Origin: Stomorhina lunata
Taxonomy: Eukaryota > Arthropoda > Insecta > Diptera > Rhiniidae
Assembly (NCBI GenBank): GCA_933228675.1
Contig: OW121744.1
Coordinates: 22,792,036-22,856,035, forward strand
Direction: 5' to 3'
DNA: 64,000 nt
Part shown: positions 1 through 64,000 of the stretch, one piece after another
How positions within the stretch are numbered: position 1 is the stretch's first letter
Layout of the letters: each line of letters starts with the position of its first letter
The notes under the pieces: model-generated
Told to the model about the DNA's origin: nothing
Seen by the model: only the letters and a program-made list of their open reading frames with translations
Database searches by the model: none
Translations under genes and position numbers: made by a program

Positions 1-9
1 TTACAAAAT

Positions 10-395
10 ATTAATTTGTTATGGTCCGATTCCTACAAAATTTGATACACTGATATCGTTTACCATAAGCAATATTTTTGCCGAGTTTTATAAACATACA
101 TTAAATTTGTGGCCGTAAAGGGCCAAAAACTCTATTCCGGGCAACATCCTTCTATAAGAGGTACATGAAGCATCCCTATGGGAGGTACACGAAAATCGAA
201 TTTTGACCAAAGAGAATCTCCTTGGACCAGAATGAGAGTATGTGCCAAATTTCATCAAATTAGCTTTAAAATTACGGCCTGTACTTTGATAAGTAGCTTA
301 CATGGAAATCCAGCCAGCCATAGGGACATCGTGGGAGTGATTTTAAGTCGACCAGCATACTAAAAAGTTACAAACATCAGCACAAACCCAAAAAA
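10..395 (-). mobile_element. Partial copy of the ATACCCTTCACCA-type dispersed element
   Basis: Read on the minus strand, this stretch shares blocks with the element at 1990-2565. Shared parts are the opening gtttgtgctgatgt, a block around caaagtacaggccgtaatt, then aatttgatgaaatttggcaca, then cctcccatagg, and finally ggccacaaat. It is non-coding, and the short open frame at 178-363 is a by-product. The terminal ATACCCTTCACC motif is not seen here, so the copy is truncated or diverged. The element class is not determined from sequence alone. Confidence 0.55.
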
Positions 396-399
396 AAAT

Positions 400-1985
400 T
401 TCAATAAATCCTATTCTTTGGCTCTAAATTATCAGAACATAATTTGAATATACAAACTTAAATCACAAAATTTTTTATGTTTATCGATTTTTTTCGTTGG
501 TTAAAGCTTAGTTAAAGCATTAATACGGCACAAACATTAGTATAAATGTATGAGTCCCTTAGAAGTGTGAAGAAAATACATTTGGAAAACGTTTATTCCG
601 TCTTCATAAATGTAGTAAATTAATGCACTCCGTTCAAACTGTATACCAACACCTACCTACCTACCATTAGTTAGTATCTTCATTAAATGACTGCATGTGA
701 ATTGGATAAAGACAACGGGACAATTGCAAGCCTTTTAATACAAAGATAATGTACATATACGTATATATACGTGTATATGCAATCATGTATGTATTGTATA
801 ATTTCTTCGTAATATGATACCAATTTGTATCTAAAACAAAATTAGGGTGGCAACTATTCATACATACGAGTATATAGAAGTTTTCAATATGGATATTAGG
901 GTGCCAATTAACTATATGGGACATTTTTTAGGAAATCTGTTTTACGTCTGGTAAAAAAGCTAAAAAAAAAAATATCCCTTGAAAATTCGAGCTTTATCGG
1001 ATGAGGGGAGATGAAGCCCTCATCCAAATTGCAAAATACATTTTTTTTACTTTCATTGTCAATAACTTCGTTAATACGTTAGAATAAGCAAATTCCAAAT
1101 TATAACATAATTGACAATTCCATGGCCTGTAAGTACTAAATAACTGAGTTTTGACGAAATATCATCAAATTTACTTTATAATAGCAATTTATACTATTTT
1201 CTCTGCTCGGTTTTGAAAAATAATTTTTTGAAAATTTTGCTCTAAAATATTACAGTTTCATAAAACAAACAAATAAGGGAATAAACCCCGAAAAATATTG
1301 TCGATGTCTTCAACCGTTTCGCCGTACCTGCAATTAAAAATAGTAGAATTTCGGGAAAATGTAATTTTTCTGACATAGTTAAATTGTTCAATTTAAAAAA
1401 TGTAAAAAAAGTAAGTAAAAATCCTGGTACACAAAATCCAATCATGATTTGATTTCTCCTAGACATGTCATGTTGATCAGATTTTTGAATTCAGCATGGT
1501 CATGTTACTTAGTCTGGAAGAAATCTAGATTTTTTCCTGTTAAAGCTTTTGATTAAAAGAATTTTTATGGTCTAGAAACTTTTAGTTTGTGAGATATAGT
1601 GCCTGAAAAGCTTCAAAACATACATGAATACATCTCTCTTCCTCATGTACCGATTGTTACAAAATGTAAGTCATTTCTCCACTAACCCATTAAGAACTAT
1701 TTATAAAGAAGTTTAATTTTAAATTTAGAATTTCTACAAAAACGTCTTTGTCTCAAAAACTGATCGATTTAATATAGTCAGCCAATACCTTTTAAGCTTA
1801 TTTACTACAGTATAGTTATTTAGTTTTAGAGACATAATTTTTTCTCGGAAAAACACTTTTTGCGCTACTTATGTTAATGCGAACATTTTTTATTATTATA
1901 TTGACATGGTAGACTGCCATACACAATTTCCATGGCTAAAATTTTCCAATATCTGATTTGTAAAACTGATAAATTATTATTTTTA
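400..1985. other. AT-rich non-coding DNA, nothing recognised
   Basis: No long open frame, splice-bounded coding block, RNA gene or clear tandem array was found. If the exon at 3464-3511 is Mapmodulin exon 1, this lies inside that gene's first coding intron, since the gene runs leftwards. Confidence 0.5.
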
Positions 1986-1989
1986 TTGT

Positions 1990-2565
1990 TATACCCTTCA
2001 CCACCATAGGTGGAAATGTATTATAAGTTTGTGCTGATGTATGTAACTCAATGAAATATTTGTCTTAGACCCACCTTTTAGTATACCAATAGGCTTAGTA
2101 TCACTTTCTGAGTCGATTTAGCGATGTCCGTAAACCATGTAATCAAAGTACAGGTCGTAATTCTAAAGATAATTTGATGAAATTTGTCACAGATCATGGC
2201 TATTGAAATTAGTCAAAATCTGTCCATTATTTATAGTACCTCCCATAGGTCCCACTTCCCGGAATTGATATATTGGCCACAAATATCAATATTTTTCATG
2301 AAATTTAAAACAAATAATGCTTATGTAAACTAAAATCATTGTACCAAATTTCGTTGAAATCGGTCCACATTTGACCATAGCTCTCATATAAGTGCAAATG
2401 ACGGAAAGAGCTTAAATATATAAGTTTTAAGAAAATGTTTGGTATGATGGCAAAATTTAGCAAATATTTGGGTTTATACAGAAAAAAGAACACCTTTGAC
2501 CTTAGTGGTGAAGGGTATCGTATGGTCGGGCTTGACCGACTATAGCTCTTTCTTACTTGTTATTA
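1990..2565 (+). mobile_element. Dispersed element with ATACCCTTCACCA ... GGTGAAGGGTAT ends
   Basis: The left end reads ttatacccttcaccaccat. The right part reads ttagtggtgaagggtatcg, followed by tcgggcttgaccgactata and a tail ending cttacttgttatt. Left and right ends are inverted copies of ATACCCTTCACCA. The interior has no coding potential. Related copies lie at 10-395 (minus), 37040-37330 (plus) and probably 27590-27980 (plus), and similar terminal pieces are at about 6710-6780 and 39065-39090. Such ends are widespread in cyclorrhaphan fly genomes. I infer a non-autonomous transposon but cannot assign its superfamily. Confidence 0.65.
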
Positions 2566-3456
2566 TATTGTTATTTTTAAGCTAAAAGTCGCGTTATGGG
2601 TTGATTTATGTTTTATCCAGAAAATTAATTTCAGAACAAAACTTGGATATAGTTTGGTCTACCACGTTAGTCGCAAAGGGTCCTTAATGTTGCGCTATCT
2701 GAATAAATACTGGCTTGCCTTAACAATACAATGTTATAAATTCAATCGAATTTTTGTAGGGTGAATTAAGATAGATTCGGGTCTCCTTCTTCCAAACATT
2801 TTATTCTATTTCGATGAAATAATGCCAATGTATGAACATGTGTTATAAAAATTCGTATTAGGCTTTTTGTTGCATAAAGCAATAAGAGAAACCCAAAATA
2901 ATGAATCGAATATGACTTATTTTAATAGGTACGATCCCAGTATTTAAGGAAATATCTGTATTCTTATCAATAAATCTTTAAAATTACCAGCAGTTCAGAC
3001 TCAGTGAAGTGATTCTGATTCAACTAGTATTTTAAAATGAAGATCTTAGATTCATATTTCAACCTTTGCAACTACTACTAGAAAAGAGGAAAAGATGATG
3101 TAAATACAATTTTTGGCAATATAATTTTAAGATCCGTATTTGAACATCTTTTAATTTCAAGATTTTTTGTATTTTAATACAACTTGTTATTACTACTAAT
3201 ATGTATAAATGTATCATCATACTTATAGGGTATAAACAAATCAGAATACAGGACAGGTGACACTAAATAATAAAACAGTAGAATCGTTTCTAACCTCAAA
3301 CTACTTTTTAATTAATGTGTGTGTAAATATGTGTTTATTTATGTTACAGCCTATTACTATTAACATAAAACTAAACCTTTTTAAACTTGAAATACTATTT
3401 AAAGAACTTAAAATATTTATATATTTGTTTAAAAATATAGAATAATTAAAAAAAAA
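2566..3456. other. AT-rich non-coding DNA upstream (on the minus strand, downstream) of the Mapmodulin donor
   Basis: This is low-complexity AT-rich sequence without a convincing exon. I looked on the minus strand for the leucine-rich-repeat exons expected after Mapmodulin exon 1 and did not find them, so they probably lie beyond the window edge. Confidence 0.45.
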
Positions 3457-3463
3457 CACTCAC

Positions 3464-3511
3464 TTGACAAGTTTTACGAGCGCGTCTTTCCAATTCTATT
3501 CTTTTTTCCAT
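3464..3511 (-). CDS. Mapmodulin: First coding exon of Mapmodulin / ANP32A-like protein (partial)
   Basis: On the minus strand an ATG in good fly context (CATCAACAATGG) opens a 16-codon exon reading MEKRIELERRARKTCQ. It ends at a strong donor, CAA|GTGAGTG (GT at 3463-3462), in phase 0. From memory, fly Mapmodulin (the ANP32A acidic leucine-rich nuclear phosphoprotein) starts MEKRIELERRARK followed by two residues and QITELNLDNC, so 14 of 16 residues agree and the exon would end just before ITEL. ANP32A family members have N-terminal leucine-rich repeats and an acidic tail; they act in the nucleus and cytoplasm on phosphatase 2A, microtubule-associated proteins and histones. The remaining exons are not in the window, so the call rests on 16 residues plus the donor. 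No competing family with this start is known to me. Confidence 0.75.
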
Positions 3512-3640
3512 TGTTGATGATGTTGTTGCTGTTGTAACGTTGTAATGTTTACAGCTGCAGTTATTTTTACTAGATTTATTATATTTTTTCTTTTTTTATG
3601 AAGAAAAAATGTCAAGCCAATATTATCACCACTGACTTGA
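3512..3640 (-). other. Probable 5' UTR and intron boundary of Mapmodulin
   Basis: Directly upstream of the ATG on the minus strand is a CAA/CAG-rich leader (acaacagcaacaacatcatc), as is common in fly 5' UTRs. A possible acceptor is ctgcag|ctgtaaac (AG at 3556-3555), but its pyrimidine tract is weak. The exact exon start is uncertain. Confidence 0.35.
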
Positions 3641-4785
3641 AGAAGGCGCGTAGCTCAATGTATACGTAATTGTTTTTATTGCGTTTATCAATTTTTAATG
3701 CTTCTTTCTATACAGCTCCAGAAGACTATTTAGGAATAGCGGCATTTAATTTTCACTTTGGTATTAGATATATCAATGTGCTACTTACTCTGGTGGCGAT
3801 ATGTAAGATTTTAGATGATTTTTTTTATTCGATATCAAAACTATTGATTACTTCTTTCATTCAGATAACAATCCTCGATGCCTTAGGGTAGTTCCACTGG
3901 CTAAACCTTTTGACAACTTTCTTTATAGTTTAGATCAATATGCCCCTTAAAATTCACCAAGAAGTAAATTTTTGTTTAAAAGTTGTTCCTCACTTGCAAG
4001 TTCAATGTCTATCTTAATATGAGAAAAATTCGTATTAAGATTTTCCTCTTTGTTTTTCACACCAACACGAAGAAGTCACACACATGCACAGACACACAAG
4101 TACATATTATGGGTTTTCGTTTAATCAAAGATTTGTATCCAACAGCAATAAATGTTGGTTGGATGATAGAAGAAGAAATGAAATATACACAGAAAAAATT
4201 AAACAATTATAAAATTTTAACAAGAAAGTAATATTGTTGACGTACGACTACATGACACCCTACTCTATGTTGATAGAAGAAGAAATTAAATATACACAGT
4301 AAGAAACTAACAAATCATTTTTAAAATGTACTAAAGTCAAGCCTTCGATTTTTGAGGCATTTAGGAGATTTTTTCTTAACAAGAATATCTGTTAGATTTT
4401 ATAAAAACCTTGGTACCGTTTTTGCTATGTATCGATTCCAATATATACATTGTTTCCTTATGCTTTGTTTTGGAAAATCCATAGTTCCAATTAGGCATGT
4501 TCTGTTGATGAAATTTCAATATAACTGTTAATATCAAAGAATTGTCAATCCTTGGTCTTATACTGAGATTTATTAATAAAAAAATTACCATTTTCTTAAA
4601 AGTTCATGAGAAAACCTTTTATTTATCGATACTTGGAGACCCTTGAGAACTATTGTGATCCTTCAAGGAAAGAAAATAATGAAAAAAGAAGAAGACTAGA
4701 GAAGTACTGGCTTCCCTAAGCCATTTGAGTCCATTTACAAAACCTACAATATCACTCAATTTTTACTGCTGTAAGTCCTGAAATT
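3641..4785. other. Non-coding DNA, nothing recognised
   Basis: Open frames here (for example 3670-3891 and 3983-4231) are short, AT-driven and lack family motifs or splice context. A small near-duplicate segment, tagaagaagaaattaaatatacacag, occurs twice around 4167-4195 and 4272-4300. Confidence 0.45.
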
Positions 4786-4789
4786 TATG

Positions 4790-5760
4790 TTGGAATCTAT
4801 TACCTAGATGTCTAAGCATCTGATTTTGCAGCATTGGACAGTGGCAGACTATGTGTTCCACAGCTATGGATGATACCTTATCTAAACACAGTTTGCAAAA
4901 GTCCACCTGTTTAGCCTAGAGTTTAGAGCACAGTGGCCCGTTAGTATGCCTATACAATTTCTAAAATGTAGCCTTTTAAGAATTAGCAGTTTTGTTCCCG
5001 CTATTGTCCGGTTTAGGCCATAAAGATTAGATGTACTGCAGGCTACTAATTATTTCAGGTGTCCTTGTGGTTTTCTTGCTGATCCAATTGACAGATAGTG
5101 GGAGCTATGTCCGCCACTTTTTGTCTCAAGTCTTGGATCGAGCCGTATCTTGTGACTTCGTCAGCAACTTCGTTTGCATCGATGTCGCAATGACCCGGAA
5201 CCCAGCACCGATGCCTAATATTAACACAGTTTGCAAAAGTCCAGAATGTTACCATCCCACCTGTTTAGCCTATAGTTTAGGGCACATTGGCCCTTTAGTA
5301 TGCCTATACAACTTCTTAAATGTAACCTTTTAATACCGCTAATGTCCGGTTTAGGCTTTAAAGTCCTAGAGTTACTGCAGGCTATCAATTATCCCAGGTA
5401 CTTGTGGTTTCCTTGCTGACTCAGGGCTTGATACCCATATAAAAATGACGGTTAGACGTAGTTATGACCGCCACTTTTTGTCTTAAGTCTTGGGTCGAGC
5501 CATATCTTGGCTTCGTCAGCAACTTCGTTACCACCGATGTCGCAATTACCCGGACCGTCTAACACAGTCTAATCCTATAACTGTATGATAGGTCTCTTAA
5601 GGCCTTTAAATCGCCTTAAGATTAGCCTGGCTATCGACATATAAAGTTACCTTACTGTTTCGAATTGTGGTACTTGAGATAAGCTGTGGCATTCCATATA
5701 AAATTTCTGCCTGGAAGACACTGCACTCGTACGCGAGTTTATAGGATTTCTTAATGTTTT
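4790..5760 (-). pseudogene. Broken RNase H / 3' end of a non-LTR retrotransposon ORF2
   Basis: Three minus-strand blocks resemble the end of a jockey/I-like ORF2. Around 5606-5750 the translation contains ECSVFQAEI and LYVDSQANLKAI, the RNase H N-terminal part with its acidic residues. Around 5120-5255 it contains RHRCWVPGHCDIDANEVADE, the RNase H WVPGH...GNE.AD block. Around 4800-4900 it reads CLDKVSSIAVEHIVCHCP then LRHLG, the Cys/His motif typical of the ORF2 C-terminus. The blocks lie in the expected order but in different frames with stops and gaps, so the element is dead. The WVPGH block is present twice because of an internal tandem duplication (see separate entry). Confidence 0.8.
4885..5565. 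repeat. Tandem duplication inside the retrotransposon relic
   Basis: A unit of about 340 bp is present twice, near 4885-5222 and 5223-5565. Matching landmarks are cacagtttgcaaaagtcc, cctgtttagcct, tgtccggtttaggc, ccgccactttttgtct and cttcgtcagcaacttcgtt. The copies have diverged by substitutions and small gaps. Confidence 0.7.
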
Positions 5761-5950
5761 GCTTCTTCAGAAAAACACTATCGTTAGCGTTTTTCTGTGT
5801 TATCAAGACTTATGGGTATTATTGTTCATAATCCTTTTCAATCGGAAAAGTCGTTATCAAGATATGGTAAACTCTAAAAAATTAACAAAAGAAAAAAGTT
5901 GTGTGGTTTTGTGGGGAATTAGGTATAACTTTAAAGAAGGAAAGCTCCAA

Positions 5951-6511
5951 TTACACTGTGCTAGTTGAAAAAAGCAACAAAAATGGGATCCTAGTGTGTA
6001 AAGATAATTCGAGTACGCTGAATTCAATGGCGATAACCGTTCCTTAGGTTAGCTCTTGTTTTCGAGATAATTAAAGGGAGGAGGTTGCGCAATAAATGAA
6101 GTGCCGAACAAAACAAGCCCAAAATGATAATAAATGCCCCCACAACCCTTATATATTGTCCCAAAAGTTATAAAATTGATGACATCCTAAATGGAAATCA
6201 TACGTAAAAAGGGTAAGTAAATACATATAAAATGCAAGCAATTATCATTCTATCATATTTAGTTTCATTTAGGATGCCAATAATTTTAGGAACTTTAGAG
6301 GTAATATATAGACGTTGTGGGTGGATTTTTAAAACGACTGCTTGTATTAAAAAAAATTATTAGTGTTTCTGAAAGATAGTTTTGATGCCGAATTTCGAAT
6401 TAAAATACGGTTATCACCATTGAATTCAGTACATACTCGAATTATCTTTATACACTAGGTCTCCCTTTTGTCGGTAAAAAATAGTTATCAAAATCGAGCA
6501 CAGTGTTATCT
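5951..6511. mobile_element. Foldback element with long diverged terminal inverted repeats
   Basis: The two halves are inverted copies. The left half has cactgtgct, then ggatcctagtgtgtaaagat, then aattcgagta, tgaattcaatgg and gataaccgt. The right half has their complements in reverse order, acggttatcaccattgaattc ... ctcgaattatctttatacactagg ... agcacagtg. An inner pair also matches (catcctaaatggaaat against tttcatttaggatg). There is no coding capacity. I read it as an aged foldback MITE of about 560 bp. Confidence 0.6.
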
Positions 6512-9060
6512 TTAGGTAGGTATTCGAGGGTTTTGATTTTCTGCGATTTGAGAATTGGTCTCGTATGTTCAAATATGGGCCAATTGCAAAAAAATGAATG
6601 CAATATTTTTACTGAAAGGGTAAATTTTCTGTAAAAATATATCTAAAATTTCGTATATTTCGTGAATCTTGAAGCGAAATTTCGTATGACTAAGTATCCA
6701 GAAGTTGTTGCCGTATTGGTGGTGAAGGATATCAAACAGTCGGGCTTGAAGGACTATAGTACTATCCTTGTTGCACAATAACGTCTGTCGGCTTTCACTT
6801 TAACCGAGATAAATTTAGTTCAGTTAATATTGAAGTTTTAAGTTCTTTGAAAATTCTAATAGAGTTGGTTCCACTGCCAAATAAAATTTAAGCTAAATTT
6901 CACTGTAGCTTGAAATTCTGACCTTTTTAAATATAAGGAAAGTTAATGAGATGGATATAAGGTACGAAATATTGGACAGGTTTCTAGCAATTTCAACAGC
7001 AAAGGTCCCACTGACAAATAAACTTATTGTGACAAAATTTATCAGCGTAACTGGAAAATTGTGACCTTTTTGACTGCAACCTTTAGATGGACAATCAGAC
7101 GGACGAACATAAGAAAACAAGTCATGAAGTGATTATGTGCCCTGCAAACCAATTGCTTTCTAAAAATTTACAGAAATCTAACAAAATTACTAAGTTAACA
7201 ACAGAGGTTCGAAAGGCTCAATTCCTAATTCCATATTTTAAAATCAAATTTATTTTAGTGTTTATATCATTCCCATAATACATTCACCTGAATGAAGTCA
7301 TAAGCCTTAACTTTTAAGAATTAATTCTTAGGGAATTTAAAATCAGTTAGATTTAATTTAAATTATTTCAATTCTTAATCTTATACAAAAATAATTAAAA
7401 ATTTTATAAACAAATCATTTTGTAAAGGCATACAAAAATAACTGTATTCAAACGAACCCTACAGTTCAAAAATATATAATACCTATAAAAGAGCGGAATA
7501 AAATAAATCTCAACGAAACAAGTCCTTAACCATAAAATAAGTTTCAGGATTGCATTAGGGATTAAATATCATTTAATACCCATGAAAAAAAGTCCCCATT
7601 TTAGAGGATAAAGAAATGACTCTTTCCTAAGTTATTGGGTTAAAAAAGGGTTTTTAAGCTGAGATGATTTTCATTTCGATTTTAACAAAACCAAGTCCAC
7701 TTTGTCTAAAAAACATGTATGAAAAGTCATATGATTAAAATGTGATTTATTCATTATCGACATACATACATATGTATATTTACATTTTCTAATTGTACTG
7801 AATTTTGTAATTTTATTCTAATTCTATCATAATTGTGTATGTATCTCAGCTATGTCATATATCTTCCTGCTAAGGGACTAATGTTTTTTAGACCTGTAGG
7901 GCATATACAAATAACATTTTTGTGGAAAAATTCAAAAGTTTATTAAGTTGACTTAGGCGAAATTTAAAAAAAATAAAAAAATTCTTTGTTATTGGTCATA
8001 AGATCAGAAAAACTATTTAAAATAAAATATAGATACACATAAAACTAAAGATTTTTTGTACACATAATCTATAATATCATCCAGATTCGAAAACATATAA
8101 AATCCATCATTTCGCAGCAACACAACAAAACCAGAGATAATATACTCTTACATATTAGCACATTTTACATGTATATGTATGTATTTACAAAAACTAATGT
8201 CACAAAAAACAAATTATTTTTATAAATTTTTTTAGAAAAAATTTTTAATTAAGCAGATTCCTTCACTGATTGAATTTCTGGTAAAGATTAGGTCATTATA
8301 AACGAAGGACCATTAATATTACTATATTCCTGCATATCTAAATATCTTTTAAAAGTTATAGTTTAACAAATAAATGCAAAATATACACAAGTTTGCGGTG
8401 AAATAGCCACATTAGGGTAGTTCCGTTTTTTTGAACGAACATTAACGACTACATGCATACTTTTATTAAATGAGTATACTTTCTGATAAAACATAAGAAT
8501 ATTTTAATAGGTTATGATAAATTTTGTTCTATTTTATATCTAGGGTTTTTACAAACAATGTATATCGCACTTGATATAATAATACCCTTTAAATTAAAAC
8601 TTCAAATTTCGTTTTTTGGTTTGATATACTTTTATTCAATGAGTGGAATAGTTTAAAAAACTTTTCCCTCGAAAAAGTCAGAATTTAAGTTTTTGATTTA
8701 AAATCAAGTAACTTTAGTTTATATCCACCCTAATGATTTGCACAAAATGAATTACCAAAAAATATTTTAATTCAATTTGGACTGGTTTTAATTAAGAATA
8801 AAAAATGTTAATTCAAATTGGAGTAGAGGAATGAAGAAACATTTTATTCATTCAAGTTGATTTCAAATTCCCATGTGAATCAATTCACTATGAATTAAAA
8901 ATCAACACATTTTTTTTAATTGTTTTATGGGAATTAAACTTAAGGTATTGTTAAATCATTTTTGAATTCCTAGGAATTAAGCTAATATTTAATTAAGCCT
9001 TTCGAAGCTCTGGTTAACAAGCAAAAATTTATAAAATAAAACTTCAAACTTTTCACCCAA
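6512..9060. other. AT-rich non-coding DNA
   Basis: Around 6710-6780 there is a terminal fragment (ggtggtgaaggatatca ... tcgggcttgaaggactatag) of the element family seen at 1990-2565. The rest shows no recognised element, RNA or coding exon. If the exons at 3464 and about 9072 belong together, this is an intron of the Mapmodulin 5' UTR. Confidence 0.4.
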
Positions 9061-9071
9061 CCAATACTCAC

Positions 9072-9700
9072 CAGGAAAAATTGAGATTTTCTTTCTTCCT
9101 CAACTTTGTTACTCCAAAAATCGCAAAAGATAATTTTCACCAGCAAAATACCTTTTTTCTATTCAAAATAAAGCTAAGAATCTTTTTAATTTCCAAATTT
9201 CTTCGAATAAAAAAAACTAATAATTTTTAGCCTTTTGTAACACCACACAAAAAATTATAAATGAACACACACGCTCTGTGTTTTGTCGTTGTGTCTTGTG
9301 TCGGTCTTTTTTCCTCTTTTTTTCTTTCCTTTTCAGTCGAGAGCGATTGTGTGTGCGTTCGTTCCTTATTTCGTTTGTCAAATTCCACTACATTCCCGTG
9401 GCAAAAGAAACTGCAATTCCAGTATATTTCATTTTTTCGTGCGTTTCATTAAATTCGTTTCAATTCGCCAACGAAACGCCATTTGTACAAAAACAATGCA
9501 AGAACAACAACTTATATTCTCATTGTTGTTTTTGCTGTTTCGTTTTCTCATTCGTTTGGCATTGAAATTGTTGATGCGAAAGTCGGAGAAATGGACGACA
9601 AAAGAAAATTGAAAACACGCGCAAATTGCAATGTTTGCTTTTGTTTTGTTTCTGTCAGTGTTAGCAAACGAGAGATTTTTCTAATAAATCCAACGATTTT
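9072..9700 (-). other. Candidate non-coding first exon and promoter region (possibly Mapmodulin)
   Basis: This block is less AT-rich and richer in CpG than its surroundings. On the minus strand it ends at a near-consensus splice donor, CCTG|GTGAGT (exon end 9072, GT at 9071-9070). Several overlapping open frames exist on both strands (9261-9812), but none has a recognisable domain. The block would serve as a 5' UTR exon for the exon at 3464-3511, about 5.5 kb downstream on the same strand. A TCAGTC initiator-like site lies at 9333-9338 on the opposite strand, so a divergent promoter is possible. The link to Mapmodulin is inference. Confidence 0.35.
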
Positions 9701-11334
9701 ACAATATATTTTACAAGTTGATTGCCGAGTTCCAGCTGATATCACTTTTGATATACATATAAATAAAAGTATCAATTTGTTTCAAGATTTTTATAAACCA
9801 ATTCTGATTTGATACTCGTTTTTATGTTACAATCATAGTTTTTGCACGGCATGAGGTCAAATAGGCTAAAATGTTTTATTATGATAGAAAATAAAGGATT
9901 AGAATTGTTGTTATATTAAAATATACAGAAATTAGAGGCTAAGAAATTGTTAAAATTTTTGAAACAAATCTAATTTTAGTTTGTTAGTCTACTTTTACAC
10001 CAGTCAGGTTTAACCAGAATTGAAATTGATACAAACCTGACAGTACTATCAAGTTTATGAATATTTTTGAAATTTTGTATGAAACATTTTTAAGTTTTCT
10101 TTTGGTGTCCCTTTGTTTTTTAAGATTCTTTTACATTGTACTTTTTAATTAATAATTAATTTTTATTTGTTATTTTGTTTTATTTTCCTTTTTTATTGTT
10201 GTTTGTTATTTTATTGTTGACTATTCTAGTAATTTTCTTATTGTATTATTTCATTACACATTTTTGCGATTCCATAATTGTGGGTAGAAATTTTGCAAGA
10301 ATGGTAGCACTGTTCGTTTATAAATAAAATGATTACGAAAGAGAAGAAAAAGAAACGTTAATTTGTCCTATGAAAACTTGTTTCATGGGCCTCTGCTACC
10401 CCCGTAGGCAGCACTTCACCAAAAGCTCTTGTTTCATGAAACATTTTTAGAGGACATGTCCTCTCGTGAAAATGGGCTACAAAATGAAAACTAATGAAGA
10501 AAATGTTCGTGTGTGAAAGTTAATGCAGGTTCAAAATAAATTTGGAGAAAAACTGATCAAGTAAACCTGATATGTGTGTCACAGCACTTAGAATTCGAAA
10601 GATTCTTGTGAAAAATTTTGTCTACTTTTATGTACATTAGTCAGGTTTGGCTCATCAAGTCTTAAATTTGTATGAAAAAAAAGCTGACAAAATTAAAATT
10701 GATTTGAGGAAATCCTCCTCCAAAACATGCAAGCAAATTTGATCAAAATCGTTCCAAAAACACCTGAGATATGAAAGCAATAAATTTGATGTGCCATAAT
10801 TTGCTAAAAATACGTATGTATTTAAGAAATTTTGTTTAAAAAATACAATTAAGAAATAAGAAAAATCATTCTTCTGTAGCAAAGACATTCCTCTTCTATT
10901 CTTGACTGCCAGTGAATCATAGGACATCAAGGAGCAAGGACATACATGAATTATATATTAGATTTTAGGAAATCCTCCCTTGAAGCACGCTATTTCATCA
11001 AATTCGGTGTTTTAACAATTGATATATCTCGATTTTTACCAAATATCGAAATCTTGACAGATGTACATGGTTAACCATAAACCTGTTTAATATATCCCTA
11101 ATATAAATTAAAAATCCATATATTTTACGTAAGTATCTTAAACTTGGATCTTGTGTTCATCGTAAGAACATGTAGGCCTGGTAGTCATTTGAAGTTAACT
11201 CAAAAATCGGCATATTTTTCCAAAACAAAAATCGTCAATATCTGCAGTAAATTTTCAGAGATCGGCAAAAAAAATCTGAATTGTCTAAACTATATCAAAA
11301 CTATCACAAACTACATCGGCTATATTTGCCGACT
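9701..11334. other. Non-coding DNA with small diverged repeats
   Basis: The phrase tctacttttacaccagtcaggttt (around 9988) recurs near 10619 as tctacttttatgtacattagtcaggttt. A phrase around gaggaaatcctcctccaaa (near 10708) recurs near 10965 as taggaaatcctcccttgaa. These look like remnants of one dispersed repeat. No intact gene was found. Confidence 0.4.
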
Positions 11335-11890
11335 ATTAAAAAAATGTTTATTGAAAATTTTTATATTGCACAAATTTTTATTGAAAACTTTTATATAGAA
11401 CAAATTTCATATTGAAATTTTTTCTAAAAATCAAAAATTATATTAAAAATTTCTCTATACAAAAATTTAACATTGAAAATTTTTCTATACAAATAATTTT
11501 ATAATAAAAATTCTAAGATACAAAAAATCTTATATTAACAAATTTTCTATGCAAAAAAAGGTGTATGGAAAATTTTCCTATACAAAAAATTTTATGTAGA
11601 AAATTTTACATATACATAGTAAAATTTTGTTATTCAAAAAATTGTATATGAAAAATTCTTTTTACAAAAAATGTATATAGTGACATTTTTGACTTAAAAA
11701 ATTTAAATGGAAAATTTCACTACAGAAAAAATTTTAAATTTACAATTTTCTTTAGAAACAAATTTATATATAAAATTTTTCGATGGAAACAATTTTAAAT
11801 TTAATTTTTTTTATAGAAACTATTTTAAAGGGGTAATTTTTCCATAGAAAAAAATGTATGCTGAAAACTTTTCTGAAGAAAAATTTTTTA
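11335..11890. repeat. Degenerate AT satellite, TTTTCTATA core family
   Basis: Irregular units of about 30 bp resemble attgaaaatttttctatacaaaaaat. This is the left-most and most diverged member of the family with core TTTTCTATAGAAAA. Confidence 0.7.
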
Positions 11891-12164
11891 TTTCGGTTCC
11901 AAATTTTGACTCTGAAAATTTATATATGTGTATCGAAATTATTGAAAACTTGTATGTTTTTTTAACCAATGATGTGTGGAATATGCCAAAAAAAACTGTT
12001 TAAACTTAAAAGTTAAAATTGTTTTCGATATAATCTCAAAAATATCCAATGTTCTAACCAAAATCTGCAGGGTTTATAAAATCCGATGTGTTTTAAGAGT
12101 TTAAGCGGTTTTTAATAAGGCAGGTTACAACACTGACATTTGCAAATCAATGTATCCAGGGTTG

Positions 12165-12635
12165 TATGTTTTAGTACAGCATGTGTAACTACAGCATGAT
12201 TCATATAAAGTATAAGTGTAACAAGAGCATGATTAATATAAAGTATGTGTGTAAATACAGCATAAACCATATAAAGTATATATGTAACAACAGCATGTTT
12301 AATATAATGTATATGTGTAACTACAGCATGTTTCATATAAAGTATAAGTGTAACAAGAGCATGATTTATATAAAGTATATGTGTAAATACAGCATAATCC
12401 ATATAAAGTGTATATGTAACAACAGCATGATTAATATAATGTATATGTGTAACTACAGCATGTTTCATATAAAGTATAATTGTAACAAGAGCATGACTCA
12501 TATAAAGTATATGTGTAATTACAGCATAATCCATATAAAGTATATATGTAACAACAGCATGAATAATATAATGTATATGTGTTACTATAGCATAATTAAT
12601 ATAAAGTATATGTGTAACTACAGCATGGCTCATAT
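12165..12635. repeat. 33-bp tandem repeat with a four-unit higher-order period
   Basis: About 14 units resemble tgtaactacagcatg + attcatataaagtataag. Units alternate as A (gtaactacagcatg), B (gtaacaagagcatg), C (gtaaatacagcata) and D (gtaacaacagcatg with ataatgtatatg), so the longer period is 132 bp. Because 33 is a multiple of three, long open frames exist on both strands (12181-12645 plus, 12112-12663 minus). They are a consequence of the period, not evidence of a gene. Confidence 0.9.
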
Positions 12636-13074
12636 CGATCAATAGATTTATTCTGGACACCAACCATTGTTATGTATAGTTTTCAATAATTCTCCAATTA
12701 TATTTGCATTCAAGTGGTTATATCTTTCACTATTAAAGGTGGGGTTCGTTTGAAACCAAAATTTGATTTCTCTGAATTATACCGTTTAAAATGTTTGTCA
12801 TTTCATGTCCGTGTAAAGTTTGCAATTAATGTACAGGGGGATTTAAACACTATGAAAGATGATCACTATAGAATTTGGCCCAAATCGTGTACATACTTAC
12901 CACGGGACAGACTATCTGGAATAAAGGTACCTCAATGAAATTCAGAACGATTTATGTATGAATTGGCTCCTATACCTACAAATAACGCCCTTAAGTATTT
13001 TTTTCACTGTCGCAATCTTTAGTCCGATCATAACACTTTGTGTATCGGTTCGGTATCGAATCCTAAATATATTT
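12636..13074. other. Non-repetitive spacer, nothing firm
   Basis: The segment around 12715-12935 reads like part of a dispersed element (gaccgaaacc-like, cgggacagac, ctcaatgaaattc), but there is no second copy in the window to confirm it. Confidence 0.3.
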
Positions 13075-13775
13075 TTATCGAAATTTTTTTCCATAGACAA
13101 AATTTTTTTTTATAGAAAAATATATTCTTCTTTAGAAAATTATTATTAAAAAAAAATTTTTAGAAAATTTTTCTAGAGAAAAATATTTTTTAGAAAATTT
13201 TTATTAACAAAAATTTTTCGATAGAAAAATTTTTTTATAGAAATTTTTTTTCAGAAAATTTTTCGATAGAAAAATATTTTTTTAAATTTTCACAGAAAAA
13301 TATTTTTATCGAAAAACTTTATTTACCAAAAAAAAAAATTTATTGAACAATTTTTTAAAGAAAAATTTTCTATATCAAAAATTATTCTATAGCAAAATTT
13401 TTCGTCAAAAATTTTTTTAAAAAAAAAATTTTATAGAAAAATTTCTATAGAAAGATTTTCTATAGAAAAATTTTTGATGAAAAAATTTCTATAGAAAATT
13501 TTTGATGAAAATATTTTCTATAGAAAAATTTTTGATGAAAAAATTTTCTTTAGAAAAATTTTTGATAAAAGAAATTTTTATGAAAAAAATTTCTATAGAA
13601 AAATTTTTGATGAAAAAATTTTCTTTTAAAAAATTGTTGATTTCGATGGAAAATATTTTAAAGAATAAACTTTCTATAGAAAAATTTTTTATGAAAAAAT
13701 TTTCTAGAAAAACTTTTCACGAAAAAATTTTCTATAGACAAATTTTTAATGAAAAAATTTTCTAAAAAGGTTTAT
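13075..13775. repeat. Degenerate left shoulder of the gatga satellite
   Basis: Irregular 28-31 bp units are built from tttttctatagaaaaat and attgatgaaaa words, becoming more regular towards 13440-13770. Confidence 0.75.
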
Positions 13776-13915
13776 CAAAATTTGGGACATCAAACATTTA
13801 ATTAAAAAGTTTTACTGTAGTGTATTGCACTAAGAATCCCAATTTATTACAATTATTTATTATTGTAATAAATAGTTTTTTGATAAAACCAAAAAATGTT
13901 GGTAGGGAAACCAAC

Positions 13916-15545
13916 ATAGAAAAATTTTTGATGAAAAATTTTCTATAGAAAAATTTTTGATGAAAAATTTTCTATAGAAAAATTTTTGATGAAAAATTTT
14001 CTATAGATAAAATTTTTGATGAAAAATTTTCTATAGAAAAATTTTTGATGAAAAATTTTCTATAGAAAAATTTTTGATGAAAAATTTTCTATAGAAAAAT
14101 TTTTGATGAAAAATTTCTATAGAAAAATTTTTGATGAAAAAATTTCTATAGAAAAATTTTTGATGAAAAATTTTTGATGAAAAATTTTCTATAGAAAAAT
14201 TTTTGATGAAAAATTTTCTATAGAAAAATTTTTGATGAAAAATTTTCTATAGAAAAATTTTTGATGAAAAATTTTCTATAGAAAAATTTTTAATGAAAAA
14301 TTTTCTATAGAAAAATTTTTGATGAAAAATTTTCTATAGAAAAATTTTTGATGAAAAATTTTCTATAGAAAAATTTTTGATGAAAAATTTTCTATAGAAA
14401 AATTTTTGATGAAAAATTTTCTATAGAAAAATTTTTGATGAAAAATTTTCTATAGAAAAATTTTTGATGAAAAATTTTCTATAGAAAAATTTTTGATGAA
14501 AAATTTTCTATAGAAAAATTTTTGATGAAAAATTTTCTATAGAAAAATTTTTGATGAAAAATTTTCTATAGAAAAATTTTTGATGAAAAATTTTTGATGA
14601 AAAATTTTCTATAGAAAAATTTTTGATGAAAAATTTTCTATAGAAAAATTTTTAATGAAAAATTTTCTATAGAAAAATTTTTGATGAAAAATTTTCTATA
14701 GAAAAATTTTTGATGAAAAATTTTCTATAGAAAAATTTTTGATGAAAAATTTTCTATAGAAAAATTTTTGATGAAAAATTTTCTATAGAAAAATTTTTGA
14801 TGAAAAATTTTCTATAGAAAAATTTTTGATGAAAAATTTTCTATAGAAAAATTTTTGATGAAAAATTTTCTATAGAAAAATTTTTGATGAAAAATTTTCT
14901 ATAGAAAAATTTTTGATGAAAAATTTTTATAGAAAAATTTTTGATGAAAAATTTTCTATAGAAAAATTTTTGATGAAAAATTTTCTATAGAAAAATTTTT
15001 GATGAAAAATTTTCTATAGAAAAATTTTTGATGAAAAATTTTCTATAGAAAAATTTTTGATGAAAAATTTTCTATAGAAAAATTTTTGATGAAAAATTTT
15101 CTATAGAAAAATTTTTGATGAAAAATTTTCTATAGAAAAATTTTTGATGAACAATTTTCTATAGAAAAATTTTTGATGAAAAATTTTCTATAGAAAATTT
15201 TTTGATGAAAAATTTTCTATAGAAAAATTTTTGATGAAAAATTTTCTATAGAAAAATTTTTGATGAAAAATTTTCTATAGAAAAATTTTTGATGAAAAAT
15301 TTTCTATAGAAAAATTTTTGATGAAAAATTTTCTATAGAAAAATTTTTAATGAAAAATTTCTATAGAAAAATTTTTGATGAAAACTTTCTATAGAAAAAT
15401 TTTTGATGAAAAATTTTCTATAGAAAATTTTTGATGAAAAATTTTCTATAGAAAAATTTTTGATGAAAAGTTTTCTATAGAAAAACTTTTGATGAAAAAT
15501 TTTCTATAGAAAAACTTTTGATGAAAAATTTTCTATAGAAAATGT
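13916..15545. repeat. 29-bp satellite array, gatga type
   Basis: About 55 copies of a 29-bp unit, TTTTCTATAGAAAAA plus TTTTTGATGAAAAA, follow each other with very few differences. Occasional partial units occur (for example near 14165 and 14585). The first half is a perfect palindrome. The two partial-unit events are about 420 bp apart and are followed by the same variant (tttaatgaaaaa), suggesting duplication of multi-unit blocks. Confidence 0.95.
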
Positions 15546-16580
15546 AGAAAATTTTTCGATATAAAAGCTTTTCTATAAAAAAATTTGTTGATATATAAAA
15601 ATTTTTCTATAGAAAACTTGTCGCTATAAAAATTTTTCTACAAAAAATTTTTCTATATAAAAATTTTTCTATAGAAAATTTTTAGATATACAAATTTTTC
15701 GATATAGAAATTTTTCTATAGAAAATTTTAAGATATACAAATTTTTCAATATCGAAATTTTTCTATTGAAAATGATTTTTATATCAACATTTTTCTATAG
15801 AAAATTTTTTTATATCAAAATTTTTCTATAGAAAATTTTTCGATATAAAAATTTTTGATATAAAAATGTTTCTATAGAAAATTTAACGATATAAAAAATT
15901 TTCTATAGAAAATTTTTTTGATATCAAAATTTTTCTATAAAAAATGTTTCGATATAAAAATGTTTCTATAATATTTTTCTATATATATTTTTGACGAAAA
16001 ATTTTATGTAGAAAAATTTTTGATGAAAAATTTTCCATAGAAAAATTTTTGATGAAAAATTTTCCATAGAAAAATTTTTGATAAAAAATTTTCCATAGAA
16101 AAATTTTAGATGAAAAATTTTCCATAGAAAAATTTTTGATGAAAAATTTTCTATAGAAAAATTTTTGAAAAAAAAATTTTCTATAGAAAAATTTTTGATG
16201 GAAAAAATTTCTATAGAGAAATTTTTGATGAAAAAATTTTCTGTAGAAAAATTTTTGGTGAAAAAAATTTTCTATAAAAAAAATTTTGATAAAAAAATTT
16301 TCTATAGAAAAAATTTTGATAAAAAAATTTTCTATAAAAAATTTTTTGATAAAAAAATTTTCTATAAAAAATTTTTTGATAAAAAAATTTTTGATGAAAA
16401 ATTTTTGATGAAAAATTTTGTATAGAAAAAGTAGAAAAATTTTTGATGAAAAATTTTCTATAGAAAAATTTTTGATGAAAAATTTTCTATAGAAAAAGTA
16501 GAAAAATTTTTGATAAAGAAATCTTCTATAGAAAAATTTTCGATGAAAAAATTTTCTACAGAAACATTTTTGATAAAAAA
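15546..16580. repeat. Degenerate right shoulder of the gatga satellite
   Basis: Units first change to a gatata-word type (ttttctatagaaaatttttcgatataaaa) and then return to the gatga type with a ccatag variant. Homogeneity is low. Confidence 0.8.
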
Positions 16581-17500
16581 ATTAATTGTTTAAAATTACG
16601 GGCAACACCAGTTCCTCCAATCATCCCCGTTTTGAATTAAAACTCACTTTTTTAATTAATTTTTTACAATTTTTATTTAAACCAGTTACAAATTCTTTTT
16701 TTTTTTGTGTTTTATTGTTTTTATTTGGTATTTATTTTATTAATTTTTTTTCAATTAATTTTTTACTGATTCTACAGGTGTCATTATTAATTAATTAATT
16801 ATTCATTTATTTAATTATTTAGATTTTCTCTTTTAATTTGTTGTTTCTTTTCAACAATAAACATTTTAAAGTTTTTATTTTATTTTTTCCTTTTTACTTA
16901 AAATTAATATTTGTAATAAATATTTGTCGATTTATTTAAATTTATTTGCAGCATTTTTTTTTTCAAAATCTTAAATTTATATTCAGTTTAATTTTTTTGT
17001 TATTTATTTTTGTTGCTTGTAAAAGTTTTTACTTTTTTCTCTCTGTAATGTGACAAAAGTTACAATTTGATTCGATTTTTATTGATATTTATGTTGATTT
17101 TGAAATTTGATAACTTTTAGTTGAAATTTCGGTATTAATTTCAAATATCATTTGATTTTTTTTTTCAATTTTTCAAAAAGTCTTTAAAATTTTTAATTAA
17201 ATTTGAGAGAGAGTTTGATAGAAAATATAATTTATTTATTAATTTAGAATTTGACTTTTTCTCGTTCTTTTCAAAACTCAATTTTAATTAAAAATTTCTA
17301 AGTTTAGCTATAAATTATTTGTAATAGATTTTTTGTTGTCGTGTTTTACGTATTAAAATTATTTTAAAAATTCTATTTTTTTTTTATATTATTTCAATTA
17401 TTTTATAGTTTTCATTAGTTTTATTAAGCCATTTCCAATTCTATGTAAGAATTTTTCAATTATATTTCAGAGTTTAAAAAATCATAATTTTTTTTATCTA
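16581..17500. other. T-rich spacer between satellites
   Basis: This is homopolymer-rich T/A sequence without genes or obvious elements. The open frame at 16586-16798 is Phe/Leu-rich and has no recognisable domain. Confidence 0.45.
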
Positions 17501-20420
17501 TAGAACAATTTTTATATAACAATTTTTCTTTCAAAATTATTCAATATAAAAACTTTTATATCAAAAATTGTTTGATATGAAAATTTTTCTATACCAAATT
17601 TTTAAAAAAAATTTTCTTTAGAAAATTTTTCTATGGAAAATTTTTTGATATCAACATTTTTTTATAGAAAACTTTTCGATATCAAAATTTTTCTATCGAA
17701 AATTTGTCGATTAAAAATTTTTCTATAGAAGATTTTTCGATGTCAAAATTTTTCTATAGAAAATTTTTTAATAACAAAATTTTTTTATAGAAAATTTTTC
17801 GATATCAAAATTTTTCTATAGAAGAATTTTTGATATCAAAATTTTTTATAGAAAATTTTTTGATATCAAAATTTTTCTAAAGAAATTTTTTAGATACAAA
17901 AATTTTTCTTTAGAAAATTTATTTGATTTAAAAATTTTTCTATTGAAATTTTTTCGATTTAAAAATTTTTCTATAAAAATTTTTTCAATTTAAAAACTCT
18001 TATATAGAAAATTTTTTGATTTAAAATTTTTTCTATAGAAATTTTTTGATACAAAAATTTTTCTTTAGAAAATTTTTTGATATAAAAATTTTTCTATAGA
18101 AAAGTTTTTGATTTAAAATTTTTCTTAAGAACATTTTTCGATACAAAAATTTTCTATAGGAAATTTTTTTACTTAAAGCTTTTTTTAAAAAAAATTTTGG
18201 ATATCAAAATTTTTTCTAAAAGATTTTTTTTAAATTTTTGAAAATTTTTCTATACAAGATTTTTCGATATCAAAATTTTTTATAGAAAATTTTTTATAGA
18301 AATTTTTTGAATACAAAAATTTTTCTTAGAAAATTTATTTGATTTAAAAATTTTTCTATAGAAGATTTTTCGATATCAAAATTTTTTATAGAAAATTTTT
18401 TGATATCAAAATTTTTCTATAAAAATTTTTTGGATTCAAAAATGTTTCTTTAGAAAATTTATTTGATATAAAAATTTTTCTATAAAACTATTTTCGATTT
18501 TAAAATTTTTCTATAGAAAATTTTTTGATTTAACATTTTTTGATATCAATATTTTTATATAGAAAATTTTTCGATATAAAATTTGTCTATAGAAAATTTT
18601 TGATATCAACATTTTTCTATAGAAAATTTTTCGATATAAAAATTTTTCTCCAGAAAATTTTTCGATATAAAAATTTTTCTTTAGAAAATTTTTAATTTTT
18701 TTTTCACATTTTTTTATAAAAAAAATTTTCTATAAACAATTTTTTGACATCGAAATTTTTCTATCAAAAACTTTTCGATATTAAAATTTTTCTATAGAAA
18801 ATTTTTTGATATCAAAATTTTTATATAAAAATTTTTCGAAATAAAAATTATTCTATATCAAAATTTTTCGATATCAAAATTTTTTATAGAGAATTTTTCG
18901 ATATCAACTTTTTTTATAGAAAATTTTTCCATATCAAAATTTTTCTATAGAAAATTTTTGATATCATAATTTTTCTATAGAAAATTTTTCGATATCAAAA
19001 TTTTTCTATAGAAAGTTTTTCGATATCATAATTTTTCTATAGAAAATTTTTCGATATCAAAATTTCTCTATAGAAAATTTTTCAATATCAAAATTTTTCT
19101 ATAGAAAATTTTTCAATATCAAAATTTTTCTATAGAAAATTTTTAAATATACAAATTTTTCGATATCAAAATTTTTCTATCAAAATTTTTCTACAGAAAT
19201 TTTTTTTATATTAAAATTATTCTATAGAAATTTTTTCGATATAAACATTTTTGATATAAAAATGTTTCTATAGAAAATTTTCGATATAAAAATTTTTCTA
19301 TCGAAAATTTTTTTGATATCAAAATTTTTCTATAGAAAATTTTTCGATATAAAAATGTTTCTATAAAAAATTTTTCTATAGAAAATTTATCGATATAAAC
19401 ATTTTTTATAGATAATTTTTCGATATAAACATTTTTCTATAGAAAACATTTCGATATAAAAATTTTTCTACAAATAATTTTTCTATATAAAAATTTTTCT
19501 ATAGAAAATTTTTAGACATAACATTTTTTTTTTTATAAAATAAATTTATTTTATAATTATATCAAAGTTTTTTGAAATAAAAATATTTCGATGTAAAAAT
19601 TTTTCTATAGAAATTTTTTTGTTTAAAAATTTTTCCATGGAAAATTTTTCAATATAAAATTTTTCTATAGAAAATTTTTGGATATAAAATTTTCCTATAG
19701 AAAATTTTTGGATATAAATATTTTTCTATAGAAAATTTTTGGATATAAATATTTTTCTATAGAAAATTTTTGGATGTAAAAATTTTTCTATTAAAAATAT
19801 TTCGATACAAAAATTTTTCTATAGAAAATTATACGATATAAGTATTTTTCCATAAAAAAATTTTGGATATTTTTATTTAGAAAATTTTTGAATATAAAAA
19901 TTTTTCTATTAAAAATTTTTTCTATCAAAAGCTTTTCAATATAAAATTTTTTTATAAACAATTTTTGATATTAGCATTTTTCTATCAGAAATTGTTCGAA
20001 ATAAAATTTTTCTATAGAAAAGTTTTCGATGTCAGAATATTTATATTTTTTTCTATAGAAAATTTTTTGATATACAAATTTTTTTAGAGAAAATTTTTTG
20101 ATATAAAAATTTTTCAATATAAAAATTTTTATATGTAGATAATTTTTCAAATTGTTATAAAAAAATTTTCTTTAGAAATATTTTTTTTATATTAAAAAAT
20201 TTTCCATAGAGAAACTTTCATATCGAAAAATTTTCTATAGAAAAATTTTTATATCGAAAAATTTTGTAAAGAAGAATTTTATATTTTCTATAGAAAAATG
20301 TTTGTATTAAAATAATTTTCTATAAAATTTTTTTTTTATCGAAAAATTTGCTATAGAAAAATTGTTGCATCGAAAATTTTCTATTGAAAGAATTTTGTAC
20401 TAAAAAATTTTCGAAAGAAA
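17500..20420. repeat. Satellite, gatatc type (about 31-bp units, moderately diverged)
   Basis: Units resemble GAAAATTTTTCGATATCAAAA followed by TTTTTCTATA. Each unit contains two palindromic words, GATATC and TTTCTATAGAAA. The array is long but heterogeneous, with variants tcgatataaa, tttgatatcaa and ttggatataaa grouped in blocks. Confidence 0.9.
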
Positions 20421-20555
20421 TTAATTTTAGTTGAACCAGAATTTATGTTGATGGTCGTGGGTTCGAGTCGGGCTCAGGTTCATGTCATAAATTATTTTTT
20501 TAATTTATGATTTTTAAATTAGATGAATAAATTTTAGGAATACTGAAAAAACTAT

Positions 20556-20624
20556 GTGACACTTAGCAGTGTGGAATGCTGCATTTTCTGTCCCGCTACG
20601 GACTTCATCAGCACACTGTGTCAC
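20556..20624 (-). ncRNA. Hammerhead-ribozyme-like motif, left arm
   Basis: On the minus strand, CUGAUGA is at 20611-20605 and GAAA at 20588-20585. Stem II is GUCC/GGAC. After GAA comes a self-complementary stem III (AATGCAGCATT), then C17 at 20574, the predicted cleavage site. Stem I pairs CAGTGTG with CACACTG (7 bp) and, beyond a small bulge, GUGACA with UGUCAC (6 bp). Ends lie in stem I, that is a type I layout, the usual one in animal genomes. Odd feature: the first pair of stem II is A and A instead of G-C. Confidence 0.6.
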
Positions 20625-21093
20625 CAACTGTTAGATGCCAGTAGTTAAGATCATCTATTTAACTGAATTCTTAAGCGAAATTGAAAACGAGAATTATATT
20701 AACACTCATTTCTATTTCACCTATGACCATATGATCGATTCAGTTAGACGAACTTATCCACCATAGTTTTTTTCCTTTATGTTTTGTATTCCTATCCTTT
20801 ATTAATCTACATTTACTTTGTACTTTAACCAACTATCAGCTGGTAATGAAGACAAAGATTTTTGTTTTGACAAGTTTCTGTTTATTCTTTTACGTTAATG
20901 CAAATTTGAATTTAGTATCAGGATAGGAATACAAAACATAAAGGAAAAAAACTATGGTGGATAAGTTCGTCTAACTGAATCGATCATATGGTCATAGGTG
21001 AAATAGAAATGAGTGTTAATATAATTCTCGTTTTCAATTTCGCTTAAGAATTCAGTTAAATAGATGATCTTAACTACTGGCATCTAACAGTTG

Positions 21094-21162
21094 GTGACAC
21101 AGTGTGCTGATGAAGTCCATAGCGGGACAGAAAATGCAGCATTCCACACTGCTAAGTGTCAC
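21094..21162 (+). ncRNA. Hammerhead-ribozyme-like motif, right arm
   Basis: This is the mirror copy of the motif at 20556-20624, now on the plus strand. Stem I 5' strand is 21094-21106, CUGAUGA 21107-21113, stem II 21114-21129, GAAA 21130-21133, palindromic stem III to 21143, C17 at 21144 and stem I 3' strand 21145-21162. The only difference from the left copy is in the stem II loop, where a change does not affect pairing. Activity is predicted from the fold only. Confidence 0.6.
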
Positions 21163-21274
21163 ATAGTTTTTTCAGTATTCCTAAAATTTATTCATCTAAT
21201 TTAAAAATCATAAATTAAAAAAATAATTTATGACATGAACCTGAGCCCGACTCGAACCCACGACCATCAACTAA

Positions 21275-21345
21275 AAAATTTTCTATATCAAAAAGTTTTT
21301 ATATTGAAAGATTTTCTATAGAAAAATTTTTATCAAAAAATAACA
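21275..21345. repeat. Satellite fragment between two foldback elements
   Basis: A few units of the TTTTCTATAGAAAA family (aattttctatatcaaaaagtttttatattgaaa) separate the foldback elements at 20447-21271 and 21371-21630. Confidence 0.7.
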
Positions 21346-21370
21346 AAATAGTCGGGATGTAAATATTATT

Positions 21371-21630
21371 CAAAAAGAGGAGTATTCGCATTTCTGTTAC
21401 ATTTATTTATTAATGTAACAGACCAATTTATTGATAAAAAGCCCAAAAAATGTTTGCGGAGAAACCAAATTCCTCGACGCGTTTCGATGGTTGGTTAAGC
21501 CATCTCTTCACGTCGAGGAATTTGATTTCTACGCAAACATTTTTTGGGCTTTTTATCAATAAATTGGTCTGTTACATTAATAAATAAATGTAACAGATTT
21601 GGGATCAAATGCGAATACTTTTCTTTTTGA
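21371..21630. mobile_element. Short foldback element, CTGTTACATTTATTTATT family
   Basis: Arms 21371-21482 and 21511-21630 are inverted copies sharing ctgttacatttatttatt, gaccaatttattgataaa, ctcgacg and others. They flank a loop of about 28 bp. The left arm lacks the gatcccaaat block that the right arm has. Other members of the family are at 24811-25790 and 37799-38074. No coding. Confidence 0.8.
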
Positions 21631-21800
21631 AAAAATTTTATATTGAAAAATTTTTATAATGAACAATTTTCTATAGAAAACATTTTGTACTAAAAATTTT
21701 TATAGAAAATTTTAATAACGAAAAATTTTCTATAGAAAAATTTTTATATTAAATAATTTTCTATAGAAAAACTTTTATATCGAAAAATTTCAGAAAATTG
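21631..21800. repeat. Degenerate satellite fragment
   Basis: Several diverged units with ttttctatagaaaaa and tatat words continue the satellite interrupted by the foldback elements. Confidence 0.6.
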
Positions 21801-22590
21801 TGAAATCAAATAAGAAATTTCTAAAATATGATTGGGAAATTTTAAAATACAATTGGAAATGGTGTAGGTTTGTTTGAGTTGCTTTTGACTTTAAACTTTT
21901 TTTGATTTCATAGTAAACATTGACGTTTTTTTCGGTTTTTGTATTGATTTTTTTTTGTATTAAATTTGTTATTTTAAAATAGAGTTTCTGTTTTATTTTT
22001 GAAAAATGCTAAATATTTTTTTTGTTAATTTATTTATATTATTATGTGTTTTAAAGCTTTTTTTTAAATGTGTCTAGATTTTTTTTACCTTTAACTTACG
22101 CTTTTTTTCTCTGATTTATGTTTTTGACTTTGATTTTTGGTCAATTTTAGAATTAATTTGAATTTGTTTAAAATTTCTATTTAATGTTTAAATTTCTATT
22201 TTTGTTTTCAATTTATTATAATGTATTTAATTAATTAACTGGTGACAGGCACAATCTCTGCAAATTCACAACAATTATTATATTTAGTTTTTACTTTTGT
22301 TAATATAATTTTATTTTTTTGTTTCTTAAATTTTACAAATACTTTTTCCTGGCTTTTAAATAATAAATTAACAATTTTTTTACATGATTTTCATTAAATT
22401 GCTCTGTTCCATTACTAGTTTTTAGTTTCATATTAAAAAAAATAAAATAAAAAATATTTACTAGTAGAGGGAACAGAGCTATTAAAGTGCTAGATAAACA
22501 CAGGGTGACTGGAAAATATTTAAGTATTTGCATTCAAACAAGGTGCATTCAAAAAGGTAAGCCCCACCCAAAAGCTGATAATTTTACATT
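21801..22590. other. T-rich spacer, nothing firm
   Basis: No gene. Around 22400-22500 a short inverted pair, gctctgttcc / ggaacagagc, with tactagt / actagta could be a small hairpin or the edge of an old insertion. Confidence 0.35.
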
Positions 22591-22592
22591 TC

Positions 22593-22850
22593 TTTGAAAA
22601 TGAAGACGGCACAAATATTACGGTCAATGGAGATACCTATCTTACTATGATTACCGATTTTTTGTGCCCGCTTTTTATGTTATAGATGTGAACCATCAGA
22701 ATGGTGAAACTTGAAGTTTGATTATCCGAAATGGTGATGTCGTTTGGGTGCTGTGATTTGACACCGTCGAACTATTTTCTGAGGGGCGCTGGTAAAGACA
22801 AGTACTACGCCGTCAAACCAAACTGATCTCATTGACAAAGAAGAAGACTA
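22593..22850 (+). pseudogene. Tc1/mariner-type (IS630-like) transposase relic
   Basis: One plus-strand frame gives FENEDGTNITVNGDTYLTMI followed by TDFLCP, then after frame shifts IIRNGDVVW and CDLTPSNYFLRGAGKDKYYA. These are consecutive blocks of the DDE domain common in insect Tc1/mariner-type transposases (VNG..Y..M, then the RNGDV.W block, then CDLTP..YFLWG around the last catalytic acid). The second catalytic region (QQDGA-type block) is not visible. Stops and frame changes show that it is dead, and no intact terminal repeats were identified. Confidence 0.75.
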
Positions 22851-23255
22851 TATATTAGAAAGGAGCTTTCAATATTAAATATTGGTTTGACTCTGCAGAA
22901 ATTACCAGTTGATAGGCTTATTAGAAGAAGCTATACAATATAAGGACGTAAGAAACCAAAAATTTAAATGTTTTCTAAAGGGGAATAGTTTCGATTTTTT
23001 TTTCAGTCACCGTTTGTTTATTTGAGATTAAGATTTGAAATTTATTTAACAAAAATTTTATGTTTTGTTTTATTAAAATGTAAAAAAGCCTAATTGAAAC
23101 CTTTTGTTGCGGCAAATTATAATTTTTGGTATCGAAATATTTTATCAATTGTTTTTCAAATTAATACGCAATTTTCAAAATAATCAAAAATTAAAAAAAA
23201 ATCTAATAATGACCTTATAAACCCCTAAAAGTATGCAAAATGTAAATAAGGTTTA
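22851..23255. other. Non-coding spacer with one copy of the AAAGTATGC motif
   Basis: A clean plus-orientation instance cccctaaaagtatgcaaaa lies at 23222-23240. It is the left-most clear member of the dispersed motif described in the findings. Nothing else was recognised. Confidence 0.5.
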
Positions 23256-24770
23256 TGTATTTTATAGAAAAATTTCTATATCAAAAAATTTTCTATAGAA
23301 ACATTTTTTATTGAAAATTTTTCAAAAAAAAAAAATTTTATATCGAAAAATTTTCTACAAAAAAAAATTTTATATTGGAAAATTCTCTATAGAAAAATTT
23401 TTAAATGCAAAATTTTTATATAAAAAATTTTGTATAGAAATTTTTTTATATGAAAAATGTTTATATTAAAAGTTTTTATGTCAAACAATTTTCTATAACA
23501 AAATTTTTATATCGAAATTTTTTTTTGTATAGAAAAATTTTTGTATTGAAAAATTTTAATATCGAAAAATTTTGTACAGAAAAATTTTTTATAAAAAAAT
23601 TTTATATCTAAAAAATTTCTATCAAAAAAATTTTAAATCGAAGATTTTTCTATTAAAATTTTCTACAGAAAAATTTTTTATATTGAAAAATTTTCTATAG
23701 AAAAATTATTATATCGGAAAATTTCTAAAAAAAAATTAATTGAAAAATTTTCTATAGAAAAATTTTTACATCGAAAAATTTTCGATGCAAAAATTTGTAT
23801 ATCGAAAAGTTTTTGTATAGAAAAATGCTTATATTAAAAAATTTTCTATTAAATGTTTTTATATCAAGAAATTTTCTAAGAAATATCGAAAATTTTTTTA
23901 TATCGAAAATTTTCTAAAAAAAATCATATCGAAAAATTTTCTATGAAAAAAGTTTTGTAGCGAAAAATTTTTTATAGACAAATTTGTATATAGAAAAACT
24001 TTCTACAGACAAATTTTGCATAGATTTTCTATGGAAAAAATTTTATAAAGAAAATTTTTCTAAAGAAAAATTTTTACATAGAAAAAATGTCTATAAAAAA
24101 ATTTTAATATAAAAAAATTTTCTATTGAAAAATTTTTATATAGAAAAATTTTATATAGAAATATTTTTATATAGAAAAATTTTTATAAGGAAAATTTTTA
24201 TATAGAAAAATTTTGCATAGAAAAATGTTTACATTGAAAATTTTTCTATAGAATAATTTTTTCCTACAAAATTTTTCTATAGACAAATTTTTTTCAAGAA
24301 AATTTTTCTATAAACAAATTTTTTTCAAGAAAGTTTTTCTATAGAAAAAATTTTTTGAAAAAAATTTTTGTATAGAAAAATTTTGTTATAGAAAAAAAAT
24401 TTTTCTATAATAGAAAAATTTTCTATAAAAAAATTTTTTATAAAGAAAATTTCGATAAAAAATTTTTCTATAGAAAAATTTTCTATAAAAAAAATTTTTC
24501 TATAGAAAAATTTTCTATAAAAAAATTTTTCTATTGAAAAATTTTCTATAAAAAAATTTTTCTGTAGAAAAATTTTCTATAAAAAATTTTTCTATAGAAA
24601 AATTTTCTATAAAAAAAATTTTTCTATAAAAAAATTTTCTATAAAAAAATTTTCCTTAAAAAATTTTTTTATAAAAAAATTTTCTTTAAAAAAATTTTCT
24701 ATAAAAAAAATTTCTTTAGAAAAATTGTCTATAAAAAAAATTCGATAGAAAAAATTTCGATAAAAAATTT
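23256..24770. repeat. Degenerate TTTTCTATAGAAAA satellite
   Basis: Irregular units with words tatatcgaaaaa and tatagaaaaa run through most of the interval. From about 24456 they tighten into ttttctataaaaaaa / tttttctatagaaaa alternation. The last ~300 bp is repeated almost exactly at 25796-26088. Confidence 0.85.
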
Positions 24771-24810
24771 TTCAAAAAATAACAAAATAGTCGGGATGTA
24801 AATATTATTC

Positions 24811-25790
24811 AAAAAGAAGTGTATTTGCATTTGATCCCAAATCTGTTACATTTATTTATTAATGTAACAGACCAATTTATTGATAAAAAGCCAAAAAATG
24901 TTTGCGGAGAAACCAAATTCCTCGACGCGTTTCGATGGTTGGTTAAGCCATCTCTTCAGGAGGATTATCCCCAATTTAGACAGATCGAAAACCTCGCATT
25001 ATTAATAAATTTACAAACATAACTATTAAGAATTATGTTCATAAACCAAAAGTAAAAGCGTAGATTATCGACTGAACAAAAACAAACATTTTTCAGTTTT
25101 CATCTACCTTCACTTCCCACATTCTTGCTGTAGCCGTCGGCTACTATATGCAGAATGCTGTGAAGAAGGGGGGGTAAGATGTTTTAAAATAAACAAGTTT
25201 ATTTTAAAAAATAAGCTGAATGCATGCAGTTTTATCAAAAAATAACAAAATAGTCGGGATGTAAATATTATTCAAAAAGAAGTGTATTTGCATTTGATCC
25301 CAAATCTGTTACATTTATTTATTAATGTAACAGACCAATTTATTGATAAAAAGCCAAAAAATGTTTGCGGAGAAACCAAATTCCTCGACGCGTTTCGATG
25401 GTTGGTTAAGCCATCTCTTCAGGAGGATTATCCCCAATTTAGACAGATCGAAAACCTCGCATTATTAAAACCTCGCATTATTAATAAGTGAAGGTAGATG
25501 AAAACTGAAAAATGTTTGTTTTTGTTCAGTCGATAATCTACGCTTTTACTTTTGGTTTATGAACATAATTCTTAATAGTTATGTTTGTAAATTTATTAAT
25601 AATGCGAGGTTTTCGATCTGTCTAAATTGGGGATAATCCTCCTGAAGAGATGGCTTAACCAACCATCGAAACGCGTCGAGGAATTTGGTTTCTCCGCAAA
25701 CATTTTTTGGCTTTTTATCAATAAATTGGTCTGTTACATTAATAAATAAATGTAACAGATTTGGGATCAAATGCAAATACACTTCTTTTT
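24811..25790. mobile_element. Compound foldback: 305-bp inverted arms around a nested direct copy
   Basis: Arms 24811-25115 and 25486-25790 are inverted copies of equal length (305 bp), with no difference seen by eye. The 370-bp loop contains a further direct copy (about 25236-25470) of the region starting at 24774, offset 463 bp. It ends in a short duplication, cctcgcattattaa twice. The loop also has small hairpins (gtagccgtcggctac; tgcatgca). The same 67-residue open frame appears in all three copies, but it spans the terminal repeat and has no domain. The family also includes 21371-21630 and 37799-38074. Confidence 0.85.
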
Positions 25791-25795
25791 AAAAA

Positions 25796-26690
25796 ATTTT
25801 TCTATAGAAAAATTTTCTATAAAAAAAAATTTTCTATAGAAAAATTTTCTATAAAAAAATTTTTCTATTGAAAAATTTTCTATAAAAAAATTTTTCTGTA
25901 GAAAAATTTTCTCTAAAAAATTTTTCTATAGAAAAATTTTCTATAAAAAAAATTTTTCTATAAAAAAATTTTCTATAAAAAAATTTTCCTTAAAAAAATT
26001 TTCTATAAAAAAATTTTCTTTAAAAAAATTTTCTATAAAAAAAATTTCTTTAGAAAAATTGTCTATAAAAAAAATTCGATAGAAAAATTTTCTATAAAAA
26101 AAATTTCTATAGAAAAATTTTCTATAAAAATTTTTTTCTAAAAAAAATTTTCGAAAAAAATATTTTCCTATAGATTTTTTTCTGCAGAAAGAATTTTCAA
26201 AAAAAAAAGTTTTTTGATAGAAATATTTTTCTATAGATTTTTTTTGTAGAAAATTTTTATAAAAAATTTTTTATAGAAATATTTTCTATAGAAAAATTTT
26301 TGATAAAAAATTTTCTACAGAAAAATTGTTGATAAATAAATTTCCCAGAAAAATGTTTGATAAAAAAAGTTTTCTATACAAAAATTTTGATAAAAATATT
26401 TTCTAAAAAAAAATTTTTATAACGATAAATTTTCTACAGAATAATTTTTATAACGAAAAATTTTCTACTGAAAAATTTTTATATCGAAAAATTTTTTATA
26501 GAAAAATTTTTAAATCGAAAAATTTTCTATGGAAAAATTGTTATATTGAAAAATTTCCTATAGAAAAATTTGTACATCAAAAATTTTCTATAAAAAAAAT
26601 TTTATATCGAAAAAATTGCTACAGGAAGGAAGTAGAAATTTTAATATAGAGAAATTTTTGTTTAAAAAAATTTGTATAAAAGAACTATTC
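25796..26690. repeat. Satellite continuing after the compound foldback
   Basis: Its first ~290 bp (25796-26088) repeats 24456-24768 in direct orientation almost base for base, including private variants (ctattgaaaaat, ctgtagaaaaat, tccttaaaaa). After about 26100 it becomes degenerate. Confidence 0.85.
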
Positions 26691-27560
26691 AATTTTTTAT
26701 AGTGTTAAAATCGGTTAGCATACTTTTAGGATTTACAGAAAAAATTATATAACAAATGATTTAACCCATTAGTAAACAATTTTTTAATAAAAAAATGCTG
26801 GAGAGTTTTATATGCTAATGGGTTAATGTGATATGTTTATAAAAAAAGTATTAAAAATATTCTTTAGCATACTTTAAGGGTAATTATTGTTTCTGGATAA
26901 AGTAATAAAAAAATTGCAATTTTAATATAAAATGTCTTTTTGTTTCTTGGAAAAAGTTAAATTATATTTTTTCAAAAAGCGGCAATATTTCTTGGAAAAA
27001 TTTTATCCCTTAAGTATGCTGCTGTTTTAATGTAAAAGAAATTAAATTTTAATTTTCAGTTTAATCTTTAGGATTTTGTTATAATTATGTTTATAACATA
27101 TTTTTCAGACAATTTCTTTTTTAAATTTTATTTTGTTTAAACATTAGCATTATTATTATCTTTCATATAAACTTATTATCTTGTTGATTTTTACAAAATA
27201 AAGACCCTGTTTTATAATTATCATAATTTATTTATTATGTTTTATTTGTATTACAATTAATTATTATATTTTTGTTTTTGTTGAATTATGAAATTAACAG
27301 TTTAAATTTTTATTTTATTTGTTTTTCAATAAATTATGCAACATTTTTTTATTTTATTTTTGCTTAATTTACAAACTATTTTTATTGTTATTAATTATTT
27401 ACAAGAGTTTAATTTATTGCTTTTTACACTGACGGTCTCATGATTACGACAGCTACTAAATAAAACTTTTCTCGCTAGTAGATGATTTAAGGAACTTTTT
27501 TTCATTTCTGTTTTGAAGCTTATTTTGTCTCTTACTTAGTGACATACATGGATAGAGTAC
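26691..27560. other. AT-rich spacer with three AAAGTATGC motif copies
   Basis: Motif copies: minus at 26718-26731 (gcatacttttagga), minus at 26866-26880 (agcatactttaaggg) and plus at 27007-27022 (cccttaagtatgctgc). No gene. Confidence 0.5.
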
Positions 27561-27589
27561 GTTTAACGATTTATAATCCAAGACTCACA

Positions 27590-27980
27590 TTTTGATCCGG
27601 GTAGCCCCCATAGGGATGCCCCAAAATAGAGTTGGTAATATGGTAACCAGTGTACCCAATTTTGTAGGAAACGGTTTATATTTGACAATACCTCGTATAC
27701 AAGATAAAATCTCAAAATTCTTTTAAGCACCCAGAAAAGCTCAAAAACGCTCAGAAATCTCAAGATAATTTCAATTTATTACTAAAACTTTTATCTTGTC
27801 AACAGAAAAATATATCCGTCCACTCCTTGGGGTACCTGCTTAAGACCCCAATTTTTTCACTTATTTTTCTTCTCAATATATAATTCGCAATTCGCAGCAG
27901 AATTTTATGAAATTCGGCACACATCTATTAGTTCACCCGAAATAAAACTCTACTAATTTTGGTTGAAATCCATCCATTCC
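27590..27980 (+). mobile_element. Diverged copy of the ATACCCTTCACCA-type element interior
   Basis: Phrases cccatagggatgcc, ccaattttgtaggaaacgg ... atttgac and ttttatgaaattcggcaca ... ggttgaaatccatcc correspond to the interior of the family at 1990-2565 and 10-395. The open frame at 27563-27763 is not a gene. Confidence 0.4.
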
Positions 27981-28129
27981 TAGGGGTATCTGTCTTGGAC
28001 TTACACTTAAAATTAATTAAAATTACAACGAATGCATCACTTTTCGCTGGAAATATGCGTAACAATTTAAAACTTTGTTCTACAATCCGTAAATTTTAGT
28101 AAATTTTTTTCGCTCAATGTAAAGAAGAG

Positions 28130-30245
28130 GTTTTTCTATAGAAAATTTTCTTATCAAAAATTTTCTACAGAACATTTTCTTATCAAAACTTTTTCTATAG
28201 AAAATTATTTTATCAAAAATTTTCTATAGAAAATTTTCTTATCAAAACTTTTTCTATAGAAAATTTTTTTATCAAAAATTTTCTATAGAAAATTTTTTTA
28301 TCAAAAATTTTCTATAGAAAATTTTTTTATCAAAAATTTTCTATAGAAAATTTTTTTATCAAAAATTTTCTATAGAAAATTTTATTATCGAAAATTTTCT
28401 ATAGAAAATTTTTTTATCAAAAATTTTCTATAGAAAATTTTTTTATCAAAAATTTTCTATAGAAAATTTTTTTATCAAAAATTTTCTATAGAAAATTTTT
28501 TTATCAAAAATTTTCTTTAGAAAATTTTTTTATCAAAAATTTTCTATAGAAAATTTTTTTATCAAAAATTTTCTATGGAAAATTTTTTTATCAAAAATTT
28601 TCTATAGAAAATTTTTTTATCAAAAATTTTCTATAGAAAATTTTTTTATCAAAAATTTTCTATAGAAAATTTTTTTATCAAAAATTTTCTATAGAAAATT
28701 TTTTTATCAAAAATTTTCTATAGAAAATTTTTTTATCAAAAATTTTCTATAGAAAATTTTTTTATCAAAAATTTTCTATAGAAAATTTTTTTATCAAAAA
28801 TTTTCTATAGAAAATTTTTTTATCAAAAATTTTCTATGGAAAATTTTTTTATCAAAAATTTTCTATAGAAAATTTTTTTATCAAGAAGTTTTCTATTGAA
28901 AATTTTTTTATCCAAAATTTTATATAGAAATTTTTTGTATTCAAAATTTTATATAGAAAATTTTTTTATCAAAAATTTTTCTGTAGAAAATTTTTCATCA
29001 AAAATTTTTTGTATAGAAAATTTTTCATTAAAAATTTTTCTGTAGAAAATTTTTCATCAAAAATTTTTCTATAGAAATTTTTTCATATTTTGCTATAGAA
29101 AATTTTTCACCAAAAGTTTTTCTATAGAAAATTTTTTAATCAAAATTTTTTAATCAAAAATTTTTCTATATGTAATTTTTTAATCAAAAATTTTTCTATA
29201 AAATTTTTTTTTTGTCAAAAATTTTTCTATAAAAATATTTCTATCAAAAATTTTGCTATAGAAAAATATTTTTTTCGAAAATTTTTCTTTTGAAAAACAT
29301 TTTAATGGAAAATGTTTTTATAGAAATTTTTTTTTGAGAAAATTTTTAAAAGAAAAATATTTTTATAGAAACATTTTTGATAAAAATATTTTTCTTTAAA
29401 AATTTTTCTATAAAAATATTTTTCTGTGATAATTTTCTCAACAAAAAAATAAAAAAAATTTCTATACAAAATTTTCGATAAAAATTTTTTTCTAAAGAAA
29501 AATTTTAGATAAAAATAGTTTTCTATCGCAAAACTTTCGATATAAATATTTTTGTAAAATGTTTGTATAGAAAATTTTTTTTGAGAAGATTTTCATAGAA
29601 AAATATTTTTAGAGAAAAAGTTTCTATTAAAATAATTTTTATCGAAAAATTTTTGATAAAAAATTTTCCATAGCGAAATTTTTGATAAAAAATTTTGTAT
29701 AAAATAATTTTTTATAAAAAAAAAATTATACAGAAAAATTTTTAAGAAAATAATTTTCAATAAAAAAAAGTTTCTTTAGAAAATTTTTCTGTAAAAAATT
29801 TTTTTTTTTATCAATTTTTTTTTACACAAAATTTTTTATCAAAAATTTTTCTATGGAAATTTTTTTATCAAAAATTTTCGATAAAAATTATTTTTTATAG
29901 AAATTTTTTCTATAAAAATATTTTTCTATGAAAATTTTTTCAAGAAAAAATTTTCTATAAATTTTTTTTTATCAAAAAATTTTCTATAGAAAATTTTTTT
30001 AGAAAAAATATTTCCATCGAAAATTTTGCTATAGAAACATATTTTTAACGAACATTTTTGGTTAGAAAAAAAATTTTATCGAACATTTTTTTGAGAAAAT
30101 TTTTACAGAAAAATATTTTTATAGACAAATTTTCCATAGAAAATTTTTCTGTAAATTTTTTTTTATCAATTTCTATAGAAAATCTTTTATCATATTTATA
30201 GAAAATTTTTTTATTAAAAATTTTTTTATCCAACATTTTTTTGTA
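28130..30245. repeat. Satellite, ttatc type: regular 29-bp array then degenerate
   Basis: From about 28140 to 28920, some 27 copies of TTTTTTTATCAAAAA + TTTTCTATAGAAAA (29 bp) follow with few changes. From 28920 to 30245 units drift (atcaaaaatttttctgtaga, ttgagaaaattttt). Confidence 0.9.
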
Positions 30246-30250
30246 GAAAA

Positions 30251-30505
30251 CCAAAATGAGGTTTAATCAGGCTTGAGTTCATTTTACTTTCAAATTATTA
30301 ATTTTGAAAATTTGAAAAGTAATTGTGGAGAAAAACTGAAAAAATTATTTTTGAACGCGGCTCAGTGGATTGCAATTTCTGTCCCGCCACAGGACGTCAT
30401 CAGCACTTAGCGCCCTCGACCACAGTCAAGTTGTCAAATTGCAGAGATAAACATCAAAATTAATAATTTGAAAGTTAAATGAACTCAAGCCTGATTAAAC
30501 ATAAT
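30251..30505. mobile_element. MITE with ~45-bp terminal inverted repeats, carries a hammerhead-like motif
   Basis: The left end gtttaatcaggcttgagttc and the right end gaactcaagcctgattaaac are exact inverses. Pairing continues through tttcaaattattaatttt / aaaattaataatttgaaa. The centre holds the hammerhead-like motif of the next entry. Partial copies at 33463-33588 (left half, plus) and about 38388-38475 (left half, inverted) lack most of the motif. No coding. Confidence 0.8.
30357..30414 (-). ncRNA. Hammerhead-ribozyme-like motif in the 30.25-kb MITE
   Basis: On the minus strand: CUGAUGA at 30403-30397, stem II GUCC/GGAC within 30396-30380, GAAA at 30379-30376, palindromic stem III ATTGCAAT, C17 at 30368, then CACUGAGCC. 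Stem I pairs AGUG with CACU next to the core and, past one mismatch, GCU with AGC. The first pair of stem II is C and A, again not Watson-Crick, as in the 20.5-kb family. The shared layout in a different element supports a real ribozyme lineage, but activity is untested. Confidence 0.55.
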
Positions 30506-30509
30506 TTTT

Positions 30510-31320
30510 AAAAACCAAAATGTTTAAAAAAAAAATTCTACTGAAAAATTTTCTATAGATAATTTTTTTGATCAAAAATATTTCTTTCGGAAATTTTGCT
30601 ATAGAAAAATATTTTGGTCAAAAAATAATTTTTATCGCAAAATTTTCCAAAGAAAAATGTTTTTATCAAAAATTTTTCTGTAAAAAAATATTTGTGTCGG
30701 AAAGATCGACAAAAATATTTTTCTGTGATAATTTTCTCAAAAAAACAAAAATTTTCTATAGAAAAATTTTCAATAGAAATATTTTAAATAAAAAAATGTT
30801 TCTATAGAAAATCTTTTTTTGAGAACATTTTCATTCGAAAAATATTTTTATAGAAAAAATTTCTATAAAAATAATTTTTAACAAAAAATTTTTGATAAAA
30901 AAAATTTCCATAGAGAAATTGTTGATAAAAATTTATTATAAAAAAAATTTATAAGAAAACTTTTTGATAAAAAATTTTTGAGAAAAAATTTTCAGTAGAA
31001 AAATTTTTGAGAAAAAAAAAATTCTATAGAACATTTTTTACATAAAAGTTTTTATCAAAATTTTTCCAAAAAAATTTGTGTTATTAAAAAACTTTCTTAA
31101 GAAATTTTTTTTTTATAAAAAATATTTCCATCGAAAATTTTGCTATAGTAAAGTATTTTTAACGAAAGTATTTTTAAGGAAAAAAAATGTTATCGAAAAT
31201 TTTTATTGAGAAAATTTTCACAGAAAAATATTTTTATTGAAAAATTTTCTATAGAAAATTTCTGTATTACAAATTTTTCTACAGAAAATTTTTTTTATCA
31301 AACATTTTCTGTAAAAAAAA
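30510..31320. repeat. Degenerate satellite
   Basis: Continuation of the TTTTCTATAGAAAA family, with diverged words gataaaa, tttgagaaaa and atcaaaaat. No homogeneous block. Confidence 0.75.
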
Positions 31321-31323
31321 AAA

Positions 31324-31650
31324 TCTGGGGCCAAATTACGGCATTCGATATTGATTGAAATCTTAGATATTTTTAAAACATTTGTATAGCATACATTAAG
31401 GACAATTAAAATTATTTAAAAGATGCACAGTTTACTATATTTTTTGAAGTTATTTGCCAAAAGATGAACAATAGTAAACGAGTTTTAATTGAATAATATA
31501 TATATTTAAAACGAATCAAAATGGATATTTAATTTCAATAAACTTTTTGCATCGAAGTAAATTTGAACATCCCTAAAGTATACTTCACAATATTCGCTTA
31601 AAAGTCTGAGTTTTCGATCAATATCGAATGCGGTAATTTGGCACCTGTTT
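31324..31650. mobile_element. TIR element, ggggccaaattacngcattcgat ends, copy 1
   Basis: The left end ggggccaaattacggcattc is inverted at the right end (gaatgcggtaatttggcacc), and both continue into the diverged gatatcgatcgaaa. An inner inverted pair contains the dispersed motif twice in opposite orientations: 31388-31403 (agcatacattaaggac) and 31571-31586 (ccctaaagtatacttc). Copy 2 is at 34813-35122. No coding. Confidence 0.75.
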
Positions 31651-32955
31651 AGTATGTATTAGAATTTACATTTAAGTGTCGTGGCAACAATGTTCTAGAT
31701 TATATTTACTTGTTCTTTCGAATCATGTATTTGGATTTAGTTTCTTGCCTATTTTGTTTTTGTCTTCTCTTTAACAAAGCGGCACCAACTGACTCTGTTA
31801 ACATTCAAATTCCAACTGACTCTGTTAACATCCAAATTCCAACTGAATGATTTTAACACTCATTTTCACGAGTTTCATTAATGATCGTGGTATTAACGAA
31901 AATTGCAAACATTCTTCGGCTTCTGGTAGTATGGGCTGCCTACGCCTGGCCATTCAACGCGGGAATCCAAAGGTATGTTTTTAGCTGGCTTCTTTGGAGT
32001 GGATTTTAAAGTCTATGTTAGTATGATTATCACACTTACATACCTTATCTTGTATGAAACTGCCCCCGAAACTATAATGGATTTTTGATAAGATAATTCC
32101 TATTAACGGCAGTATCAATATCCGATTTCATAATTTTTCCCAAAGTAGATGCAATTCTTAGAAAGGCACTGCATCCTCCACCCATGATGGGGTTTAGGTA
32201 AATAATTATAATGACAGTTTTCTCTTTCTTAAAATTTTTTAATCGGAGAAGCCATTTCTGCTTATATTCTAGATTTTTTTTTACTATTGAGGATATATTT
32301 AACTTATTAATCCTAATGTGAATTTTATCCATGTACTACTTAACTAATAGACAAAATAATGCATTATTTAAAAAATATCGAAAAACTTGCAATTCTTAAT
32401 AACCAAGTTTAATTAAGTAGGTGTCCTAAACTTATGACCGGCAGTGTAATATTTATATTTAGTTCATTTTTGTTTGCTGATGGTTATACAAAGACTTTTG
32501 TTTTCATATTTTTTTTTCAATTTCAAATTTTCAAATTTTGACTTTTCCAAGTCCATTTTTTCTGTAGTTTTTTCACTTTCTCATTTTATTCTTTCTTATT
32601 TTCTAATACATGTAATTTATAATTATTTAATACATATATGTTTTTTTTTTATAAAATAATTAACAAACAAGCTCGATTTTTTTTCAACAACTAACTACAC
32701 ACTTAAAATCTTAAACTTAATTTAAATTATTTTTGTTTAATTTATGTTTTTTCTTGTTTCTTTTTCTTTAATAGTGAATGTGTGAATGTTTTTATAATTT
32801 TGTATTAAATTTGTTTTGTTGTTGAGGAAAGGAAAATTTTCATTTAAAACCTTTAATTGTAATTTCAAACCAAAAAGTTAACCGAAATCTTGTTACATAC
32901 TTTTAGGAGGTTTCATTAAAAAATCTAAAATGTGCTTAAAGGTTTTGAAAATATT
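31651..32955. other. Non-coding DNA including one arm-like repeat
   Basis: 31680-31900 is repeated in inverted orientation at about 37510-37715 (shared: gtcgtggcaacaatgtt, ctttaacaaagcggcacc, gattttaacactcattttca). It contains a 27-bp tandem duplication (aactgactctgttaacat). A motif copy lies at 32893-32913 (ttacatacttttaggagg). The open frame at 32072-32332 shows no domain. Confidence 0.5.
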
Positions 32956-32959
32956 TTTA

Positions 32960-34540
32960 TTTCTATGAGATTTTCTTTGAAAATTTTGTATCGAAAAATT
33001 TTTCCCTAAAAATTGTTAATCTATAAAATCTAAAAATTTTAGATCAAAAATTTTAAACCAAAAATTTTAGATCAAAAATCACAAACTTGTTGTAGAAAAT
33101 TTTTGGTAGAAAATTTTCAGTATAAAATATACTGAAAATTTTCTACCAAAAATTCTCTACAACAAATTTTTGTTATAAAATTTTTTATATCAAATTTTTT
33201 AGACGAAAATTTCTTAAAAAAAATTTTATAACGAAAATTTTCTATAAAAAAAATTTTGCACCCAAAAACTGTGTACCCGAAATTTTCTTAAAAAAAAAAC
33301 GACAGTTTTCTAGGAAAACTTCTATACCGAAAATTTTTTTAGAAAAAATGTTATACAGAAAATTAAGCCATGTTTTTAACAAAACTTTCATATTAAAAGT
33401 TTTTTTTTTAATGAAAATTTTCTATAAAAAATTTTCTACAGAAAATTTTCTGAAAAATTAGGTTTAATCAGGCTTGAGTTCATTTAACTTTCAAATTATT
33501 AATTTTGAAAATTTGAAAAGTAATTGTTTAGAAAAACTGAAAAAATTATTTTTGAACGCGGCTCAGTGGATTGCAATTTCTGTAAAAAATTTTTTATAAA
33601 AATTTTGGTATCGAAAATTTTCTATTAAAAATTTTTATATACAAATTTCTCTACAAAAGTTTTTATACCAAAAATTTTTTATAACAAATTTCAAATCAAA
33701 AATTTTCTATTAAAATTTTTTTAACGAAATTTTCTATAAAAAATTTTTAACGAAATTTTCTATAAATAATTTTATATCGAAAATTTTCTATTTTATACAG
33801 AAAATTTTTTATAAACGAAATTTTTGAAGAAAAATTTCTATCAAAAATTTTATATCAATAAGTTTCTATAAAAAATTTTATATCGAAAATTTTCTATCAA
33901 AAATTTTATATCGAAAATTTTCTATAAAAAATTTTATGTTGAAAATTTTCTATTGAAAATTTTCTTTTAAAAATTATCTACCGAAAATTTACTATAAAAA
34001 ATTCAAGAAAAATTTTCTATAGAAATTTTTATAACAAAAATTTTTTATTAAAAATTTTATAACGAACATTTTTTATAAAAGAATTTTATAACGAAAATTT
34101 TTTAAACGAAAATTTTCTCTAAAAAATTTTCTACCGAAATTTAAAAAATAAAAAATTTTATAATGAAAATTTTCCAAGAAAGATTTTCTATAGAATTTTT
34201 TATAACAAAAATTTTTTATAAAAAAATTTTCCAAGAAAAATTTTCTATAGGAACTTTTATAACGAAAGTTTTTTATAAAAATAAATTAAAACGAAAATTT
34301 TCTCTAAAAAATTTTCTAACGAAAATTTTTTATAAAAAATTTTAAAACGAAAAAAAAATTTTCTAACGAAAATTTTTTACAAAAATATTTTAAAACGAAA
34401 ATTTTCTACAAAAAATTTTATAACGAAAATTTTTTATAAAAAAATTTTCCAAGAAAAATTTTCTACAGAAATTTTTATATTAAAAATTTTCTATAAAAAA
34501 TTTTATAATAAAAATTTTTAAATTTTATACCAAAAATAAA
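32960..34540. repeat. Degenerate satellite with tataacgaaaatttt words
   Basis: Units resemble attttctataaaaaattttataacgaaa and are irregular. The satellite is interrupted at 33463-33588 by a half copy of the 30.25-kb MITE. Around 33085-33160 a small inverted pair, gaaaattttcagtataaaat / atactgaaaattttc, forms a hairpin. Confidence 0.8.
33463..33588 (+). mobile_element. Truncated copy of the hammerhead-bearing MITE (left half)
   Basis: It matches 30253-30381 from gtttaatcaggcttgag to attgcaatttctgt and then changes abruptly into satellite. The break falls inside the hammerhead-like motif, keeping stem III and GAAA but losing stem II and CUGAUGA. Confidence 0.8.
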
Positions 34541-34812
34541 AGGAAATTCGAGCAACAGATCAAATTTTTGACTTATATTCGGTTTTTAAACACATACATT
34601 CAACTAAGAGACATGTTTTAATGTAAAATCTTTTAGCGTACGTGCTGGTGAGACCACAATTACCCATTAGTTCTAAGTTGAAAAACCATTTGCTGAACAA
34701 GAGACTAATAACTTTATTTTGTCAAATCGCTTTGCATAATTTTAGGAGTCACATCATTTTTTATGAAATAGTCTTAAAAATATTTATCTTAATTCATAAA
34801 CGAAAAATTAAT

Positions 34813-35122
34813 TATGGCATTCGATATCGATCGAAATCTTAGATATTTTCAAAACATTTGTATAGCATACTTTAAGGATAATCAAAATTATTTAAAAGAT
34901 GCACAGTTTACCATATTTTTTTTAAGTTATTTGCCAAAAGATGAACAATAGTAAAAGAGTTTCAATTGAACTATATGTTTTTAAAAACTAATCAAATTTG
35001 ACACCACATTTCAATATACTTTTTGCATCGAAGTAACTTTGAACATCCCTTAAGTATGCTTCACAATATTCGCTTAAAAGTCTGAGTTTTCGATCGATAT
35101 CGAATGCGGTAATTTGGCCCCA
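34813..35122. mobile_element. TIR element, copy 2 of the 31.3-kb family
   Basis: It runs from ggcattcgatatcgatcgaaa to gatcgatatcgaatgcggta + atttggcccc. The outer few bases of the left end are missing. As in copy 1 it carries two opposed motif copies, 34864-34878 (agcatactttaagga) and 35047-35064 (cccttaagtatgcttcac). They match the motif consensus better than those in copy 1. Confidence 0.8.
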
Positions 35123-36770
35123 GATTTACTTAAATAAAAGACTATTAATAAATTTAAATTGTTTTGCACCCGAAAGTATACAACAAGATTTTTTTTAATA
35201 AAATTTAAATACCTTTAAAATTCTATAACAAAACCTTGATTTCAAGGAGGGTTTCTCTAATGAAATTTTAATGTCAAAATCTTTAGTTGAAACTGCTGGG
35301 GTTATCATTGTAAATATGTATTTACATTTGTTTGATTTCATATGCTTAAGTCCGTAATTGGAAGGCAGGCAAATCAAAGTTTGAGAAATTTTTAAGCAAA
35401 TCGCGTTACATATTTTAAGGATGAGCTGGTGTAAAATTACTGTAATTAGATAGTTAAGTTGCAGGTTCAAACAAATACATATTTATTTATAACACAGTTA
35501 ATTATAAGTTATTTCAAACCAAAAAGTATGCAATAGATTTCTTTAGAAATTTCTATGGAGTGGTATGTTAAAATTATGATTCTTTTATTGTTTGCTATAA
35601 TGCTTCATTTAATCCAATACATTATATTTTAAACCTCCTAAAAGTATACTAAAAATATTCTCAATAATTTAAATTTGACTCGACTGCGGAAATCTGTAGC
35701 CAATTGAATTTTCAATTCAATTGGTTTTTTTTTTTTTTTTTTCAAAGTTGAGACAATGTTGCAGCAAAAGATCGATATCTATATACATATGTATGTCTAA
35801 AATTTATTACTTACATACATAAATACATATGTAAATATGCACTTCAATATTATTCTACCAGTGTTGCTGTTATGAATACAAATGTCTCTCTCAGTCTGTC
35901 TTTTTCATTGTGTTAAAAGGATAGTGTTAATATTGTTCATATATTTACAATTTGTTCATTTCTTTCAATTTTTTTTACAAAAAATCGTTTTTATTTTATT
36001 ATATAAAATTCTTATACTCTTGTATATATTTTTTTAGATTTGTGCGTGCTTTTTGAATTTTTTCATTTCGTTTTATTTATTCATTTCCATGTTTTGGCCT
36101 TATATTCATTCACATTACATTTACATTCATATTGTAAATAAAAGCAAAAACAAATACATCCAATCTTCATGTAACAGAGAAGGACCAATAATATGAAAAA
36201 AAACGAAAGAAAGAAGCGCTTGGCCTTTTATGGTCTACAATCATGGAATGCTACAGGTTGTTTGCCTTAGTTAAAGTATTTAAAAAAGTACTCACATAAA
36301 AAAGTGTTTCTGTGGAGGAATGTAAAACACAGTGGGTTGTGGTTGAAGAAAAACTGGAGCAATTTAAAATTTTTTTTACTTTATTAGTGATCAACTAAAT
36401 TAAACATATCATAGAAAGCATCATGAATTTCTTAAAAATATTTAAGATTTCATTAAAAATTTATGTAGCATACATTTAGGAGCTTCAATAAGAAGTTTTT
36501 TTTAATTAATATTTTTTGTACCAAATGGTGTACGGATCAAAATTTACTTTAAAAACCTTCTAAGATTAATAATAATAATAATAACAACAAATCTTTCCAA
36601 CCTCCTTAACGTATGCAAAACTATTTTAACAAAAATTTTTATTCGTATCAAAAACCATTATTCAGGAAAGTAAATTACTGTAAAAAATTACAATCGAAAT
36701 TAACTATATTTCGTAGAAAATTTTTGATTTATATAGAAAAAAATGTTGTGTACATTTAGGAGTTTAGAAA
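35123..36770. other. Spacer dense in the AAAGTATGC motif
   Basis: Motif copies: plus near 35168-35186, 35515-35540, 35634-35650 and 36601-36620; minus near 35406-35421, 36465-36484 and 36748-36763. There is a poly(T) run near 35725. No gene. Confidence 0.5.
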
Positions 36771-37039
36771 TATATCCACGGGTCGGTGCAAAGAGAACAG
36801 AACAAAGTAATAGTTGGCAGAGTTGCCGCTTTTTATACTTTTAACTAAAATGGGTATTTTTTTTTCAATTTATAGTTCCAACGTTTTAAAAAGAAAAAGT
36901 TTTCTACTCCATTTTTTTTTTTAATATTTTTATCAAAAAATTTTCATAGAAAATTTTCTATGTAAATTTTTTGATAAATTTTTTTTTATCACAAAATTTT
37001 CTATAGCAAATTTTTTTATCAAAAATTTTTCTATAGAAT

Positions 37040-37330
37040 TAGATTTTAAGCTTGTGCTGATGTATGTATGTATGTATGTATGTAACGCATTTGTCTTAGA
37101 CCCATCTTTTAGTATACCAATAGGCTTAAAATCACTTTCGAGTCGATTTGGATAATTTGATGAAATTTGGCACAAATAATTTTTTTGATAGTGTAACCAT
37201 GGCTATTGAAATTCGTTAAAATCATTATTTATGGTACCTCCCATAGGTCCCACTTCCCGGAATTGATATTTTGGCCACAAATATCAATATTTTTTCATTA
37301 AATTTGAAACAAATACTGCTTATATAACTA
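37040..37330 (+). mobile_element. Copy of the ATACCCTTCACCA-type element (internal part)
   Basis: It aligns to 2022-2335 with the same phrases in the same order: gcttgtgctgatgtatg, tttgtcttagaccca, agtataccaataggctta, cctcccataggtcccacttc and ggccacaaatatcaatattt. A small expansion of tgta repeats is present near 37065. Both ends are missing. Confidence 0.75.
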
Positions 37331-37798
37331 AAATCGATTACACATTCGGATGGTATTTGTTTATTTGCAAACTTATCTTGGGGGAAAAATATTCCCGAAA
37401 CGACTTTTTTAAAATATGTGTTTCTGTAATTTTCTGGAAATCGGGCATAGTCAGGAGTAGGCACAGCCGATACATTTTTTTAACTTTCGTGAATACATTT
37501 TTTTAATGTTCGTAAAATAAAACTCGTGAAAATGAGTATTAAAATCATTCAGTTGGAATCTGGATGTTAATAGAGTTGGTTGGTGCCGCTTTGTTAAAGA
37601 AAAGTCAAAAACAAAATAGGCAAGAAACAAATCAAAATCTAATTTATATCAACAGAATACATGGTTCGAGAGAACAAAGAAATATAATCTCTAACATTGT
37701 TGCCACGACACTATTATTTTTGTAAACATTGGGAACGTTTTTGTAAATATTGGGAATGTTTTTCAAAACACAAATAAATTCTAATATTAAACAAATTA

Positions 37799-38074
37799 AT
37801 TCAAAAAGAATGACTATTCGCATTTGATCCCAAATCTGTTACATTTTATGAAAGGCTTTGTTTGTAAAATAAGTAATAATGTGAGGTTTTCGATCTGTCT
37901 AAATTGGGGATAGTCCTCCTGAAGAGATGGCCTAACCAACCATCGAAACGCGACGAGGAATTTTGGTTTCTCCACAAACAATTTTTTGGCTTTTTATCAA
38001 TAAATTGGTCTGTTACATTAATAAATAAATGTAACAGATTTGGGATCAAATGCGAATAGTCATTCTTTTTGAAT
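37799..38074 (-). mobile_element. MITE with 48-bp perfect terminal inverted repeats
   Basis: Ends 37799-37847 and 38026-38074 are exact inverses beginning attcaaaaagaatgactatt. This copy best defines the borders of the family also seen at 21371-21630 and 24811-25790. Its open frame (37846-38049) is frame-shifted relative to the others, so it is not a conserved protein. Confidence 0.85.
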
Positions 38075-38109
38075 AATATTTAGATCCCGACAATTTTGTT
38101 ATTTTTTGA

Positions 38110-38585
38110 TTAAACAAATTAAGATTTTTATTCTATAGAAAATTTTTATATCAAAAATGTTTCTATATTTTTTTATAAAAATTTTTTCTATAAAAAATTT
38201 CTTTATCAAAAATTTTTCAATAGAAATTTTTTTATCAAAAATTTTTGTATATAAATTTTTTTTATCAAAAATTTTTTTTATAGAAAATTTTCTTCCATAA
38301 TTTTTCAAAACAAACAAAAATTCTATAGAAAAATTTTTGATAAAAAAATTTTCTATAGAAAAATTTTTGTAAGAAAATAAATAATTTTTTCAGTTTTTCT
38401 CCATAATTTACTTTCCAATTTTCAAAATTAATAATTTGAAAATTAAAATGAACTCAAGCCTGATGAAACCTAATTTTTCAGAAAATTTTTTATGAAAAAA
38501 TTTTTGATAAAAAAATTTTATATACAAAAATTTTCTATAGAAAAATTTTTGTATAGAAATAATTTTGATAAAAAATTGTTTAATT
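38110..38585. repeat. Satellite fragments with an inverted MITE fragment
   Basis: Diverged units with atcaaaaattttt and tctatagaaaaatt surround 38388-38475. That segment is the inverted left end of the 30.25-kb MITE (ttttcaaaattaataatttg ... gaactcaagcctgatgaaac) without the ribozyme-like centre. Confidence 0.7.
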
Positions 38586-38759
38586 TACTTATTCTTTACA
38601 AGATCTTAGTCTTTACAAGATCTCGAGCGCATTTTTATTTTATTTTTTTCCTATTTATTTTTATTTTATTTTTTCCTATTTTAGTTAAAAGTATAAAAGA
38701 ATGGCAGCTCTACGGACTATTTTTTTGTTCTGTTCTCTTTCGCCGAAACGTGGTTATAG

Positions 38760-39825
38760 TCTAGCTGTTAGAGTGTCTCAAAAATAAAAAAAAAATCAAT
38801 AGCGTAAAATTTGCGCCACAGTGTATTTTTAACACCTAATACCTAAAACTTAAACTGTGGATATAGACAGTGAATAATGCAGAAACGTGTTCATACATTT
38901 TGTATTTAATAATAATTTTGCAAATGTAGTCCTCTCATTCACGAAAATTGTATATTTTATATATTCTAAAGGATCACTATATGGTTAATTTTTCAATAAT
39001 CATATATACATATGTGATTTTGACAGTTTTAAAATTTTGTCCTCTGTTGAAGATTTTTCGGATTTGCCCATATGGTAGTGAAGGGTATAAAAAAATTCCC
39101 CAATTTTTCTGATAATCTTTAGCTAAAACCCTTCAATCTTGAGGTTAATAGTTTTTAATAAAAAGCTCCTAAAAGTATGCAATACAATTTATTTCTTCGT
39201 ATTATCAGAAATTATTTGAATACCAGAATAATGGCCACTTAATAAAAAAGTCTTTAATAAAAATAAAATTTAATTTCGCTTATACAACATTCATTCATTC
39301 ATACAACATTCCTCATTCATAAACGATTAATAAAATTATCAAAGGCTAATTGTAGGAGTTTTGTATGAAATATTTGATTTATAGGTTTATTTTTCGTTTA
39401 TGAATGTTATGTGTTATGTTATTTATTTCGAACCCCCTTAAAGTATGCTACAAAATTTCCTGCAATTTTAGAAATCCTTATATAATAAAAAAAAGTTCTT
39501 GATTGTTTTTGATACTAATTTTGGGTAAATTTTTAATTTAAATTGCAATTTTTCAAATAAAAATCTTTTATCTTGAGCTTAATGGTTTTTAATAAAATTT
39601 TTTGCTTCCGCATTAATTATATAAAATTTATACTTTTATTTATAAAATTATTTATTTCGACTATCCTAAAAGTGTGTAACAAAATTTTCTGCAATTTTAG
39701 ATATGTCAATACTCGTATGGCAAAATCATAATCAATAAAAATTCCCGAATGTTTCTGATAATAATTTTGGGTAAATTTTTGAATTGCAATTTAAACTTGT
39801 TTGTTTCTGTTTGTTTTTGTTTTTT
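38760..39825. repeat. Diverged precursor units of the ~270-bp repeat
   Basis: From about 39110, three degenerate units carry the same order of words as the array at 39826-41205 (tctgataat, agctaaaa.cctt, cctaaaagtatgc, caatttat.tctt). Motif copies are at 39165-39190, 39432-39458 and 39662-39689. 38760-39110 shows nothing firm. Confidence 0.55.
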
Positions 39826-41205
39826 CAGTCAATAAAAATTCCCGATTGTTTTTGATAATAATTTTGGGTAAATTTTTGAATGGCAATTCTTTAGCTAAAA
39901 GCCTTTAAGCTAAATAGTTTTTATTTTAAACCTCCTAGAAGTATGCAATACAATTTGTTTCTTTGAATTATTGGAAATTATAATTGAATATTACAATTTT
40001 GGCCAATTATAAAAATATACCTAATAAAAATAAATAAAATTAGGAATTAAATTTTTTTTTTGTAAAAAACAGTTTTCTTTTTGTTTTTGTTTTTTCAGTC
40101 AATAAAAATTCCTGATTGTTTTTGATAATAATTTTGGGTAAATTTTTGAATGGCAATTCTTTAGCTAAAAGCCTTTAAGCTAAATAGTTTTTATTTTAAA
40201 CCTCCTAGAAGTATGCAATACAATTTGTTTCTTTGAATTATTGGAAATTATAATTCAATATTACAATTTTGGCCAATTATAAAAATAAATAAAATTAGGA
40301 ATTACATTTTTTTTTTGTAAAAAACAGTTTTCTTTTTGTTTTTGATTTTTCAGTAAATAAAAATTCCCGATTGTTTCTGATAATAAATTTGTATAAATTT
40401 TTGAATTGCAATTCTTTAGCTAAAAGCCTTTAAGCTAAATAGTTTTTATTTTAAACCTCCTAGAAGTATGCAATATAATTTGTTGCTTTGAATTATTGGA
40501 AATTATAATTGAATATTACAATTTTGGCCAATTATAAAAATATACCTAATAAAAATAAATAAAATTAGGAACTAAAAATATTTTTTTTTTGTAAAAAACA
40601 GTTTTCTTTTTGTTTTTGATTTTTCAGTAAATAAAAATTCCCGATTTTTTCTGATAATAAATTTGTATAAATTTTTGAATTGCAATTCTTTAGCTAAAAG
40701 CCTTTAAGCTAAATAGTTTTTATTTTAAACCTCCCAGAAGTATGCAATACAATTTGTTGCTTTGAATTATTGGAAATTATAATTGAATATTACAATTTTG
40801 GCCAATTATAAAAATATACCTAATAAAAATAAATAAAATTAGGAACTAAAAATATTTTTTTTTTGTAAAAAACAGTTTTCTTTTTGTTTTTGATTTTTCA
40901 GTAAATAAAAATTCCCGATTGTTTCTGATAATAAATTTGTGTAAATTTTTGAATTGCAATTCTTTAGCTAAAAGCCTTTAAACTTAATAGTTTTTATTTC
41001 AAACCTCCTAGAAGTATGCAATACAATTTGTTTCTTTGAATTATTGGAAATTATAATTGAATATCAGAATCTTGGCCAATTATAAAAATGTACCTAATAA
41101 AAATATATAAAATTAGGAAAAATATTTTTTTTTTTTTAAGATTTTAACTCGCTTCTATGTCTCTGTAAAAAACTGTTATCTGTTTGTTTTTGCTTTTTTT
41201 AGTTT
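39826..41205. repeat. Five tandem copies of a 255-275 bp unit
   Basis: Units start at about 39826, 40096, 40351, 40625 and 40899, each with cagt(c/a)aataaaaattccc. Each unit contains one cctcc(t/c)agaagtatgcaat, that is one copy of the dispersed motif with a g in place of an a. Units 3-5 are more alike than units 1-2. The last unit ends next to the likely 3' end of the gene on the minus strand. Confidence 0.9.
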
Positions 41206-42040
41206 TGTTTACTTACACTCACTTAATAGTTGTTAGTTTTTCTTTCTTATATTTCTCGCCCCTTTCTCTCTCTCGCTATCAAATTACACTGTTTTTGTCT
41301 TTTTTTGTAGTTGCTTTTTTTCCACTTCTCTCACAAAAAAACAAAGTATTGTTTTTAGTTTTCTTTTTTTTTTGGAGAATTTTTTCTGTAGTGCTGAAGT
41401 TCTTTTTTTTTTGCCTTCATCGTTGCTGTTGTTGTTGTTGTTGCTCATATATTTTTGTTGCTCCTGTTGTTTGTATTCATGTTAATGGCAGCTTTAGGGC
41501 TCATTGTCAAAATGTTGTAGAGGTAAAAATGTTTATGACTACAATTCATGGCATATTTCTAGGTAAGTTCAACTGCAGGATATACATACAACAAGTCGTT
41601 ATTCAACCAGCCATACACACACACACACACCGACAGTCAGTCTGTCAGTGAGTCATCCAGTCAGTCAGTTAGTCAATGGGTTCGTTCGTCAGTTAGTTAG
41701 TGTGTTGTTAAACATCTGCATCGTTGAATATTATTTTGAAGGTTATTATTGGGTTGGTGTTATGGGTAAATATCCATCCATCCTCTGGTTGTGTTTTTTT
41801 AGTGTACGAGTAACGTTTATTTTATAAAATTAATTTCATTAAATCTCTATTGTTGCTTTTTGTTTGGCGCTACTTTTTTTGTTGTTATTGAAATTGATAC
41901 AACTGCTAGTGAAGCTGATGCTAATGCGGCTGCCTTAGCTGTTGCTCCTGTTGTAGCTGTAGCTGTAGTTGTAGTGTAGAAGAAGGCTCCTTTATTGTTG
42001 CTACTAGATAATTTTGAGGTTATTTATAAATTATCATTTG
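41206..42040 (-). other. Probable 3' UTR of the exon at 42041-42279
   Basis: Downstream of the TAA on the minus strand the sequence is rich in CAA, CAG and CTA triplets and CA microsatellite (around 41612-41630), as is usual for long fly UTRs. A minus-strand AATAAA is at 41821-41816. The exact end is not known. The plus-strand open frame at 41184-41651 is the T-rich complement and not a gene. Confidence 0.45.
41816..41821 (-). terminator. Candidate polyadenylation signal AATAAA
   Basis: Canonical hexamer on the minus strand about 220 bases after the stop codon at 42041-42043. AATAAA is common in such AT-rich sequence, so it is only a candidate. Confidence 0.3.
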
Positions 42041-42279
42041 TTATGGAATTTGTTGTAAATGAGGCAAAGGATATTGTTGTGGCTGTGGTAGTAGTATTTG
42101 TTGTTGATTATTTGGCTGTTGTTGCTGCTGCTGCTGATGAGCCCCACCAGCTGCGGCTGCTGCTGCCGCTAATGTTGAGGTAGTGGCTGCCAATAACGAA
42201 GATGCAGTCTCTGTATAATTTTTACCAAAACGTGCTCTATCCATGGTCTCCTTCATTAAACGCTCATTCTCTTGGCGAA
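42041..42279 (-). CDS. Terminal coding exon, Gln/Ala-rich; likely last exon of the membrane-protein gene at 60446-62873
   Basis: On the minus strand a pyrimidine-rich tract (tttctttcccacccccaaacc) leads to the acceptor catttAG|TT at 42280. The exon then reads RQENERLMKETMDRARFG, KNYTETASSLLAATTST, a run of seven Ala, GGAH, seven Gln, and a Gln/Pro tail ending LQQIP before TAA at 42043-42041. It starts with two bases of a codon, so it fits a phase-1 intron. The exon at 60446-62873 ends with one base (G), which gives G|TT = Val. NYT could be N-glycosylated if it faces outward. Joined directly, the protein would have 888 residues. I do not recognise a family. Intermediate exons, or a separate gene, cannot be excluded. 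Confidence 0.6.
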
Positions 42280-43400
42280 CTAAATGTGAAACGCAGGGTT
42301 TGGGGGTGGGAAAGAAAAACAAATTATGTTAGAACAAAATGTTTCATATTAATATTAAATTTTTTCCAAAAGGTTATTAATAACAATCAAAATAAAGATA
42401 AAAGGAAAAAAGTTTTTATTTTATTAATTTGTTTTTTCTCTTTTTTTTTTGTTAAATGGAACATTTTATTTTTATGAATTTTGTTTTTGTTTTGTTTGAT
42501 AAATTGTTTTTTAATAATTCAACTTTTTTGAAATTTTTGTTGTTTTGAAAAAACTTTTGATGCTTTCGGTTAGAAACTGTAGTCAAAGTAAATGCCTGTT
42601 GATGAATGTTTTAAATGTTTCATCAATCCAGACTATTTACTTTAAATACAATTTACCAGGAATTCGATTTTTCTTTTTTTTTGGTTATTAATTTTTATAT
42701 TTTTTTTTTTCGCAAAAAAAACACACTTAACAATGGCTGTAAATTTATGGCGGTTTTGTTATTTTCTCTTTTTTTCTTGATTAATTTGATGTTTTTGTAT
42801 AACAATAGAATTTATGTTTAACCATATTTTTATATTTCTCTTAATAACCCTAAAAATATGCAGAATTTTTTGTTATATTTTAATATCCCTAAAAGTATAC
42901 CATGCACTTTATTTAAAAAATAATACACAGTTATAGGTAAAAACTCAATTCAGAGAGAGAAATGTATACATATGAAGAGCTTATAATAAAAATTTTCTAT
43001 ACAAAATTCCAATTGTAAGACTTTGATAACTTTAAAATTCGTTTATGAATTGAAGGGTAAATATATTGATTTGTTTAATAAAATACTATAAAATCTCCTA
43101 AAAGTATGCTATACAATTGCTACTAAAATATTTTTTATCTATACTGATAAAGTCCTAGATATGTAATTCTGTTCCCTTTAATTTCAATGAAGTTTCAAAC
43201 AAATATTTCGTAAAATTTGTGTAGTATACTTTAAGGATGTTAAATTAAAGAAAACTTTATTCATTTCCCCCGAATCTAAACAAAATTATTAATATTTCAT
43301 AAAAAATGTGTAGTACACTAAGAGAAGGTTCACAATAAATTTTAAGGCTTAAATGACTTTAATAGATAAGACACCAGATATCAAATTCGTTAGCCCTCGA
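42280..43400 (-). other. Intron sequence, T-rich
   Basis: Presumed 3' part of the large intron. It carries motif copies at 42847-42869 (ccctaaaaatatgcag), 42885-42905 (ccctaaaagtatacc), 43093-43118 (ctcctaaaagtatgct) and, inverted, 43212-43237 (gtagtatactttaagga). No coding block was seen. Confidence 0.5.
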
Positions 43401-43920
43401 TTTCAAAAGAAATTTTTAGAAAAGAATTTTTCAATTGAACATTTTTTTATTTAAAAATGTTTCGATATAAAAATTTTTTAATAGAAAATTTTTCTAAAGA
43501 AAATATCTTACATTTTCTATAGAAAATTTTTCCAAATAAAAATTTGATATAAACATTTTTCAATATAAAAATTTTTCTATTGGAAATTTTTCGATATAAA
43601 CATTCTTTATAGAAAACTTTTCGATATAAAAATTTTTCTATAGACAATTTTTTGATATAGAAATTTTTCTTTAGAAAATTTTTCGATATAAGAATTTTTC
43701 TATAGAAAATTTTTAGAAAAATTTTTCGATATAAAAATTTTACATAGAAAAATTTTTCGATATAAATTTTTTTTTTTTAATAAAAATTTTTCTGTACAAA
43801 TTTTTTTGTTAAAAAAATTTTTCTATAGAAAATTTATTGTTATAAAAATTTTTCTATAGAAAATTTTTCGGTATAAAAATTTTTTCAATAGAAAATTTTT
43901 CGATATAAAAATTTTTCTAT
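43400..43920. repeat. Satellite, gatata type
   Basis: Units of about 30 bp, gaaaatttttcgatataaaaatttttctata, moderately diverged. They are close in type to the array at 17500-20420. Confidence 0.85.
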
Positions 43921-43924
43921 CTAT

Positions 43925-44490
43925 TTCTGTCACCAAAAATTTTCTAAAAAAATTTTGGTGTCATCAAAAATTTTCTATAAAAATTTTGGTGTCACCAAAA
44001 ATTTTCTATAAAAATTTTGGTGACAACCAAATTTTTCTATAAAATTTTTGGTGACACCAAAATTTTCTAATAAAAATTTTTGTGTCACCAAAATTTTTCT
44101 ATAAAAATTTGTGCGTCACCAAAATTTTTCTATAAAAATTTTTGTGTCACCAAAATTTTTCTATAAAAATTTTTGTGTCACCAAAATTTTTCTATAAAAA
44201 TTTTGGTGTCCCCAAAAATTTTCTAAAAAAATTTTGGAGTCCCCAAATATTTTCTATAAATATTTTGTTGTCACCAAAAATTTTCTATAAAAATTTTGGT
44301 GTGACCAAAAATTTTCTATAAAAATTTTGTTGTCACCAAATATTTTCTATAAAAATTTTGGTGTCACCAAAAATTTTCTATAAAAATTTTGTTGCCACCA
44401 AAAATTTTCTAAAAAAAATTTGTTGTCACCAAAAATTTTCTAAAAAAAGTTTGGTGTCACCAAAAATTTTCTATAAAATTTTTGGTGTCA
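43925..44490. repeat. Satellite, gtcacc type, 31-bp self-complementary units
   Basis: About 18 units of GTCACCAAAAATTTTCTATA + AAAATTTTGGT. Within each unit ACCAAAAATTTT pairs with AAAATTTTGGT, so every unit is a hairpin in its own right. The tggtg/caccа-type word is restricted to this array. Confidence 0.9.
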
Positions 44491-45800
44491 CTAATTAATT
44501 ATAAAGCTTAAATTTTAGTATATTTTCTGATACGATATAATTTTTACATATGAAAAATTACTTTTATTTCTTAAAAACATTTTTCTATGTATAAATATAT
44601 TCTGTTTTAATAAATAAATCTTGTTTTGAGTAAAATAATATTTTCCTCTACTGATATTAAATTTTGTGACCTTTACAAAAATCATTTAGATTTTTTTTAT
44701 TTCATGATATTTGTATTTATACATAAATTTTTCCTTAAAATATTTCGTTTTAGATTTTTGGGGAAAAAAATATGTTTTCCCTAAAAGTATGCTAATCATA
44801 ATGCATGATTTCAGTCTTTGATGTTCCCCTAAAAATATGTGATTGCTACAAAATAAAATTCTCATGGACACACGTAAGCTTTAAAATCAAAAATTCCAAT
44901 TTGCCTAAATTTCAACCTAAAAGTATGTTAAGTATTTGTTTTATTAGCCCTAACAGAAATTGGGATGTAGGTATATTTTATTAAATTTAGATTTAGAATG
45001 AAAACAATTTTTAAATATTTTTTGAGTACTTTTTTTGGTAAGAAGCTTAAAAATATGCTTTAGTTTTTTAAAAGTAAAACACTAGTTACAATAAATAAAA
45101 CGTAATTTATACTAGAAAAAACAAAAAATGATTTAAATTTATTTTACTATTATTCGATTTTACTCCCATTTGTCAATTGGGTTTGGTTCCCGGTTTATTT
45201 TATAAACTTGTCTAACTAAATATAAAAAAAAATCTCCAAAAAATTTCCAGCATAAAAGTTTTACTTCGGAAAGTATGCTTCAGATTTTTTTAACATTACA
45301 AATTACATAGTTTACTTTTAGGCAAAACATTTACTCTACACTAGTAAAAATTCTTTACAACAAAAATGAGCTTATGTTATTATGATGTTGTTTTTTGTTG
45401 TTGTTCTTTTAGTTTAAAATATGTTTTGGATTCATTTTAATAAAGAAGCCAAGGAATTCTGATGGAATATGAAGAAGAAAAAGTAAAAAAACTAAAATAT
45501 TTACTAAAGGCACACAATTTTGAAGCTTAAGATAAGAGTAATTGTAGCTTAAAATTGAAAAAAATTCAATATTTGCCTTGTAGGTGTATTAAAGAAAATA
45601 AGGAGCAAAATTTTTGAATTTTTAGGAAATTTTTTTCTCATCAAATTTGTAGTTGGTATGTAATACATAAATTTTTGATATTCTTTTTAATATTTATGAA
45701 AATTTATTATTTAAGAATAATTTATTTTGAGGCATTTTCTAAATTTTGAAACTGAAATTTAAAAAACATCTAGTCAAATTATGATTGAAAAATAATATGA
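44491..45800. other. Intronic spacer with several AAAGTATGC motif copies
   Basis: Plus-orientation copies at 44778-44796 (tccctaaaagtatgctaat), 44826-44846, 44913-44932, near 45044-45063 and 45265-45286 (ggaaagtatgcttcag). All five point the same way. No gene. Confidence 0.5.
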
Positions 45801-46262
45801 AACTATTTTTCTACAGAAATTTTTTTCTACAGAAAATTTTTTTATCAAACATTTTTTTGAAGAAAACTTTTCTATACAAAATTTTTTTATCAAAAATTTT
45901 TCTATAGAAAATTTTTTTTATCAAAGATTTTTCTATACAAAATTATTTTTATCAAAAATTTGTCTATAGAAATTTTTTATCAAAAATTTGTCTATAAAAA
46001 CTTTTTTGGTCAAATTTATTCTATAAAAGATTTTTTTATAGAAAATTTTTTATCAAAAATTTTTTTATAGAAAATTTTTGCAAGAAAAATTAAAAAAATA
46101 AATATTTTTGAAGAAGATTTTTCTTTAGAAAAATATTTTTATTGAAGATTTTTTTACAGAAAAATATTTTTATCGAAAATTTTTCTGTAGAAAAATATTT
46201 TTTAAAAAGGGTTTTTTAAAAATTTTTATCGAAAATTTTTCTAAAATTTGTCTATAGAAAAA
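45800..46262. repeat. Degenerate left shoulder of the taacg satellite
   Basis: Units with tttttatcaaaaatttttctata, then tttttatcgaaaatttttct, grade into the regular array. Confidence 0.8.
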
Positions 46263-47810
46263 TATTTCTAACGAAAATTTTTCTATAGAAAAATATTTCT
46301 AACGAAAATTTTTCTATAGAAAAATATTTCTAACGAAAATTTTTCTATAGAAAAATATTTCTAACGAAAATTTTTCTATAGAAAAATATTTCTAACGAAA
46401 ATTTTTCTATAGAAAAATATTTCTAACGAAAATTTTTCTATAGAAAAATATTTCTAACGAAAATTTTTCTATAGAAAAATATTTCTAACGAAAATTTTTC
46501 TATAGAAAAATATTTCTAACGAAAATTTTTCTATAGAAAAATATTTCTAACGAAAATTTTTCTATAGAAAAATATTTCTAACGAAAATTTTTCTATAGAA
46601 AAATATTTCTAACGAAAATTTTTCTATAGAAAAATATTTCTAACGAAAATTTTTCTATAGAAAAATATTTCTAACGAAAATTTTTCTATAGAAAAATATT
46701 TCTAACGAAAATTTTTCTATAGAAAAATATTTCTAACGAAAATTTTTCTATAGAAAAATATTTCTAACGAAAATTTTTCTATAGAAAAATATTTCTAACG
46801 AAAATTTTTCTATAGAAAAATATTTCTAACGAAAATTTTTCTATAGAAAAATATTTCTAACGAAAATTTTTCTATAGAAAAATATTTCTAACGAAAATTT
46901 TTCTATAGAAAAATATTTCTAACGAAAATTTTTCTATAGAAAAATATTTCTAACGAAAATTTTTCTATAGAAAAATATTTCTAACGAAAATTTTTCTATA
47001 GAAAAATATTTCTAACGAAAATTTTTCTATAGAAAAATATTTCTAACGAAAATTTTTCTATAGAAAAATATTTCTAACGAAAATTTTTCTATAGAAAAAT
47101 ATTTCTAACGAAAATTTTTCTATAGAAAAATATTTCTAACGAAAATTTTTCTATAGAAAAATATTTCTAACGAAAATTTTTCTATAGAAAAATATTTCTA
47201 ACGAAAATTTTTCTATAGAAAAATATTTCTAACGAAAATTTTTCTATAGAAAAATATTTCTAACGAAAATTTTTCTATAGAAAAATATTTCTAACGAAAA
47301 TTTTTCTATAGAAAAATATTTCTAACGAAAATTTTTCTATAGAAAAATATTTCTAACGAAAATTTTTCTATAGAAAAATATTTCTAACGAAAATTTTTCT
47401 ATAGAAAAATATTTCTAACGAAAATTTTTCTATAGAAAAATATTTCTAACGAAAATTTTTCTATAGAAAAATATTTCTAACGAAAATTTTTCTATAGAAA
47501 AATATTTCTAACGAAAATTTTTCTATAGAAAAATATTTCTAACGAAAATTTTTCTATAGAAAATATTTCTAACGAAAATTTTTCTATAGAAAAATATTTC
47601 TAACGAAAATTTTTCTATAGAAAAATATTTCTAACGAAAATTTTTCTATAGAAAAATATTTCTAACGAAAATTTTTCTATAGAAAAATATTTCTAACGAA
47701 AATTTTTATATAGAAAAACATTTCTAACGAAAATTTTTATATAGAAAAACATTTCTAACGAAAATTTTTCTGCAGAAAAACATTTTAGAGAACATTTTTT
47801 AAAGAAAAAT
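46263..47810. repeat. 31-bp satellite array, taacg type, nearly invariant
   Basis: About 46 successive copies of ATTTCTAACGAAAATTTTTC + TATAGAAAAAT (31 bp) are almost identical from 46264 to 47700. One unit has a single-base deletion near 47561. The last three or four units (47701-47810) decay. This is the most homogeneous array in the window, so its expansion must be recent, or the assembly may have collapsed or replicated it. Confidence 0.95.
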
Positions 47811-48620
47811 ATTTCGATCGAAAATGTTTCTTATTTGGTTTATCCCAAAACTATGCTACACAAATGCTGCTGAAATTGGTCCCATTTTTATAATAGAAAT
47901 TATTAATATTAAAAATTTTTCTTACAGAATAAAGTTGTATATAAGATTCGGCATAGCCAAATATAGCCCTCTAATAGAATATAACCCCTGTTTTAGACTA
48001 CATAACTTCCCCCTTAAAGAATTAATGAAAATCAATTTATAATTTTCTTTACTAATATATAAAAGCTCCTTTGAGTTTTTTTTTTGATTTCACTCTCAAA
48101 ACTTTTGCTAACACTTAAAGTTGCCAACTCCTTAATAACAATAATTGCTAACAAATTGGCAACTTAAACAAAAGATAAACAAAAAACCATTTAACAATTA
48201 AGTTAAACAATTAAAACACTTTTTTTGTGTTACCACAAAAAAAAAGAAGCAAAAACTCAAATAAAACATGTATTAAGTCAATTTCATAACCATTTAACAA
48301 TATTTCAGTTATCGTAATTGGCCATATCAAAAGGATATTACAGGAAATGAGAAAAAAAAGAACAAACTATTCAAAAACTTTTATAACAAAAGTGATATAG
48401 TTTGCCATAGTCTGTATTTTGAACAAAGGGAGTTGTCCGTACACTTTAGATTTTGTAACTTTCAAATTTTTAAATAATGCAATACAAAAATGTAATTAGA
48501 TTTTGGGCTACACATCATTAAAAATATGTAGGAATTCTTATAATGAAAAAAAGATTCTTTATTAACCAGTTCTAGCTATTAGTCAGGGTTCAAACAAAAT
48601 TCAGACAGGAGATTTAGATA
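47811..48620. other. Intronic spacer with an element tail
   Basis: Near 47935-47975 the text ttgtatataagattcggcatagccaaatatagccctcta resembles the palindromic tail (cggc.tagccg.ata) that ends ATACCCTTCACCA-type elements. A weak motif copy, atcccaaaactatgctacac, is at 47842-47861. The open frame 47824-48042 has no domain. Confidence 0.4.
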
Positions 48621-51600
48621 CAAAACATTTTTATTAAAAATTTTTTAACAAACATTTTTCTACTCAAAATTTTGATCAAAAATTTTTGACTTAAAATTTT
48701 TGACCTAAAATTGTTCTATAAAAATTTTTGACCAAAAATTTTTCTATAAAAAATTTTGACCAAAAATTTTTCTATAAAAAATTTTGACCAAAAATTTTTC
48801 TATAAAAAATTTTAACTAAAATTTTTTCTATAAAAAAATTTTGACTAAAATTTTTTCTATAAAAAATTTTGACCGAAATTTTTATTATAAAAAATTTTGA
48901 CCAAAATTTTTTCTATAAAAAATTTTGACCAAAATTTTTTCTATAAAAAATTTTGACCAAAATTTTTTCGATAAAAAATTTTGACCAAAATTTTTTCTAT
49001 AAAAAATTTCGACCAAAATTTTTTCTATGAAAAATAGAAACATTTTAAGTAAAATAGAAATAGAAAAATTCTTGGTAAAAATTTAGTATAGAAAATTTTT
49101 TTTTCGAAAATTTTTTTATAAAAAAATGTTTGATCTAAATTTTTTAAAACATATCTTGTTGGGTAAAGTTATTATAAAAAACTTTTCGGTCAAAATTTCT
49201 ATTATATGAAAATTTTCTGTCAAATTGTTTTTATAGAAAAATTTTCGTAAACATTTTTAATAAAAAAATTTTTTTTAAACATATTTAGGATAAAAATTTT
49301 TTATAGAAAAATTTTTAGTAAAAATTTAGTATAGAAAAATTTTTGGTCAAAATTTTCTATAGAAAAAATTTTAAGTCAAAATTTTTTATTGAATAATTTT
49401 TGGTCAAAATTTTTTCTATAAAAAACTTTGACCAAAATTTTTTCTATAAAAAATTTTGACCAACATTTTTTCTATAAAAAATTTTGACCAAAAATTATTC
49501 AATAACAAATTTTGACTTAAAATTTTCTGTAAAAAATTTTGACCAAAATTTTTTCTATAAAAATTTTGACTTAAAATTTTTTTCTATAATAAATTTTGAC
49601 CAAAAATTTTTGTATACTAAATTTTTACTAAAAATTTTTCTATAAAAAATTTTGACTGAAAAATTTTCTATAAAAAATTTTTATCCTAAATATGTTAAAA
49701 AAAAAAAATTTTTACTGAAAATTTTTTTATTAAAAATGTTTACGAAAATTTTTCTATAAAAAAAATTTGACAGAAAATTTTCATATAATAGAAATTTTGA
49801 CCGAAAATTTTTTTATAATAATTTTACCCAACAAGATATGTTTGGAAAAACTTATATCAAACATTTTTTATAAAAAAAATTTCGAAAAGAAAAATTGTAT
49901 AAAAAATTTTCACCAAAAAATTTTCATTAAGAAATTTTCTATAAAATATTTTGACTAAAAATTTTTCTATATCATTTTCTTAAAAAATTTTTCTATAAAA
50001 AATATTTAACAAAAATATGTCTAAAAAAATTCCCGTCAAAAAATTTTCTATTAAAAATTTTGACCAAAAGATTAGGTAAATATTTTTTATAAAAATTTTT
50101 TAGCTGAAAATAGTTCTATAAATATTTAAGAAAAAAAAATTCAATAAAAATTTTGTCCTAAAAAATTTTCACCAACAATTTTTAATGAAAAATTTTAACT
50201 CAAGAATTTTCTATAAAAAATATTTATCCAAAATTTTTGTCCGAAAAATACTTTTTATATAAACATTTTATCCAAATTATATTTTAAAAAATTTCGATGA
50301 AAATTTTCTTTGTAAAAAAATTTTAACATAAAATGTTTCCATAAATTTTCAATCCAAAGATTTGACCAAAAATTTTTCTATGACAAATTTTTGCTAAAAA
50401 ATTTTCTAGATAAAATTTTTCTTCAAAAAATTTTTACCAAAAATTTTTTCATGAAAAATTTTAACTGAAAAATTTTTTATATAAAATTTTGACTGAAGAT
50501 TTTTCTATATCAAATTTTTATCAAAAATTTTCTTTACAAAATTTTAACCAAAAAAAAATTTTTTCTATAAAAATTTTAACAAAAAAATATATCTATAAAA
50601 AAAGTTAACCAAAAATGTTTCATAAAAATTTTGATTAGAAATTTTTCTATAAAAAAAATGTTTCCATTCAAAATTTTGACCAAATTCAGCCGAAATATTT
50701 TTATAAAATTTTTGACCAATAATTTTTTTTTTTAATTTTTTGACTAAAAATTTGTCTAATAAAATTTTTGACCAAAAACGTTTCTTTTTTTTTTCACTGA
50801 CAAAAAAATTTTCTATAAAAATTTTGATCTAAAAGTTTTTCGATATAAAATTTTCACCAAAAAATATTTTATAACAAATTTTGATTCAAAATTTTTCCAT
50901 AACAAATTTAAAAAAAATGTAACCGATAATTTTTCTACAAAAAGTGTTAACCGAAATCGTTTCTAAAAAAATTTGACTAATAATTTTTGTATAAAAACTT
51001 TGACTAACAGTTTTTTGATAGAAAAATTTTGTCCTAAAAATTTTTTATATAAAATTTTGACTGGAAATTTTTCTTAAAAAATGTTGACCAAAATCTTTCT
51101 AAAAAAAATGTTACCAACAATTTTTCAATAAAAATTTTCATCGAAAATGTTTTTAACTTTGACCAAACATTTTTCTATAAAAAATTTTCACCACAAATTT
51201 TTATTTTTGTATAAAAAAAAAATTAAATTTCTTCTAAAAAAAATTTTGACCGACGATTTTATATAAAAATTTGACCGAAATTATTTTATATAAAAATTTT
51301 ATAGATTTTTTTTTTTAATTTGGCAGATTTAATAAAAATATTTCTTATAACAAATTTTGCCCAAAAAATTTTCTATAACAAATTTTGATACAAAATTTTT
51401 CTATAACAAATTTTGACAAAAAAAATTTCTATAACAAATTTTGACCGAAGATTATTTATTATATAAAAATTTTGACCGAAGATTATTTTATAGAAAAATT
51501 TTGCCAAACATTTTTTGATAAAAAAAGTTTTCTATAAAAAATTTTGACCAAAACTTTTTCTATAAAAATTTTTGACCAAAATATTTTCTACAAAAAATTT

Positions 51601-52320
51601 TCTAAAAAAAAAAATTTTACCAAAAGTTAAAATAATTCTTGTAAAAATTTTAAAACGAAAATATTTTTATAAATTTTCTAAAATTAATCTATAAAAAATT
51701 TTGACCGAAAATTTTTCGATAAAAAATTTTGTCCGAACATTTCTCTATAAAAAATTTGGACCGAAAATTTTTCTAAAAAAAATTTTAACCGAAAAATTTT
51801 TCGTCCAAAAATTTTTCTATTCAAAATTTGACCGAAAATTTTTTATACACAAATTCTAGACAAATTATGCTTTAAAAAACTTGGATCAAAAAATGTTTTA
51901 TATAAAAATTCAAACCGAAAATATTTCTATAAATTTTAAAGCTCAAATTTTCTATAAAAAAATGTAGACTAACATTTTTGTTGTTAAATGTAAGACAGAA
52001 AATTATTTTGTCAAAATGTAGATAGACTGAATTTTTTCTTTAAAAAATATGATTCCAAAATTTTTCTTATACAACTTTTGTACCAAAAATGTTTCCTTTA
52101 AAAATTTTAAGCCGGAAATTTTCTATAAAAAAAATTTCAACTGAAAAACATTCTATAAAAAAATTTAAACCGAAAGTTTGTATAAAAAATTTTAAGCTAT
52201 CAATTTTTCTATAAAGAATATTAAACCGAAAATTTTTCATAAAATATGTTAGACCGAAAAAAAAATGTCAGCAAAAAATTTTCTATAAAGAAAAATGCAG
52301 ACTGAACATTTTTTTATACT
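48621..52320. repeat. Long satellite, gacca type (about 28 bp), diverged
   Basis: Units resemble GACCAAAATTTTTTCTATAAAAAATTTT. The most regular parts are 48720-49020 and 49400-49620; the rest is strongly diverged. Near 49130-49330 and 49670-49840 related blocks appear in opposite orientation (acatatcttgttgggtaaa / tttacccaacaagatatgt), so part of the array is a large inverted repeat. Confidence 0.85.
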
Positions 52321-53990
52321 TATAAGTAGTTAAAACGAACTTAGCTTATTTCAGGATCAAATCCTACCAAACTTCGAATGCTTAAGTAGTTCGTATACTA
52401 TTTTTAGCTGTTTATATCATTATTTGGTAATGAAAAACTTTGCAAATATTATAAAATCACGGGCAATGCCGGGTCTAAAAGTCACACTTTTTAGAGATTA
52501 TTTGCTAAATATCTTTCAACTTTTAAACTCTTCTCTAATATTTTGGACAAAAGTTTTACATTTACACTCAAACAGAAAATTTTTTTTATTCTTTTTGTTT
52601 CTTCTTTGCAGTGAAAGAATACAGTAAACACTTCACACGTGCCACAGTAAACAAAATGGCGATTGTTAGAACTAAAAGCTTCACTTCTTTGTACTCGATA
52701 TAAAAGTAAATTTGCATTTAAAATGTTTAAACAATTGGAAAAATTTCAACAACGGTTAGTAGTTTCAGTTTTTTTGTTTGTTAAAACAATATTGTCGAGA
52801 AAAAAAGGTTATAAAATGCATAAAGATCGAATAGAACAGTTAAGGACACTAGACACAAGCTGTCACCTCTAATAGAATTTAAATAACCCGATTGCAGTGA
52901 AACCAAAAAAATTCAATATAAAAAAAAAAAAATAGGAAGAAAAACTGTTGATTTTTTAAAGGCTTTAGTAGTTTTAGGACATAAAACATTTTGGTATAAT
53001 GTAAAAAATTTCGAACCGAAAATTTATTTATAAACAACCCAGCAAAACTTTGGTAATGGCAAGTACTCTGATAACTGGTTACCTTGTAACGACTACAACA
53101 TACCATCCGAATAAATAATAAGTTATTACAGAAGTACTTATTTGTAATTAAGATGGTAATTTAAACTGAATGGCCCCGGTTCAAATCCCACCAAGAGCAA
53201 CATTTTTTTTTTAGTTTTTTTTTATTAAAAGAGTCTTTTTAAATGATTTTTGAATTTTAAGAACTTAAATATTATCTTCTGTAAAAAAAATTTGTAAAAC
53301 TAACTCACGTTAATGAAAAAATACCATCATGAGTCAATTTTGATTATATAGGGGATATTGAATACCAAACACGATTCTAATTGCTTTTAACTTGGTAAGC
53401 CCAACTTATCTGGGTCATCCTTCATCTTAACTGTGGACACACACCTCCTCATGGTATCACCCGGGGAGCTAGTTTAACACCCATTAATATTGTGAGTTAA
53501 CGTGTTCCGAGAGATTACGGGCTAGTAACCCTCTCTTGAAAACAAATACAATGAAGAGGATAAAATTAGAATTGAAATGTCCCACTACCTAATATTAGAG
53601 GAGGATGTCCGAAACTTCGATAGAAAGACCAAGTAGAGGAACATTTTTCAAAGCTTGGCCTATAAAATTGGTGAATATTCGCACAAGATCGAAATCCATG
53701 GAATTCTAAAATATGCTCGGACTTTGACCTTAACAGGTTGTAACATTTAAGTAAGTAAGAGTCAATCTTATGTAAAAACTTATACAAAAAAGAAGATTTA
53801 AATTGTTTAAGTTTTAAAATAATTTTAAAAAAGTTTTAAAATAATTACAAAAAATCGTATAAAAATATTTTTCCAAAAATTACAACAAAGCAAAAAAAAG
53901 CAGGGAAAAACAAAGTTATTTTCACATGATTTTGGATCTAAAAATAAAAATTGTTTATATTAATTATAAGCTGCTAAGTTTTCAACATAT
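52321..53990. other. Spacer with tRNA-like repeat remnants
   Basis: At 53178-53205, ccccggttcaaatcccaccaagagcaac matches a tRNA T-arm/B box (GGTTCAAATCC) and 3' flank. A weaker copy, gatcaaatcctaccaa, is at 52354-52369. The phrase tttggtaatg(g/a) recurs near 52424, 53049 and 54283. These suggest a short interspersed element family, but no full copy is defined. Open frames in this stretch are not supported as genes. Confidence 0.4.
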
Positions 53991-53992
53991 GA

Positions 53993-54060
53993 AGTAACTC
54001 AGTGGAAGAGTCTCTGCCTAGCAGTCGGAGGGTCTGGGTTCGAGCCCCCATGGGATCATA
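53993..54060 (+). repeat. tRNA-like (SINE-head) sequence
   Basis: aactcagtggaagagtc resembles a D-arm / A box (CTC...GAG stem, AGTGG). About 35 bases later, gggttcgagccccc resembles a T-arm / B box. Acceptor and anticodon stems do not pair well and the following sequence is AT-rich with CAA/GTT repeats, so this is not a functional tRNA. It is best explained as the head of a tRNA-derived SINE. Confidence 0.45.
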
Positions 54061-54299
54061 AAAAAAATTTTGTATTTCGTTTAAAAATATATGTTTTTAA
54101 TAAAACAACAACAAAAAAGTTGTTGCTGCTGTTGTTGTTGCTTTCAAATTGCTTACCCAAGTCATTACTTTTCTGCAATTGGTAAGTACTTGCCTCCAAT
54201 GACATCCCCATGTAAATGTAATGACTTAAACAGCGAATGAGTAAGTAGTTCGTGTTCAATAGTTTAACTGTTTAACTCATTCTTTGGTAATGAAAAGTT

Positions 54300-55720
54300 T
54301 TACTGGGAATTTTCAAACAAAAATTTTTTGCTAAAAAAATTTTGTATATATGTAGACCAAAATTTTGGTTTAAATTTTCTCTCTAAAAATATTTCGACCG
54401 AAAATTTTGGTTTAAATTTTCTCTCTAAAAATATTTCGACCGAAAATTTTTCTTAGATAAAATAAGAACGGAAATTTGAAATTTTTCTATAAAAAATTTT
54501 AGACCGAAAATTTTTTCTATTAAAATTTTTCTATAAAAAATTTAAGCCCGAAAATTTTTCTGTAAAAAATTTTAGACCGAAAATTTTTCTATAAAAAAAT
54601 TTTAGACCGAAAATTTTTCTATAAAAAATTTTTGACCGACAATTTGTTTATAAAAAATTTTAGACCGAAAATTTTTTTATTAAAAATTTTAGACCGAAAA
54701 TTTTTTTATAAAAAATTTTAGACCGAAAATTGTTCTGTGAAAAATTTTAGACCGAAAATTGTTCTATAAAAAATTTTAGATTAAAAATTTTTCTTTAACA
54801 AATTTTAGACCGAAAATTTTTCCATAAAAAATTTTAGACCGAAAGTTTTTCTATAAAAAATTTTAGACCGAAAATTTGTCTATAAAAAATTTTAGACCGA
54901 AAGTTTTTCTATAAAAAATTTTAGACCGAAACTTTTTCTATAAAAAATTTTAGACCGAAAATTTTTTTATAAAAAATTTTAGACCGAAAATTTTTCTAAG
55001 AAATTTAAAATTGATTTTTTTCAGTAAAAGATTTTAGATTAAAAATTTTTCTATAAAATTTTGTAACCGAAATTTTTTCTATAAAAAATTTTAGACCGAA
55101 ATTTTTTCTGTAAAAAATTTTAGACCGAAAATTTTTCTATAAAAATTTTGGACCGAAAATTTTTCTATAAAACAATTTAGACCGAAAAACAAATTTTAGA
55201 TAAAAAATTTGCCTATAATGCATTTTTGTTGAAAATTTCTTTAAAAAGAAAGTTTAGACCAAAAGTTTTTCTATAAAAAATTTTAAGACCGAACTAAAAA
55301 ATTTTGCCAAATATTTTCTATAGAAAAATTTTTCCCAAAAATTTTTCTATACAAATTTTTTCCCAAAAATTTTTCTAAAAAAATTTTTTGCCAAAAATGT
55401 TTCTATGGAAATTTTTTTTGCCAAAAATGTTTCTATAGAAATTTTTCCCAAAAATTTTTCTATACACAATTTTTTGTATTTTTGTATTTTTTCTATTTTT
55501 TTTTTGCCAAAAATTTTACTCGGAAAATTTTTCTACCAAAATATTTGAACAAAATTTTTTTTAATAAAAAAAAATTTTTTTCATAAAAATTTTAGATTGA
55601 TTTAGATCTGTAACAAATTTTAGACCGAAAAGTTTTCTTTAAAAAATTTCTAACTGAAAATTTTTTCTTCAGAAATTTTAAACCAAAAATTTTTCTATAA
55701 AATTTTTTGAATGAAAATTT
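54300..55720. repeat. Satellite, agaccg type, 29-bp
   Basis: Units AGACCGAAAATTTTTCTATA + AAAAATTTT, fairly regular from 54480 to 55150, then mixing with a cccaaaaatttttctata type near 55320-55460. It is a sister of the gacca array at 48621-52320. Confidence 0.9.
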
Positions 55721-57430
55721 TAAAAAGAATTTAAGTCGTTAACTTTTGTATGATACAATTTTAGTCATACAATTTTTTTCTGTATCCTAAAATTGAATTA
55801 AAAATATTTTGTGCTTTTTTATTATATCACAAAAACTATTTCTGATATTTAATTTATCTCTTTACCAGTATATGAAAAAAACAATAAAAGTCTAAAGCAT
55901 ACTTTCAGGCTGATGTTTTAAATGCCAAAAATTGCATACCTTTGATAAAATTCATGTACTACATTTTGTAATTATAAAAAAATCACCTCAATTTAACATA
56001 CAATTGTGAAAAATTGTGATACAAGAACACAGCAAATAATAATTTTTTAATAATATTTCAATTCGCTAAAAAAAAAATACTCGCCAAGAGGTAAAAGCGT
56101 TTTTATTTAAGCGGAAAAATTTTAGAGAAAATAAATATTTTAAAGGTTAACTAAAAACTTGAATACAAATTTAAAAACTGAAAAAATCTGCTGGATAGGT
56201 TTTAATAAAATATTTCAATAAAGGAGAAAATGTATTGGAGAAAATGTTAGTTTTCGTTTCTTAAATTCTTTAAATCATCATAATAAAAACAATCATAATA
56301 TTTGTATTTACACACATAGTTTTCAATTTTTTTCTATTTTTTCAAAAAATGATAAACGAACCTCAGTTTTGAAAATATCCGTAAGTATAAACGAACCAAG
56401 ATGCAGTTGCATTTCTTAAATCTAAAAACACTTTATAGTTGATGACCGTAAAACGACAAAAAAAAAACACAAAATAATCACACAACATTTTTACAAACTC
56501 GACGATATGGCTTAGATTCAAGGAGAAAAAAAAAGAAAAATGAAAAATGATTTTCACCAGGGAAAATATGTGTGGCTGCAATGTAAAGTAAAGTACTCGC
56601 ATGTAAGTAAACATTTTTTACTTAACACGTAACAAAATATATAGAAACAAAAAAAAAAAAAAAAAATTAAGAAATATTTGAAAAATTATTTATTTAACAA
56701 ATATTTCTTTAACTCCTAAACTAAACGTTATGAATTTTAAAAACTCAATTTAAGAAAATTTTTACTTAAAATGTTTTTTTTTTTTTATAAAATAACAGCT
56801 ACTACATAAATCTTCCATTTTTGAGGATTTAGTGTCTTTTTTCTTGGTTTAATGCATTTGATTTTGTAACATTTTTTTTTTTTTTGAAAATGTCATTTGA
56901 GTTCTGAAGTGGCTGTAGAAATTTTATGGTATAAATAGTTTTTACTTTTATTTTTCGGTCTTGGATTTTTTTTGTTAAGAGACGCCACTTGAGTTGAAGT
57001 ATCTTTTTTTTTGTTCAAAGCTGTTAAAGTTTTTGAAGCAAATAAACGTTGACAGTTTTTAGTTTTTTTCCCGGTTTGAAAAATTGATGTAAAATAAAAT
57101 TGATAGCAAAATTTTTTGAATTTATTTAAAAGATACATAAATTTTAATAAAAAGCTTTTAAGTTAGGAAAAACCTTTACTTGTGGATTTGAATGGAATTT
57201 CCGAAAGAATTCAGTTGCATACTTTTAGGGTTTTTAGAAAAAACTTAAAGATAAGAAGTATTTTGTGTAAAAGTTAATAATTCTGTTTTTTTTTGCTTGA
57301 CAAAGGCATCATTCAAAATATTGACCATCGTTAGCCACTAACTTTACCTATCTTTCTGGTAGCTTCTGGTTTACTCGTTAAAATAACTGCATTGGATTTG
57401 AGGTAAATAATGAAACAAGCCAGTTTCTGT
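55721..57430. other. Intronic spacer
   Basis: Two minus-orientation motif copies: 55896-55913 (aagcatactttcaggct) and 57215-57235 (ttgcatacttttaggg). The minus-strand frames at 56363-56614 and 56893-57138 lack family motifs or good splice sites in a matching phase. I do not call them exons. Confidence 0.45.
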
Positions 57431-59350
57431 CTATATCAAAGACTATGTCTCAGTCTATGTCTTAGTCTATGTCTTAGTTTTTGTCTTAGTCTATGTCTTA
57501 GTCTATGTCTTAGTCTATGTCTTAGTCTATGTCTTAGTCTATGTCTTAGTCTATGTCTTAGTCTATGTCTTAGTCTATGTCTTAGTCTATGTCTTAGTCT
57601 ATGTCTTAGTCTATGTCTTAGTCTATGTCTTAGTCTATGTCTTAGTCTATGTCTTAGTCTATGTCTTAGTCTATGTCTTAGTCTATGTCTTAGTCTATGT
57701 CTTAGTCTATGTCTTAGTCTATGTCTTAGTCTATGTCTTAGTCTATGTCTTAGTCTATGTCTTAGTCTATGTCTTAGTCTATGTCTTAGTCTATGTCTTA
57801 GTCTATGTCTTAGTCTATGTCTTAGTCTATGTCTTAGTCTATGTCTTAGTCTATGTCTTAGTCTATGTCTTAGTCTATGTCTTAGTCTATGTCTTAGTCT
57901 ATGTCTTAGTCTATGTCTTAGTCTATGTCTTAGTCTATGTCTTAGTCTATGTCTTAGTCTATGTCTTAGTCTATGTCTTAGTCTATGTCTTAGTCTATGT
58001 CTTAGTCTATGTCTTAGTCTATGTCTAAGTCTATGTCTTAGTCTATGTCTTAGTCTATGATTTAGTCTATATATTAGTCTATGTCTTAGTCTATGACTTA
58101 GTCTATGTCTTAGTCTATGTCTTAGTCTATGTCTTAGTCTATGTATTAGTCTATGTATTAGTCTATGTCTTAGTCTATGTCTTAGTCTATGTCTTAGTCT
58201 ATGTCTTAGTCTATGTCTTAGTCTATGTCTTAGTCTATGTCTTAGTCTATGTCTTAGTCTATGTCTTAGTCTATGTCTTAGTCTATGTCTTAGTCTATGT
58301 CTTAGTCTATGTATTACTCTATGTATTAGTCTATGTCTTAGTCTATGTCTTAGTCTATGTCTTAGTCTATGTCTTAGTCTATGTCTTAGTCTATGGCTTA
58401 GTCTATGTCTTAGTCTATGTCTTAGTCTATGTCTTAGTCTATGACTTGGTCTATATCTTAGTCTATGTCTTAGTCTATGTCTTAGTCTATGTCTTAGTCT
58501 ATGTCTTAGTCTATGTCTTTGGTGTATGTCTTTGGTGTATGTCTTAGTCTATGTCTTAGTCTAGGTCTTAGTCTATGTCTTAGTCTATGTCTAAGTCTAT
58601 GTCTTAGTCTATGTCTTAGTCTATGTCTTAGTCTATGTCTTAGTCTATGTCTTAGTCTATGTCTTAGTCTATGTCTTAGTCTATGTCTTAGTCTATGTCT
58701 TAGTCTATGTCTTAGTCTATGTCTTAGTCTATGTTCTAGTCTATGTCTTAGTCTATGTCTTAGTTTATATCTTAGTCTATGTCGTAGTATATGTCTTAGT
58801 CTATGTCTTAGTCTATGTCTTAGTCTATGTCTTAGTCTATGTCTTAGTCTATGTCTTAGTCTATGTCTTAGTCTATGTCTTAATCTATGTCTTAGTCTAT
58901 GTCTTAGTCTATGTCTTAGTCTATGTCTTAGTCTATGTCTTAGTCTATGTCTTAGTCTATGTCTTAGTCTATGTCTTAGTCTATGTCTTAGTCTATGTCT
59001 TAGTCTATGTCTTAGTCTATGTCTTAGTCTATGTCTTAGTCTATGTCTTAGTCTATGTCTTAGTCTATGTCTTAGTCTATGTCTTAGTCTATGTCTTAGT
59101 CTATGTCTTAGTCTATGTCTTAGTCTATGTCTTAGTCTATGTCTTAGTCTATGTCTTAGTCTATGTCTTAGTCTATGTCTTAGTCTATGTCTTAGTCTAT
59201 GTCTTAGTCTATGTCTTAGTCTATGTTCTAGTCTATGTCTTAGTCTATGTCTTAGTTTATATCTTAGTCTATGTCGTAGTATATGTCTTAGTCTATGTCT
59301 TAGTCTATGTCTTAGTCTATATCTATGTCTTAGTCTATGTCTTAGTCCCT
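57430..59350. repeat. 12-bp tandem repeat (TAGTCTATGTCT)n, about 160 copies
   Basis: Nearly perfect copies of TAGTCTATGTCT encode (LCLS)n in one plus frame, giving long artificial open frames (57410-58060, 58513-59367). A set of variants (atgttctag, tagtttatatctt, atgtcgtagtatatg) at 58731-58795 is repeated at 59223-59287, exactly 492 bp (41 units) later, so blocks of about 0.5 kb have been duplicated as a whole. The array is followed by transposon-like sequence. Confidence 0.95.
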
Positions 59351-60040
59351 CTAGCTCTTTTCGTTAAGGCGCTATCGCGCTTTTATTTGACGAACATAAA
59401 CCCCCTTTTGTTTTTGTACTTCCGTGAGTTTTTAGTTTTTTGTATTTGACTATAGTCAAATGGTGACCGATTGTGCACCCTACCTAGCATTGACATAAGT
59501 CTTCCTTTAACTAAATTTAGTGGCCATAGCTAGAAAAGTTTATTATTTTTTCACATTTAAGTATATTTTAATTGTAATTAAGGCAGCTTTCGGAAGTGTT
59601 ATGGGAGCTATTGTTAAATGTAACCCGATTACGATGAAATTGTATACGCTGAATAATGGTCATGTAAAACTTCTCTGTGCTAAATTGTATCATCATATCT
59701 CTTATAATTAGTCATTTATTAGCAAATAAGCGGTTAGCCTAGACGAGGTTATACGGGAGCTATGGTCAAATGTGAACCGATCTTGCCCAATTTCAATATT
59801 AAAATTTTCCCAGAAATGAAGAAAAGATATCCAAGTTTCAGTGTTCTAACTTCTTTCCTTTAGGCGTTATCGTGCTTTCAACAGACAACCAGCCAGCCAG
59901 ACAGACAAACCTAGCTCAATCGTCTTAGAATTTCATAAGGACTCAGATGTATATATCCCTTTTGGTTTTTGCTAATATTAAGAAAATTACAATTGGAATG
60001 ACAATCTCAATATACCCCCTTTGATGGTGGGTATAAAAAA
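59351..60040 (+). mobile_element. Dispersed-element remnant next to the 12-bp array
   Basis: Contains ggcgctatcgcgcttt at 59370-59385 and again ggcgttatcgtgctttc at 59864-59880. It also has agccagccagacagacaaac, tcttagaatttcataaggac and a right end with caatataccccctttgatgg + tgggtataaaaa. This order is typical of the 3' part of abundant fly repeats ending in ATACCC...GGGTATAAA. The open frame at 59520-59711 is not supported as a gene. Confidence 0.55.
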
Positions 60041-60445
60041 ATAACACAGATGTATTTTCTCACAAATGCAACCTTTCGACGTAAAATTTAAACAATTCGT
60101 TATCACGTGAAAAATATACAAACAAACACAAAAGTACATTTTTTTAATTTTTTACGTACGAGTATCGATTACAATATTTTTGTCTCATCAATAAAACATG
60201 CAATTTACATGACAGAGCCACTGAAAAGCTTTCGCCTTTAACATTGCAACCACATATCACTCCCACTCTCCTTCATTGTCTGTCACAAACAATTTCCATT
60301 CTTTTGATGACGATATCAACAGGAAGGAAATGCTTATTTGCTACTTTGTTAAATGTCAATGAACAAAGAAAGGAAACAATAAGAAAAATGGAAAAATGAA
60401 AATGTAAACCGAGAAAATGTAAAATAAAATTTATATAAAATTTAC
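60041..60445 (-). other. 5' part of the large intron
   Basis: Begins with the donor G|GTAAAT at 60445 on the minus strand. The reading frame continues open to 60273 by chance. The residues it would add (KFYINFILHFLGLHFHF...) are a second hydrophobic stretch unlike the upstream protein, which favours splicing. Confidence 0.6.
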
Positions 60446-62873
60446 CATTGTAGTGGACAGGCACATCACGATTGTAGGTAAAAGTCTTCTTTGTCGTCAA
60501 GTGATGGTGATGGCTGTGTGCGTGTGACTGGCTGGATGAGTGTGTCAACGTCATAATCACCACAAAGACAGCAGCACAGACAAGACACAGGAACACGGTC
60601 ATAACAATGCACACGATGCGTTTACGTTTGCGATCGGCCTCCTCGTCGTCGTCGGTTTCATCTGAAAGAGATTTCTTTTTAAGAGCTTTGTGAGAGGTTG
60701 CTATAGAGGATTTACGTGTTCCTAGGCCAGTGGTGGCTTTGTGATGGAATGGTCTTAGGACCTGTTCAAATGCTGCATCACTTAGTTCGTAGGTGAGCGA
60801 TGGTTTACGTTCGAATGATGGACGTTTTTCTTTGTCTTCCATGAAAGCGGTGGTGGCTGCTACAGCCATAGCGGTGGCACTCAGCGAGATAGGACGTGGA
60901 CTGCGCTTGATGTCCTCGATGGTGGCGGCTCCGCCTGAGGTAGTCGAACTGGCCAGAGCACGGCCGCTGTTGCGTCGGTGGGGTGAGGTAAGCTCTACAA
61001 ATTCACTGGACACACTTACCGGAGGTGGGTACGCACTGTCACCTATAAAACTTTTCGATTTTTTCGTCGCACTTAGGGTTTCGCGATAGGTACGCAGGCG
61101 CATGCTGGCACTGTGCATAGCTTTGGCTTGTTTTATGCTGGCTGCACTGGCATTGGTGCCACCGAAAGCAGCCGCTGCTGCCATAACGGCGGGCCGATGG
61201 TGAACCTGCACCTCTTCCAGGTTATTGGGTGAGAGATAGAGAGAACGGCCATGTTTGGTGCCACGTTTAAAGTGATATGCAGCTGTGGCTGCGGCGGCAG
61301 CCGTATGTAAATGCAGAGAAGAGTGAGTGGCAGCTGCTGCTGCGGCGGCCGCTGATGTAGAAGGCCTGCCATCCAATTCCAAGCTATGTGAACTATGCTG
61401 TCGAGAGGAGTGACTGTGGGGATCTCCTCTTTTCTTTAGACTAGTAGTGGTGGTAGGTGAAGGACCATGGCCCACTAAACCCAAAGCAGCATCTTCAAAA
61501 GAACTCGAGGTTTTGCGTATGCTCCCCCTATCTACCCCTAGGCCAACATCCTCCATTTTGGTATGGCTATTACTGCGTGACCTGGACTCTATAAAAAGTT
61601 CATTTTCCAAAGATAAATTGGTGGGAGCCAAGAGATTGGTCCTTCCGTCTAAAGGTTCCATAAGATCATCATTCAAAGAGGGATGACGTATCTGAGAGTC
61701 TACCACTGATTCCGGCTTAGCGCTGGGACGTCGAGAGGGATCATGTAAAGAACGATGTGAGCGTGCTCCCCTTCTACTAGGCGAAGGCGAACGACTAATG
61801 TCTTTAGCAGAGGCATGACCAGGCATAAGAAAGTTACCTCTTACAGAACTGGTACGACGTGATGAAGAACCCGAGCCGGGCTGAGCGCCCGCACTGAGCA
61901 ATAGAGGATCCATTATAGTTTCAGCATCTGGTGGCGCATGAAACGAATGCGTTTTCTTCATCTGAAAAGTAGAAGCCGGATGAACATCAATTGTATCAGA
62001 ACGTCGAAATTGAGATTTCTTAAATGGGTGAGTGGCAGCATGTTGTTGTTGCTGTTGCACATGACGATGCGAAGTCGGCGGCAACATATAGTCATCTATG
62101 AACTGTATAGGCGATGTTGAACCGCCTACACCACGCGACGAACCACCGGCCACATTCTCGGCCAGACTTGTACTGCTGACAAGAAAAATGTCCGGTTGAT
62201 GCTGTTGCTGATGGTGGTGATGATATGAATCGCGTTCGCCACGACTGCCACTCCCCAGCACGGGACTAACTGTGTGCGAAATAGGCGAACTGGTGGAACT
62301 AGCATGCGATTGTTGTTGGCTGAATTGACGTGCTTGAGCTGCCATATGTTGAAAAGTGTGTAGGTGCTGTTGCTGCTGACGTGCAGATAAAGCTGGTGAC
62401 ACAGCGCCACTACCACCACCACTGCCTCCACTACCAGACGAGTGTGGGTGCAACGTGGAAGGAAGTGCTAAAGTCTGAGGCGGTGGTGCAGAGCGTATGG
62501 CAACCGGCGAGGCCGAACGATGTATTATCGCTGGCTCTATTATTAAAGACGAATCATCTAAATCCCCCATTCCTAAACCGCCACCCACCGCTCCCTCATA
62601 GTTATCAATGGCCATGGAGAGCGAACGATTAATCGCTTTCAGTTTGGGTGGCTTCTTTTTGGTGGCGGGATTATCAAACGAAGATTTGCTCGTCGTGTAC
62701 TCTTCGGAGGTGGTCATAAACGAATGATGATGCGGATGTTGATAATACGGCTGCTGGTGTTGCGGGTGATATTGGTGATGTTGTGGCGGATAGTATTGTT
62801 GCGATTGTTGTTGTGGCTGTTGTTGCTGTTGTTGGTGTTGCTGCTGTTGACCACCGCCGGCGCCACGCTCCAT
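60446..62873 (-). CDS. Large Gln/His/Ser-rich single-pass membrane protein, 5' exon (809 codons)
   Basis: The ATG at 62873 is the first in frame after an upstream in-frame TAA (62941-62939). The protein begins MERGAGGG, then a Gln/His/Pro/Tyr-rich stretch to about residue 55. A long Ser/Arg-rich, low-complexity region follows (SPSPSRR near 365; Ala runs near 508, 522 and 562). An acidic patch (DETDDDEEAD) ends at 747, then RKRKR and a hydrophobic segment of about 25 residues (753-777, IVCIVMTVFLCLVC...), then a His-rich linker and TYNRDVPVHYN. Positive residues before the segment suggest N-terminus inside (type II) with a short outer C-terminus. Many RSxS and SP sites suggest phosphorylation. 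The exon ends AAT G|GTAAAT, phase 1. I do not recognise the family or its function. Codon use and complexity differ sharply from the surrounding AT-rich DNA, confirming that it is coding. Confidence 0.9.
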
Positions 62874-64000
62874 ACGGTAGTAATAGCGTTGTGGATATCT
62901 ATGGTGATAATTGTGTGCAATTGTGCGGCCGTTTTATAAAAAATGTGTTCAATCAAGAAGAAGAAATTAAAAAGAAACACACAAAAGAAAAAAATTTTTG
63001 CAATTTAGGTGCAATCGGTTGCAGGGGAATTGTTTGGGTAGAGTGTTAGTTTATTTTTTATTTTGCTTAAGGGGGTACGGATACGGATTCGGGTATGGAA
63101 AGTGTTGTTTGTTGCTGTTTTTTTTTTAAATACTAAAATTGAGTTGTTGTTAGTGTTTAGCAGGTGCTGTTGACAATTTTTTAGCAAAGAATTTTTATTT
63201 ATTTTTGCTCTTAGTGTTTGTTTTTTCGTTTTTTTTTTTGAGGGGATTTAGGGTTTAATTATTACTTTTTTAAAATTTATATAATTTTGTATTTTTTGTG
63301 GTTGTTGCTGTTATTTACTGTGTTGTTGTTTTTTTGTTGGGGGGTGACACATACATTCATGACACTTTTAAAACATCTAAAAGACACATAAATTATTAGA
63401 ATTTTGTTTGTTTTATTCTAGTTGTTGTTGATGTTGTTTTTTTTTGAAGTTGTGTTGTTCTTGTTGTTGGTTTTTTTTTGCTCTTGGAGTTTAAAACATT
63501 TACATATTTAATTTTTTTTCAATTAAAAATTTTTATTGTGCGTTTTTCTTAAATATTTTAATTTTAATTCAGTTTTTATTTTTCAAGTACTGAAAGTGCT
63601 GCATTTTTTATCATTCCTTATTGTCACATGTTGTGGTGCTTTTACGTTTTTTCATAAGTTTTTTTTTTTCTTTTTTTTATAAAAAATTCTTTTTGAACTA
63701 AAATTAAGAAAAATACGAATATTTAGTTTTAAAAAAGTGTGGAAGAGAGAGAATTTTCAAAATAAAGTGATTTAAAGAAAATTCTTTTTTTTTTGTAAAG
63801 ACCAGTAAAGCAAATTAAACCATTTATGTTAATTAAAATTTCAAATCTTTTATGAATTTGAATTCTTAAATTTAGATTTTTTAATACTTAAATTTAAAGA
63901 AACTTAAGTTGTTTCAAGTAGTTTTCCAGCCCTGAAATATGAAATTTCATTTTCTTCTTTATTTTTAAATAGAGTTAATAAGCTAGTATCAAGCACAAGT
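62874..64000 (-). other. 5' UTR and upstream region of the membrane-protein gene
   Basis: The frame of the protein stays open for 22 codons upstream without an ATG, then a stop at 62941-62939. A second short frame starting at 62980 overlaps the true start in another register and could act as an upstream ORF. Farther up, the minus strand is rich in A runs and CAA repeats. No TATA box or initiator could be assigned with confidence. Confidence 0.4.

Follow-up and report, generated by a model that had tools for sequence, protein, structure and literature searches.

Protein-less hammerhead repeats of the fly Stomorhina lunata resemble retrozymes and carry the end signature of Penelope elements

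Several described elements come close to the repeats reported here. Metazoan non-LTR retrozymes share with them a small size, a low GC content, tandem repetition, a type I hammerhead and target-site duplications, as far as the available text of PMC7229834 goes; it gives monomers of 150–450 bp, described as tandem, and the word "inverted" is absent from its main text. Plant LTR retrozymes are comparable in being non-coding and in their spread by a hammerhead together with a helper element (available text of PMC4918200) but have type III hammerheads and long terminal repeats (available text of PMC7229834). Penelope-like elements share head-to-head and tandem copies, a tail of 30–40 bp on one arm and target-site duplications, and further a hammerhead motif, a preference for AT-rich DNA and a start-site hairpin (PMC3846280 and PMC11167929, in the parts available). 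In rotifers, inverted Penelope copies are reported to lie mostly head-to-head, one repeat sometimes carrying a 31-bp tail, and to have duplications of 8–10 bp (PMC3846280), while the available account of the Anolis protein states that it cleaves and extends both target strands and uses two adjacent start sites for reverse transcription in or near an AC-rich stem loop, the interval between them being the genomic tail of 30–40 bp; no difference in start site was observed between the strands (PMC11167929). A role of Penelope in the spread of animal retrozymes was previously just suspected: the consulted part of PMC7229834 treats Penelope elements as a strong candidate, on the grounds that they coexist with retrozymes and have hammerheads and tandem copies in common with them.

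The window, i.e., the whole stretch of 64,000 nucleotides of Stomorhina lunata DNA that was analysed, contains two mirror-image insertions (elements 1 and 2) and two truncated fragments of such repeats, which belong to two families, A and C. The features are listed below in window coordinates; monomer positions are counted from the predicted cleavage site, and S and L denote two classes of outer end.

20399–20412, no strand: left target-site duplication of element 1, ACTAAAAAATTTTC
20413–20920, minus strand: left arm of element 1, family A, monomer 218–564 followed by 1–164, outer end at the L site
20432–20482, minus strand: hairpin of the left-arm tail, TGAACC/GGTTCA in the RNA sense, from the sequence and the fold of the family A monomer
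20556–20624, minus strand: hammerhead-like motif, predicted cleavage 20574/20573, from descriptor, pair check and covariance model
20920–21271, plus strand: right arm of element 1, monomer 341–564 followed by 1 to about 129, outer end at the S site
21094–21162, plus strand: second hammerhead-like motif, predicted cleavage 21144/21145, from descriptor, pair check and covariance model
21270–21283, no strand: right target-site duplication of element 1
30247–30258, no strand: left target-site duplication of element 2, AAAACCAAAATG, 12 bp
30259–30510, minus strand: element 2, family C, mirror-image with unequal arms (minus arm ending at about 30457, plus arm beginning at about 30454)
30359–30415, minus strand: family C hammerhead-like motif, C.A at 10.1/11.1, predicted cleavage 30368/30367, from the descriptor
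30511–30522, no strand: right target-site duplication of element 2
33451–33583, minus strand: truncated family C fragment ending at monomer position 118 (S site)
38379–38480, plus strand: truncated family C fragment, monomer 17–118, 100% identical, ending at the S site

Element 1 is a palindromic non-coding insertion (20413–21269) that carries both family A motifs, 20556–20624 and 21094–21162. Its inverted repeat of 357 nt is 99% complementary around a 121-nt spacer, and the arms meet at about 20920. The duplication is given as 12–14 bp because the innermost AC also fits the right end of the element, and the end of the right arm is ambiguous by a few bases since the duplication resembles the element. 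Among the open frames of at least 110 amino acids in the window, none lies inside 20413–21269 or 30259–30510; the frame with reverse transcriptase and GIY-YIG domains of an autonomous Penelope element is absent from the elements, whose monomers measure just 463 and 563 nt. Taken alone, element 1 would fit a DNA transposon with long terminal inverted repeats (foldback or MITE) that carries the motif by chance, given its inverted repeat, spacer and target-site duplication. Fixed terminal repeats are hard to reconcile with tandem copies on either side, with arms of different length, with centres that vary and with the two outer ends described below, and a transposon of this type, rejected for the variability of arms, centres and outer ends, has next to no chance of being the source. 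A tRNA-derived element was likewise discarded, as ARAGORN found no tRNA; the outer part of the element presumably resembles a B box.

The motif at 20556–20624 reads in the RNA sense on the minus strand. It was pointed out in the original prediction, and the parts listed there (core, stem II, GAAA, stem III, C17 and stem I) are all present: a CUGAUGA core, stem II GUCC/GGAC with a 6-nt loop, GAAA, a stem III of 4 bp with the A15.1–U16.1 closing pair, and a stem I made of 7 bp, a CUAAG bulge and 6 bp, the pairs of which were checked. C17 is at 20574, which places the predicted cleavage at 20574/20573. Hammerhead position numbering is used throughout. A motif descriptor matched the window three times, twice in the arms of element 1 and once at 30403 on the minus strand, and twice in 300 dinucleotide shuffles of the window. 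The window motifs thus show the conserved core and three stems of a type I hammerhead with stem I open, and positions 10.1 and 11.1 of the 20556–20624 motif are A and A, as had been stated, in place of the G-C pair of type I hammerheads.

The minimum-free-energy fold of the 70-mer (−21.8 kcal/mol) is other than the hammerhead, and for the 69-mer the two folds stand at −21.8 vs −18.7 kcal/mol, the other fold being favoured by about 3 kcal/mol; folded in isolation, the motifs reach no notable z-score (−1.7, −1.5 and +0.9). As circular RNAs, the monomers gave z-scores of −6.1 for family A (strong) and −1.9 for family C (weak). A covariance search with Rfam, proposed with the original prediction as its check, returned no hammerhead, either in the whole window at gathering scores or in region 20400–21300 at E up to 10, so the threshold was not reached. 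The matches that Rfam listed were mostly miRNA families, ascribed to the long inverted repeat and the AT-rich satellite. The miss is weak evidence and not decisive, because Rfam also found no hammerhead in the Penelope loci L078, L079, L081 and L082 of the same genome, despite the hammerhead-like motifs there. A covariance model built from 16 family C copies, with the window copy 30354–30415 among them, recovered both window family A motifs (E 5e-8 and 8e-7) and had no match in nine Penelope loci. Self-cleavage of the retrozyme hammerhead is given here as a prediction.

The genome (728 Mb in 104 contigs) was searched with the core pattern CTGATGANGTCCN{3,9}GGACNGAAA, in which 10.1 and 11.1 were left open. 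It matched 2,978 times, 1,510 on the forward and 1,468 on the reverse strand, while the reversed control gave 0 matches and a pattern search of viral contigs also gave 0. This pattern was used because the 69-nt motif had no match when it served as the query of a DNA search by a method that skips very common words. The places sampled were the first 100 of the 2,978 listed, a non-random set lying entirely in the first 30 Mb of contig C1, plus the two window elements. Two families were found among them: family A (as at 20556), with monomers of 563–566 nt and one of 578, and family C (as at 30359), with monomers of 463 nt. As MAFFT misplaced stem I between the families, no pair counts were taken from that alignment. 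In a family A monomer (L037, 1560–1610), the loop of the tail hairpin contains GACTCGAACCCACGACC, which we take to be the complement of a tRNA B-box-like stretch. The idea of a type I hammerhead in a mobile element was borne out in part: it holds as regards mobility (2,978 matches, two families and target-site duplications) and the hammerhead-like motif itself, and went unsupported by Rfam. The original prediction missed the copy at 21094–21162, the 357-nt inverted repeat and the three family C insertions or fragments of the window and, more importantly, the mirror-image insertions with their Penelope end signature.

The variant core that had been suggested is shared by the copies. In 104 cores (fetched loci and window), positions 10.1/11.1 were C.A in 57, A.A in 46 and T.A in 1, so that N.A replaces G-C in 104/104 and G-C occurs in 0/104. 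The genome pattern with a direct G-C pair and without the two extra bases had 0 matches and that with the first extra base alone had 1, in a search that requires the GUCC/GGAC stem, so that other stems would escape it. Since all 104 cores carry N.A and the G-C pattern is without matches, the oddity is a family trait, and the best description of it is the usual GUCC/GGAC stem with a single base added on either side. The Penelope loci L078–L082 have hammerhead-like motifs in which, as read from the sequence, a single base is added and only on the 5′ side, while L083–L085 show no hammerhead by the pattern CTGANGA..GAAA. A close parallel is HHR_Amex2 of the axolotl, a retrozyme type I hammerhead that is also mismatched at the base of stem II, with U.U where the Stomorhina lunata motifs have A.A or C.A; according to the accessible portion of the report, it cleaves by 22% in an hour as a monomer and much better as a dimer (PMC7229834). 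Because a published U.U hammerhead is active, G-C at 10.1/11.1 appears to be usual rather than strictly required.

These results bear on whether the motif could be a relic that lost catalysis owing to A.A or C.A, in an element spreading through Penelope machinery without self-cleavage. Such a relic would agree with N.A in all the cores, with a minimum-energy fold that differs from the hammerhead and with the finding, in the available part of PMC11167929, that ribozyme cleavage is dispensable for Penelope insertion in vitro, which also counts against a model based on cleavage. Against it, the remaining core positions are retained in two families that differ elsewhere, albeit in copies found by a pattern that demanded the core and left decayed ones unsampled, and the axolotl ribozyme with its U.U mismatch is cleavage-competent in the text available (PMC7229834). 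We consider the relic unlikely and keep the motif as a candidate ribozyme of the retrozyme type.

The architecture of the insertions was examined by mapping monomers onto 63 sequences (61 loci and 2 window pieces), with BLAST pieces below 75% identity and clusters shorter than 100 nt dropped and with 13 of the 30 initially cut loci excluded because longer fetched regions covered them. Among the resulting 72 clusters, 38 run minus-then-plus, 18 are plus only, 16 are minus only and 0 run plus-then-minus; hence 34/72 are in one orientation alone, including a minus-only cluster (L043) that is truncated at its locus boundary. At the first 100 of the 2,978 listed places, oppositely oriented neighbours up to 1.5 kb apart gave the same picture with 13 minus-plus pairs and 1 plus-minus pair (L045), the latter being two separate insertions. 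Tandem copies reach 4.6 monomers in one arm of L031. The outer ends fall into two classes, S and L, 36–38 nt apart, which hold 90 of the 102 called ends and lie near 128 (S) and 166 (L) in family A and near 118 (S) and 155 (L) in family C; the classes were defined after the ends had been inspected, and calls in AT-rich flanks are ambiguous by several bases. When both ends were called (32 clusters), 23 clusters had one S and one L end, one had two L ends (L039), one had two S ends (window element 2, which departs from the one-of-each pattern) and 7 had an end outside the classes. One S plus one L end thus occurs in 23/25 classifiable insertions vs 12.5 expected (P about 1e-5, with classes set after inspection). 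The flanks of L039 (contig C1:11452000–11455400) are mirror images, and both of its ends are of the L class; since the flanks mirror each other too, it may be a later inverted duplication or an assembly error.

Target-site duplications were evaluated from the longest string shared by the two flanks, which averaged 12.8 nt vs 8.5 nt in mismatched flanks (permutation p 5e-5) and reached 9 nt or more in 24/25 insertions vs 47% of 600 mismatched pairs, a high background explained by the many flanks that lie in similar satellite. Many printed flanks are AT-rich satellite of the TTTTCTATAGAAAA type, resembling the surroundings of the window elements, and L035 and L027 show clear duplications in ordinary flanks. 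The retrozymes seem to insert preferentially into AT-rich satellite. In the window, arrays of AAAATTTTTCTATAGAAAA-like AT-rich units occupy 13105–20280, 23263–24773, 25791–26617, 28131–30150, 33577–34518, 45805–47831 and 54522–55188.

How the mirror image arises is constrained by the centres and by sequence variants. At the junction, the two arms end at independent monomer positions (5/38 junctions within 30 nt vs 4.4 expected, P 0.45), and private variants are shared between the arms, with a Jaccard index of 0.45 within 26 insertions vs 0.11 in 470 cross pairs. Independent centres together with shared private variants fit two separate cDNAs made from one RNA species and then joined. Another possibility is that the element is the same and the mirror image results from self-priming or template jumping on antisense RNA, one continuous cDNA folding back, as was proposed for rotifer Penelope elements in 2013 (PMC3846280, in the part available); an antisense template predicts the head-to-head order in that source, and variants common to both arms of an insertion also agree with a single cDNA. 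By our reasoning such folding back would produce matched arm starts and a short loop, unlike the independent centres, and one S plus one L end per insertion does not follow from it by itself, so that we give this route a rather small chance.

Twin priming also yields head-to-head order and target-site duplications, and a LINE-type enzyme whose second target strand primes internally, leaving an inverted 5′ part, would share these two features with the insertions. Two fixed outer ends 36–38 nt apart, one per arm, are not expected of a LINE enzyme, and neither is a hairpin held in common with Penelope elements that show the same arrangement; this origin is very improbable. The retrozymes do show the traits of Penelope-type integration, namely head-to-head copies, a 36–38-nt tail on one arm and a target-site duplication.

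Penelope elements are present in the same genome. A Pfam search for GIY-YIG domains gave 2 loci, one of which encodes a Penelope-type endonuclease and served as a better query; the other looks like SLX1, presumably. The Penelope-type frame has relatives in Haematobia irritans and Eurosta solidaginis, and one relative carries PF26215. Its endonuclease domain has at least 145 matches in the genome, at least 11 of them in open frames of 830–864 amino acids, the count being a lower bound because 150 of 162 candidates were scored. In the L078 frame, the reverse transcriptase domain was identified by Pfam and the GIY-YIG part by the endonuclease-domain search, not by the Pfam scan. Neighbouring scored matches within 6 kb, after same-strand pieces up to 300 bases apart were merged, comprised 24 minus-plus, 0 plus-minus, 8 minus-minus and 3 plus-plus pairs. 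The longer arm (tail) was on one side in 3/3 Penelope insertions compared, partly by eye: that of L078 extends 38 nt beyond its own internal tandem copy, that of L079/L080 measures about 40 nt and that of L083/L084 roughly 30–38 nt (by eye, with ends ambiguous by several bases). At L077 (4730–4864, contig C2), a 135-nt palindrome, 92% self-complementary, lies at the start of a truncated Penelope endonuclease frame.

A hairpin around the S site is common to the two retrozyme families and six Penelope loci. The retrozyme stems are TGAACC/GGTTCA in family A and TGAACT/AGTTCG in family C, and the Penelope stems are GACCT/AGGTC in L078, L079, L081, L084 and L085 and TGACCA/TGGTCA in L082. In families A and C and in the three Penelope insertions with both arms seen, S lies in the hairpin loop and L past the stem, and AGC follows the left side of the stem in 8/8 sequences. 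When the eight sequences were aligned, 94% of cells were paired vs 16–48% when the alignment was slid, a figure that leans towards the stem because each sequence had been trimmed to stem ends picked by eye; 2/6 pairs changed on both sides, a covariation score reached by 4/500 shuffles. The start-site hairpin is thus shared with the Penelope elements in these eight sequences, with stem ends set by eye.

We consider it quite probable, then, that the motif belongs to a retrozyme-like, protein-less repeat that is copied and inserted in trans by Penelope proteins, as the sampled insertions are often mirror-image and bear the end signature of the genome's own Penelope elements. The repeats combine tandem copies and a type I hammerhead without long terminal repeats, as in non-LTR retrozymes, and the term retrozyme-like is used because monomers of 463 and 563–566 nt exceed the descriptive range of 150–450 bp. 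They differ from metazoan retrozymes in their repeat lengths (463 and 563 nt), head-to-head order, two-site ends and N.A at the base of stem II, and from Penelope-like elements in having no protein gene and hammerhead stems I–III of the retrozyme type, not of the minimal Penelope type.

In the pathway that we propose, multimeric transcripts would be processed to monomers by hammerhead cleavage and then closed into circles. The tail hairpin would be bound by a Penelope protein, which would also cut both strands of AT-rich DNA, and reverse transcription would start from both 3′ ends on the same RNA species, once at S and once at L. Tandem copies would arise when copying continues round a circle or along a multimer, and an end-to-end joining of both cDNAs in the middle would complete the insertion. 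Two-headed copying of this kind would account for the minus-plus order, for an S start on one arm and an L start on the other, for the independent centre and for the variants that the arms share. A stricter version, which we put forward tentatively and with rather less than even confidence, holds that each insertion is one concerted event, in which a Penelope dimer sits on a single circular retrozyme RNA, its protomers start at the inner and outer site on opposite strands, both circle, the ends are joined and the tail tells the arm made by one protomer from that made by the other.

Both retrozymes and Penelope copies in head-to-head order were already known; what appears new against the literature at hand is the pairing of a protein-less hammerhead repeat with an end signature and a hairpin of the Penelope kind, and no description of head-to-head or tail-bearing retrozymes turned up in the consulted part of the open-licence PubMed Central literature. 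Given the end signature and the shared start-site hairpin, mobilisation can be put to a direct test in the purified Penelope system already published. The rule of one arm per site and the independent centres also suggest in concrete terms how Penelope elements could come by their head-to-head structure and optional tail.

Other repeats of the window include a higher-order tandem array of 33/66/132 nt at 12181–12635, a 274-nt tandem array of five copies at 39804–41134 and a 12-nt minisatellite, CTATGTCTTAGT (TRF), with about 159 copies and 95% matches at 57443–59347, which leaves several frames open over hundreds of codons. A further open frame of 886 amino acids (60273–62933, minus strand) has no Pfam domain and is conserved in flies; its searched part is 94% identical to proteins from the blow flies Cochliomyia hominivorax and Calliphora vicina.
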